From positions 5,022,001 to 5,086,000 of the forward strand of contig OZ017766.1 in NCBI GenBank assembly GCA_963969345.1: 64,000 nucleotides of DNA, in the 5' to 3' direction. The DNA is from Turbatrix aceti (lineage: Eukaryota > Nematoda > Chromadorea > Rhabditida > Panagrolaimidae). Below are positions 1-64,000 of the stretch, in pieces; within the stretch, counting starts at the first letter, position 1, and every line of letters begins with the position of its first letter. Made by a program: the position numbers and the translations under genes. Under the pieces are notes generated by a model that was not told where the DNA came from, did no database searches, and saw only the letters and a program-made list of their open reading frames with translations.

Positions 1-1227
1 CGTTTGCGGACTTGATTGACATGCTCACGACCACACGCTCACCGCGACGCACGATGCGTTCGATCATTTCGGCTTCTTCAATTGTCAGACAGACTGCGGG
101 AATGCTCGCGGCTGTAAAGGAATCGATTTAGGGATGAAGAACGAAATTTTTGATTCAGAAATAAAAAAAATGTAATTTTTTATCGAAAAAAATTAACGGG
201 AAATAAAGTAACAAAAAATGTTACTCTTCAAATTCTGGCAACGAAAAGTAACATAAAATGGATCAAAAACTGTTACTCCAAAAATTTTGAAAACAAAAAG
301 TAACATTTCCGCGACTTTTGAATATTATTCAGCACACGTGAAGTAACAAATTTACGATCAAAAACTGTTATTTACGAAAATTTGAAAATCAAAAGTAACA
401 TTTTTACGAGTTTTGAATGTTACTCGCAAAAATCAGACCAATGTACGATTTTGTTTGTACTTTTTATGCATTTTTCACGTTTTTTTTCTTATGTATGCGT
501 GATTTTTTTTGTTGTTTTATGCAAAACTTACGTTTATATCCCTGTCCGGTATGAGGTGATCCAATAGAAAACGGTGCAATAGACTTGACTAGAAACCCGA
601 TGCCTCCGGCAGCCTGGACCTTGTCGGCCGCCGACCGGTATCCAGCAGTCTTACCGTACCCCTTCCACTCAGGAATCATTAGCACGATTTTACCCGATAC
701 ATTGCGTTGATCGAGTTCTTCAAAATCGTGCACGACAACCACCTCTCCGAAGATTTCAGCGGGATCTACGCCGGCTACGGTCAGTGAGGTGAGTCTTTGT
801 TTCCGTGGCTCGATCATCGAGACATCGTCATCACCCCGTACCCAGTATGGTAGACCGTAGACTGGCTCCAGTCGAGCGGGAAAACCTTCCTGTGTTAGCT
901 TGGCCAAGAGGTAGTTCAGAGAGCTAAAAAAAATTTTGATGAATGCAAAAAAAAGGGCACCTACTCTGTCAACGCAGTAGAACCAACTTGGCGGTGTCCA
1001 AATCGATCAACGAGTGCGGCAAGCCAATTCCATGCAAGACCGGATTCGTTACGATCACCTTCGCTTTTGATGAAGTCTATGAGGGTTACGGTACTGTTTT
1101 CGAGCTGAAAAAAATTTCATTCAAAAATTTGAAATAAATATAAAATTCTTACGCTGGGTTTTAGGGTACTGAATTTGGCTACTGCTTGGCATCCGAGAAA
1201 CAGGTGAAGTAGGTATATCAGTCGCAT
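1..1227 (-). CDS. CPQ: Carboxypeptidase Q, secreted M28 metallopeptidase (5' part)
   Basis: Four exons, read right to left: 1153-1227, 965-1104, 532-923 and 1-111, the last cut by the window edge. Junction phases agree throughout. The 25-residue first exon (MRLIYLLHLFLGCQA...) is a plausible signal peptide, so the product is probably secreted or lysosomal like human CPQ. The next exons follow CPQ residue by residue, including the KSIAPFSIGSPHTG block and, in the last exon, IPAVCLTIEEAEMIERI. Family members are zinc dipeptidases that hydrolyse circulating peptides. The metal-binding catalytic half lies outside the window, so activity cannot be judged. The donor at 964 (GTAGGT) avoids an in-frame stop and restores the frame, which supports the model. 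The 420-bp third intron is filled with the interspersed GTTACT-type repeat. Confidence 0.85.
205..440 (+). repeat. GTTACT...AGTAAC interspersed repeat, cluster 1
   Basis: About five tandem copies of a 35-45-bp unit that begins GTTACTC or GTTATT, passes through AAATTCTG or AAATTTTGA, and ends AAAAGTAACA. They lie in the third intron of the carboxypeptidase Q gene. The unit ends are short inverted repeats (GTTACT/AGTAAC). The same unit recurs at many other sites in the window. Confidence 0.8.
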
Positions 1228-2108
1228 CTGTCAGCTGTAATCAGAACCTTCGTGTCACGACAGAATGTGTCATGCGCGAATTTGAGATCACAATTTGTCA
1301 GACTTTCGGACAAATTATCCGATTTTTGGACAAAAGTGTCCGATTTTTGAACAAAAAGGTCAGTTTTTCGGACAGTTGTTTTTTCCGACTTAAAATCAAA
1401 ATTTGTGAAACTGAAACTTCGAAAAAAAAATTTTTTATACCGAACCCCAAAAAACAGCTCTTCAGACTGTCCTCAAAACTGAAGCCAACCCAAGGCTTTA
1501 TAAAGGAAGTTTTCTAATACAATATTTATCAAAAAAAGGGCGGAAAGCAAAAAAAGAGGATGGAAGCGACTAAAGAGCAAGTCACCAAAGCAAGCACATT
1601 TTGGTAAAAATCCCGATCGCAAACTCTTTCTCGATGGATGATGACGACAGCCAAGTCGTCGAATCACCTGTAGCGTGTGGCGACGATGAAAAATCACGTC
1701 TTTATTGTGTGTGTGTGTAAAAAAGTGACAACACTACAGTCATTCATTCACCCACTAAATAAATTTCTGCCTTTTTTTCAGTACACAAACTTGTGTACGT
1801 AATACATTTGATTCTTGGTGACCGATACAAGAAAAAGGAAAACGGATAAAGACTGTTGTACACACAAAAAAAAGCGATTAACGTGGAGTACGTGTAAGCT
1901 GGGTGATTTGTGTGCTTCTTTGCTTTTCAACAAATAAATTTGCCCCCAAACAGATTCAAGTTGCTATTTCTGTTGGGTTTTTGGTCTAGACATCCGGGTC
2001 CAAAAAACTCATCGTAAACCCTTCCCTTTCAAAAAAAATAAAATACTGTAACAGGTGACAGGTAAAATTCAAAGCTCCCCTCTGAATCCAAATTCAAATA
2101 TTTCCTAA
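1228..2108. other. Intergenic, carboxypeptidase Q 5' flank
   Basis: No supportable gene. The stretch lies upstream of the carboxypeptidase Q start and downstream of the mitochondrial arginyl-tRNA synthetase, both on the minus strand, so it should hold the promoter of the former. At 1305-1378 a short degenerate repeat is visible, with several copies of a roughly 22-bp unit around TCCGATTTTTGGACAAAA. Confidence 0.5.
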
Positions 2109-2114
2109 TTTATT
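2109..2114 (-). terminator. Polyadenylation signal of the arginyl-tRNA synthetase gene
   Basis: AATAAA on the minus strand about 20 bases after the stop codon at 2134-2136. The position is typical for compact nematode 3' ends. Confidence 0.6.
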
Positions 2115-2133
2115 AAACCCAACAAAATAATAT

Positions 2134-4465
2134 TCAAAAACGATCGAGTGGCGTCAAACCGAGCAGGCGCATGCCATCGGCCAGGACCCGTTTGGCCGCC
2201 AAAAACACGAGCATCCGAGGCAGCGCCCTTTCTGTTGGCTGGCCCTTGATGTGCAGGGCCGCCATCGACGTGCCTATCTGATTCGCAAGCTCTGTGAGGT
2301 AGATAATCAGACGACACGGCTCCAGGCCGTGGTACGAGCCGTAGAGAGCGTTATCCAGGGAGTAAAGGTGCAGCGCGAGATGGTGAGCCTCACTCGCAGT
2401 GTCCAGGGGAAGGGATTCAATCGTAGGCAGACGAGATTCCAGCTGGGTGACTACGTCGGAGTTTACGTCAATCAGTGACGTCAAACGCGTGTGTTTGACC
2501 TGAAAAAACGTGAAAATGGTGCAAAACACAAAAAAAAAGTGTGTTGGTCAAATTTTGGTAAATAAAATTTTTTGGGGTGTTTTTGTTATTCTGATAACGT
2601 TCAAAATTTGAAAAAAATTGTTACTTTTCAGTCGGATTTTTGTGCATAACATATTTTTTTAGTTTTTTTTGTTACTTCGATAATATTCAAAATTTGAAAA
2701 AGTGTTACTTTTCAAAATCTGAATTTTGCAAATAACATTCAAAAGTCAAAAAGTTGTTACGTTTCACGGTCAGTTCAGATTACGTCATTTTTGCAGGTAA
2801 TTTTACTTTTATGGTCCCATTTTTTAGTGAACAACATGTTTTTTTGTTATTACTATGCACTTTCTTTTCACCCCCATAAAAGAAATTATGTCCAAAAAAT
2901 CCGTCAACAAAAAAATGAAGATCACACCCCAAAAAACTTTGTACCGTATTTTCAACCCCCTAAAAAAAACTCACGTGCAGCCAAAGCGCGTTATTTTGCT
3001 CCAAAGAAAACGCTCGGTTGAATGAAAACTGATATTCGGTGGCTTTTCGTCGCTTGAGATCGTTGAATAAAATTGCCGACGTCGAGAGATTTCGACAGAT
3101 GCCATCCAATTCTTCGGGGGCAGCCTTCATGGTTTTTGATGATTCCACAAATTTCCTAGCCAGGTGTTCACCGCGATGCATGAGGTAGTCTGCGGATTCG
3201 TTGCGTCCTGACCGTGTAGACATACCGAGAACGCGACCGAAGCCGTGGTGGATGATGCTGTTTGCTAGGTCGGATTCATCGATGGCGTTGAGAAGGACCT
3301 TGAGGTGAAAGAAATGACCGGTCTGCGCGCGATCGACGACGTAGTGGTACTCATCCGCGTTGAAGGATTGCTTTCTGTCTATGATACTGGCGAGTTCTCT
3401 GAAAAAATAAGGAAAAAAATAAGTGGTTAGATTAAGGAAAAAAACAAAAAAAAACCCGCCAAAAAAAACGACAAATTAAAAATACTATCTAAGGTAATGA
3501 AAAAAACGTAAAAAATGTTACTCCTAAAATTCAGAAAACGAAAGATAACAAAAAAGGCGGAAAAGATGTTATTCCTAAAATTCTGATAATGAAAAGTAAC
3601 ATAAATAGGGTCAAAAAATGTTACTCCAAAAATTCAGAAACCGAAAAGTAATAAAAAAGTAACGTCATAAAAAGTAACATTACGTTCATCACTCACCTCG
3701 ACAAATAAAGCGTAGAATCATCCGATTTCTGCAGCACCGCGTATCCGCCCCGCTCGGTGTCATGAATCGCCCAGAGTCCTTCCTTCGTCCGAAACACCGA
3801 TGGACAGTGCTTGATCATGTCGGATGCAATTCTTCGGGCCTCGGTCACGTGTCTCGATTCCTCATCCCAGCAGTCAAACGAGACACCCAGCCTATCGTAA
3901 AAGTCGACCAGATACTCGCGAGAGGTCTCCCTGAAATCCCGGTACAACGGCCACTTGTCGAGAGACCCCGTAGAGACGAGAGTGTTTTCCATGTCGCGAA
4001 AAAGCGTCCTCGCAGCTTCGGAAAACGCGGCATCGGTCTTGGCGAGTTTATTTGCCTCGACGTAGGCACGGGTCATGTGTTCGACCTTCTGCTTGGGTGA
4101 GAATCCGGTCCAGAGACTGTCGAGGCCATTGGCGTCGAAAAAAGTCGGCCAATGGCTCAGAAGAAGGCCAAACTGTGTTCCCCAGTCACCGAGGTAGTTT
4201 ATCGAGACGACATCGTGTCCTGCGCATCGGAGAATGTTTTGGATGAAATTTCCGTGTAGTGTCGACCTGGAGAAAAAAAATTGAGGATTGCATAAAAACT
4301 CGAGGCCTAAAAAACCCTGAACCTCAGATTTCCAATGTGAAAGGTCTTGGCAACATTTGGAGATGAAAAATCCAAACAAATTTTTTTTCGCTTTGTGATC
4401 TTGGTGCCTAGAATGTGCTTGAACGGATTGGGATTCTCAATCAGGAGTCTCAAGTAGGCCTGCAT
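2134..4465 (-). CDS. RARS2: Mitochondrial arginyl-tRNA synthetase, short N-terminus
   Basis: Four exons (4323-4465, 3697-4266, 2975-3398, 2134-2499) encode 500 residues with consistent phases. The enzyme charges mitochondrial tRNA-Arg. Diagnostic blocks are visible: [24 protein letters not shown] around the class I HIGH site, [22 protein letters not shown] at the degenerate KMSKS loop, WLHVKHTRL, and the DALR anticodon-binding end [16 protein letters not shown]. Two oddities stand out. The HIGH motif reads HIGN. The protein also starts only about 42 residues before that site, so the usual N-terminal Add1 domain of roughly 100 residues seems absent. A TTTATTTTTCAG acceptor lies 12 bases before the ATG with a stop codon between them, so this start fits trans-splicing. 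Missing upstream exons remain possible. The gene is divergent from RUSF1. Confidence 0.88.
2575..2775 (-). repeat. GTTACT...AGTAAC interspersed repeat, cluster 2
   Basis: Several units in reverse orientation (GTTACTTTT ... CAGATTTTTGTGCATAACAT) inside the third intron of the arginyl-tRNA synthetase gene. Confidence 0.75.
3495..3690 (+). repeat. GTTACT...AGTAAC interspersed repeat, cluster 3
   Basis: Four tandem units with AAAATTCTGA or AAATTCAGA cores in the second intron of the arginyl-tRNA synthetase gene. Orientation is opposite to cluster 2 in the neighbouring intron. Confidence 0.8.
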
Positions 4466-4770
4466 TCAAAAACAACTCTGAAAAATAAAAACACACGATC
4501 ACAATCGTCGTGAACAACATATTCAGTTAATATCCAAGATATCGCTCGATTGATCGTAATGGTTAAGAAAATGAATCCCAATCAGGCAAACAAAGGGATA
4601 AAAAGGATATCAAAGATTTTCAAGAAAGCAACCGAACAATTTTTTGTCGCGTCAGAAAAACGGGGAACACTCTGCGCAAACGATGTGTTCCCGAATTAAA
4701 AATTGCAAATAGATATAATTTTTTTATTTATTGTTTTTTCAAAGTCGCATACGTGTTCGTTTCACTCGCG
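4466..4770. promoter_or_regulatory. Divergent promoter region between RARS2 and RUSF1
   Basis: About 305 bp separate the start codons of two head-to-head genes. A T-rich acceptor (TTTATTTTTCAG on the minus strand) ends 12 bases upstream of the RARS2 ATG, and a T-rich run precedes the RUSF1 ATG. No TATA box or coding sequence was recognised. The promoter role is inferred from gene order only. Confidence 0.5.
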
Positions 4771-6297
4771 ATGGCTTCACCGGTCTTTGACGAATCCTAT
4801 GCAGGTGTCGCGATTCAGCGATACAATGACATCCTTCAGCCTCCGAAGCCTGTGTCGACGTCTTCTACGACACTCGGGATTTTGGACGCTGGAAAATCAC
4901 TTTTTATCTCTGTCTTTCTTCCCCAGGGCTATCCGCATACCGTGACGGTGGATTATGCGGAGTACCAGGTTTGGGATACGCTGCAGGCTTTTGCGAGTTC
5001 GCTGACTGGTGCCCTGGCCACGTCGGCTGTTCTCAAGGGTGTCGGTGTCGGGAATCAGGTTTGTTTTTTTTTCAAAAAAAAATTTTTGCGGGTTACGAAA
5101 AATAAAAAAAAATATTATCGAAGTAAAAAAATCTAAAAAAATTCTAAAAAAATTCTAAAAAAGTTTCGGAGCTTAAAAAAAATTTTTGATTTCCAAAAAA
5201 AATGAATTTTAGGAAGCCAATGTCCTGGCAGCTTCCCTCACCTGGGTCATGAAGGATGGCATCGGCATGATCGGTCGAATTGTCTTTGCCTGGGCTCGTG
5301 GCAGTCAACTGGACTCCAGTAAGTGCAACTCAATTTTTTCTGAATCTTCAATTTACCATTCCAGACTGCAAAAAGTGGCGCCTCGTCGCCGACATCCTCA
5401 ACGACGCTGCCTTCGGCTTTGAACTCCTCGCCCCGCATCTTTCGCCGGTCTTCTTCCCTCCCCTCGCCTGCACGTCGTCCATTCTCCGCTCCATCGTCGG
5501 CGTCGCGGGTGGCGCTACGCGAACCGCCGTCACCCGGCACCAGGCTCGTCGCGAGAATCTCGCGGATGTCGCAGCGAAGGACGGGAGTCAGGAGACCCTG
5601 GTCAATGTCATCAGCCTGGTGGTCAGCATGGTCATGCTTCCGGCCGTCGATCAAGCTCCTCGTTTTGTTCCTTTTCTCGCGGCATTTTTTGTCTTTGTGC
5701 ACATCTTTGCGAACTACAAAGCCGTGACTTCGTTGCTCTTTGACACGTTCAACCAGACGAGACTTGCTTATTGCGTCAGGTTTGGATTTAATTTTTTTGT
5801 CCTGAAATTTTTTTGGATGACACTATTCAGGGCCTATATCGACGGCTACGTTCCGGCGGTTGCGGAAGCGAACAAAGCAGAACCACTCTTCCGTCGACTT
5901 GGACCGAGGCGGAAGTTTGGGTGCTCTCTTTCTACTTTTTCGGTTGGTTTTTGATTTTTTTTGTCCTAAAAATCGTTTTTTTTAATAAAAAAAATTTTTT
6001 TGGTTTTTTCAGAAAATGGGTAAACCAATGCAAAACAGGGCAAAAAACGACCGATGGATAGCCGCGTTCCAAGAATCATTCCAGACAGCCGCGATCTCGA
6101 TTTCGACCGATGCAAACGGAATGGATCAACTCGATGCTGCGATTGCGGTCGAATTTTGTTCTGCTGCAAAATCTTGGCCTTCGGCCAGGACGATTGAAGA
6201 CTTCAAGAAACAAGCTGTCTCCGTTGGCTGGATTTTGGAAAGTCATCAGCTGGATTACGATGAATGGAGGTACACCACGGCGAAGAAATCAGAGTAA
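4771..6297 (+). CDS. RUSF1: RUS family protein 1 (DUF647)
   Basis: Five exons (4771-5058, 5213-5318, 5365-5779, 5831-5942, 6013-6297) give 401 residues, somewhat shorter than the human protein. The match to RUSF1/C16orf58 is clear: FLPQGYPHTVTVDYAEYQVWD, QAFASSLTGALAT, DGIGMIGRIVFAWARGSQLD, WRLVADILNDAAF, GGATRTAVTRHQARRENLADVAAKDGSQETLVN, and a C-terminal VGWILESHQLDYDEWR. DUF647 proteins are membrane-associated. The plant RUS members act in UV-B sensing and plastid function, while the animal role is poorly defined. Hydrophobic stretches around residues 195-250 fit membrane segments. The start is the first ATG of the open frame; the codon seven triplets upstream is GTG. The gene is convergent with SLC35F6, whose stop lies about 335 bp away. 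Confidence 0.92.
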
Positions 6298-6339
6298 ACG
6301 GTATTTTTTGTTGCATTATGTATAAATATTTATGATTAA

Positions 6340-6345
6340 AATAAA
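6340..6345 (+). terminator. Polyadenylation signal of RUSF1
   Basis: AATAAA about 43 bases after the RUSF1 stop codon. The remaining 280 bp up to the SLC35F6 stop is AT-rich and shows no gene. Confidence 0.55.
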
Positions 6346-6631
6346 TTATTATTTGCTTAAAAATCAAAAAAAGACGCAAAGAGCAAGTTTATTACAAAAT
6401 ACAAAATAAATAAAAACGTATGCAAAACTATAATAAATAAAAAAAATACCTGCTAAGTCATACAAACACACTCAAAAAGAGAAGGAAGGAAGTCCAGAAG
6501 GCGTACGTACGCGTACAGTTGCCTATCGCCTGCCTTTCAGTTAGATATACGTTACATTTGTGGAAGAAAGAGATAACACTGGTCATTGCTCTTTGATTGA
6601 TTCATTGACGATGGATGAGCAAGTACAGCGC

Positions 6632-8580
6632 TCAGGCATCATCCTCGCCGTCGTCGACGCCGACGAGAGGCTGCTCGTCGCCGGCAAAGTTGCCATCATC
6701 GGGTGCCCAGAAGGAGACACAGCACAGGCTGACGCGTTCGTTCTGGAGCGATGGAAGGACCTTTTCACGCACAGCGGGGCCGATGAGGATGTCGTTGTAC
6801 ACGAACATTCCGAGGATCAGAAACGCGAATCCGAGGATCTGAAAAAAAACACAATGAAAATAGTGGTCGTAAATGAAATGAAGAAAAAAAGAAAAGTAAT
6901 ATAAAAATGATCAAAAAATGTTACTCGTAAAATTCTGACAACGAAAAGTAACATAGAATCGATCAAAAAATGTTACTCCTGTAACCCCAGTGGAAGACCA
7001 GAGTTATACTCCTAAAATTATGATAATAAAAAGTAACATAAAATGAATAAAAAAATGTTACTCGCAGAAATCCGAAAATCGAAGGTAACACTTTTTTGCA
7101 CAAAAAAAAGTTACTTTTCGTATACGATCACTTTTGGTTTTATTACCACATTACTTTTTAGGCACAACATTTTTTCCTACCGCAAGCCCTTTTTTTGTTG
7201 TCAACAAACCTGGAAAGGAATAAACTGTTCTCCGAAAACCGGAATCGAGACCATCCAGATGACCAGAGTTCGAACGCTGTCCAAAACCATGCGAGTCGTC
7301 GCAGAGAGCGTTTTCGTCACCGTAACTCCTGCAAAGTTGAAGAACGCAATCGAGACCATGGTGAGGCAGAGAGCGACTGCAATCCATGGATTTGAGTGAA
7401 TCTGTTTGATGGCGAAGAAGACATCTTCAAGTCGTCCGTATGGATTGGACGAAAACGTGTGCGACACGTGGATGTAGTAGAACGGCACGAGCAGGCCACC
7501 CAGAAAGACGAGGCCAAAGAAGCCTTCGCAGCCGACGGCATAAAGCGGAGGGACGTCGTACTTGAGCAGCAGCTGTTGCTCGACGACCATTTGAATGGCA
7601 CAGATGATTTGGGCCATGATAATGAGCAGGTTGCCGGTAATGATACCGTTGATGTCGTCATTTGGACTGTTATCAAAGACAATATCCGAGACGCCGACGA
7701 TGACGAGGCCCAGGGTAACGAAGCCCATGCCGAGCCATTTGAAGCCCTGCAGACGGGTGTGCAGGAAGGCGACTGACAGAAGGCCCGTGAAAATGATAAC
7801 AGAGCCTAGAAAAATGTTCAAAATTTTGAAATGAGTGAAAAATAACGCATGCATGCTGAGCACATAAAGTAATATTGCAAGCGAAAATGAAAAGTAATAT
7901 AAAATAAGTCAAAAAATGTTACTCCTCAAATTCGGAAAATGAAAAGTAACATAAAACAAGTCAAAAAATGTTATGCGAGAAATCTGAAAACATAACGTAA
8001 CATTTTGGCGTCAAAATAACATTACTTTTCGAATACGATAACTTTTGGTCTTATCGTCAGATTTTTGTGCATAACATTCCTTGTTACCCCAAAATGTCCC
8101 CTGTACGACTCTCTTTCAAAATCTCACCTCGAAGCATCTGGAAGCTGGATGCGGACGTCAGATTGAGTCCGACGTACATGATAGACGTCGCCAGGACATC
8201 GCAGAGTGCCGGTGCAGCGAATAGAAAGGGATTTATAGCCGGTAGCGTGGGCTCGTGCTGATCGTAGTCAATGTCAAAAATAGCACCTTCATCGCCCTCC
8301 AGGTTATGGTTGCGCCAGATGCGTTTTCGTAGGAAAAAGTGAATAAAAAAGACGATTATACAGATAAATTCGCCGATAAACATGCATACTGCTTGAAAAA
8401 ATGGATGATCAAAGCGGATTCCCTGTGATACGAGACTGTCCGCCCATCTGAAAAAAATAAATTGTAAAATGAGCCGGGTGGTTGGATTCGTATAAAAACC
8501 AACTTTGCAGCTAGCGTGTTGAGCGAGCCGGTGACGACCATAAGCACTGCTATGGCGATAGATCCCCATACTGCGGACAT
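6632..8580 (-). CDS. SLC35F6: SLC35F6-type solute transporter
   Basis: Four exons (8504-8580, 8128-8447, 7210-7805, 6632-6838) encode 399 residues, close to the human protein in length, with all phases consistent. The product is a ten-helix drug/metabolite-superfamily transporter. Human SLC35F6 lies in lysosomal and mitochondrial membranes and binds ANT2; its substrate is unknown. Recognisable blocks are SLNTLAAKWADSL, FQAVCMFIGEF, APALCDVLATSIMYVGLNLTSASSFQMLRG, IIFTGLLSVAFL, ITGNLLIIMAQIICAIQMVVEQ, SIAFFNFAGVTVTKTLSATTRMVLDS and a final ILGFAFLILGMFVYN helix. The cytosolic tail is short and acidic. The second and third introns are both filled with the interspersed repeat. Confidence 0.92.
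6895..7160 (+). repeat. GTTACT...AGTAAC interspersed repeat, cluster 4
   Basis: About six units in the third intron of SLC35F6. One is interrupted by unrelated sequence near 6978-7008 (CCTGTAACCCCAGTGG...). The end of the cluster switches to the reverse orientation. Confidence 0.8.
7868..8085 (+). repeat. GTTACT...AGTAAC interspersed repeat, cluster 5
   Basis: Four to five units in the second intron of SLC35F6, again turning into the reverse orientation near 8020-8085 so that the cluster as a whole is roughly palindromic. Confidence 0.8.
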
Positions 8581-9334
8581 GACTGGATCCTCCGGGCTAA
8601 AAATATGAAAATAATAATAAAATTTCTGGACAACAATAATTCTGGAAAAGCTCGCATAGCAACGGTGAGAAATAAATTTTTTTGTTAAACGTGAGCGTTT
8701 TGTAAACAACAAAAATGAGTTAGTTTACACAACGTGCGTCTGTCAAAGATTAATCGTGATCTTTATTTAAAAAACAAATCACAATCAGGTTCAAAGATTC
8801 AAAGCTTTCCTAGGATCCTGGTCAAAAGCAGCGGTGAAATCCCGCCAAAATGTATACAAGTCATAATATACATCATCTCACCCCCGCCACCACCTATGCA
8901 GGCAGGCTACGCTACCGATCGAGCGACGACCCACTGGGCATGCCCCTACCTATCAACCGGAGCGTGTCTGGTGTCATGTCCTCCCCGCCCTCTGATAAGA
9001 AAAAAAATGACGACGTCGTTAGTGGTCAAAGAATATTGATGTACGCAACGAAACTGGAGTGGCGGAGCGGATATTTATTCGTTCTGCGAATGGACAACAA
9101 CATGAATCACGGCGAAAATCGATGCAATGTTCTCGTCCGCCTGCGACAGACGAGCCAGGTCACAAGCGGGATACATCAGGCTCTGTCATGACAAACAGCA
9201 AGCATTCGGGGAAAAAAATAAACACACAGCAGCCGTTGCAACGGAACAAACACCAACCCATTTGGCTTTGGCATCGTGTTCTAAATGGGAAGAACCTTCT
9301 ACACGTACGCGATTTTTTGGAAAAAAACATCCGC
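8581..9334. other. Intergenic, no gene recognised
   Basis: The stretch lies between the SLC35F6 start and the next repeat cluster. Short open frames exist on both strands, but none shows a domain, consistent codon use or splice logic. It presumably holds the SLC35F6 promoter. Confidence 0.4.
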
Positions 9335-9530
9335 GCACCTGTAAAGCAAAAAAATGTTGTGCGCAAAAATCTGACCACGAAAAGTAAATTTTCGGGACCT
9401 TTGAATGTTATGCGGAGTAACAAAATAACAACAAAAAATGTTACATTCAAAAATCCAAAAATGAAAAGTAATACAACATTGAAAATTCAGTGTTATTCCG
9501 GGTAACATGATAAAAAAAATGTTATGCACT
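9335..9530 (+). repeat. GTTACT...AGTAAC interspersed repeat, cluster 6
   Basis: Degenerate units of the GTTATGC / AAAATCTGA / AAAGTAA type, here in intergenic DNA. From here to 9813 nothing else is recognised. Confidence 0.65.
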
Positions 9531-9813
9531 AATTTAAAAATTTGATTTGACCAATCTTTCGCCAGACGTGCGTGCAAAAAGCAAGCAATTTAGACGCCCT
9601 GCTTGATAACTAAATCTGATAAGGCCAGCATTATAGTTGAACTTTGCGCTGACAATACATACTGACATTCAAATCACCCCACACCAGACAAAATAAGCAT
9701 ATTCCAAGGCGACAAAAATCATATAAAAAATTTCCCGTCAGCGGCATTCTTCAATCACAGGCAGAAAGAAGACTGTCGTCAGTCAGTTACTTCGACAAAC
9801 CTCCTCGGAAGTG

Positions 9814-11575
9814 ATGGTTGACAAAAATGAAGACGGTGAGCGTCTTGTCATCCGGCTCGACATTGACCTGCGCAAGCATACTTGTTCCTGGCATCGGAGG
9901 CGCTCGACATCTCTCCTGAACAAAGCGAGGGGAGACACTTCTTCGAAGGCACGGAGCAGGAGCAGGGGCAGGAGATCGGCTGCACGGAGTACGAGTCATT
10001 CGAGGAGTACTTCATTTTTCTCCGAAACAGATTCTATTCCCCCGGTGGCTCAGAAAAAACGTTCGTGTTAATCAAGTTTAAAAAAATGTTTAAGAAACTT
10101 TTTTTTTTCTTTCAGCACGTGAATCCTCAGGTGCTCCCCTTCACGTAGAACTCTTCCGTGAATTGCAGCAATTCATACGATACCTTCAAGTCAAATACAA
10201 AATCGAAGATTTTTCTGTTGCCCCGGTTCCACCGCCCCAGTGTCTATCTCAGGAACCGACGTTGCCATCAGCGTCGTCCAACACGGACACCAAGTCGAGA
10301 CCAACTCCGACGCAACTCTCAGAATCCTACGGTCTGTCGAATCAGACTCCAACGTCGATGCCGTCAGATACCCAAAATCAGTCAAAACTTCCTCCGACGA
10401 CGTCATCCGGTGCTGAAAGTCCCTCAAAACAGTCATCCGGATCTGAAGCCCCCTCCAGTAAATTATCGATACCCAGTTCGCGCAAAGTGATGCGAAAAAG
10501 AGAACTCAAGGCCATGAAATCCATAAGACAACGTCTGACACAGATGGAGAAGGAGAAGGCAGAAGCCCTGAATATCAAACAACCGCCAGAACCTATCGAC
10601 CCGGTCGTGCCAGCAACGGCAGGTGTAATGGCGGCACTCACGAGCCTGACCCCTGAGCTTTCGACTTCAAAAAGCAAGTAAGTAACTTTTGGATGTGGAA
10701 ACTTTGTTCAGTAATCTAAATTTAGAAAATCGCCCAAAAAGCGTAAGAAGAAAAGAAAGAACAGCAGGTACGACTCTCGATCGCCGACCAATTCGAAACA
10801 TTCTTTGCAGTGAGTTGAAAACGTTTTTAAAATTCTTTAAAAATAACAAATCATGTGTCAAAAAATGTTATGCACCAAAATCTGAAAATATGAAGTAACA
10901 TTTTTTTTGGGATTTTTGAAAAGTAACAAAATAAGCGTCAAAAAGTGTTATGCACAAAAATCTGAATTTTCGAAGTAACATTTTTTTGTGATTTTTTGAA
11001 TGTTATGCAGTAAGTAACAATTTTGTTGTTTTTTACTTGATTTTTACCTTTCATAACATTTTTATTATCGTTCTTATTCTCTTTTTACACCTCTCTAAAA
11101 TTCACCTGCACTGGACGTATCCCCAAAACTCTCCGTTTTCAGATACGAACCTCAAAGTGAAACATCGATTCTAAAAGAACCGTTTAGGCACAAGCAAGTT
11201 GGTGAAACAAATGTATCAGAATCAAAGTTCGACACTCAGTCGACGTCATTCTTTGTAAAACCCCCTGCCAAGCCAGATGATGGTACGCAGCCGTCCGGTG
11301 GCAGCACGGCATCGTCATCCAACGCGTCGGTTGGATCGTTCGTCACGGCAGTCGAGGAACTCAACGTTGATCGAACGCAGCCCAGCGAAACAGGTGCATC
11401 TTCGGCGTCGCCTTCCAATGCATCAATGCAGCCTACCAAAAATCCAATCGTCACGGAAATGACCGTTTCACCGTTGGTCAGGGCAACTCCTATGGCGTCC
11501 GACGCCAAGCCTCGTACTCCTCCTAATATTGCCAAACAACCCATGCTTCCTACCAGCCCGCAGTATACCGAATGA
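9814..11575 (+). CDS. Unrecognised Ser/Pro-rich protein with basic NLS-like segment
   Basis: Five exons are proposed (9814-9835, 9877-10044, 10116-10677, 10726-10767, 11143-11575), giving 408 residues. The model removes every in-frame stop and keeps phase at all four junctions, but the first intron is only 41 bp with a weak CAAG acceptor, so the 5' end is less secure. I do not recognise a family. An acidic segment (EGTEQEQGQEIG...) is followed by LHVELFRELQQFIRYLQVKYKIEDF, a likely helix. Next come a long Ser/Thr/Pro/Gln-rich stretch, a charged helix KVMRKRELKAMKSIRQRL around residues 170-200, a Lys/Arg cluster KKSPKKRKKKRKNSR near residue 255 that could be a nuclear-localisation signal, and a disordered tail. 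It may be a nuclear scaffold or regulatory protein. It is convergent with the RNase H-like gene. Confidence 0.6.
10855..11065 (+). repeat. GTTACT...AGTAAC interspersed repeat, cluster 7
   Basis: Units of the GTTATGCACAAAAATCTGA ... AAGTAACATTTTTT type in the fourth intron of the Ser/Pro-rich gene. Confidence 0.75.
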
Positions 11576-11769
11576 AAAAAATCTATATGACACGGATAAT
11601 GGCAACTGAAAGACTTCTGTTTTTTTTTGATTGAAAAATGTTTGTTTGTATTATTAACGTTGAATGGCTTTGATAAATTGTTGTTGATGAATTGAACAAA
11701 AAAATTTAGCTTTGGAACCGAACGTAAAAAAATTAAAAAAAATACAAAAACAACAAAAAATTGGACAGC

Positions 11770-11980
11770 GCATGAAGTAACAATTTTACGATCAAAAAAT
11801 GTTATGCACAAAAATCTGAAAATGAAAAGTAACATTTTCGCGACTTTTGAATGTTATTCAGCGCACGTGAAGTAACAAATTTACGATCAAAAACCGTTAT
11901 TCGAAAAAATTAGAAAATCAAACGTAACATTTTTGAGACTTTTGAATGTTATGCAGCGCGCCTGAAGTAATAAAAACTTT
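11770..11980 (+). repeat. GTTACT...AGTAAC interspersed repeat, cluster 8
   Basis: Four to five units in the intergenic stretch between the convergent Ser/Pro-rich and RNase H-like genes. They share with cluster 1 the longer motif GACTTTTGAATGTTATTCAG, so these two clusters look like recent relatives. The rest of 11576-12113 holds no gene. Confidence 0.75.
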
Positions 11981-12113
11981 CAGAAAATTATTATTAACAA
12001 AACGCGTTGAAATGATCAATTTCAATCAATCAATGAGTCTCATTTCGAATAATCAGTCCAACGACAATCCGTTTTATTCGCATTAAACCCGAGTTTTCGC
12101 CGTGTTCACCAGA

Positions 12114-13101
12114 CTAAAGCTTCATACCCTTTTCAGCAAGTTCTTTGGCCATTTCGTTGCCATGGATTTTACGGACGAACTGGAACTCGATGCGAATCTT
12201 ATTGCGATAGTCCCGGATTTTCTTAATGAGATCGAGGTTGGCGGTATTTTTGTTGGTAAACAAATTCACCACGTACGTGGAATTCGTGCAGATGCGAATC
12301 GCAGGCAGGCCATTGCTGATCGCTTGGCTCAAAGCCGCGAGGACGGCATGGAGCTCGGCGCGATTGTTCGTCGGGTGTGACCTGTCGCTGGAGACCGGAG
12401 CAGAACGGTTGTCGGGATGATCGTCGCCCCAGTAGATTCCGTAGCCTTGACCGTTGTTCGAGTGCAAGCCTTTCGTGTAGACCGTTGGCGTGTCGTAGTG
12501 TGCACGCGATGATGGTGGGGGTGAGGGCGGGGGCGGAGGCGGGGGCGGGGGCTTGAAGGTAGAGCTGATGGCTTTGGATTTTCTGAAATAAAATAATCGT
12601 GTGAACATGAAAAAAAAAACAAAAAATCAAAATCAAACTCACTTGAAAGGCGACTCAGAATCCGAATAACACCCGTCATCGTTTTTCTTGCGTTTCGTAT
12701 TCGGTGGCTCATTCTGCACCGCCCAGACGAAATCCAAGGCTTCGCGTAGGGTGCGAAATTTTTTGGATTTCTTGAAACCGATTTCTGCGTCGAGGAACTT
12801 CTTGCACTTGTCCGAGTTGTCGAAGACGGCGTGCTTTCGCTGAGGACCAGCCGCGCCGACCGCGTAGAAGGCGTTTTTCTCCGCAAATTTGTCCGCTGAA
12901 AAAAAAAGTTGTAAAAATTTGTTCGCCAATAAATCGCAAATTACGATTCTTGGCTAGGAATTCTTCGGCTTCGGCAGCGGTTTTGCACTTGCGAGTTAGG
13001 GCGTTGGTTATGAAGTCGGGAGGCATTGCCAGGTCAAAGTCAGCGCGGTTGTGGTACACGCCTCGGCAGCCGCCCTTGGCGATCGCGTAAAAAGCCGCCA
13101 T
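12114..13101 (-). CDS. RNase H1-like protein with two hybrid-binding domains, catalytic acids lost
   Basis: Three exons (12945-13101, 12643-12895, 12114-12582) encode 292 residues. Two N-terminal hybrid-binding modules are visible: MAAFYAIAKGGCRGVYHN... and FYAVGAAGPQRKHAVFDN..., each with a C-terminal EA-x-F helix. A Lys-rich segment, a run of nine prolines and a C-terminal RNase H fold follow. The fold is clear (GYGIYWG, NNRAELHAVLAALSQAI, IHGNEMAKELAEKG). Of the four metal-binding acids of RNase H1, only the Glu of NNRAEL (near residue 213) remains. The usual YTDGS is YTKGL (near 174), TDS is TNS (near 237), and the last Asp is Lys in AKELA. It is probably an RNA:DNA-hybrid or dsRNA binder without nuclease activity. 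The acceptor CGTTTCAG lies 5 bases before the ATG. Confidence 0.85.
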
Positions 13102-13717
13102 CCGATCTGAAACGAGCGGGAAAGGCACGATTAGTTGAATTTGAAGGAAGAACACGACGGCAAAAGTAAGAATCGAATAAACACGCAACGAACGTAGAAA
13201 ATGAATTGATTTATGCAATCTCAAGCATTGTCAGTCAGAAAAGAAAAATGTACGCCGTTGATCCTTTTTCGATGAGTTTTGTGGGAAAAAAGCGGGAAAA
13301 AATGAAGGTATATATATTTAAAAAAATTGCGTTTCTAGAAACTTTCTACTTTTTACCAAATGAACAATTCATTTTTACATTTTTAGTTAAATAATTTAAA
13401 AAAAATTCAGGGTTTTGTCAAACTTTGAAAAAAATGATCGCAAAACGATAAAAAAAATTTTTTTTAGGCCGATCCGATTCGGCTTCAAAATTTAGACCCG
13501 TTTTATGTCCGGCTTCATACTCGTTAAGTACGACGCCTGTCATTCAAACAAATTGCATGATCGAAACAGTAGCAACTCATAAAAAAATCAGTTTATATTT
13601 AATAACATTGTAAATGACGTAATATCGTACAAAGTGTAAATCTGGTTAATATGTAAATAATAATATGCTGCTGTGTTGTGGGTAAGCTTACGGCTGAATT
13701 TCAAAACAAATCAACTT
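13102..13717. other. Intergenic, no gene recognised
   Basis: AT-rich spacer between two minus-strand genes, the RNase H-like gene downstream and the CKI-type gene upstream. It should contain the promoter of the former and the 3' end of the latter. Nothing else is recognised. Confidence 0.4.
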
Positions 13718-14335
13718 TTAGGGAACAACGCGTCGGGATCGGCGGAGGGACGAAGTGCCGATGCCGGACGAGGAGGCCTCGCAGCGACGCTGCTTCTTCA
13801 TCGGCGATCCGGTGTCGGATCGCTTGCGGGGAGTTGTTTCGTCGTCTCGATGACGGCGTTTCAGGGGAGAACCCCCGGCCTCGGCAAAGCGCTTCTCGTG
13901 ACGGACAGTTTTCTTCGGGGTACGGTAGAGCTTGACGCCGGACAGGTGATCATTTTCGGGGCCGGCAGACGACTTCGCAGGCTCCGGCACCTGGGCTGCA
14001 TCGGGTTGAGCCTCCTCGAGCGATGAAGACGAAGCAGATTCGCCGAGGACGCCGAACGAGACTGGACGGTTCACGTGGGGTCGAGGACGGGCACTGCTTC
14101 GACAGACGACGGCGCGGTAGGCCTGGGGCACGCTCTTGGCATCTACTTTTTCGTAGTGCAAGCCGGCGGCTTCGGCGGACGATGAGGGCATCGGGGCTCC
14201 GTGACGGCAGTCGAACGCCCACTTTTGGCACTTTTCATCGCGCAACTGCTCCGCGAGTTCTGCCATTGGGCGATCGTCTTCGGCAGTCGGGAGGCCAAAG
14301 AGGGCCCGCTTAGCGCGGGAAGCCTTTGGTGGCAT
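13718..14335 (-). CDS. CKI-type (CIP/KIP) cyclin-dependent kinase inhibitor, divergent copy
   Basis: Single coding exon of 205 residues. The N-terminus has the cyclin-binding KRALFG motif (residues 9-14), then an acidic linker and the CDK-binding block KWAFDCRHGAPMPSSS..., then YEKVDAKSVPQAYRAVV, matching the kinase-inhibitory domain order of p27Kip1 and nematode CKI proteins. Family members bind cyclin-CDK complexes in the nucleus and block G1/S. After residue 110 the protein is Ser/Pro/Arg-rich with YRTPKK, SPLKRRHRDDE and SPMKKQRR clusters, which look like CDK-site and nuclear-localisation segments. Unlike the second copy at 34.7-35.3 kb, no PCNA-binding motif is visible. A CCCATTTCAG acceptor ends 8 bases before the ATG, consistent with a spliced leader or a 5' UTR intron. 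GC-rich codons match the housekeeping genes here. Confidence 0.85.
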   Translation of the reverse strand: MPPKASRAKRALFGLPTAEDDRPMAELAEQLRDEKCQKWAFDCRHGAPMPSSSAEAAGLHYEKVDAKSVPQAYRAVVCRSSARPRPHVNRPVSFGVLGESASSSSLEEAQPDAAQVPEPAKSSAGPENDHLSGVKLYRTPKKTVRHEKRFAEAGGSPLKRRHRDDETTPRKRSDTGSPMKKQRRCEASSSGIGTSSLRRSRRVVP

Positions 14336-16106
14336 CGTGGACCCTGAAATGGGAAAAATTGATATAAAAAATAAAAAAACGTGAAAAAGAAAACAAATAA
14401 AAATCGTAAAAGAACACCAAAAAACTGTAAAAGTGTAACATCCAAAACAAAATGGAAGCTAAAAAAACGGATATCATTATTGCTTGCCTTTTATGGACGG
14501 GAATGCTGAAAAATATTTTTCAACGTGTATAAAATCCGACGGAAAACACAATTATCGTCACTTTTTCAGTCCTAATGCAAGTAAAAACAAAAAAAAAACA
14601 AGATCTCAAGTTTATCAAACGCACAGAACATGCAACGAAAAATATTCGGACAAAATGAAAATGGCACAAATAACGAAATCAACGTCCAGGATAACAGACA
14701 AGTCGCAATAACTCTCCAGAGCAGAGCAAAAAGTTTAGGCGCATGAATGGCATGAACGACAAACAACAACAATGCATGACGATTGTCTTCGTCGCCAGCA
14801 TGCGCAACCGAGCAAAGCAATCCACAACGCATACGCAACGCTCTGACCTCAAGTTGGCCGATTTGTGAACATGACACGACTAACTGACGACTGCCATCGC
14901 GAAAGGTGAGTGGCAAAAAATGAGGGTGCATGGAAGAAAAAATCATGCCACAGTACAACACAGTTTTTTTCAACCAACAGTGTTTTTTTTGTTGATCTGG
15001 GGGTTCACAGTTCAACAAAAACACAAATACACGCAATCGATCCGGCTGAACTTGTTGACTGATTTTGCGCAAAATATCCTGCGCAATTTCCATACGAGAC
15101 AGTTTGCGTGACTGGCGTTTTGTTCTGCTCTGCAGAATGCGCGCACATACATAAATGTCCAAACTGATTTTTGTCAAAACTGAAACAAAATGCATACATA
15201 GAAAAAATCCGTTATTTTAGGCATTTTTTAAATTGTGTATAAACAATTTTTTAAATTGGATAAACATTATGGAAATTATTTTTTTTACCAATGATTGTGC
15301 ATGAAAACAAATAACAACCGTTGAATAAAACTTCGGTCCGTCCAAGCCTGGATAAAAATGCCATCGAAAAAGTTTTTATTGTATAAAAAATTAGAAAAAC
15401 GAACATTTCTTATCATTTTCGATAACACATGCAATATATTCTATAATTTCGATATTACTTTAAAATTAGGATTCAACTTCATAAGCAGTGTCGCGTTTGG
15501 TTGCTAGCCGGTCGGTTGGTTGTTGGTTGAGGTGTATTATTTTTTTTATTTGTTCGACGCTCAAAATAAATACGATACTTAGTTATATTATTTTCAAACT
15601 GTTCCGAATATCCTTTTTCCGTCTTCAGAGTTGTCTAAATATTATCTTATACTGGCTTCGTTTTTTTCACGATCCATGTTGTCGGAATCGGCCATGCACT
15701 CACAATCAGTCATTTTTTTGGATTCTCCGTTTCTGTTTATGATCAAATCGCTTTCACAATCCATTTACCCTTTCTTGCTGGGACATTCAGTTTATTTTAG
15801 AAATATCAATTTAAAAAAATTCTAAAGAATTGATTTTTCAATTTCGATATTTTGTTCATTTTTTTGGTAACGCTTCACGCGTTTCAATGATAATACAAAA
15901 TCATGAGACATGTCATTCTTTTTATGGTTCAGCGATCGACGCATCAGAGCTTTCTGATTTATTCTTTAAAAAAACGGTACCTTGTTTTTTGTATATCGTA
16001 TAAAACATATTAAATATCGTTGTATTAAATACATATTTTATGAAACTCGCATACGAATTAATTTACTAAATACCATTGTTTTTTAAGGATCTAACACGTC
16101 AGAAAT
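14336..16106. other. Intergenic, no gene recognised
   Basis: AT-rich spacer between the divergent CKI-type gene (-) and the SecA block (+). TATAAA occurs at 15999-16004, about 105 bases before the ATG at 16107, and could serve the SecA block. The open frame at 14572-15195 on the minus strand lacks recognisable features and is not called. Confidence 0.4.
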
Positions 16107-19100
16107 ATGGATTTTGAAAAGTGTGTGAAAATTCCAAAGGAACCAATAAAAAAATTTCGGAAACATGAATGGGACGACGATTTTAAAGATTGGATGACAA
16201 ATACGGCGTTACCTTTGCAACAAAATCACATAAATAATAATGCGGACACCCTGGACTTTTGTACTCCAAGAAAAAATATTGATACATTGCGACTTCGGAT
16301 TTGTATTTTGCGCTTCGGTATAAAACAAGTATGTTTTTTATCCAATTTACAAAAAATGGTATTATTTCGTTCTAGAGCCTCAAATACAATCTTCAAGCCT
16401 ATACAAAAGATGAAAAAAACAAAATAGAACCATTCATAAAGAAACTAAAAAAAGAATGCGAAGGTGATATCCAATTCAATGTTTTCTACGTTATAGTTGG
16501 CTACAGGCAAGTGGATAACAGGTATTCATCACAGGAAATTCCACGTAAGTAAATAAATATTTACATGTCAATTTTTTTGTACATATAATATTTTGAAATT
16601 TCAGTTCTTCGACTTTCACGTTCTAAGAAAATAATAGCTTTATCGGATCCTGAGTGTTTGTACGATTCTTTCGATGATTACTTGAAAGTGAATAAACTAG
16701 AGAAAAGTGTTCTGCTTTACCCAGCATCTGCTACCTACGCAGTAGAACCCGAAGTTGAACTCCACGTTCGCGAATCATCGTCTTGCGGCCTCGACAGCGA
16801 TATTCAAAACGTAATTGAAACCATGACTACAGTAACATCCATAGCACTAACGGTTATCCCGCCTTTAACCGCACTTCAAGGAGCGGCGTTTATGCAACAA
16901 TTGGCTTCCGGATCTGCATTTTTGACAAACGGCTTCCAAGTGGTCTCAAAAGTCGCCGAATGCGGAGTCCTTGTCGTCGAACGTTTGAATAAGATCAAAA
17001 ATGTCTTAAATTATACACTCAAAGGGATCAATGTTTGTGGAAAAATTCAGCGAAATGAAATGACCACTTCAGAATTGCTGAAACTTATGGCACCCTTACT
17101 GGATAAAGCGACCGGAGCTCTAACAAAACATTGTACCAAAAAAATGAAATCGCTTCTACAACAGAAAAAAAGTTTTGATGAAATTTCAAAAGGTATGTAT
17201 TTAATTTTTTTAAATAAAAAATTTTTTTTACGATTCAAAAATCTTTATAATTTTTTTTTTTAATTTTAAAACATTTATAGAACTTAGCAAAGTTGAAAAA
17301 AGTATGCTGGTCTTGTCGAGAGTGGTGAACGTCATTAAAAATGTGAAGGTACTGACCGTGTCATTTTACTCACTTCTGACAAATCCTGATCGATCTATAA
17401 ATGACGTGAATTCTTTTTGCCAGCATGTATTCACGCTGACAAATACTTTGCTGTCTCCATGGACAGTAAAACAGATGCTTGAAGACACAGAAAAGCCTCT
17501 TCTGGAAGAAATCAACAAAAAGGTAAAATCTGTTTTACATAAAATCAACTATTTTATTTTATTTAACCCAAGTTACAGTCTCAATCTGTGATGGACAAAT
17601 GTATGAAGGTATCCAAATTCGTGACTAGGCATTATGAACAAATTGAAACCCTCACAGAATTCTACAATCAATTGAAAAAATTGCAATTAACGGTTACATT
17701 CAATAAGAATGGAATTGTTCTGGATTACAATAACGCTGTCTTTATTCAGAAATTAGAAGAAATACGGATGCGCTGTTCACGAATTGAAAATATTCTTAAC
17801 GAAGTCCAAAAACTTTTGAAAACTTATAACTTTGTTTCGAGTCTCGTCCAAGACACGCACCGCTTTGCCAACAACGAACTAAGTTTTGACGAATATTTGG
17901 ACCGATTTCAAGCTGCTGAATCCGAGCAAAAAGCTAAAGAAGTTACAGAAAAGGCAGAGTGCAACAAGTTTATGATCGAATACTCGGACGTTATCAGTAG
18001 TGCGGAACGAGCGCTCTGCCATGGAAAAACTTGGGAAGAATGGAATTCCGCCGAACAAGATTTGATAGACGAACAACAAAAGTGAGCGAAAATTATTTTC
18101 AAATTGTTTTTAATTAGTAAAAAAAAATATTTTGTGAGAAATTAATACATATGTGTTTTACAGCAATCCACAAGATGAACAGATCTACAACGAACAATTA
18201 GAAAAAATAGGCCATAATCGAAAACGCGCAGAAGAAATACGAATTCTAAAAAACCAATTTGTAAGCCAAGTTGACAGCGGCGTACACGTTGGCGAAATTC
18301 TCAAAAATATCGCATCCAATGAATACATCACAGAACTTCAAAATCAAGGCGGATCTGATTTTATCCAAAACTCTGTTCAAGTTTTTAAAGATTTGAAATC
18401 ATTGGCCGTGGATAAACGCATAACAATTCCCAACAATTCCGCCGTCGCTAAAAATAGCCTAGAACAGTTGTACGGTGTTTCGAACTACAAAGATATCGTG
18501 GTCAACGGAATAGAACCGTTCCGTGATATTTCCAAAATTGATTTTTCAACTATCTGTCGTTATCTTCAAAATCCAGAAGTGGCAAAAAGCGCCATCGACA
18601 CATCTTTTGAGCTTTTAAAATATATCAACACAACCGTTAATGGAGAGTCCTCAAATCAGTTTGGAGACATGATAAAATTATTAGAGGGGTATACGGTATG
18701 TTCATATTTATTTTCTAATTTTTGTAAAATGACGGAAATTAAATGATATACATAACTTTTTTAGTCTATCGTACTCCGTCCAACAACAGGTAAAAAAGAA
18801 GTCACACTCGAACAAAAATGCGACTTCTGGCTTCAAATTGCCACCGGTGATGATAATGCGGGAAAAAAAGTCCGAACGTTTTTGGACGACTTGAAAAAAT
18901 GCGTCGATCAATGCTATAAACGTAATCCAGAAGTCATTCAATATCGTAATTTTATGACAGCTGGTATCAGTTTTCTGAAGAACTGTAATCCCGAAGACAT
19001 ACATTCTATTACGGCAGAGCAAATTGAACCGTTTCTCGTTGAAACTATGAAAACAATTCAATCTGATGCTCCGGATAACAATATCGAGGATTCTGTCTTT

Positions 19101-19199
19101 TCGCAGAATGACACTGCTCTGGATAAAGTGTATTTGACGTCGAAACCCCGAAGATATTTTGGATCTTCCTCGTTTACGGCTAAAAAAACTGTTATGTAA
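16107..19199 (+). CDS. Large unrecognised protein upstream of, or fused to, the SecA-like protein
   Basis: Seven exons (16107-16328, 16376-16544, 16605-17192, 17281-17522, 17579-18081, 18164-18695, 18765-19199) encode 896 residues, with every phase consistent. I do not recognise a family. The protein is rich in Lys, Glu, Asn and Ile. A hydrophobic, Ala/Gly/Thr-containing stretch at about residues 199-260 (TSIALTVIPPLTALQGAAF...) is the only candidate membrane or packing segment; the rest looks alpha-helical and soluble. Codons end mostly in A or T, like the SecA gene and unlike the flanking genes. The stop may be bypassed: a GTAAAA donor overlaps it (exon end 19195), and the acceptor at 19342 joins in frame to the next gene. 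No AATAAA lies between the two. Either this is the N-terminal third of one giant protein, or it is the first cistron of a pair. Confidence 0.75.
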
Positions 19200-19351
19200 A
19201 AAACAAAAAAAAGTGTCAATGTTTGTGCAAAATTTTTTATGTCGAAAAAAAATGGATTTTTTGTAATGAGTCGAACGCAGAATGGTTTCTTGCCATTTCT
19301 ATATTTAAAAAATTTAAAAAATTGTTGTTTAAATTATTTAGGGTTTACAGA

Positions 19352-22300
19352 ATGTCATCGTATACAACAGAAACTCTTGAATTGGCCGTCAGCGTCAGAA
19401 TATTAGATTCTCCCGAAGCTAGCTACAATGACGTGCTTCGGTCGGTGTACGACGATGAATCGTCAACCCTAACCACGCTCCAGGTGAAGCAATTTCGAAA
19501 ATTCTACATCAAACACCAAAAACGCATTGTACAAAAAAATGGAAAAAATTACATTGCAAAGTTTGTCAAACGCAATGATGCGGTCCTCATCGATTACTTT
19601 GAATCCTGCATCCAAGACAATGCGCTACATCGGTTTTTTAAAAACGAAAACGCGGATTCTGAAGCCGTAAACATCGAATTCAGAATTGGTCATCTTCGAA
19701 AATTTGAAAACGTGAAACCCATTTACGAACTGTTTAGTCGTCATTTTGCAGCCCAGGTAAAAGCCTTCATCAAAGACTCGGAAACTGACTGGCGAAAAAC
19801 ACTCAAAAACTGGCTTCAGTCCGATGCAATTGACTTTGAAACCTGGAAAAAACATGCTCAATGGTTCAAAAGTGGCGCCAAGTTATCTGATTTTTTGAAG
19901 CTGATGCCCCAACAGAATTCAAAAACGAATCAAACCTTGAAAATCAGTGAATTCAAGCAACACGAAAAAATGATAACAATGTTGGGTGCGTTTTCGTCGG
20001 ACTGAACAAATGAATATTTATATATGTATAATTTTATATATGTATAATTTTTAGCTCAAATTTTCATCGAACCGAAAATCACTTTGAATCCCGGAGAAAT
20101 TTTGGTTGAAGGAAAAACAATATTTTTGGAAACAAAATTGGTCAACAAAATTCAAAAATTGCTTGCAAGTGAAAACATTCGGGAAATCAAAATCAAAGCT
20201 TCTCGGTCCTGTATACTGTGCATGGATTTGAATTTTCCAGGTTTGTTTATGAAATTAAAGTCTAAAAAAATACGCAAGTGTTTTTATTTTTATTTTAGAA
20301 ACAAACTTGGTAATTTCAACTGAAAAACTGAGATTGGCGGGAAAATGTGCGATAATTCTCTCGGGCAACGAATATCAAAGTCATCGAAAAGCCCAAAATG
20401 CCACAAACCCATTGGAAAACGGAGCCAATGGAGCAGATGGCAGACAGGGAAGGCCAAGTGGCAATCTGACTATTTTTTCAGATCGCATGGTTTGTGTTAT
20501 TTATGTTTTTAAAATTTTTGCTAATAAGGTATGTTTACAGGTTCAACCTAATTTGCTTACGGTGGTTTTAAACGGCGGAACAGGCGAGAACGGCGAAGAC
20601 GGTGGCGATGGATACATCGGAAAAGACGGAAAAATGGTAACCGCGGACGAAATAACAAAATTATTCCCTCACTACAGTAATCCTCATTTCGAATACGATA
20701 CTTTTCAAAACTATCATCCGGGCGATGATTGGAAAATCCAAATCAACAGCTGTCACGAAGGTTACAAATATATTTACAAAACATTTATCGATTCATTTCA
20801 ACGCAAATTATATTACAACTTCGCCAAACTTCCCGATCAAGAAATCTATCACGCATTTATCCTAATTATCGGCGGTCCCGGAGAACAGGGCACTCTGGGA
20901 GGCAAAAATGGAATTGGCGGTGAAGGTGGATGTCATGGAAAATATCAAATCATAAACCCGGAGACAAAAAAAAAGTACAACATCAAAGTGATTTGCCGCA
21001 ACGGAAAATATGGAAACGATGGAAAACCTGGCAAACCCGGAAGCAATGGTAAAAAGGGAAACGATCGTGCGATTGCTGATGCTTCAAACTACGGTAAAGT
21101 TTGCATCGGTGACGATGAACACACGCTTGTGATGGAAAAGCACTCAATGAGTCTGGATTACTGCTTTTTCGGCGACATGTACTATCAGAAAAACGATCCA
21201 TTGGCGTTCATAGAATTTGTATTGGAACCAAGATGTCAACGAACAATTTTAAATTTTACGCCCCAGTGTACACGTAACACAGTTGTCATGCCATCAAAAA
21301 CGACTGAAAAGTTGGTCACAACAAATATGGATCCACAACCTCCCAGAATTCCAATCGAGCGTCCGGATGATGAAAAAAGTGGTCCTGAAAAGATTTTGGA
21401 AGAAACGCAAAACTTTAGGGATGCCATGGAATGCACATATAACATGGATGTCGAGGCACAAAAATTTGACGAAAAGTTGAATTTGCAAAATATCAAAACC
21501 GACGTTGAGCTACCGCAGACACAACGACCACTCCAAATTCCAATCTGTCATCCGGATGATGAAAAATGTGTTCCCAAACAGAAATTAAAAAAGACGTCAA
21601 GCTTCAAAGATGCCATGGAAACTTTTCTGAAATGCAATGTCCAAGTGGAAACGGAATCTGGCGTCGAAGGATACAAAAACTACCGGGAATTTATTGCCGC
21701 TCAAAACTTTGTTCTTCAAGACGAAACATCTGAAGAAATTAAAACATTGATTAATGCAGGTAAGTTAGGAATTCACAAAAACATTTTTGTACGATACATT
21801 TTATTTTTATTTTTTAGAACCAATTGCTACAGAAACAATAGCACAAAGCCTAGCAGCTTGTTTCGAATTAGAATTCCAACGCATGGTCATCGAACGGGTC
21901 GAATGTTACATGGCCATAACGCGTTACGATTCACTTATCACGTTTTTAACAATTCGTTGCAAGACTCAGTCCGGAATGACTCTACTGTTTCTGCAGTTTA
22001 TTTTGAATACATTTACCCATCTTTACAACAACTATCAAGCAAATCTGGATTTTTTGTTGACAATTCTGGCGGCGAAAGATACATTGGAGTTTGTCAATGT
22101 CATGCTTTTTGCTCGACTTTGTTACCGGTACGGAAGAAGAATTTCGATTGATACCAACATCTGGGATGGCATTTGTCTTATCCACAAAACTCGGCTAAAA
22201 ATTGATCTTGGAGTCAAACTTTCAAATCACAAGGAAGCATTGTCTATCGCAACTTTGTACAAAGTAATTCTCATGCTACAAAACGATGTCAGAGGAGCCA

Positions 22301-25300
22301 AACAACTTCGAGATTTTACCCTGGAAAAGTGGATTGAAATCGCCGAAAAAGGAAATTGGTCTGAAATGAGTTTGGTTGTAAAAGAGTTTGGAACTGCCGG
22401 ATACTATCTCGGCGTTTTGAATGGCAAAGGATTCAAAAAAGCTGAAATTCTATTCAGCGAACTTCTTCGAAATGTCAAATACGTTCCCGAAATTCATCTC
22501 GCTCGAATGGTTTTAGCAATTTGTCTTTTGGAAGTTGAAGAAAAAAACTATGAAAAGTATATCAAAAAATTCGAATCGGTGCTCAAAAAAGGAAATAACT
22601 GGAAATGTCAAAATTTGAAATTGGCGGATAAACATGCAACATTAATTACAAGCGAAGCCATGCAAAAGGAGTTTCGCGAGTTTGTTGGAATTCCTCTGGA
22701 TTTCTATTTGCCAGGCTGCAATAACAGCAGAGAGATCGACGATCTCGAAAGACTCGTTGTTGGTCAACACGATAAAACAGATGAAGAAAAAAGAAAACGT
22801 CGAAAAACTGCGCGAAAGTTCTGCGGCTACCTGAAACAAATGGAGCAAAATGTAGCAAGCACACGTGCTTGTCAGTTGCTGATTGAATTTGACAAACATT
22901 TGTATGAACTATGTGGCAAGAAACTGCGAATAACCCAGAAAATGGCGGTTTTATGTGCCGTAGAATCGGAAAAACACGTTCTCGAACAGGTGAATACAGG
23001 TGAGGGAAAGTCGCTTATCATTGCCGCCATCGCAGTGATCCGATGCAAACGAGACAAACAGAAAGTCGACATAATTACGAGTTCACCTGTGCTCGCACAA
23101 AGAGACGCCGAAGCCATGAAACCGCTTTTTGAAAAATTTAAATTAACTGTTGGCCACAATTGTTCTGAGAATATCGAAACACGCAGAATTGAATACACCA
23201 AAAACATAGTATACGGTGATATTCATAACTTTCAACGAGATTTTTTGCTCCAAAATTTTCTTGGAAATACTACGATGGGCAGCAGGACTCGTGACGTGGT
23301 CATTGCTGACGAAGTTGACAACATGCTGCTGGACAATGGAAACAATATTTTGTACATGTCGCATGAAGTGCCTGGTCTCGACATTTTAAATTCGCTGCTG
23401 ATTTATATTTTTGAAAAAGTTCACGAACCGGTATTCAATGGCCAGAACAACAACGGTGAACGCATGCAATCTGAATTTGAGACCGATACTATCGTTGCAA
23501 ATATGTTAGAACACATTTACGGCAGATTTTCGCTGGAAGACATGAATCAATGCGTCTGCGACAACGAAAAACACATGGCCAATGATGTTCATGATTTTCT
23601 AATTCGGAAGAATGTGATTGACGCTGATGGATATTTGTTGATAACTTCCAAACCAAAAATTGAAAAATTGGGTTTGAAGCTTGCAAAAAAGTTTAATCAA
23701 CAAGTGGCTCAGAAAGTTGTGACAGTTTTAACGATAACGGTGGAAAGAAAATGCGAACTTGCACTGCCGACATATTTGCGTCCGTATGTGAAACGAAAAA
23801 TCCGAGTATTTGTCAAAAACTGCAAAAATTCCATGAACTACGAAGAAGATGATCAGTACGTTATTGACATCAAAAACAAAAATCCAGATTCTGAAACCGA
23901 GCCTCAAGTCATCATCGTTGACAAAAATACGGGGGCCGATCACGCGTCATCGACGTGGTCAGATGCACTCCATCAATTCCTGGAACTCGCACATGGATGC
24001 AGGATTTCACCCCTCAGTATGAAGGCTGTTTTCGTATCCAACGTTGTGTACATTAATGGATACAAAATTCTAAATGGCCTTAGTGGAACCCTGGGATCTG
24101 ATCAAGAAAGCAAAACGCTGATCGAGTTGTACGGTGTGGACGTTATCAGAATTCCGACATTTCAGCCGCGACTGTTTTACGAACACGCCCCAATTTTGGC
24201 CAAAGATGAGGCAAAGTGGTCAAAATGCATCTACGATAAGATAAATGATCAAATCTCGGCTGGAAGATCGTTACTCATTATTTGTAATTCTATCTCAGAT
24301 GCCAAGATGCTGCAAACAAAAATCACAAAATTGTACAGTGAAGAACAGAATCCATCTTTGGTGCAGAAAAATTGCTTTGAAAATGTGGCAATGTACACTC
24401 GAAGCCGGCATGAATTTGAATTTGAAAACGAAAAAGAATTTGATCCGGGAAGGGTGATTATTGCGACGAATCTTGCGGGACGTGGGACGGATATTAAACT
24501 TAGCAAACAGTTAATTGTGAGTTTCAAAAAAATTTTTTATCAGTTCAACAAATTTTTTATTAAAAAATAAATTTCAGAAAAACCGCGGTCTGCACGTTAT
24601 CACAGCATTCATTCCAAAAAACGCTCGAATCGAAGAGCAAGCTTTCGGCCGAGCCGCCCGCTCCGGCCAACCCGGATCAGCCCAAATTATTGCCAGGATC
24701 CAAGGAAAACAGTCAATCTTTCAGTTCAAAACGTCTCGGGACAACGACGAAGCACATAGACTTTCAGAACTCAAACTTCACTTTAAATACCACACTGAAA
24801 TCGAAGAAGGCTGTCTGAAGAAGTTCAGCAGTCACTACGCCAACGTGCTCTGCGAAATACATTCTGCCAAGACTGCAGGCAACGAAATGCGGACGCCGGA
24901 ACAAATTGTATACTTTGCCGTTCTCGACAAATGGGCCATGTGGTTGGAAGAAAGAGAGGACCTCATCGAAAAGTGCAAAAAAATGAACACAGAAAAAAAG
25001 CGCGATCGGGCGAAAGATGACATTATCCAATCTGTTGATAAGTTTTTGAGCCATCACACACTCAACGTTGAAGAAGCGCCGAAGACGTGGCTCGATTTTC
25101 CACAGTCACTGATAGCACTTGGACTACACGAAGCGACCAAGAACAAAGATTTCAAAAAAGCGTTCGAATTATTCGATCAAGTTATCGACAATGATCTGCA
25201 GTTTGCGGCCGAAGCGTATTATTACAAAGCGTGCTTCAGCATGAAATCCAAAAATAACAAAGAAGGCGATCACATCAATGTTGCGTTGGCAGAAAAATAT

Positions 25301-28300
25301 TTTCATATTGTAAGTTTTTTTTAATTCAAATTTTTGAGGCCATCGAGCCGAGCATGGCATATTTTTTAAATCCAATTTTCGCAACTAAAAAAATTGTTGG
25401 CGACAAGCAGAAAATATTCTAAAAATTGTGTAATTTTGTAATACAAAAATATTTTTGGTTCGGCTCAAATTTTTTTGTTCTTACTGAGTTTTTTATTGAA
25501 AATTATATATTTATGTATCTAATATAACTTCCATTTCAGTCACGAACTCTCTTCGCAAATCGTTTATCAGCGTGCATCAAAGAATGCTCATTTATCACGC
25601 AATTTGTTACGGATTTAAACAAAAAATGCACAAAATCAAAGGGATTTGAAAAACAACAAACGGCCATCGCAGATAACATCACCACGGTCATCAACAACAT
25701 TGATTGGATAATTGGGATTCCCTGCACGGAAGACATGTTTGTGAACCAAAATATCGACCAAGCTACCAGCGCCAGTCTCTACGATATATTCTCTACGATA
25801 AGGTTTGTGATTGCGCCTTCCGTGTACATTAACCACAAGCCTGAGCCATTGCTGCTACGGAATCTTCACGACGCTTATGGCATGTCAAACAAAGATATTA
25901 CACAGGCTTTTGCTGAAATCAAGCGGAACACTTTAACTTATTTTCGAGATCCTGAAAAATCTGAAAACAAAGATTCTCAAAGAGATTTGCACGAAGATGA
26001 AAGCAATGCTTTTCGCTGTGCCGTCCGCCATGATTTGGAGGAGAGAATTCATCTTTCCAATAGTCAGGCATTTTTCACTGAATTACACGAAAATGGAGTG
26101 ATCAAAACAAAAATGCATTTAAAATACGCAGATCCAAATCATGAAACTGAAGTTGAAAATGCGATTAAAGCTTCGGATATTCAGTCGGTGGCTTTACCGG
26201 ATAAGGGACATTTTCTGACGATCAACAACAGTGTCAGAGAAGGCCGACTCTACTACAATGTTTCGGCCATTGAAAACCTGAATGTTCCCGACCTGCAAAA
26301 CAAAATGCTGGACGAATTCATCGGCGAAATCTGCCAGGACACCTTACAAAATAAGTTTGCCTACTTCACAAAATTTGACGGTGTTACAGTAACCGAATTG
26401 GCTGACTACTTTGAAATCAGCCTTGCCGGAGCAGCCTGGATTCTGCAAACAATGGAAGAACACGATATTCTGGACCATCAAAAAATCCAAAAAACGCGTA
26501 TTACAACGAACAACCAATTATGGGAAGAAAAAGTCGAAAAATATTTGAGCGACCAGGATAAAATGAATCCGAACGACAAATATTATAACAAAATTCATTA
26601 TGAGCGATTATCAAATCTCCGCAGACTTCGTACCGTCAAAGACCTGCAGCATCTCTCGGCATCGCTCTTGAAACAGGAATGCGAGATACAGAACGAAGAA
26701 GAGCTTCGAGAATTATACCAATGGTTGCAGAACGAAAAAATCATCGAAGACTACGATCAAGATATTTATCGTCTCAATAACCGTTTGGATTTTTCGCATC
26801 TGCCAAAATCCATTGCGGATAGTGTCGACTTTTTTCTGTCAAATAAGTTTGCGTATTCATTTGGAATCGAAAGACTCACCATTGATATGGATGCCGCGAC
26901 CGACGATGCCGAAAACCGAGCAATATTTCACCAAATTCATCTGCCAAAATATCCATACACAGAATTCTTCAACGATCTCGAAACATGTGGATTTGTAATT
27001 TCGCCGCGCATTGTCACAAATGAATTCGAAAATCTCGACAACGATTGCTACGATAACTTTGAGGATATTCAATCAACGTTATGCAATTACGCATCCAAAC
27101 TCCTACACGAAACCGAATATCATCTAGATTTTAATTTCACCGAACAGTTTATAGCCGATCAAAATTTGCCTGTAAACGCCGAAATCAAACACGTCCTCAA
27201 TCGTGGTCTAAAACTCGTCATGGGAGTATCGACTGAGAAAAATGAAATGTGGTCAGGTTTTGCCAACGTTATTAACGTAGCATCAACAATTTTTAACAGA
27301 ATTAAAAAAGTCGGATGTTGGCTGTTCCAAGTAGCATCAGATATTGGAAATTGGATCAGCGACCACACAATCAAACCTCTCTCAAAATTGGCTGCAAAAC
27401 TTTGCATTGGAACAAAAGAAAAGCTTGAGAAATACATCACGGCTTTTACCAGTAGTGAATTATTCCAAGGCGTAAGTAAATGCGTCAAAACCATCGGAAA
27501 ATTTGTATGTCCCATAATTTCTACGATCGGAGACATCAGCATCAAATGCGTCAACGGTATTGTTGAAAATGCGAAAATGATTGGCAACAAAGCTAAAAAT
27601 CTGGCTGTTGAAATCGGTCAGAAAGCTACAGAACTGTATCAAGACGCCAAAAATATTGTCACGTCGTTGGCAGAAGGAATATACAATTCTCAAATTGTGC
27701 AGATGGCAATTAACACTGCTGTAGAAGCTATAAATGTAGCAAAATACGCTTACAGAAAAATGTCTGCACTCGTCAAAGCCGCACGCGAAACCTACGAATA
27801 CTACAATCAATGCAGAGTTCACGCACGCAAAATCGCGCAACACGATGGTCTGGGCATTGATGAGTACACCATTCTTCGGACGTACGTTGAAGCTGGCGAC
27901 ATGGCTGGCGAGGAAGAACCGAGTGACGACGTTTTCAAAAAAGTTGGTTTTTTTATTTTTTTTAAACATGTTGCTAAATATTAAAAAAAAAATTAAGAGG
28001 CTGGCAAAGCACCTTGCATCAATGCATGAAAAAGCTTTTTCGGATCTTCGACAACAAATTGAGTCGCACCTCAGATTGGAATTCGCGAACTATTATCAGG
28101 TGGAAGAAAACGAAATCGACGAAAAATTGGTCCAGGCATTTTTAAGCGGCACTTTGAGCGTTTCTTCGTTCAAAAAAGAACTCGAAGAACAGTACGCCAG
28201 CGAGAGTCAAAAAGTTCGAATTGTATTTACCCATTTGATGGAACAATATGCCTACTACGAAGCTCCTCTCGATGGCATGCAAATGCCGGACTTGGAAGTG

Positions 28301-29050
28301 AACTTCTCATTTGACAGTCTCGAAGGCATTACTCGAACCATTGCCATGGATTACGCCACCGAAGTTAAAATGGCCGAAAACGACGCACCCAAAATCAAAC
28401 CCAGCAAAAAACATCGCGAAAACGCAGACAAATTGACCGAAATGATGGCATCTTTGCTTTGTCAACAAATTTCTGGCACCAGTTGCAATATCTTTGTCAA
28501 AACTACGGCAAAACATTTGGAAAACTTTTTGGTGGAATTACGCAAGCCAGACAATGCGTCAGAATTCAAAGAATTTGATGAGGAAGACAAAAAGATGAAA
28601 AAAACAATTACCGCCTACGAAACAGAAGCTGATGTCAAAAAGAAAAACAGTTCTATGTTGCTCGAATTCTACCGTACTATGCACGATGCCATCGGATCCA
28701 ACAATAGTGATGCACTCAAGGCAGCGATCAAACACGGCATCCCTCTTCCAATCAGTGCACTCAAAGAAATTCTGCCGGCTGTGAGCAAGATTTTGGGAAA
28801 AAAATTAGCGATCAGAACAAACGATAATACGGTATACGGATCGATTCCTGCAACGCTGAAGAAAATGAGCGACGTTTTGGGATGCATTTTTACAACAAAT
28901 GGAGACTATCTGAAGTCCAAACAGGCTGGCATCTATGCGGAGGAAAATGGCATCGATGCATGTCTCTATGAACTGATTGCAGGTGTCAAAGGTAGCAACA
29001 AGATCCCATCCCCTGAGGCGTTTCGGCAACTTTTGATTGATGCTCTTTAA
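19352..29050 (+). CDS. Giant eukaryotic SecA-like ATPase
   Basis: Eight exons (19352-19985, 20055-20240, 20299-20489, 20541-21759, 21818-24516, 24578-25309, 25540-27942, 27998-29050) encode 3,038 residues. Residues about 320-490 hold Gly-rich collagen-like runs (GENGEDGGDG, GNDGKPGKPG). Residues about 1110-1730 form a complete SecA motor: TQKMAVLCAVE, Walker A NTGEGKS (near 1136), Walker B IADEVD (near 1239), GLSGTLGSD, NLAGRGTDI (near 1631) and QAFGRAARSGQPG. Bacterial SecA drives preproteins through SecYEG; no SecY partner is expected here, so the substrate is unknown. A TPR-like pair follows near 1830-1885. The last 1,150 residues are unrecognised, with winged-helix-like segments and a hydrophobic helical region near 2455-2650. 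Large SecA-like proteins are known from rotifers and arthropods. AT-rich codons contrast with neighbours, yet introns are spliceosomal. Confidence 0.85.
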
Positions 29051-29939
29051 TTTTTTTGCGATACAAATGTAATATTTTGTAATATTTTAACAGTTGAAAT
29101 TATTTTTTTTTTGCATTTTGTACTTTTTTGTCATTATATTTTTTGAAGTTTTTATGTCCTGAAAAAAATAAAATCATGCCGTTTTCCATTTTTGCGCAGT
29201 TCTTTGACCACTTTCCCAGACAAAATGATTTTATGGCATTGCTTTATGCGTTTTACCTCGTTACCCATTCCCTCATCGCCGCGCCGTTATTTTTTTCAGA
29301 GAGATACAACTTTTTCGTCGCAACGATGATTGAATGATGATCTCCGCATGCACAACATATCCCTCCTCGTTTGCCGTAATTGTGCAATTTGCCATTTTAA
29401 ATCGCACCGAACGAAGAAAAAAAAACTTGTTCACAAACAACATGGCCTTGAGATCCGAGTCGGCTGTGCCGTGGCTGACTGCCTGACAAATTATTGCCCC
29501 CTTCGTGTCGAGATGATTGCTCGCTCTCGATCGGGGTTGCAATTTTCTCTTACACTCAAGAATGGAGAATGAATGGAGAATGGCACTTGCATGCATGTGA
29601 ATTCGTGTATCGTTGGCATCAAATTGCCATTTAGTTAGCACCCAATTAAACCAGTTACATTTTTCTCCCTTCACAAATCGCTGGTTAGCCAGCCCCGTTT
29701 GTAACGAGATACTGCCACCTGGTGTCCATGACATGACACATATGGCGTCATTTTGGCACGCCAGAACATCCCTCAGGAGAGGGGAGAAGGCTAATTGCGC
29801 ACACTTATCCCCTCCAGATGTTTGTTTACCGGCTGTAGACAGGTCCATGATCGGATACATACATAGATGCTAGCTGCAAAAGTGTTGAAGACAAATTTTA
29901 TTTGAGGAAAAACGAAATTGCACCTGAAGTAAGAAAAAA
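29051..29939. other. 3' flank of the SecA-like gene and spacer
   Basis: AATAAA at 29167-29172, about 117 bases after the stop, is the likely polyadenylation signal. The remainder has no recognised gene. A 195-codon minus-strand open frame at 29273-29860 shows no domain and was left out. Confidence 0.4.
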
Positions 29940-30135
29940 ATTTTTGGAAAAATGTTATGCATCAAATTTGAAAAATTGAAAACAAATTTGTGGGAATAAC
30001 AATTTTTGTGGATTTTTTTGTTACTTTTCAAAATCAGATTTTTACGCATAACATTTTTTTGAATATTCTTTGTTACTTTTCGGGATCAGATTTTTGCAGA
30101 TAACATTTTTTGATGCATTTTTTGTTACTTTTTGG
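29940..30135 (-). repeat. GTTACT...AGTAAC interspersed repeat, cluster 9
   Basis: Mostly reverse-orientation units (TTGTTACTTTTCAAAATCAG ... ATAACATTTTTT), intergenic. Confidence 0.7.
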
Positions 30136-31394
30136 ATCTTGCAAAACTTTTATGAAACTTCTATAAATAATTTGTTTTCATTTCTAATTTCATAATAATT
30201 TTAGTTTAGTTACGTTGATCCCATAAATTTATGGATGGAATGCAAAAAATGATCTCCATCATTTCTTGCTCATTTTTCGGTTCGATCATTCACACCAGAT
30301 TACCCTCCTCATCCACTCCACCTCCAGGGATAGAAGAGTGGACGAAGGAGGAGGAAGCAAACTGCCCATCAAGTGCACTTATCCGCCCCAGATGTTGGTA
30401 TAGCTTTCGCCCCACATGCCAACAGAAATTACTCAAATTATATATTTTTTCCCTAAACCCCCCCTTTCCTTCATCAAGTTTTTTTTCGTCACAAACATTC
30501 CAGAAAATATTTCAAATTGTGGTTTTTGAAAAAGTATTGCACCTTCGCCGACAACACAAAAAATTACGCAACAGATACACAAAAAATAAAAGGTACAATA
30601 CTTTTACTCTCGGTAAAACCTGTTTTTTTGCCGCCAAACTCAATAAAAAAAATGTTGTTTCTATCTATCACGGTGATGAAGAAGCAGCGGTCTTGTCTTG
30701 TCGTGTCCTCTTCCCGCTTTCCCTCAAGCTTTCTCCCACACCCCACCGAAAAAAAACAGGTTTTTGGCGCGGTTTTTTTTCACTGTCTGATTGCGGCAAA
30801 AAATAGCAGTGAAAGTTTTGGGTGTTTTTTTTTGTTGTCTGAGTTCGTGGTTGGGGTTACATGACTCAAGATAGATGGCTACTTCAATGGCGGGGTTGCA
30901 TACATGCTTTTATATTTTTTTCCAGAGAAGACAAAGAAAATTTGCACGATAACCCCGCGCGCGCGTGTGGACAACTTTCTGTTTTTCCGTGCCCCCTCAG
31001 CATGATGCTCTTGTTCTTCTTCTTCGACGACGAAGACGACGAAAACAAGCAATTGCAAGCCACGAAGCTTTTGGCGGGAAATTGATGTGAAATGAGAGTC
31101 GTTAGGACGGCTTGTTTTGCAAATATTTTCTGTTTTCACTTTTCTTACCTTGAAAAGATGCCAAGTGGCCGCTTGGATGCTTCGCTGGTCGTAAATTATT
31201 GCCATAGCAATCACCGATACGAAACACAACTCGTCAACAAATTGCGCATAAACTGGCGAAGAATAAATGCACTACTGCGCAAAGTTATGAGGTCATAATT
31301 TATTGGTTCGCGCTATTTTATTAGGCACTTTTTGAGATCTATGACTTACTGTACAAAATTGGATTAAAATGGATAAATATTACAAAAGTTTGAA

Positions 31395-31540
31395 TACGAA
31401 CCTAAAAAGTAACAAAATATTTACGAAAAAATGTTTCATGCAAAAATCGGATGACCAAAAGTAAAAAAACGAGAACCAAAAAATGTTATACACAAAAATC
31501 TGACTGTAAATGGAAGTAACATATGCGACAAAAATATGTA
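31395..31540 (+). repeat. GTTACT...AGTAAC interspersed repeat, cluster 10
   Basis: Two to three degenerate units (AAAAGTAACAAAAT, GTTATACACAAAAATCTGA, GAAGTAACATAT). Confidence 0.55.
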
Positions 31541-32434
31541 ATAAGTTTAAACCGGTTTTTTTAGATCTCAAAGATCGCATAATAACGAACTGTTTCAAGT
31601 TGAAAAAACTTTTTGAGCGACTTGGACTTATTTGACAAAATATTTTTTATGTTTGATATTAAAATTTGAAATTTTTACAGTAACAGGGGCTGTGAAAATT
31701 TGGTAAAAAAATTTTATTGCATATTTTTTCCAATTTTTGTATGCACATTACACTTTTCTTGACTCTGTCAAAGTCCAAGTCATGGTCAAGAAAAGTGCGC
31801 TAGATTAGCCGATCTTGGCAAACATTGCTCCGAACTACGCCCGGGTAACTAAGACCCACAAAGAGTTCGGCGCCGGTGCCGAAGAAAGAAAGAAGAAGTG
31901 TACTCATCTGGTTGTTGAAAGGTAAAAGTTCAGAAAGCCGAAAAGCTATCACTGTTCTTGCTCGCTTTGCTCGCTCGTTGCCCTGATTTATGATCTTGCT
32001 TCTGCTTTTGCAGCACTGATTGGCCATTAATCGCCCGCCGTGTCCATTGCAACCACATTTGAAACAAAGTTAATGGCGGCTTGAAAAGAAGAGGCAAAAA
32101 GGATCTCGGCGTGTCGCAAAGCCAGTCGCAAACCCGGCATTGTCAGCAAAAACTTTTTAGTGCCGGATGGATGGGTCACATTAGGCTACGCTTGGTCAGT
32201 TGAGGACAATGGACTCAGATAGATTGGTTTACGGCAGGGCAGGCATTCTCTTTTCTTTTTTTTAATCTAGACAATGGAGACCCCACATGGAGTAGGTATT
32301 TAGTGAGGATCAAAGGAGTGCCGTCATTTTGATGTTTACAGGTTTTTCTCGGGGTTCTCGGAAAGTTAGGGAATTGGATGCAGAAAAAGAAAAAAAGCTA
32401 ACGTAAAATTAAGATTTGCTTATAATTTCACGGA

Positions 32435-32620
32435 TTTGAAAACATAACACTTCGCGGAATTTTTTTGTTACTCCGCATAACATTTATCATTCGCAAAATG
32501 TTACTTTTCAAAATCAGATTTTTGGTAGTAACATTTTTTGACCGCTGTTTTGTTACTTTTTGTTTTCAGAATTTTATGAATAACACTTTTTGGTCGTTTT
32601 TATGTTACTTCAAGTGAACC
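32435..32620 (-). repeat. GTTACT...AGTAAC interspersed repeat, cluster 11
   Basis: Four reverse-orientation units (TGTTACTTTTCAAAATCAGA, GGTAGTAACATTTTTTGACC and similar), intergenic. Confidence 0.7.
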
Positions 32621-34695
32621 ACTCATTTTTCTTCCAAATTTGATTTTCACGTCAGATACGGTGAAAATTTGTCAGATTTTTCTTCCCGTTTTCCAGACAC
32701 CCACAATTCCCGATAAAAATTCGCATCAATCTCGTAAAAAGATAATCTCGGACGATCTATACAAATGCATAACTCATCTTGCCAATCCAGTCTTCTTCTT
32801 CTTCGCCAAGCCAACAACCAGCCACTGACCGAGTCAGCTGTTATAGCTGTTATATATTTTTTGGTGGTTCGTGCAGCACTTCTTCTGGTTGCGCAAGCAG
32901 GCGAGGAGGTCAGTCGACACACACACACACATACACTCTAGTTTTTTCTCCATCTTGCACACAATTGCATGACAGGTCATTTCTGGTCACAGTTGTCTTG
33001 CTGTCGTCTGCCGAGTTATATCCTGGCAATGAAATTGAGCAACCAAGTGGTTCCAGATGATGAATGAACTGTCGCCAGAGTGGGTGACGTGGGACAATTT
33101 GTTGTGTAATACAAATCATGGGTAATCGAGTGTCTGTGTAAAAACATGACAGTAGTGTGTTTTATGATTTTTTTGTAAACTTCTGAACTGTACTTTTGGC
33201 AAAAAAACGCTTCATATAATTTTTTTTTAATACAAAAAACATGCCACCCCAAATAATTTTTAGACCACCCAGAAGCCAATTTTTTTGACCTCCCAAAAAG
33301 GTCGTCGGCATTTTATCCTTTTATCCATCATTGGACAAGATGCAAAACGTGCGCCGAGCCGATCTTCTTTGTCCTTGTCCTAAATGGCTTAGCGACGCTT
33401 CCTCACTGTCATTAGCCGGGAATAAAGGCAAAATACGACAAAGGATTACCCGACTTTGGCACACAACCCAAGCGAGACTCGTTTCCTCGCCGCCTGCGCA
33501 GTGCTCAGTGCTTAATGAATTAATGAGGATGCCATCACCCTCTTTCACTCCACTTCCGACGACTGATGACTCTCGAGCCAGCGTATCGGGTCACAGAGGG
33601 TCAGTCGGCCGCCGTTTTTTTCCTCTGTTGCTTCGATATAATGTATGCAAAAAAAGAACAGAGGAAGAAGAGTATTGCATTCATTCGTTTGGTTGGATCG
33701 GTCCCTGTTTGTTTATTTTACATATATAAATGAGGCCGACGATGGATTGGCCCGGCTGCGCTATTGAAACTCAAAACGAACTCTCTTTTATTTTATTTTT
33801 TTGGCGCCGAGATCGAGAATCAATCGATTTTTTTCTGACGACGGCAATTTTTTTCATCCATTGAATTTTTTCTTTTGTTCCAAAATTGAAATAAGTAAAA
33901 AACCGAAAAAATGTTGATCGAATATTTACCAAATATTTTTTTTGAACGTTACGTAACGATAAACTGCATGCCAAGTGACCCATGACCACACACATCGCCG
34001 ACATCGGCCGCCGCAGAAAAAAGATAAGCAAGCAAGCATCCACTCGAAAACAAAACCAAACTGATCAAGAACGAGCGATAACTTTGAAGGCATTCATTCA
34101 TTCATTCGTTCGAGAAAGGTATTATGGCTACCCTATACTTTTCCTTGTCGGCCTTGACTTGGGCTCGAGAATGATTATGCACGCATGCTTGCCTGTCTTT
34201 CCTATCCTCTTATTCTACTAAACTGCGCAATAGATGACTCTGACCTTGATGCCGTTGAGCAACAACGACCCGGTAAGGGCACAAAACCCTTCAAAAAAAT
34301 GATGCCAACAAACGAACAAACTCGTAGATGAATAAAAAAATCATTTTATTTTTCTTCAAAAAATAAAAAATCTAGACAACATCAAAAGTGAATCAACAAA
34401 TTTGTAAAAAAAAGGAGGAAAAAAAACGTCAGTGAATGCAGGTGCATCCATGTCTCACGGAGAAAATCATGCGGACGTCTGAAGGCATATCGTCACTCTT
34501 GACACGCTTTTTTTCAGGTGGGTGAATAAGCATCGAGGACGGCCTGGAGGCGTGCATGGAAAAAAAAAGGAAGGATCAAAACAGCCAGAAGGAAGAAGGT
34601 CAAGTCAGCGTGACAACGACAAACAAATTCAATCGAATGTGTTGCGACTAGATAACACGGGAGGAAATAACCGCTGCTGCCGTTCAGCAGTCAGC

Positions 34696-35280
34696 TCAGA
34701 ACCGAACAATCGACGCCCGTGGTCGGCGGATGGGTGAAGCACCGGCCGATGATAGCACGGGCTGGGACCTGCGGGAGGAGGATTTTTTGATGCCACCGGA
34801 TGCCACCAGAGAGGCCCCCCCAGGCTGCTTTCGGACACCCATAAAATCCGTGATACGTCGCTGGCGGGTGACCTTCTTCGGCGTTCGGTACTTTTTGATG
34901 CCGGAGAGATGCTGTTCGATGCTCGAATTGGCATCTTCCATGCTCGAGTCTGGATCGCAGTTTTCGTCGTTGGTCGACGTGACAGAATCGTTAAAGATGT
35001 CGAAGAAGACGGGTCGGATGGTCGAAAGCCGTTGTTTCGGGGCCCGTGGAGAGCAGACGATGGGTCGGTAGACTTCTGGCACGACAGCCGCGTCCACCTT
35101 GACGTACTCAAAAACCGTCGACGAAGACGAAGGCATGGGGGCTCCGAGATCGCAGTCAAAAGCCCATTTCTCGAATTTTTCGCGACGGATTCTGTCGGCC
35201 AGCTCGGAGATGAAGCAATCGTCTTCCGGCGCCGGCGTGCCGAAGAGAGCTCGTTTAGCGTGACGTGAAGCAGTGGTCAT
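34696..35280 (-). CDS. cki-1: CKI-1-type CDK inhibitor with PCNA-binding (PIP) motif
   Basis: Single coding exon of 194 residues, starting at the ATG that follows a TTTTTTTCTAG acceptor by 13 bases. The kinase-inhibitory domain is complete: KRALFG cyclin-binding motif (residues 8-13), KWAFDCDLGAPMPSSSS, then FEYVKVDAAVVPEVYRPIV. Near residue 140 the motif QRRITDFMGVRK fits both a PIP box (Q-x-x-I-x-x-F-M) and the TD-plus-basic-residue rule of CRL4-Cdt2 degrons. Caenorhabditis CKI-1 and human p21 carry similar motifs in the C-terminal half. The tail is Ser/Arg-rich with SP sites. The protein should restrain cyclin-CDK in the nucleus and be removed in S phase when PCNA is on DNA. It is paralogous to the copy at 13.7-14.3 kb. 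Long gene-free flanks on both sides suggest complex developmental control. Confidence 0.88.
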   Translation of the reverse strand: MTTASRHAKRALFGTPAPEDDCFISELADRIRREKFEKWAFDCDLGAPMPSSSSTVFEYVKVDAAVVPEVYRPIVCSPRAPKQRLSTIRPVFFDIFNDSVTSTNDENCDPDSSMEDANSSIEQHLSGIKKYRTPKKVTRQRRITDFMGVRKQPGGASLVASGGIKKSSSRRSQPVLSSAGASPIRRPRASIVRF

Positions 35281-38200
35281 CTTTGCTTGCAACCTAGAAA
35301 AAAAAATTAAAAAATTGGTCAAAGTTCAAGTTGAACAAAAAAATATTAGAACGAACACACGCCGCAGAATGTCGCGTCTCGACTCAATAGATCAAAAAAT
35401 GAAATACCACCACACACCGACACTCTCGGGGGGTGGGTGGTTGTCGTTCGCGCTCGGGCTCGGGCTCGTGCTCGGCCGACAGAACAGACGAAGGCAAGGT
35501 CAAGTCCGGTTGTCGTAGGGAGGAGCCAACAACTGAGTGCGAGAGGGGGGGGGGGGGTGCGCGGGATAATCCAAAGCCAAGCCAGGCTGGCCGGGATAGA
35601 TTTTTGCCGGCTAAGTCCCGACTGACCCCCTCGGTTAGTCGCAAACAAACCTCAATAGTACACGCCTGGCCTGGGTCAAGAGGTGCCAATTACAATTGTT
35701 CACCTTTACGAGACCTCACAGGGGGTGCCAACTACACGACCTGCCAGTTGGTCGTGGCAAGGTGAAAGGTGAATATCAATTTTTTTGGGGATAGAAAAAA
35801 TTATGAATCGTAATTTATGTTTGATCGGAGAGAAAATAATTTTTTTTTGTGAATCATACGAAGCAAAGCATTGATTTGTATGATAGATACATGCAAGCTG
35901 GTAGAACTGGGCAGACTAGACTGACTGACGCGAAGAAAGCGATTAGAGAAAGAAAAACTGGCAGTCATCCAAGCGGGACAAAACAGTGGCTGTGGCTGAT
36001 AACTGTACCACACACCTGAGCCAGGTCAGCACGATGTACGATACGATACGATATTTATTTGTTAAACAAAAAAAAAGAAAAATTTATAATACAACCGCAA
36101 AAAAATATATTATACATTTATGTACGCAGACAACGAACGAGTCATCCTGGCGACCGGCCAGCCAGCCAGCCAGCCTGTTTGCCGGTCGGTGGCTGGCAGC
36201 TATGACAAAACCCGACCGTCCAACCAACCGAGGAACCCTCGTTTGCTGTGTTGTGCTGTGCTGTAAAGACAAAAAGGGGGAGAAAAGAAGACCGGACAGC
36301 CGCCGCGTCGGCCGCCGCTCGCTCAGTCAGTCGGCAGGCAGGCAGGCAGCGCCGCCTCCTTTTCCAAACCTCCTCCCCCTCTAGGATCCCCCTTCCCCTT
36401 CCCCCCTCTTTTTTCATGCCCTAAGATGACGTACCGATAACCTGTTACCACCGGTCGGCATCCAACCATCCAAGGAGGAGTATGTGTGTCGGCATGGCAT
36501 AGAAATGCCGACCACGGCTACGCGCTCTGATTCCGATCAACTGATGAGATGCCATCTCTCATCTCATCTCTCTTCGCATCACGCGTCGCAAAGGTGTTTG
36601 TGAAAAATATAGTTCCGACATTTTTTGATGCGTGCGTGTGTCAAAAAAAATTACCTACCATAACCCTCCACTAAGACTGTAAAAAACGAAAACACAGAAA
36701 TAAAACACACAGGCACACGATGAAAAAAAACGCCTGATAAAACGGCCCGCGTTGATAAGCCGATCAGTTGCAAAAAAAAACTGTAAGACGAGGTGGAGGG
36801 GTCCGGTGTTGTTGTACAGTCGTAAAAGAGTAAGAATTGTATTATAAAAAAAAACGGCAATCAAGGGAAAAATGAAGAATACCTTTACGGAAAGGTTTTT
36901 TGGAAAAAAATTGATAGAAAGGTTGAAGTTTTTGTTTTTTTAAGGAAAAATCTTTGAAAATTGATGCTACAAAAAAAGGAGGGGAAGTAGAAAAATGACC
37001 ACCCACGCAGGTTGGCTGACGCAAAAGATACCGCAGACGATGTTTGAAGTGCGAAAGTCATTTAGCATTTTTAAAACAATTGTTTTTAATTTTTGTGGAA
37101 TAACAGATACAATTTTTTTTATTTAACAAAATCAAAAAAAAATATTTTTTTGGGTTTCTGCGATGCTTACGTTACCATAAATTTTTTTCTAAAGCCGTGG
37201 CTTACGTACTATCTATCAACGACCTAGTACCTACCTGCGACTGGCCTAGCTCCGAAGCACCCTTCATCCTTAAAAAAACAAATTTTATCACCACCTTTTT
37301 TTTCCTTAACGCCGGCATAATAACCACCCAGCAACCAATGTAAAACGATTCTCGATACCGTATCTTCTGTCAGAGTCTAGAGTCGCTCCTTCTCATGTCA
37401 GTTTGACGGGCACCTTTGATTAGAAAAAAATAGACCAAGAAGACTTTTTTCTCTTTTTTCCTTTCTGATGCTAACTACCCGTGAGAAAAAGTACCGGGCT
37501 ACACCCTATTATTTTTTGGTGTGCCAAGAAAAAAAGGAAGAAAACCGATGCCAATCTGCGATTCTGTGATTTTGTACAGGACGGAATAATAAAAATATTA
37601 TGGCACGCCTTTTTGTTGTGTAATTGTCTAGGTTTTGCCCACAACAAGTGCAGGGCGTGGGGTGGGAAGAAGTGATTGTATCTGATTGCTTGGAATTTTT
37701 ATAGACAGAAAATAAACCAAAATAAAATAGAAAATTTTTTGTTGGGGTTTTTCGGTTTTTTTTAATTTTTTTTCTGCATTTAAAAAAAAGTTTATATCAT
37801 CCAGAAAAATTCTGTCGAATTTTGGAAACCTTCTGGGAAATTTTTTTTCACAAAAAAACTAAAAAAATGTATCAATTTTTTTTCGAAACCCAAAAGAACC
37901 TAATCAAAACCCATTTTTTTTCATTCTTTCATGTTTTCTTATTTCCATGTGTCAATTTGTTATTTCAAAAAGTGTTTTTTCACCTCTTCGTTCCTCTCCA
38001 GGAGAAAAAAAGTGCGTTTGAATTTTGCTTCGTCAACAGCAGAAAAAAAAAGCCAAATTGTTTTGCGCACATTCAAAAAAATAGAAGTGTGAAAAGATCA
38101 CAAAACGTTTTGTGAAAAGAAAGAAAGAAGAAAAAAATACCAAAAAGTGAGGTAAGACACACACACAAATTTGGCGCGTTTTTTACGCGGTTTCTGGTGT

Positions 38201-40300
38201 TTACTTGCTTTCTTTTTCTGTCTTTTTTTTTTTGCCCATAGGCCCGAGGGGCTGCTTGTCGTCTCCGTCGACGATCGTCGTCGTCTTCAAAGACAAAAAG
38301 AAGTTCTCCTGCTGATTGGGACAGCGCGCCAAAAAATCACAGGAAGGAAGAAGCATGACAATGGGCTTCAAAACAACACGTAAACTGGTTTGACTGGGCG
38401 GGGAGGGCGGTCAACAAAAGTTGTTGCCAGGAGTTCAGTTCAGGACAATCCATGAACAACACACGAGTCAGCCAAAACCGGCTTCCTTGTGTCATTGGAT
38501 GGAATTTTGGCGCGAATTTGGCAACACTCCAGGGGGGAAGAGGGGCCATAACGGAACACAACATCATCGGCGTCATGGGATCCTTCAGGGGGACAAGTCG
38601 GAAGCATCGGGGCAAAAAAACCTAGGGTGGAAGAAATGAGGGGCTTGCTGGCGGAAATGGGTGTAAAAAAAAGTGGAAAAAGCAACAAAGTAGTGTAAAA
38701 AAGGTGGTGAAGAGGGGGGTTCTTGACAGAAAAAAATGTGGAACTAGTTCTCGAAAGTTACCTGTACCGATCAGATTTAGGCACTTGAATACGGCATTTT
38801 CAATATTTTTTTTCAAAAATTTTTAAAAAATATTGTGCAATAAAATTTTTTAATTTCTTATTGGAACTTTTTGAAAATTTTTTATTAGCAAATTTTTTGA
38901 AAATTTAATTATACATAAATAACACAAAAAATTAATAAAATTTATTTTTTTTATTTTTTAAAATTTTAAAAATTCAAATAAATTTTTTTTTATAAATTTT
39001 GGTGAAAAAATATTGCGTAAACACTGTTTTTATGCGCACTTATTTTAAATTCGTTAAACATTTTTTTTTAATTATTCATAAGAAAATCATTTTTTTTTAC
39101 TAATTTTTTTTTAAAACAATTTTTTTACTAAATATCAAAAAAAATCGTTTTTAATCCGCTCAAAATTTCGTTCCAAATGAATTCAGCCTGTCAACATATT
39201 TGCGCGTGACTGTTTATCCTCTGACTCCATTCCATGACTCACCGACTTTCACATCAGCCGTCAGTCGCCATGAGACATGTCTGCGTGCCCTGCAGTGATT
39301 GAATTTGGTCAACCCGTCATGATCGCCATAATACTCTGTGAGAGTCTTCCACACTTTCCCAGAAAAATCAGCAAGTCAACTAAGCAAGAGAAAAATATTA
39401 TTTGACAGACTTCAAGTTTTTTTACTAATAGTTGTCGGTCATCCACAGTAAATTGTAAGGTCGTCAACTTTTTGTCCACCCCCTTTGCCAGGGGCCTTGA
39501 ACAAAAAAGACAGGTTATGAAAAAAGATGGCAGTCAGTCAGTCAGTCAGTCAAGTGGTCAAGGGAGTCAAAAAGATGAAACGGTGATCGTAGAAGAAGAA
39601 AAAAGACAAAAAACACACAACAATCTAGATATAGCTGTGTTAACTGAAAAATCCAGGAAACCAAGGAGACATGTTAGATATTTTTCTGACAGATGCCCGC
39701 TCTCATTTTCGACTTCTTTTTTTTTGTTGACGACATACATACTTCTGAGGAGGGTTGTTCAACAGATCGTTGACCCTATTAACCGGCAGAAATGTCTAGC
39801 AATAAATTCAAAAATAAAGAGAGAGATTTTTTTAATTGCTTTTTGTTCAAAAAAACGGTCGGCTGTTACCAATTTTGTTTTAATTTTGAAAACGTTGTAA
39901 AAATTGAGAAAAAAATTTGGATCTTTACGGTCTTGAAAAATAAAAATTTGATGCCTCAAAAAATTTTTATCAAAAACATCGTAAAGTTTTGATCGTTTTT
40001 TTTCATTATACAAAAAAATCTTATTTTGGCAAAACAATTTTTTGTGACTTTTCCAAAAATTTTATTGAAGTTCGAATTTTCAAGCGTGGAATACTGACGT
40101 TTTAAGATTTTCCAAAAATTACATTTTAGTGGATTTTCAGATCGGCTTCTTTGAAATGCGCAAAAAAAAAGAAAAAAATAGGATTTTTATATTCGAGCAG
40201 AGGAAGAAAAATTTTTGGAAAGAATTTTCTTTCTTTTAGCACTTTTCAAACATCAAAATTCAAATTTAAAAAATAACAAGAAAAATGACAAAGCGACCCT
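35281..40300. other. Gene-free region upstream of cki-1, part 1
   Basis: No gene recognised. Near the CKI gene the DNA is GC-rich with purine/pyrimidine runs (eleven consecutive G near 35550) and short tandem repeats (CCAGCCAGCCAGCCAGCC near 36155, GGCAGGCAGGCAGGCAG near 36333, GTCAGTCAGTCAGTCAGTCA near 39532). Around 38.8-39.2 kb it becomes extremely AT-rich. Position suggests the cki-1 promoter and enhancers. Confidence 0.4.
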
Positions 40301-43300
40301 GATCAGCCAGCAGCAGGCTTGTTAACCTAGCAACCAGCAGCGAGCATTGATAAGAAACTGCAGTACAACCCTAGGGCTTCCATTGTTCGTACCCGTGCAG
40401 TCAGTCCCGCGTATCAGAATAATCGAGGATCATCTATGGGACACAATCAGGGCCTGGCCTTGGAGGAAGACAATCAGGGCGCTCCCCTCCCCGCACACGC
40501 CATAGTAAAATGCAATCAGGCATTATTCTTCTTTTTTCCCGCCAAAAACCAGATGAATCGAGAGTTGGTTGGGGGCGACAAAGGTGAACTCTCCTCTACG
40601 GGGATAAAAAAGGAGCCAACGCCTGTCGACCCTAGTAGATTTTTGATTTTTGATGGCGATCAGGGGGGATTTACGATAAAGCGATGTTTTGTCAAGGGCA
40701 CGCATGCATCATCATCCCCACAAAACAATCAAGAGTAGAGCAATGATGGCGGGAAGTTTTGGTTTTTGGCGCGTAAAAGGTTTATATTAAACCGCTTGCA
40801 GGCAGCGTCAGTCACTTAATTTATGCAAACAACAAACCATTACGCAACAAAACATGATGATGAGGCTTTGGTTGTTGCGCGGGAGGGGAAGGGGGGATAA
40901 TGCGTCTAAAAAGGTGGTTCTAAGGGGGCAATATTGCTGAAACAAACATTTTGGGGTCGAAAAAGACTTGCATGAAAGGATTTTCCACTGAGTAGGGGGT
41001 CGGAGCACTTACAGTACCCCCTAGGCCCCCCAAGTCAACCCGATCACCTCACACTTTGTCAAACTCGCTGGCATTTACAAAATTGCGACCGGGTCCTCTC
41101 AAAAAAAAGAAGAATGGAAGGTTAATTAATTAGGAGCACGCTTGAAAGAGCGCAGAGCACAGGGATACATATTTACGCCTTGGATCGCTTTCGGCTTCGA
41201 TGACTTTGGCAGTCATGAAATTTGAAGCAAAATGACAATTCAAGGTCATAAGAGGGGCAAAAAAATTAAATTGCGACGCACAGGGCTCATGCTTTTGTGA
41301 CAGCCGCGGGCGGCACACGCTGATGCATGCGGGAGATAGGTTATTAATAGAGATCGGCCGCCGTGCCGCGGCATCACTGACTGGCTGGCACGTCGTTGAT
41401 CTTGTCGGCACTTTATAAATTTTGGCACTTGTCAACAAAATTTTTTTTGATCGCTTTGATGTTTATTTGAAGAAATTTTTGAGGGGTAATTTTTATGTCG
41501 CGCATCAAAAAAAAAAAATGTTCAACCCAGAAAATAATTTTTTTACAATATACGGTAGAAAAAAAAACATACCCGAGATTATCGGTCCGATAAATTATTT
41601 TTTTAGCACACGTCTGTGGCGTCAAATCCAATCAGTGTCAAGCACACCAATTTTTTTTTGTGTGCAAGTGTTTTTTTTTTGACAGGAGTTTTTTGACATA
41701 CCCAGAGGCTGGACGTGATGAACAATGAATGACAAAGCAACAGACAACCAACCGACCACCGACCGCTTCGCCTCGATTCGCCCTTAAAAAAAGATTTTGC
41801 AAAAAAGATAAGCGGACTCGTGTCGTTCAAAAAAATGGATGAAAAAAACTTCTGGGATGTACAACGTTATTCAGAGCGAAGACTGTCACGTCCGATTAGT
41901 CAGCAGCAATCGGGAAGAGCGGAGTCTGTCTTTTGTATAGCAAGCCTGCCTGCCTGCATGGGCCGATAGATCAAAAAAAAGGAGCAGACACACTTTTTTT
42001 GTGTTTGCACAACGGATACCATACTTTTTGATGGGCGCTTCCAAGTCAAAATCAAAAATTTGAACGCGTGTAAAAGGTGATAAGCGGACCTTATTTGGGT
42101 TCCCGGAAGAGTAGTGCAAACATGGGAGAGTTTTTTCAACGCCTGAACGCCAGAGGGCGTGATTTTGGTGGGGTAGAAGACTGGTGATAGGAGACATAAA
42201 CACGGGTAATAAAATAAACAAGATTTTAAATTTTTAAATGATTGGGAACTGATAGCAGGGCTTTTTTACTATACAGTTGTAGGTTTTTTGAAAAAAATGA
42301 GTAATCGACAATTTTTTGAAGATCAAGTTTGAAAATTCTAAAATGTGCCGCTCACAACGTGCGCAACGTGTTTTTTTGTTAGAATGCAGAAAAATTCTAA
42401 AAAAATGTGGAAATGACCTGTTTTTCATAACAGCATGTAAGCTAAAAAAATCGTGCGACTCTGAACAGCGAAGAAAAAATTGTGAAAGAGTAGCTTTCTT
42501 TTTTTTCCGGCACCGGGGTCGCGGACGAACAAGCGTGCATGAATGCATGCTTGAATGTGCCGTACGGACATCGAGAAAGCATGCAGACAAGTACAGGTGT
42601 GTTCGGATGATTTCAACAGTTTTGAGCTCACATAAACGATTTTTTTATAAATACAAAAAGATACAGACGGACACAATCCAATGTTATAAATATAAGCTTT
42701 TGGACGGAAAAAACCTTGGAAAACAATTTTTTCCTACAAAAGAACAAGTTTTGCACTCAAACGACCACAAAAGGCCAGTTTTTTGCCCGGTTGACAAAAT
42801 GACAATAAAACCGATCAACCACCGACCGCACACTTACGCAAGACCAAAAAAACTAGCCCCATCGACCAAAAAAACGACTAAAAGGTGCCCACGCGAGTTG
42901 GATGAGATGCTTCAAGGTCGGTCGACAGGAAGAAAAAACACAAAGAAATCAAGCCTCTTCATGTTCATTCAAAAAAAGACTCGGGGCAGTAAAAAAAGAC
43001 ATGTCGTGACAAATGCATGTACGCCGTAATTATCCGACGAGGCAGACATTTTTTCCCGATGACAAAAAAAAACGGAGAGGAAAAGGAAGAAAGATGCCTA
43101 ATTGCAGTCGTGTCTTTGACAGAGTTGATTGCCTGTTTTTTTTCAAAAACCCCATTAAAATGATCCTTGTTGCTGTCATGTAAAACAACATGTCGTCAAA
43201 AATCGAAGGCATCGTCGGTAGTTGACGGCATAAAATGGGGTTTGGAAAGGCAAAAAACAGCTGTGTGAAGTTTATTTTGAGTTTTGTATTTTTTTGATGT

Positions 43301-46300
43301 GCCGATGAGGGTTACGGTGAGGGATGAATGCAATTTTGTGTTCGTTCAAAATTTTTTTTCACGCTCAAAATTTTTATTGTTCACGTTCGTTCATGTATAA
43401 TACAAAATTTTTAAAAATGATGTGCGTTGTTCGTGTTCGTTTACGAACATTAAAAAATTTTTCGAACAGATAAAACAAACAAAATTGACCACAAATTTTG
43501 GGTCTAGTAAAAAAATGTAGTCAAAAATGCTGTTAATTAACAAAAAATTGCCCAGATTGTAAAAAAAAATGTTGGATGTTCGTTCGTCTTTGTGAAAAAA
43601 AATTGCAAACGTTCGTGTTTGTTTACGAACAAAAAACTCGAGTGTTCGCCTTATCCTTCGATTTTTTTGTTCGCGGTAACAAAAAACCTTTTTTTTTTCT
43701 ACCTATTTTGGCCAAAATTTACCAATTTTGAAAAAAATCATTTTAAAACCCCTTTCAAAACCCTGATTAAAATCAATCAGGTGTTGGAAGTCAATTTCAT
43801 GCATGTGCCCCGGCGACCCCCGTAGATGCAATCAATCGATGACAGCCCCCCCCCCCCAGCGGCGCTTGGCATGAAAAAGCTCCTGCCACCCACCCGATCT
43901 GACCGACGACCGCCGACATCAAGCAAAAATTGTATAATTTGACCTTGAAGTCCCTTCACTTTTGGGTGTTGCCTTTTGAATTTATCGGCTGTCAAATTTA
44001 TCACCGAACCGAACCGCCGCCGTTTGCATGCCGAAACACTTCTCCCGTCCTTTGCCCTTCCCGGAGGCCCCAGAGCGAACGAACACCGCGCGCGAACGAA
44101 TGCAAATTGCGAAAAGTCGAGCGAGCGTCATAAAAAAAAGGGCGATCGTATAATTTGTTCGTGTTCCTTTTCATCCCTGTTCGGTGACATTTTAAAACTA
44201 ACAAAAACAAACAAACATGCCGATGGAGAAACATTCATCGGTGGTGCTAATTTGCATAAAGCAGGGGCTTGGCAGAGCCATTTTATGCGTTGTTATAAAA
44301 TTTGTTGGTCGTTCGTTGTTGGCTGGCGAGTGCAAAGGCGAGGGCAGGTGCGCAAGGTGTGTTCTGCGTTTGCGGAACGCTTTCGCCCAATTTTTTGAGC
44401 ACCATAAAATGACTAATGAGTTTTTTTACGAAGCAAATTGTCAAAGCTATAAAAAAAAGAGTGTACACAAAAAATATCTCATCTCGAGCAATAAATGAAT
44501 TGTGTGCACACAACTCAACTCGCACAAAGATGAAAAAAGTCGTTAAAGAAAAATGAGGGCACTTTTTTGAGGGGTGAAAATCAACTTGATTGTAAAAAAA
44601 ATTTCATTCATGTTTTTTTTTGAAAAAAAAAATATTAGAAAAAAAAATTATTTTTCCAGAAAAAAAAGAACTCATTTTTGAAAAATTTGTATCACGTGAA
44701 AATTTGTTTCCCAATTTTTATCATAAAATTGGGAGTATACGGTAACGAAAATAAAAATCTCAAACACGAACAAAAAACACAAAAAACTACAAAAAAAGCT
44801 GTAAGTTTGACTGATTTTTTTTGTTTTATAATTAAATAAACTTTTCCACATATTTTATAACATTTTTTTAAATACACAAAACTCGGATGTATACAGTAAT
44901 CCAGAAAAAAACATTCCATTTACAGAAAACACAAAAAGCTACAGTACCCTACTTCAGTCATTTCGGTTGAAAACGTATCCCAAAATCCATCTCACACCAA
45001 AGAACAAATTTCCTTCCTCTGATTATCTGATACGACTACGGTAGTAAATATATTTATAACGTCAGACAACATTCTTCTTCATCTGTCTTTCATGTCTCCG
45101 ATCAGAAAAGAGACAAAAATGAAAAACGCCGACTCTCGAGAAGTGAAATTTGCGTCAAATGGTCTCTTGCTGCAAGGTCACTCAAAATATATTTATACCG
45201 TACGGTATTATTTTTGTACGTACTACGCCGTGAGCGAGTTAAATCAGTATCGTCAATCTTTTCTACGAGACAAGAAAAAAAGCCGTTTACACTCTCGTTG
45301 CCAGAGAAAGAAAAAGTTTTGGCGACGATAAAACGCGGCGATATCACCGAAATGTTGTCGGTATAATTTGCTTTGGGCAAGAAAATTCTATCGTAACCCC
45401 TGAGAAAATGACTGTCTGAAAACTTTTGGGGAAAATATTTATTTGTCAGAAAGAACAGTAAAAGATGAAAATCGCTGTCACGCATGCGTATTTTTTTGTC
45501 TGAAAAAAATGAAATGAGGAATTCTGGGGGTTACGGTAAGTTATCTGCACGCCATCGTGTTTAGGAGCACTTTTTAACTGGGAAAGAAAGACAGTACTCA
45601 AAAAAGAGATCGTACGAATTTTTAAAACGTAAAAAAACATAAAAACATTCGGAAAAAATTTGCACCTTTCTTTGTAACTTTTTTTAGGCTTACGGTGTTT
45701 TCGGGTATTAATTTTGTGCGGCATGAATATATTTATATTTAAAATCATTCATCTTTTAAATAAATTTTATTGTGGCAAAACTTTTTTTTATGAAAAACTA
45801 ATGAAAAACGTGCATAAAAAAAATTAAAAAAAAATATTTTCATAAATTTTTTATCCATTGTTGTCAATAAAAACGAAATAATAAAACCAACATCCTAAAA
45901 GTTAATTGACAGAGATAATAGTAAAATGTATAATAGTTACATGTGCAAAACATACATAAAAATAAAAAAAACATCTGCTTCAAATAAAATTTGTAAGAAT
46001 AATATTTGTTATCTTTTATGTTTTTTTAGTGTCCCGTTGATGTTAGTTCTTTTCCTTCCATGATCAAGAAAACTCATATCTCATCCGAGTGGCAGTATGC
46101 AACAACTTCCGGGACAACAAGTGCACAATCATCATGGATAAAAATTTTTGCTTCTGCATTGTTATTTTACAATTTTTAAGTTTTTTGGTTTTTCGAACAT
46201 TTGTATCCAATCCGGTATTCTTCATTTGCATCACATTACTCTGATTTGATCAGATAAAAAACAAAACAAACAAAAAAATTCGGATGTCATCGTAACAATT

Positions 46301-47610
46301 GTCATGGTTTATCGCCTGAATTGTTTTGTGTGTGCGTGTGTTGGCAAAAAAATGTCAGCAATCACCGATGCAACCAAGCCAGGCAGGTATAATACTTTTG
46401 TTTTTGTCGTCGTTTAGCGTATCTTTTTTTTCTCTCCACCTCCACCTACTGCCGATGAACGCAGCGGTAGATCGGCTAACAACTGACGTACTACTGGCAG
46501 CGCCAGACAGCCGGTGTGTACGCATAAACATCGACACGCATGTGCCAATCAGTGATCAAACAAGCAAAACGTATGCTTGGATGTCTTCAGCGACAACGCG
46601 TACGAAACGAAACGAAACGAAACTCTTTTTCTCGACTCTGATTTTTCTTGCCGGATATCAGAGCTAGCTGATTGCCGGCTGCCTGGCTGGTCGGGGGAAG
46701 GAAGAAAGCAAGATGCAGGGGGCGTCGCTTTACCTGTCTTTCATTCATTCTTTCTTCCTTTCGCCCACAATAAGTAAGTAGATCGACCTGCCTTCCAGCA
46801 AACAACAAAGAAAAAAAAAGAAGAAAAAAGGCATATCCCTTATCCTCCCTCCTATCCATTCATCCACATGCCAAAGAGTTTTGTGGATAAGATGTGGGTT
46901 GGAGATTGGAAAGATGGGATGTTCCAGGTGTTATGTAAACACCTCGTTCGCTCGCGTCCTCAAAATATAGAGCCTTTTGTGGATTTTTTTAACGTTAGAA
47001 ATTTTAAATGTTATTTGTTGACATTTTCAGAAAAAAATAATTTTGTCAGTTAATTTTTATTTTTACGCTTGATCACCTGTAATCAAATTAGGAGCCTAGA
47101 AACCATCTTTCCATCCTAGGGGAACAGTTTACACATTTAAAAAAAAATTTTTATTGTCTCCAGACAAATTTTTAATTTTTGTCATAAATTTTTTTTATTA
47201 TTGTTCGACATTTGTTTTTAATCAAAAATTTTTCCGAGTTATCAAAGAAGAGTGCAAGTTGTAAATTTATCCAGTTGACACTTTTTGTTCCCGAAAGTTC
47301 CAAACTTCCAAGTATTTGTTTACTTCATTGTTCCCCCCTGCCCGTCCGTGCCCGCGGCAATCCAAGTCAAGTGACACAACAATTCCAGTTGTTTTTTTGC
47401 AAATTTTTATTTTTTTCGCCAAGAACACATGTCAACGACCTAAGACTCGTGACTCCCAATATTCTTGTTTTTTTTTCTGAATCCAGATGTTTTTTACCAA
47501 TGTTAATATTTTTTGGCATTTTGAGGTCAAAATGGCGTGTTCGTGTGCCCCTCCCCTAATTTTAATATTTAAAAATAAAAAATCCACAAATTTTACCCTT
47601 TCTCAAATTT
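40301..47610. other. Gene-free region, part 2, up to the PDZ-ZM gene
   Basis: No supportable gene. A 237-codon plus-strand open frame at 42316-43029 is low-complexity and Lys-rich without splice logic or a domain, so it is not called. At 43340-43640 several short palindromic GTTCGTGTTCGTTTACGAAC-like units occur. CGAAACGAAACGAAACGAAA lies near 46602. Other parts alternate poly-A/T tracts with moderately GC-rich patches. Confidence 0.4.
43340..43640. repeat. Short GTTCGT/ACGAAC repeat cluster
   Basis: At least two near-identical 20-bp motifs (GTTCGTGTTCGTTTACGAAC near 43430 and GTTCGTGTTTGTTTACGAAC near 43610), plus half copies (CACGTTCGTTCATG, ATGTTCGTTCGTC). Each is an imperfect palindrome. 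Function unknown. Confidence 0.55.
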
Positions 47611-47632
47611 TCAGCACCCCTAATCCCGAATC

Positions 47633-49444
47633 ATGGCCTACGAACACATCAACGTTCGCATGACGCGAAGCAATCCCTCGATTGCGTGGGGCTTCCAGCT
47701 TCGTCAGCAGGGCTCCGAACTCGTCGTCTCCTACGTCCAGGCAGATAGCATGGCGGAGAAGGCTGGCGTCAAGACGGGAGACATCATCGAGCTCCTCTTC
47801 GGCATCCCAGCCCACAGCCTGCCGGATGCGCAGTCCAGGATTCAGTCGAGCAATGAAGTGACCATCAATCTGCGACGCTTCGTCGCCCATCCTCCCTCGC
47901 TGCCATGGACTCTCGAAGAACAGGGCAATCAGGTCGTCGTCAATCACCTGGACCAGGGTGGAAGGCTCCGGGCTATCAGTGACAAGGTCGGTTGTAGGGA
48001 AATGACAAAAAATTGATTTTTAATTTTTAAATTTTAAAAATTTAAATTCAATTTTTAAATTAAAAGTTTTCAATTTAAAATTCAAATTTAAAATTTAATA
48101 TTCAAAATTCAAAAATTTATCAAAAAATTTAAATTTAAAATTTAAAATTTTGAAATTTTTGAAATTGAAATTCAATATTAAATTTAAATAAAAATAAAAA
48201 AAATAATACGATGATTTTTTTTTATTTTAAAAATAAAAATAAAAAAATCAAATAGAAAATGAAAAAATGTTTTTAAAATAAAAAAAAAAATTTATTTTAA
48301 AAAATTTTATTTTAAAAAATTCCAAAAAAAATAATAAAAAATAAATTTCAAAATTTTTAAAAATAATTGAGATCGGTTTCAGGCGACTCCAGGCTACCAA
48401 AACTCATTCTACGCCGCCCAATCCGGTGGTACCCCCGCGAGGGAAGAAATCCGTCAGACAACGACTCACAAACGCCGAACAGAAACGCACGAAAGCACCG
48501 GCCCGGCGGGACAGGTAGTATCTCTGCCAAGAACCCAAACCCAGCTCGAGCCTCTTCCGTACGCGAATACGATCAGCTCGGAGAGCCACTCCAACTGGGA
48601 CCAGGACGAGGGAAATGTCAAGAAGCACTTTGAATCCAACAGAACCTACAGTCGCACGGAATCCTCCAACGTCACCCACGGTCCCCCTGGGGGCGCGGAT
48701 ATCGCTCATTCGCACCTCAGTGACCTGGGCTCTACTTTTGGGGGCGTGCCGTCCATCATCAGCCACGGAGGCGCGCCCTCCATCATCGGAGGAAATTCGA
48801 CTACCGGCTCGCAATTCAGTCATTCTCAGATTCACAGGGCCCATCCGGCGCCCTTCACCGGGGGCCCGGCAGTTCCGGTGCACTGGCAGCCTCCGAGCAC
48901 CCAGCTGGGCACCAGTACTTACAGTAGGCAGCCTGTGGGCGCGACAACTTCGCCTCCACCCCCTCTTCCCCCGGCTCCGGCGCACTACGCCCCGCCTGCT
49001 CCGGTACGGGCTCATACCCCCCTCGGGGCCTACCGCAACGGAGCTTCTGACCACGGACAGGGGCAGGGACAGGTGCGCGCGCCGAGTCAGCCCCGATACA
49101 ATTCTGTATCCCCCGGCCCGAAGGCCTACTACCAGCGCAATCCCCGGACGGAGCGCGAACTCTCGCCCCAGGCCAAAGTCGAGCACCTGCAGTACAACTC
49201 GCCCCTCGGCCTGTATTCGCCCGAATCAGCCGCCGAAGCGTACAAGGCGCAGACCGGGCACGACCTCTCCATCGACAACTACGATGGACAGGGCGGTGGC
49301 GAAAAGCGACCTGCGTACCTCGATTCGGCGACCCGACGCCTCATCGCCGAACAGGAGCAGGGAAATCGTTATCGCTCGCCGACCCCGCAGCAGAGCTCGA
49401 GCTTCAAGAGAATCAGCAACGCCTGCGGAACGCCTGTCATGTAA
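47633..49444 (+). CDS. PDZ and ZM-motif protein of the ALP/Enigma/Zasp family, no LIM domain
   Basis: Two exons (47633-47986 and 48383-49444) encode 471 residues. An N-terminal PDZ domain (residues about 5-85) carries SIAWGFQLRQQGSELVVSYV and a KTGDIIELLFGIPAHSL loop; these domains bind alpha-actinin at Z-discs or dense bodies. A long Ser/Pro/Gly-rich linker follows, then the Zasp-like motif LQYNSPLGLYSPESAAEAYK at about residues 382-401, which defines the ALP/Enigma family. The protein should anchor and organise contractile attachment sites. No LIM domain follows: the frame ends FKRISNACGTPVM-stop. A GTAAAC donor-like sequence overlaps the stop, so longer isoforms are conceivable. An AAATTTTCAG acceptor 18 bases before the ATG suggests trans-splicing or a 5' UTR intron. 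The intron is 396 bp of nearly pure A/T. Confidence 0.87.
48015..48365. repeat. A/T-only low-complexity tract in the PDZ gene intron
   Basis: Almost no G or C over 350 bp, made of interleaved AAATTT and TTTAAA words that are self-complementary on many scales. Confidence 0.7.
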
Positions 49445-49775
49445 ACGGAGCAAAATAAGCAAACAGAAAACAAAATATAAGAATTTTACGCCGCTTTTTA
49501 CACAAGTATACATTTTTTACTCGGTGAAGCTTTACAAATAATTTTGGACTCAACTAACCTTCCCTGTTTTTTTTGCAATGATAACAATAAAGTTTTTTTT
49601 TATTTTTCTACACTTTTCTTTTTTTCCTGTTTTTTTTTGTGAAAAAATAAAAATGAGAAAAAAATGTTGCTTTTTTTAAATTTTCTACAACAATTTTATT
49701 ATTCAGCCAAAAAAATGCCAAAAGTTAAAATTCAATTCAAAATCAACAACAACAACAAAAAAAACAAGAACCAAC
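49445..49775. other. Short convergent intergenic stretch
   Basis: AATAAA at 49586-49591 is the likely polyadenylation signal of the PDZ gene. Nothing else is recognised before the HEATR1 stop codon. Confidence 0.5.
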
Positions 49776-52700
49776 CTACTCATCAGCATTGCCAAAGACA
49801 GAGTCGCCAAATTTGTCGCGAAGTGTGCGAACAATTTTTTCACTCTCAGCAGCGACTTTTCGGTTGTTGTCTTCGAGGCTTTCGCTGAGGTGTTGGACGA
49901 TGGACGGCATTTGTGGGGCAATGTCCTCGCCAAAGCGATTGACGAGCTCTGCAAAGACGAGTAGCGTTCGGTACCTGACAGCCGACGACCTGTGCCTCGT
50001 GCGTTGAAGCAGCGCGTTGCAGAGTTCGGTGTTGAAGAGATCCGGCGACGCTGCAGAGATGCTGTAGATGCAAGACGCGAGGCTGGGAACACAGCGCTCT
50101 TTGTGGCCATAGATTTCGACGTTTTCGAGCTCGTTGAGGACCACGGCGTAGGATGCCTTTGCCAGTTCCCTGAAAAAAACAAGGCATGCTCAAAACTTTC
50201 TCAAATATCCAAAAAAACTCAAAAACTCACGGTGAGAATAAAACTTGATGCCTCGCGCACTTGTCGACGAACTGGACGAGATAGGTGATAAGCGCGTGGG
50301 CCCGGAGAGCATCGAGCGATTCCTTCTCCGTGCCATCGAAGTAGAGCGTGGCAAAGTCATCGGTCGTCGACGCGTTCAACCGGGCCAGCATCTTGATAGC
50401 GACGTCAAAGAGCTGAGCGAAGAACGGAACCGCCAGGTCGTGGAAACTGTCGTAAAAATGATTGGCAAAGTTGAAGACTGTCAGCGCCATAACACGTGCG
50501 CCAGGTGAAGAGCTCGAATCGGCGAGGACTGTTTGGAGGGTCTCGACGAAGCTTCGGATGATGGATTGAAGTGCGTCGGCGCGAAGGTGTTCGACGAGCG
50601 CCAGGAACGCCGTGATAATTGAGTTTTCGCAGGTGTTGTACAATCCAAATTTCTGAAAACACCAAACAAAAATTTTTAATAAAACTTGGGGCCAAAAAAA
50701 ATTCAAAACCAACCTCAGCCTTTTTCTCAGATCTTCTGAACTTGAAAAGCGTGACAAAGAGTTCGACGACATCGTTGAGAACCTTTCCAATGGCATCCTG
50801 CTTCGAGAGCTTCAAATTCTCGCCAAAAATGTCGACAACCGATGCGAGAGTCAGCGGTCGCTTGGCGACAGTCGCAACCACGGTCTTCAGCGGATCGACC
50901 AGCAGTCGAATTTCCTGCCTCGCCAGAGTCGCCCGGATAAACCTGATCCGGTCACGAATAGAGTCCATTCGTGGCGACTGAAGTTGGTGTCCTTCGTCGG
51001 TCGCCTCATCAGAAGACAGGTACTTGACGGAGAGTTTGCAGACCACGAGCAAGAATGGTCCGTAGTACGACGAAATGAACGCAGATGCAAAGTCGAAGAG
51101 TCGCTGGGTGCAGGTGAGGGAGCAGAGCAGGAGTGCGTCCTCGCTGACGCCAGCCCGGCCACAAAGCGAGATCTGGGCAACCCTCTGTCGCTTGCGGAGT
51201 GCCGCCGTCGTGGAAGCAGGCGAGGCTTTCTTCGCTTCTTCTTCGGCCTGTTGAGCGGCGTAGATCTGCTCGATGACCGAGTTCGCCTGGTCATCGCAGC
51301 CCTGGAGAATCTCGGCAACAATGATGCAGATCTCTTCGATGTGCAGGAGAGTCGTTTTGAGGTTTTGTGATCGGACGAGCTCGCTGATGAGGAGTACGAC
51401 GTTGGCGACCATGACTTCGTCGAGGGATTTCCACTGTCGGAGCTGAAATGGGCAAAAGAATAGAAAAAAATGGGCAATTTTTTTTAAATAGCAAAAAATA
51501 GGCAAAAAAACTTTATATTAAAAAATTGACAAAAAAATGGATAAAAATAAATTTAAAAAATACCAAAAAGTAGGAAAACAAAATTTTTTTACATAATTGC
51601 AAAAAATGGTCATAAATAAATTTGAAAAAATAGCAAAATAAATAAAAAAATTGAAAAATGCTCAAAAAATTTTTTACAAAACCCTAAAAATAAAAAAGAA
51701 TAGAAAATTGGAAAAAAATGTTAAGCCTCAAAATTTTTTTTTGCAAAAAAATGGGCAAAAATTAGATTGAAAAAAAAGCAAAAAATGACAATTTGAAAAA
51801 ACGGGCTAATTTTTTTAATTTTTTAAAATAGCAAAAAATAAAAAAACAAACCACAACGAGCGACTTTTCAATCGTCCCGACGAAAACTTTGTCCGCCACA
51901 GTGGACGGGAGCCTCTTGGCGACAAGTTTGAGGCTGAACGCTGCACATTGACAAAGCGTGATTCCATGCTGAGATTCCGCAGGCGCAAGCCACGAATTGA
52001 GTTTTTCCGTAAACTTGACAAGGTACTCAGCTTCCATCTCGCTTTCCCCGGTCTGAGTCATGAGCTTGGAATTGAGGAGTTGAAGTGCCCGGTCGCGGAT
52101 TTTGGTGGACGACTCATCCTCGCGATCACCGACTTCCGCAAGGAGGTCACAGATGATTCGTCCCGAGACATCCGATGGCAGGAGACATCGCATCCTATCG
52201 CGAACGACGTCCGCCTTTGCAGCGAGCGCAATCCAATACCTCACAGCCTGGCTCGCTTCTTGGGGTGCAGCAACTTCCCGAGCTTTTTCCGCAGCCAGGG
52301 TCGATGAATTGATGAATTCTTCGAGATTTCCGATCGTAGAAAGCATTCTCTTGCCAACGTCCACCATTCGGGTGTAGATTTGGTTGTCATCCATGAATGA
52401 GAGCATCTCGTAGAGCGGTTTGTGGTTCAGCAGCTTCGAAATGAACGTAAAAAGCAGGAATCGAAAGTGTCGGAGTTTCTGGAGAGATCTCGTGTTTCGG
52501 TCAAAGATTACGATGGCGCTGAAGTCGGAACAATCACAGGCAGAGTCAATTCGGTCGATCGCGCTCTGGTTGTCGCTTCCGAGGTGCAGGATGTACTCAA
52601 TCAGGGTTATCGCCGCCAAAACCTGCAAAAAACCCAAAATGCAAGCATTCACATTTTTTCAACCAACCTGAACTTCCGGTTCAAACTCGGAAACAAAATC

Positions 52701-55700
52701 CAGAGCAATGTCATGGATGAGCTCGACGTCCTTGGTCGTAGCCGTCGACTTTTGCCACTTCTGGCAGTAGTTGTCGTAGATGACAGCAACCAGAATCCAG
52801 ACATCGCGTTCGGCTATCGTGTGCGTGATGGCCTTCAGCACACGACCCCGACGGTGGGCCGGAATGTCCATGAGAGACGCCGTGAACACCCGGCTGATAT
52901 CGATGAGCCGAGAGCGAATTTTGACCTGCACGCTGTCGGCTCCTTTAGACGTGGATTTGTCAGAAGCCGACGTCTTCATGATCGACGAAAAAAGTGCATT
53001 CAGGGCTTCTTCGACGATTGTGAGCGTCAAGTCGTTGTCGCGTTTCAGGAGATTCTCGCCGCCCATGAATGTGAAGACTGACATGATTTGGGTTACGATA
53101 TCGTTCTGAAAAAATTATGCCATAGAATTTTTGTAATAAAAAAATACAAAAAAAATTAAAATTAATTTTTTACAGAATTTTCGTCAAAAATTTTCAAAAA
53201 ATGCCAAGATTATTTTTTTCTACGTTTTTTGCCTTCAAAAAATTTTTTATACAAAAACAATAATTTTTTGAATAATTTTTGTCAAAAAATAAAAAATAAA
53301 TAAAAATCTATTTTTCACAGAATTTTCAAAAAATGCCAAGAGTAATTTTTTCTATAATTTTTTGGCAAAAAAAATTTTATGCCAAAATTAATTTTCCAGA
53401 AAAAAAACTCACCGGAACAAGCGGTGCCAAAATAGTCAAAATCTTGAGCGTGTTTCTGAGAATAACGTGATTGGACGTAAACCGAATAACCATGACAAAG
53501 GCGTCGAGTCGGAGAATTCGAGCGACAACGCGCGCTGCACCGGGCTTTTGAATGGACTTTAGGAAAAGTGTCACAAGCAAACTGATGAGATACTCGGTGG
53601 ACTCATCAGACGGCTTATCGACAAAGCTGAAAGCCAAAAAATGGTAAAAACCAGTGATAAAGAAAACCAACCTTTCCAAAAGCACAAAAAACGTCCGAAA
53701 AATGTTTTCCCCGACGCGATACGTATCATTGGCGTTCAGAATTTCGAGGACACAAACCATCCTTTTTTGGTACTCTTCGTCAGATTCGTCACCAAAAATG
53801 AACTCGTCGGCGGCGGGTTTGTCGACTTTGGCTTTTTTGGTTTTGGGTTCGGCTTTTTTGCGTTCAAGGAGTCTTTCCACGCAGGATTCGGTGACTGGGG
53901 TCTAAAAATATTATTTTTTAAATGACCGTTCAAAAAAAAAACCCACATTTGAAAGAGCAGCCTTCAATTCCGTCAAAACTGGAAGAGTCTTCGAGCCAAT
54001 CAACAGCCGGATTCCTTCGATCAAAAATCTCTCCATTTCGGCTTCAGACTGCGCGTTGACGTATTTGTGCTTCTGGAAAGCCTGCAGCATGATTCCAGCG
54101 TCGCCGAATTCTTCATCCTTGATCTTGGCCAGGATTTCCGAAGGCGTTCCCGTGATTTTTGTCTTCACAGAATCTCCCAGGATGTCTTTGATGGTGGTTT
54201 CGCGCTGAAAATCATCAAAAAAGCAGCGTAAAAAGGTGTCAAAAGAATGGTCTCACGAATGGAGGCAAGGTCTCAGGATCGACCAAAATTGGCTCTTCTT
54301 CTTCTCGCGGTCGTTTTCGGGGATTGACTGTCGAGGGCTGGGGAACGATCTGAAAATTTTTGGAAAAAAAATTAAATCGAACTTTCACAAAAATATAAAA
54401 CAGAATTTTTGCAAAAAAATATAAAACAAAAAATTAAACTTTTATAAATTTAGTAAAAAAATAATTTTTGCAAAAAAATTATATTTTTGAAAGAAAAAAT
54501 AAAATGGAATTTTAGCAAAAATGTAAATCAGAATTTTCGCAAAAACATGTTTTTATTTTTTTTAATTGAGTGAAAAAAATTTTAGCAAAATAATTTTTTA
54601 TAAAAAAAAATTATAATTTATTTTGCAAAAAAAGTTATAATAAAATAGCAACAAAGTTGAATTGAAGTATTATAAAATCGCAACAAACCTCCGAAGGCTG
54701 AAGATTGCAGAGCGTCATGAGAACGTTGATTTTGCCTTCCTCGTTTGACTGCCTTAGCGCGTCAAATTCCTCCGCAAACCTGATGGCAACCTGTCGAATG
54801 TTGTTCCGGGTGGTCTTGGACAACGACAGATCGCACATTGCCGTGATGTCGCCCTTTGTGATTTGGTTAAACAGCACAGAAGCCGCTTCGCCGGTCAGGG
54901 TGGCGGAGTTGGTCGTCGCTTCCAGGATCGCGTTGATGCCAGCCCGTTCCTCGTCAGATACGTTGTCTCGCAGAAGCTTGAACAGCGCATTCCACAGGGG
55001 TTTGAGAAATGCCGCCAAGTCGATTCCCTGGGCTCCGGTTTTTGAAAGGAAGTCTGCGACTTCGAGTTCACCGGATCGTCGGACCAGGACTCTGACGGGC
55101 TTCAGGGGCAGGCATTCGACTTCCTGGCGCTGGCATAAACTGATCAGGGTGTGCATCGTGACTGTGAAGTGGGCTTTTTGGAGTTTCTGAAAAAAACAAA
55201 AAAAAATGTTTTGTGAAAAAAAAAGAAAAAACGAACCGATAAAAGCAGCGTGATGATAGGATCCAGCAAAACAGCAGAAAACGAAGCCACAGACGACAGC
55301 TGAAGAATCATGACACATCCTGCGAGTTTGAAAGGCAAAACGCGGGATTTGAGAGCCGATCCAATCAGCGGAGTGACCCGAGTGATCATGGAATCCGTTG
55401 CATTGATTGAATCCCGGAAAACGTGGACGACCACCTTGCTCACAAACAGGTAGTAGTATTGGAAGTTTTTGGTGATGTATTCTTCGTCGAAAAACTGAAA
55501 AAAAAAAGCAAAAAAAACGTTTAGGATCAATTTTTTTTAAATATAAAAACCCACCTTCTGAACTTTGTTGAGCAGAGAAAACATGGCCACGACAACGTGC
55601 AGATTGCCGCCTTCCTTCAGCGTATGCTTGACGATATCGCTGAAGGCAATCGGGCTGCCGTCGGCGGTGATCTGCTTCAGCCACTGCCATTCGTTGTTTT

Positions 55701-56297
55701 TCAGCAACAGAATTGATCCTAGCCTGCCGTAGGCGTTGGTATCGTGGAAGGGCAGCAACGCGGTAGCCAGGAATTCGGCATTGCACGTGTGGACCTAAAA
55801 AAAACAAGAAAAAACCGTCAAATGAACATAAAACAAAGTAAAAATCACATTTTAGGCCAAAAAATCCCCAAAAATCATAAAAACTCACGCTGTACCGGTA
55901 AATCAGCCACTCCAAAACCTGCTTACACGACTGGTGATTGAAATACGGCGCGATGGCAGCGATTAAGCGCTCGAGAGAAGCCGATAGCTTGGAATCTTCG
56001 TCTTTGGTGAGGACAAAACGATTCAAGTTGACGTTGGCTTCGTCAAAGAGATCCGGCTCGATCTCATCGATGGTCGGATCCAACTTCTTGAGCTGACTCA
56101 GCCCGGCAAGTCCTAAACAACGCAATACAACAAAGAACAATACAAAGAACAAACATACCCAATTTGTAGGCCTGATCGCGAGAAAGTTGTTCGGCTTCCT
56201 TTTTGTCAAAGATGAGACTTGAGTAATCTCGCTCGACTCCCTGCGCCACCGATGACGCAGTTTTGAGCTGCGCCAGCTGGCGGGCGAGAGATGTCAT
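49776..56297 (-). CDS. HEATR1: HEATR1 / UTP10, nucleolar U3 snoRNP HEAT-repeat protein
   Basis: Fourteen exons with fully consistent phases: 56159-56297, 55889-56112, 55555-55794, 55237-55494, 54689-55186, 54257-54349, 53947-54204, 53672-53901, 53413-53626, 52668-53105, 51852-52622, 50714-51442, 50231-50652, 49776-50169. They encode 1,635 residues, shorter than human HEATR1 and nearer to Utp10. The N-terminus MTSLARQLAQLK...SSLIFDKKEAEQLSRDQAYKLG is diagnostic, followed by NRFVLTKDEDSKLSASLERLIAAIAPYF. The rest is helical HEAT repeats with a Lys/Asp/Glu-rich segment near residues 575-615. The BP28CT region lies in the last third, ending VQHLSESLEDNNRKVAAESEK. The protein belongs to the t-UTP part of the small-subunit processome and supports rDNA transcription and 18S maturation. 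Acceptor GTATCCAG lies 3 bases before the ATG. Introns are short and mostly poly-A/T. Confidence 0.93.
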
Positions 56298-57161
56298 GAT
56301 CTGGATACAAACAACAATAAAAACAAATGTATAGAAGAAAGGATACCAAAAAAAGAAGGAAAAAAAGAAGATTTATGATCTGAAAAAAGATAGAAAAAAG
56401 TGCGAGTTGTTGGTCGCGCTTTGCCAAACATTTTATAGAAGTACATTTTTTTTGAGGAAGTTACCGTAAATGAATGCGGATAATGATTACGATTCAGATG
56501 GTTTTGGATGGAACATTTTGATTGTATCGTATTTGTATACGGTATCTACGCATACATGCGTGTTTTACGTTTTTTCTTCTTTTTTTCTTCTGTTTTGTGT
56601 TTTATTCACACTTTTGAGTTCTAATTTGGTATTTTTTGTTCTTATTTTCTGTTAGGCACGTTTTCCTTCTTCCCTTTTATAGAACTTCGCAATAAAGGAA
56701 CATCCACGATGGAAGTAGACACATTTCACGCCGCGCGCCGTTGGTAGCCTTTCTTCAGTCAAGACTATCCGTGTATAAATTATAATTGCTTTTATTTTGC
56801 GTGACAGCTTTCTTACCACACCCCCTAACCAGTGAAGAAAGAAAGAAAGAAAAAAAATAAAATTAAATTGAACTCACGGCATGGTGCTTGTTGCCCTGCC
56901 CGTCGGCCGAGACGTGTTGGTCGGCAGTCACCACGCTTCCATGGGAAAAAAGTGCCAAGTCACGCCTCCACCAGCATAGGGGCTCTCCTGCGCTGGGGAG
57001 GGCACATTTGTGCCGGCCCATAGCTTTATTACAAATAACACAACCCAACACACAAACACACACACACATGTAGAGCTATTTGCACCTGGTCTGGTGACTG
57101 ACTGGTTATACATACTCGACTGGTCTGGCACACTCGTTATCTATTATATCAACGTCCAACA
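56298..57161. promoter_or_regulatory. Divergent promoter region between HEATR1 and the BTB gene
   Basis: 864 bp separate the start codons of two head-to-head genes. A CA-rich microsatellite lies at 57045-57068. The HEATR1 side carries a trans-splice-like acceptor directly before its ATG. No TATA box or coding region is evident; promoter function is inferred from gene order. Confidence 0.45.
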
Positions 57162-60060
57162 ATGCCGGATACGATGCAAGCGGTGGGCGCATCGTCGCTT
57201 CGGGGACGACTAATTTTCAACGTTGGTGGAAAGTTGTTTGAAACCACGGAACAGACAATTCGTCGCCTCCCGGGTACGAGGCTGGTATCGTTGCTTGACG
57301 AAATGCCGGGTGAACAGGAGTTCTTTATCGACCACGACCCCAGGTATTTTGACGTCATACTCAACTTTTTGCGTAATCGATCTTTCAATGTCGACTACGC
57401 AGAAGAGTTTGTCGATGACCTGGAGCGCGAGGCGAAGGTTGGTTACATTTTTTTGAGGGAGAAAAAAATATAGTTCGGGGACTTTTGAATCCGGAAGTGT
57501 AGGCCTAGCCTAATCCAATTGATAAAGCGGCTTTCAAAAGGTCTTGAATGGTTAATCTGTTTCTGTTTAGTTTGCAAAGGCGATAGGATAACCAGAAATC
57601 TATGGTCATTTTATTAACAGACCATTTTTTATGAATGTCGTTCAAAGAACAAAAACAGTTATATTATGAAAAAATGGAGGTAATAACAAAAAAAAGTAAT
57701 TTGCTGCCAAGTTATAAATACAAAAATAACAAACTACGCTGAAAAAAAGCTATTCACAAAATTCAGATTACAAAAGATAACATTTTAGGAGGCAGTCCAC
57801 GACAGGATTTCGGACGGCCGACAAGGCTTTTTTACAACTTCAAATGTTTTAAGCCAGAATTGTTCCCCACCCCTAGAAACCTCTAAATCGCCGATATACA
57901 GATTTTTAAACACATCGGATTCTGTAGCTTTGGCTTCTGGAAGTTTTTGACAAAAATCAATGCTACGAGCTTCGCTATAGAGGAAAAATGCTGCAAATTT
58001 TATGAGAGGGGTTTTGAGGGACGGGGAACACGAAGTCGTACTCAGATATTTTTTATCGTTACGGTAATTGCTGATTACCGTATAAAATGTGTGGTTTTTT
58101 GGCCACCACTGACGGGGTTCTCCGAGGGGAGTACATTGTGATAGCACATCTTGTAGCCCGTGTTTCGGCGCTTCGAATGACGTAACACACGAGAAAAAGG
58201 AGTGACCGGAAAGCGGTCATCCATGGGCTTTTACGGCGCGCACTCAAGAAAACGCGCGCGATCAGCTTCTTTTTATCTTCAAACGAGCGTGCGCGCGCAT
58301 AAAAGGAGTCATGTTCAAAATAAGGCCCTGAAGCCAATTTTTGTTTTTTATGCTCGCGGTCACTTTGGTAGACTTTAGCATGTCCCAAAGATTGATTCTA
58401 GCTTTTCAGGCTTTTTATCTGACAATATTGGGCATCGCCACAGGCATTGAAAAAACATGAAACTTTCAAACGTTGTAACTTTGTGCAAAATAATCCGATA
58501 AAAGGTGCGCATGGCTTAAAGTTATATCTTGGACATGCCAAAGCCTACCAAAGTGACCGTGGATGTACAAAACAAAAATTGGCTTCAGGGCCTTATTTTG
58601 AACATGACTCCTTTTATGCGCGCGCACGCTCGTTTGAAGAGAAAAAGAAGCTGATCGCGCGCGTTTTCTTGAGTGCGCGCCATAAAAGCCCATGGATGAC
58701 CGCTTTCCGGTCACTCCTTTTTCTCGTGTGTTACGTCATTCGAAGCGCCGAAACACGGGCTACAAGATGTGCTATCACAATGTACTCCCCTCGGAGAACC
58801 CCGTCAGTGGTGGCCAAAAAACCACACATTTTATACGGTAATCAGCAATTACCGTAACGATAAAAAATATCTGAGTACGACTTCGTGTTCCCTGTCCCTC
58901 AAAACCCCTCATAAAATTTTCAGCATTTTTCCTCTATAGCGAAGCTCGTGGCATTGATTTTTGTCAAAAACTTCCAGAAGCCAAAACTACAGAATCCGAT
59001 GTGTTTAAAAATCTGTGTATCGGCGATTTAGAGGTTTCTAGGGGTGGGGAACAATTCTGGCTTAAAACATTTGAAGTTGTAAAAAAGCCTTGTCGGGCTC
59101 TCCCCCTTATCCCGAAATCCTGTCGTGGACTGTCTCTTAGGGACTTAGAAATGTTATTCAGTGCACCCGAAGTAACAAATAAAGTCCCAAAAAATGTTAT
59201 GCATAAAAATTTGTGAATAAATTTTTTCGAGATTTTTGATTTGGATTAGGTGGTCTGTTACGTTCAAAGTTGCAAATATTTACGGTCAGTTTTATAAGCC
59301 TGTGCGACATTTTAGTATTTTGATGACGTCGTAAATCGTAATCGTAGTTTACATAATTCTATATTATTTTTTTGTTTTTTAGCCATATATTTAGTTTGCT
59401 TCTGACGAAGTTATTAGGTGACAATTTGTCTAGCCCCAGGCGCTTTCAACTCGGGTTCTTCCTTTTCCGGTTTGAAGAAGCTGCTAATTAAAGCTCGAGG
59501 CGTTCGCAGGGGTTTATTATTAACACAAGCCTGGTTGGGCATCATGCATCACAAAAAAAGTAAAGAAACAACAATTCCACATTTTTTTTCAGTATTATGG
59601 AATCAGCGAGCTGGCAAATTACTGTCGAAACCTACGCGAACCCCTCCGGGTCAATGACCAGGTTCAGTGGCGTCGAAATGCGATTGAACCGTACTGGAGG
59701 AATTTTATACTCTGCCTCGTAGATTCATCGCTCCGGATTCCGTTTACCTACGAGCGAAACAGTCACCTGTTCGCGAGGTGCATCGCTTGCCCGGAGATGG
59801 TCGAGCCAAAGACGCTCTCCGTCTTCGACATCAACGTCGATGGATGGGTCGCAATGGCACATCACATGCAGACGATGACCGGTGTCATAACCAAGGTTGC
59901 CGGAACGACGTGCTGCGTTGTCCAGTGGGAGAACGACGTCGTCGTGCACCTGCCTCGCACTGCTCTGCGTCGTGTCGCGAATCTCAATGGGCCGGATAAC
60001 AAGGCCGGAGGCGTGCTGGCTTCAAAGAAGCCCCTGACTTCTACCACTTCTGTTCGATGA
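57162..60060 (+). CDS. BTB/T1-domain protein with conserved-looking C-terminal domain
   Basis: Two exons (57162-57437 and 59593-60060) encode 247 residues. The first exon is a potassium-channel-tetramerisation-type BTB: LIFNVGGKLFETTEQTIRRL, FFIDHDPRYFDVILNFLRN and DDLEREAK. The second begins YYGISELANYCR, exactly where a T1/KCTD domain continues, so the long intron between them is well supported. KCTD-like proteins form oligomers and often act as cullin-3 substrate adaptors, while channels would need membrane helices, which are absent. The last 140 residues (YWRNFILCLVDSSLRIPFTYERNS..., CIACPEMVEP, VKTV-free WENDVVVHLPRTALRRV) look globular, but I do not recognise the fold. The 2,155-bp intron carries a large foldback element. 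AATAAA at 60136-60141 lies 76 bases after the stop. Confidence 0.82.
57640..57785 (+). repeat. GTTACT...AGTAAC interspersed repeat, cluster 12
   Basis: Degenerate units (AAAAAAAAGTAATTTGCTGC, CACAAAATTCAGATTACAAA, AGATAACATTTTA) abutting the left end of the foldback element inside the BTB gene intron. Confidence 0.5.
57793..59132. mobile_element. Foldback element with ~600-bp inverted arms
   Basis: The left arm 57793-58385 and right arm 58531-59132 are near-identical reverse complements, separated by a unique loop of about 145 bp. Outer ends read CAGTCCACGACAGGATTTCG and its complement; inner ends read GGTCACTTTGGTAGACTTTAG versus a close complement. The arms differ at scattered positions and by an extra segment of about 12 bp near the outer end of the right arm. 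Within the arms are smaller palindromes (TTACGGTAATTGCTGATTACCGTA) and GCGCGCGCAT-type runs. No transposase is encoded; open frames in the arms mirror each other and look incidental. A transcript of the BTB gene would carry the whole hairpin before splicing. Foldback or MITE-like transposon is the likeliest class. Confidence 0.85.
59155..59225 (+). repeat. GTTACT...AGTAAC interspersed repeat, cluster 13
   Basis: Two units (GTTATTCAGTGCACCCGAAG / GTAACAAATAAAG and GTTATGCATAAAAATTTGTG) directly outside the right end of the foldback element, so the element appears to have inserted into or next to a repeat cluster. Confidence 0.55.
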
Positions 60061-60156
60061 ACCAAAGGGGTGTGCCAATATATTTTCAGTTCAAAATTAA
60101 AAAAAAATATTTTCTAGTTCATTTTTTGTTCGGATAATAAATTATTTTTTTTCGAA

Positions 60157-61372
60157 TCAGGCAACAACGGTCGGTAAAGCAATGGCATTCGATCTTTTTT
60201 CAGGCTGGATTTTGAGTCGCTGATTCCGTAGAAAAAATATGTGTGATGCGAAAAATTCTCGATAGGGCCGCGCAAAGTATGCAACGGTGACAAACTCGAT
60301 GAGTGAGTGACTGTTTGCTATCATGTTCATGATCAGGATACACAAATTGGCCTTTGGGACTTGAAAGTATGTAACCATTGCACCCGTTGTTGCGGGGATG
60401 ATTAGGAAAAGTACAATTTCTCCGAGTTGGATGAGCAGCAATCGGAAAAGCATTGACTGAAAACGATCGTTGTTGTGGACATAATCCGAACTCGAACACA
60501 TTGGAATCCACGTTTTCGGGTACCCAAATTCAATCCAGTTGTCAGTTTGAGTATTTGCAAAAAAAAATCACCTGTTGTTTAAAAGTAGAAACACTGACGA
60601 GATCTCTATAATAACTTAGCAATTTGTTGGCATAAAAAACCAGGCAAATACAACCGCAGCACATGAATATGCAAAGGACCCCACAAAACAGGAGTGCAAG
60701 ACGGATGGTCTTCATTGTTGATAGATTGGTCACTCCAACAAGGGTATCACCATAGTTGTCAAAAAAGTATCCCATAAATTCATGGTGCCTTTCGTAGGTT
60801 TCTCTGACGTCATCAAGTGATCCTTTTTTGAATAACAAAAACGGGGCCGAAGATGTTGACATGAAAATTATCAAAAACAGTCCGATATCAAATTTGACGC
60901 GGTATTCGTCGTACAAACGTGAAATCCATGAAGATCGCATCATGAGCATGAATCGGTAGATTCCGACACTCATGACCGAAGTTGCAAGGCCTCCACAGGT
61001 GACGAAAAAGGCCCAGCCACAGGCTTCGATGGAGGAAAGCACGGACAAAGGACCGGTGATTACGGTAATTGGCCCGGTCGCGTAGTAGACCATTAAAGGT
61101 GTCAGCACGACCGGTTGGTAGAGGCAGTACATCATGTTGAACGCGAAGCTCCAGAAGAGTTGGTTGATGAGGTAGTATTTGTATTCCTGCATCGACGGAG
61201 GGGATTTTTTGAGGATGACCACGAGCATGACGACAAAAGACGCGGTTTCAACGATCATCATTGTGTAAAAGTATACGGTAGCGAATTTGAAGAGTCGGGG
61301 GTGATAGATGTCGTCCAGAGTGATGGCAGAGCAGCACCATTCTTCGTCGACGGCAGCGGACACAGCAGACAT
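60157..61372 (-). CDS. Nematode serpentine chemoreceptor, Srh-like 7TM GPCR
   Basis: Two exons (60572-61372 and 60456 down to 60157) join in phase to give 366 residues. Seven hydrophobic segments are visible. The first is FATVYFYTMMIVETASFVVMLVVIL (split here as two overlapping halves), and the last two are IVLFLIIPATTGAMVTYF and NLCILIMNMIANSHSL. The C-terminal signature SHSLIEFVTVAYFARPYREFF, i.e. a helix ending in PYR, and the third-loop-to-TM6 stretch KQQSMLFRLLLIQLGE are typical of the Str superfamily, especially Srh/Sri. Such receptors act in chemosensory cilia, coupled to G proteins. A long extracellular loop (GSLDDVRETYERHHEF...) precedes TM5. The stop codon lies only about 96 bases from the convergent BTB gene stop. 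Ligand unknown. Confidence 0.8.
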
Positions 61373-61793
61373 GGCGTTGTCGATTGGTAAGCAAAAGTTG
61401 ACGGGAGGGAAGTAAAAAGATAAAACACAGAATATTATCTAGGTGCATAGGTGCAAGAGGCCCCAGGTGAGGCATAAACATGACTAGATACAATTAAAAT
61501 AACATGAACAGGTGAAACTGGCATTTCAGCATTAACGCCCAACGTTGGGTACAAATGCGTGAAAATAAGTAGCGCTTCTGACTCAGGTCTGGGGCACTGA
61601 CAAAGATATATATTTCCTGAATACGGTAGAAAAAATGGGAAAAAAAGATTTCCATTTTTTACCGAGCCCTCAGAAAAAAAAATTTGAAATTGTCTACTGA
61701 AAATATTGAAAAATTACCAGGCTCACCTGTTGCAATCTCCAGATCAATTTTTTCATCACATTCAACACAAAAACATTCACAATGAAAAAAAAA
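61373..61793. other. Intergenic, no gene recognised
   Basis: Spacer between the chemoreceptor start and the WD40 gene stop, both on the minus strand. It should hold the chemoreceptor promoter. Nothing else is recognised. Confidence 0.4.
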
Positions 61794-63786
61794 TCAAGGA
61801 GAAGGAGATTCCGAAGACACAGACAAATGATCCAGATGATCACCGCCTGATTCAACGATCTGGGACGGACTTCTGCTCTGAGCCGTGGCAGTTTCTTCAG
61901 CACTAGCACCAGCGCCAGCTTCGACTGCAGCATCGGCATCCGGTGAGCGCGGAGTAGATGGCGTGTGCGTTAGCTCCGGAGGCGGCGAACTGGCATTTAT
62001 AGCCTCATCGAAGGCAGTGTCGCCGCCTCCTACCTCAGCTGTGGTAGCGGCATGACCGTCTTCGTCACCTTCGCCGTCCCCGGCATCATCGCTGTCAGAC
62101 AAGTCAGAAGGCAGATGCTCGGGTGGCGCTTCGTTTTCTTCGTCGCCGTGAATCTCCTCTTCCACTTCTTCGTTGACGAGATCCACGACGGGAACGGGTT
62201 CTTCCTGGATTGGCAAGCTGATCAGGTGTCCGACAATGTGACCACCAGCAGTGCCGGAAAGCAGGTAGTGGCCATTGTTGACGAATTTGACACACGTCAC
62301 CTGAAAAAAAAAACAACGTGAAATTGAAAATACAAAAATAGCCTACCAAATCCTCGTTGTAGCAGGCATGAAACACGTGAAGTGGCGTAGACGTCTGAGT
62401 TTGCCACAAGACAACTCGTGTATCTGCAGAAGCCGACGCAAAAAGATCGGATGTCGGTGAACCGTCGAAATCCGCTGACAGAACATCGCTGGTATGGTAG
62501 CTGTAGGTATTGGATCGGGATGATGTGCCGTCGAGTCTGAAATAAATGGAATCGAAAAATTAGTCAGCGCGCATGAAAAAGTGCAAAAAAAGGCCAAAAA
62601 ATGTTATGCATAAAATTCTGACGAAGAAAAGTAATAAAAAAAGGTTGAAAAATGTTACTCACAAAATTCTGATATTCAAAAGTAACAAAAAAAACATCGA
62701 AGAATGTTATTCGCAAAATTCGGATCATGAAAAGTAACAAAAAATGTTACTCACTAAATTCTGATTTTCAAAAGTAACAAAATACTGACTTTTGAGCATA
62801 CAAAAAGTAATATTGTAATCCCAAAAACATGTTACGTTCCAAACCATCCATATTTTCTTGTTTTTTAGGCCTTGAAAAACAAAACTTACAAAACGTGAAG
62901 CGACAACGTGGAATCACTGCTTCCCAGAAGAACGTGCTCCTCATCAGCTGTAAATTTGACAACTCGGATCTTGCGTTTGTGCCCTTGGTGGAGAGCGTAG
63001 GCAAACTCAAAAGTCCGACCGTGGTAAACGTGTGCGTTGCCGTTATCGAGTCCAGTGATGAGCCATTTTTTACTTGGACTCTAAAAAACTCATTTATGAG
63101 TGAAAAAAAAGTCATAAAAACCTACAAAATCAACTGCAGAAACGGAAAGTGGTTTCGCGTTCGTCTTGGCGCTTTTCGGGCCACTTCCATCCAAACCGAA
63201 CGTCTGGAGGCCGTCAGTCATGGACACTAAAACATAAAAACATAGGATATCGATCGTAAAGAGGAAAAATTATGCGTACCGGAAAAAACAGTATCGTCAT
63301 CGAAAAAGCGGCCAAACGCGATCTGCATGAGTCCACGTTCGACGATTTCACAGTCGTAGGATCCGGTCTCGGCGCTGGGCTGATAGACGTAGAGCACATT
63401 CATGCCATCCACGACGAGAACGTTGCCTGAAGGCGAAAAGTCGCACGACTGCACCGAGCATCTGTGCTTGGCGACTTCGATTTGCGGCGTCAGATCAACT
63501 TCATCGCCGAACATTGACCTACACAAAAGTTGAAAGAACGTTACTTTTTTACTGTAAAAAACAGCTAAACTCACAAAGTCCACGTTTTCAAAGCATCGTA
63601 ACCGACAGAAACAAGAATGTGTTGACCGCCGCGTTTGTAAGTGTGCAAACCAACAATGGCAGATTCATGAGATTCTGAAACGCTTTTACGATTGCATTTC
63701 TGCACCATTTATGATAAAAACTCACTTTTGACAGCTTTCTTGACGATGGGATAAGTCTCAGTATCAGCTAGTGGATACTCGTGCAT
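61794..63786 (-). CDS. WD40-repeat protein (SKI8/WDR61-like propeller) with acidic tail
   Basis: Seven exons (63726-63786, 63575-63674, 63280-63518, 63135-63226, 62890-63080, 62347-62536, 61794-62300) encode 459 residues in consistent phase. Residues about 20-325 form WD40-like repeats: ESAIVGLHTYKRG...LKTW, CSVQSCDFSPSGNVLVVDG, KWLITGLDNGNAHVYH, KIRVVKFTADEEHVLLGSSD, SDLFASASADTRVVLWQ and TCVKFVNNGHYLLSGTAGG. Spacing and the C-terminal pair resemble SKI8/WDR61, a PAF and SKI complex scaffold, but similarity is modest and other WD40 families are possible. The last 130 residues are a disordered, Asp/Glu/Ser-rich tail (EEEIHGDEENEAPP...) not found in SKI8. The fifth intron holds the interspersed repeat. 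Confidence 0.75.
62595..62815 (+). repeat. GTTACT...AGTAAC interspersed repeat, cluster 14
   Basis: Five well-conserved tandem units (GTTACTCACAAAATTCTGAT ... CAAAAGTAACAAAA), the cleanest array in the window, in the fifth intron of the WD40 gene. Confidence 0.85.
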
Positions 63787-63914
63787 TGTTACGACTGGTA
63801 AAGTCCAAAACAGGCAAGTAAGTGCAATTTGAAAAAAAAGCGCTTCAACAAAAAGTGGGGGACACTATGACTCGCTGAGTGTTCTCCATTTATGTACTTT
63901 TACGTACGGTAAAT

Positions 63915-64000
63915 TTTGTTGAAGTAACATTTTTTGAGGTTTTTTTTGTTTACAAAAAATGTTATGCACAATATTCTAAAAACGAAATGTTACTTTTCAA
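63915..64000 (+). repeat. GTTACT...AGTAAC interspersed repeat, cluster 15 (cut by window edge)
   Basis: Units GAAGTAACATTTTTTGAGG and GTTATGCACAATATTCTAAA / GAAATGTTACTTTTC upstream of the WD40 gene, running off the window. Confidence 0.6.

What the first reader, a model, noticed from the sequence alone, without database searches (positions are those of the whole stretch)
19352..29050. Intron-bearing giant SecA-type motor in an animal nuclear genome
The sequence shows Walker A NTGEGKS, Walker B DEVD, GRGTDI and a GRAARSGQPG arginine-finger motif, in SecA order, within a 3,038-residue spliced protein. Established knowledge: SecA is the bacterial and plastid preprotein translocase motor, and animals have no SecYEG. 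Giant SecA-like proteins have been noticed in rotifers and arthropods, without an assigned function. Inference: an old horizontal transfer, domesticated by gaining introns and large new domains, with the motor conserved and so probably still hydrolysing ATP on an unknown substrate.
Basis: partly seen in the sequence, partly recalled or inferred. Interest (0 to 1): 0.88.

Follow-up and report, generated by a model that had tools for sequence, protein, structure and literature searches.

The report
Giant bacterial-type motor gene in nematode
A roundworm chromosome carries a real, intron-containing gene for a giant protein built around a bacterial protein-export motor, found beside a second gene of unknown function; some of its bacterial cousins look like toxins, which suggests a borrowed machine or weapon that the animal keeps in working order.

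Summary
In detail: window 19352-29050 (+) encodes a 3,038-aa protein in 8 exons, all introns GT-AG. Its core is a SecA motor (the first 34 Foldseek rows in PDB are SecA) and the preprotein clamp (PPXD) is retained. It is nuclear: 12.7-Mb contig, nematode-type chemoreceptor gene nearby, five dispersed copies with shared intron positions. The motor is under purifying selection (dN/dS 0.06 between two copies).

(1) The conserved unit is a pair: a DUF4781 gene lies beside all 5 SecA loci (152 bp upstream here), has the adjacent locus tag in Diploscapter, and shares one predicted protein with SecA in Halicephalobus. (2) The tree shows repeated horizontal movement: bdelloids at four places among nematodes; Wolbachia among arthropods. 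(3) Bacterial relatives include giants; two end in a toxin-type nuclease followed by a SUKH immunity gene.

Best reading: a horizontally acquired SecA-type polypeptide motor from a partly toxin-like bacterial family, working with DUF4781, probably at a membrane. Partnership, membrane site and substrate are inferred. Likeness of phage-WO SecA to invertebrate proteins is published; my paper searches showed neither the DUF4781 pairing nor the SecA-motor/SUKH-toxin architecture.

The parts
16107..19199 (+). DUF4781 (PF16013) gene, partner; exons 16107-16328, 16376-16544, 16605-17192, 17281-17522, 17579-18081 (or from 17573), 18164-18695, 18765-19199; 896-898 aa
   Evidence: homolog P0121 in Diploscapter
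19344..19350 (+). TTTACAG: splice-acceptor-like site 1 nt before the SecA start codon, 152-bp intergenic gap; possible trans-splice site (inferred)
   Evidence: same feature in C1b, C5, C1c
19352..29050 (+). Giant SecA-like gene, 8 exons, 3,038 aa
20400..21164 (+). Gly-rich region (residues about 308-545, interrupted by intron 20490-20540), shared with animal and Wolbachia relatives
21820..22836 (+). Predicted alpha-helical region before the motor (residues 745-1083)
   Evidence: model
22837..24093 (+). SecA_DEAD match (residues 1084-1502): NBD1, PPXD clamp and joint
22993..23013 (+). Walker A NTGEGKS
23308..23319 (+). Walker B DEVD
24478..24495 (+). GRGTDI motif
24647..24676 (+). Arginine-finger motif GRAARSGQPG (exon 6)
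25540..29050 (+). Tail (exons 7-8, residues 1888-3038) without a Pfam family over cut-off

Best explanation
A nuclear nematode gene encodes a giant protein whose core is a SecA-type ATPase with the preprotein clamp (PPXD) retained. It belongs to a family distinct from housekeeping SecA that is shared by intracellular bacteria and invertebrates; some of its bacterial members are toxin- or effector-like giants. In nematodes it is kept with a DUF4781 gene as a two-gene unit. Most likely working: the motor holds an unfolded polypeptide in its clamp and moves it by ATP hydrolysis (fold and catalytic residues shown, activity inferred). The DUF4781 protein, helical with hydrophobic stretches, is its partner, probably at a membrane (inferred). 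The substrate would be a host or microbial polypeptide, or the protein's own tail, in a conflict-related role such as antimicrobial defence or a selfish function (inferred). It does not work as canonical SecA with its scaffold/wing domain does.
For: SecA fold with clamp. Catalytic residues invariant in 16 diverged members and present in the own-genome copies; dN/dS 0.06 for C5/C1c motor codons. The flanks of the five loci share only short repeats. Toxin-like kin: C-terminal LHH and WHH/colicin-type nucleases followed by SUKH genes in L048 and L055, ADP-ribosyltransferase-like match in L029, OTU in L037. Separate from canonical SecA: own side of a long stem; canonical-type SecA present besides in 11 of 12 genomes examined.
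Against: No biochemistry and no transcript of this nematode. The DUF4781 AF2 model is poor (mean pLDDT 52), so its membrane role rests on hydrophobic stretches alone. DUF4781 was not found in 29 genomes or records with bacterial relatives (no control rang in that call, though the same query rings in the own genome), so the pairing is probably not ancestral. Only 2 of the 120 listed homologs carry DUF4781 in the same protein; gene neighbours in rotifers and arthropods could not be seen. At C4 the DUF4781 gene is divergent, on the opposite strand and about 8 kb away; at C1b it looks shortened. No toxin domain was recognised in the nematode protein, and 6 of 10 bacterial giants scanned singly show none either. 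The C1c copy may be disrupted.
Confidence: 0.5

Rival explanations
1. Contamination or a recent insertion from one symbiont.
For: Wolbachia and Rickettsiales carry relatives.
Against: Introns; 12.7-Mb contig with a Srh chemoreceptor, arginyl-tRNA synthetase and RNase H in the same window; five dispersed copies; six of seven introns at shared positions in C5 and C1c; closest relative is Diploscapter.
Confidence: 0.01
2. A SecA working with the Sec61/SecY channel in ordinary preprotein export.
For: NBD1-PPXD-NBD2 matches SecA bound to SecY; two SecY-family loci exist in the genome, not told apart from Sec61-alpha.
Against: SecA_SW scaffold/wing not found in the genome; no zinc motif; giant separate clade; patchy spread and kept pairing with DUF4781.
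Confidence: 0.07
3. A selfish element: toxin-antidote pair or cargo of a giant transposon that moves between animals.
For: Dispersed copies each with the same neighbour; bdelloid and Wolbachia placements in the trees; toxin-like bacterial kin.
Against: No shared flanks or terminal repeats found; copies are old with shared introns; the motor is the most constrained region.
Confidence: 0.2
4. A nucleic-acid helicase of superfamily 2.
Confidence: 0.07
5. A decaying relic without function.
For: One copy (C1c) may be disrupted and C1b has a shortened DUF gene.
Against: Full-length frame here and at C5; dN/dS 0.14 over the whole and 0.06 in the motor for C5/C1c.
Confidence: 0.05

Closest known systems
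Canonical SecA (preprotein translocase ATPase)
   Same: NBD1, PPXD, NBD2 fold and catalytic motifs
   Different: No SecA_SW scaffold/wing found, no zinc motif, 3,038 against about 900 aa, own clade on a long stem, animal nucleus
SecA-domain proteins of the phage WO eukaryotic association module (PMC5062602: section 6 and passages seen)
   Same: Wolbachia giants fall in the same animal/Wolbachia clade; the paper reports greater likeness of the phage WO SecA to invertebrate than to bacterial proteins. That the Wolbachia proteins are the phage WO ones was not tested
   Different: Nematode members have introns, form a clade with bdelloids and are paired with DUF4781
Secondary SecA_DEAD proteins beside type I secretion genes (PMC4452313: abstract, sections 14 and 16, passages seen)
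   Same: Extra SecA_DEAD protein lacking most or all of SecA_SW, kept in a conserved neighbourhood
   Different: Partner here is DUF4781, and the protein is far larger. A planctomycete relative (L051) branches near the base of the giants; whether it is one of their proteins was not tested
Polymorphic toxins with WHH/LHH nucleases and SUKH immunity (PMC3482391: passages seen)
   Same: Two bacterial or viral-contig relatives end in such nucleases and are followed by SUKH genes
   Different: Neither was found for the nematode protein; in the passages seen, SecA-like domains are named only among Amoebophilus effectors

Membership tests
SecA-type motor | SecA_DEAD and SecA P-loop domains with Walker A/B, GRGTD and Arg-finger motifs | tested here: met
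SecA-type motor | PPXD inserted between Walker B and NBD2 | tested here: met
   436 residues aligned to 6itc_A at 3.2 A against 326 to the isolated motor 3bxz_A; Pfam SecA_PP_bind 1.9e-4 is just below its cut-off
Canonical SecA | SecA_SW helical scaffold/wing domain | tested here: not met
   no PF07516 match among those listed for the window protein pieces and 0 in the whole genome, control rings in 10 of 14
Canonical SecA | C-terminal zinc motif (SEC-C; motif recalled) | tested here: not met
   pattern absent from the window protein
Canonical SecA | Groups with canonical SecA in a tree | tested here: not met
   114 relatives separated from the rest by a 100* stem of length 1.15
Canonical SecA | Bacterial-type SecYEG partner | tested here: inconclusive
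   two SecY-family loci and one SecE-family match, not told apart from Sec61 subunits
Giant SecA-like family of invertebrates and Wolbachia | Motor nests with these proteins; Gly-rich N-terminal region; giant size | tested here: met
Polymorphic toxin | Toxin domain at the C-terminus and an immunity gene next door | tested here: not met
   no Pfam match for exon 8 and only sub-cut-off ones for exon 7; met in relatives L048 and L055
DUF4781 (neighbour gene) | PF16013 match above cut-off | tested here: met
   37.4 bits against 27.9; 35.8 bits in the genome scan
Nematode operon | Spliced-leader message of the downstream gene | not testable with these tools
   only spacing and acceptor sites seen
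Polypeptide-moving ATPase | ATPase stimulated by polypeptide | not testable with these tools
   needs a bench assay

The most novel reading that the evidence does not exclude
The DUF4781-SecA pair is a working animal protein-translocation machine, the first SecA-driven system outside bacteria and plastids: the SecA motor threads a polypeptide through or onto a membrane device built by DUF4781. It was assembled in nematodes from a horizontally spreading bacterial 'motorised toxin' and serves as an antimicrobial or selfish weapon.
Probability: 0.2. Interest if true: 0.93.

Novelty: new variant of a known kind. Interest (0 to 1): 0.67.

Why it matters
SecA is treated as a bacterial and plastid machine. 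Here a SecA motor with its clamp is kept under selection in an animal chromosome and tied to one partner gene of unknown function, which gives a concrete two-component system to test. Bacterial relatives that end in toxin-type nucleases with immunity genes suggest a class of effectors that carry their own motor. The trees suggest that such genes moved repeatedly among bacteria, nematodes, rotifers and arthropods. It also gives DUF4781, reported without a function in a snail, a rotifer and Burkholderia, a first functional context.

Tried and rejected
Contamination: rejected (shared introns, contig, neighbouring genes). Mobile element: inverted repeats of 30 bp or more in 13.5-36.5 kb are A+T-rich; the two pairs whose arms bracket most or all of the pair are 30 bp at 77%, which I take as chance; flanks of the five loci share short dispersed repeats only. 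DUF4781 fold: model too poor, no fold search made. DUF4781 homologs: none with the window protein alone, one with four paralogs; PDB gave one weak hit, E 0.029, not believed. Gly-rich ORF beside the Legionellales giant L027: likeness to P0041 weak (E 0.002, low complexity) and to P0011 none (E 0.13), so homology is left open. DUF4781 in 369 genomes of one class (that of the Legionellaceae MAG): 0, but no control rang. Viral structure library: general helicases only. Two HGT surveys of arthropods and ants: passages held no SecA or translocase. Literature searches without a relevant listing. Upstream genes of bacterial giants as a common partner: related only between two Rickettsia endosymbionts and weakly to L055, none DUF4781.

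Full report
WHAT IS THERE. The open frames at 19352-29050 join into one 3,038-aa protein by seven GT-AG introns; among the donor/acceptor combinations tried one is stop-free. Motifs lie in SecA order. Pfam gives SecA_DEAD 4.2e-24 and P-loop_SecA 8.5e-11. All 24 PDB sequences matched at E <= 0.01 are SecA.

THE GENOME. The window lies on contig C1 (12.7 Mb) of a 60-Mb, 28-contig assembly. SecA_DEAD is found at five places: three on C1, one on C4, one on C5. The window also carries a Srh-type chemoreceptor, an arginyl-tRNA synthetase and an RNase H domain. Spliced alignments by my own script give a complete copy of 3,052 aa on C5, long copies on C1 (C1b, C1c) and a divergent one on C4 (start of C1b). 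C1c may be disrupted. Six of the seven introns of the window gene sit at the same alignment column and phase in C5 and in C1c, and four in C1b, whose model there begins later. This argues against contamination and shows that these introns predate the duplications.

CONSTRAINT. Between C5 and C1c dN is 0.157 and dS 1.095 (2,760 of 2,810 codons kept by an identity filter); for their DUF4781 genes 0.243 and 0.849 (820 of 854). By region, without that filter, the motor (window residues 1101-1700) has dN/dS 0.06, the other six regions 0.12-0.24. Window against C5 is near saturation (dS 3.8); there third positions differ most (0.56 against 0.33 and 0.23). TGEGK, DEVD, GRG.D and the two finger arginines are invariant in 16 diverged members and kept in the four other own copies. 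The motor is therefore very probably still an ATPase (inference).

THE PARTNER. Directly upstream, 16107-19199, lies a 7-exon gene with DUF4781. The whole genome gives 14 DUF4781 matches, which I group into 9 gene places: five beside the five SecA loci, one on C2, three in tandem on C6. In four loci DUF4781 precedes SecA on the same strand. Gaps are 152 bp in the window, 323 bp at C5 and 579 bp at C1c. At C1b SecA starts about 0.8 kb after the last recognised DUF similarity, and the DUF gene there looks shortened. At C4 it is divergent in sequence, on the opposite strand, about 8 kb away. Outside the two genes the five loci share short repeats only. In Diploscapter pachys the two homologs are WR25_21480 and WR25_21481, both listed with a 138,021-bp contig. 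In Halicephalobus P0004 a nearly full-length DUF4781 match (residues 24-854) precedes the giant in one predicted protein, and P0009 is similar. That may be a true fusion or a gene-prediction join; either way the genes are neighbours. They are the only 2 of 120 listed proteins with DUF4781. The four same-strand SecA starts have an AG acceptor 0-6 nt before ATG, which suggests trans-splicing or a 5'UTR intron; no transcript was seen. DUF4781 proteins have hydrophobic stretches and are predicted helical, but the model is too poor for more.

FAMILY AND HISTORY. The first protein search listed 120 of 301 homologs: nematodes, bdelloids, insects, crustaceans, a spider, Wolbachia, a Rickettsiales MAG and unnamed metagenome proteins. 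A scan of one genome per prokaryote species gave 29 loci among 56 matched stretches, a viral-contig scan 3 among 74. Of 30 of these 32 loci examined, 15 have a motor ORF of 2,000 aa or more, up to 4,195 aa; a 4,932-aa frame was seen later. In 12 such genomes a canonical-type SecA is present besides in 11. In a 125-row tree rooted on 10 canonical SecA (38 listed proteins and 8 bacterial rows left out by hand) a 100* stem of length 1.15 separates 114 relatives, and 86 rows holding every named animal and Wolbachia row used form a clade at 99*. The tool warned of long bacterial branches. Nematodes and bdelloids form one clade of 43 rows (99*); one Plectus protein lies outside it, among the arthropod rows. 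In a careful tree of 41 of these rows (P0031 and P0032 left out as long branches) the six named bdelloid rows stand at four places, two of them grouped with Panagrolaimus proteins; one bdelloid clade is rejected (p-AU 9e-6). I chose that test after seeing the quicker tree, and one long branch (P0117) was flagged. Transfer from nematodes to bdelloids more than once is the simplest reading; old duplication with losses is not excluded for all four. Wolbachia sequences sit beside Chilo and Artemia ones on short branches, and the Rickettsiales MAG beside a spider; misassigned symbiont contigs in those animal assemblies cannot be excluded here.

BACTERIAL RELATIVES. Of 15 bacterial or viral-contig giants scanned, 15 have SecA_DEAD and 7 SecA_PP_bind; domain positions were seen for 10. 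L048 ends in an LHH nuclease (2895-2975 of 2,981), L055, a viral-contig record, in a WHH/colicin-type nuclease (3468-3550 of 3,555). The nearest ORF downstream is a SUKH protein in both (6.4e-33 and 3.7e-23). L029 has ADP-ribosyltransferase-like matches after the motor (one family just over and one below its cut-off), L037 an OTU protease before it. The other six of these ten show no such domain. [quoted passage not shown] DUF4781 was not found in 29 genomes or records of these relatives. Relatives also occur on plasmids of two Rickettsiales-type symbionts and a Legionella.

LITERATURE. PMC5062602 (section 6, passages) lists SecA among phage WO domains closer to invertebrate than to bacterial proteins. 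PMC4452313 (abstract, sections 14 and 16, passages) describes secondary SecA_DEAD proteins without most of SecA_SW beside type I secretion genes. PMC5037449 (Table 1 in section 26) lists a 'SecA DEAD-like domain' transcript among the top 30 up-regulated genes of sexual against parthenogenetic Daphnia similoides females, so an animal transcribes such a gene if the label is right. DUF4781 is in print as uncharacterised: with a Death domain in a snail (PMC10875847), with HopBF1 in Burkholderia (PMC12580581), in a rotifer (PMC12220480), passages only. No listing or passage from my searches described the DUF4781-SecA pairing; most listed papers were not opened and the library holds open-licence papers only.

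HOW IT MOST LIKELY WORKS. Shown: gene, SecA fold, catalytic residues, constraint, pairing, and tree placements that call for repeated transfer. Inferred: ATP-driven movement of an unfolded polypeptide; DUF4781 as partner, probably at a membrane; a conflict role, from the toxin-like kin, the copy number, the patchy spread and the snail context of DUF4781. Confidence is high for identity, about one half for the combined statement, low for the exact substrate.

Noticed in passing
window 13718-14458 (-) and 34696-35325 (-): Two similar ORFs (KRALFG..., WAFDC...GAPMPSS) that resemble p27/Kip-type CDK inhibitors (name recalled; no Pfam match at 0.001) bracket the DUF4781-SecA pair, as if it had landed between a tandem pair.
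   Followed up: partly
G000 C6:4860731-4877540 and C2:6566303-6567446: Four further DUF4781 gene places, three of them near-identical in score on C6, without a SecA_DEAD match nearby.
   Followed up: partly
window 21335-21431 and 21524-21620: A 97-bp direct repeat (73%) inside exon 4 of the SecA gene, in the fast-evolving linker (residues 546-743, 25% identity to C5).
   Followed up: no
G000 C6:4610140-4611234 and C2:2984952-2986539: Two SecY/Sec61-alpha-family loci in the genome, not examined further.
   Followed up: no
plasmids CP113870.1, NZ_CP041715.1, NZ_CP110822.1: SecA-like relatives on plasmids of Candidatus Megaera, Legionella geestiana and Candidatus Bandiella, 27-32% identity to the Rickettsiales protein P0100.
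   Followed up: no
L033 and L041, directly upstream of the giants: Related ankyrin-repeat genes precede the giants in two Rickettsia endosymbionts.
   Followed up: partly
window 29935-32610: Cluster of repeats rich in TTTTTGTTACTTTT, direct and inverted, just downstream of the SecA gene.
   Followed up: no
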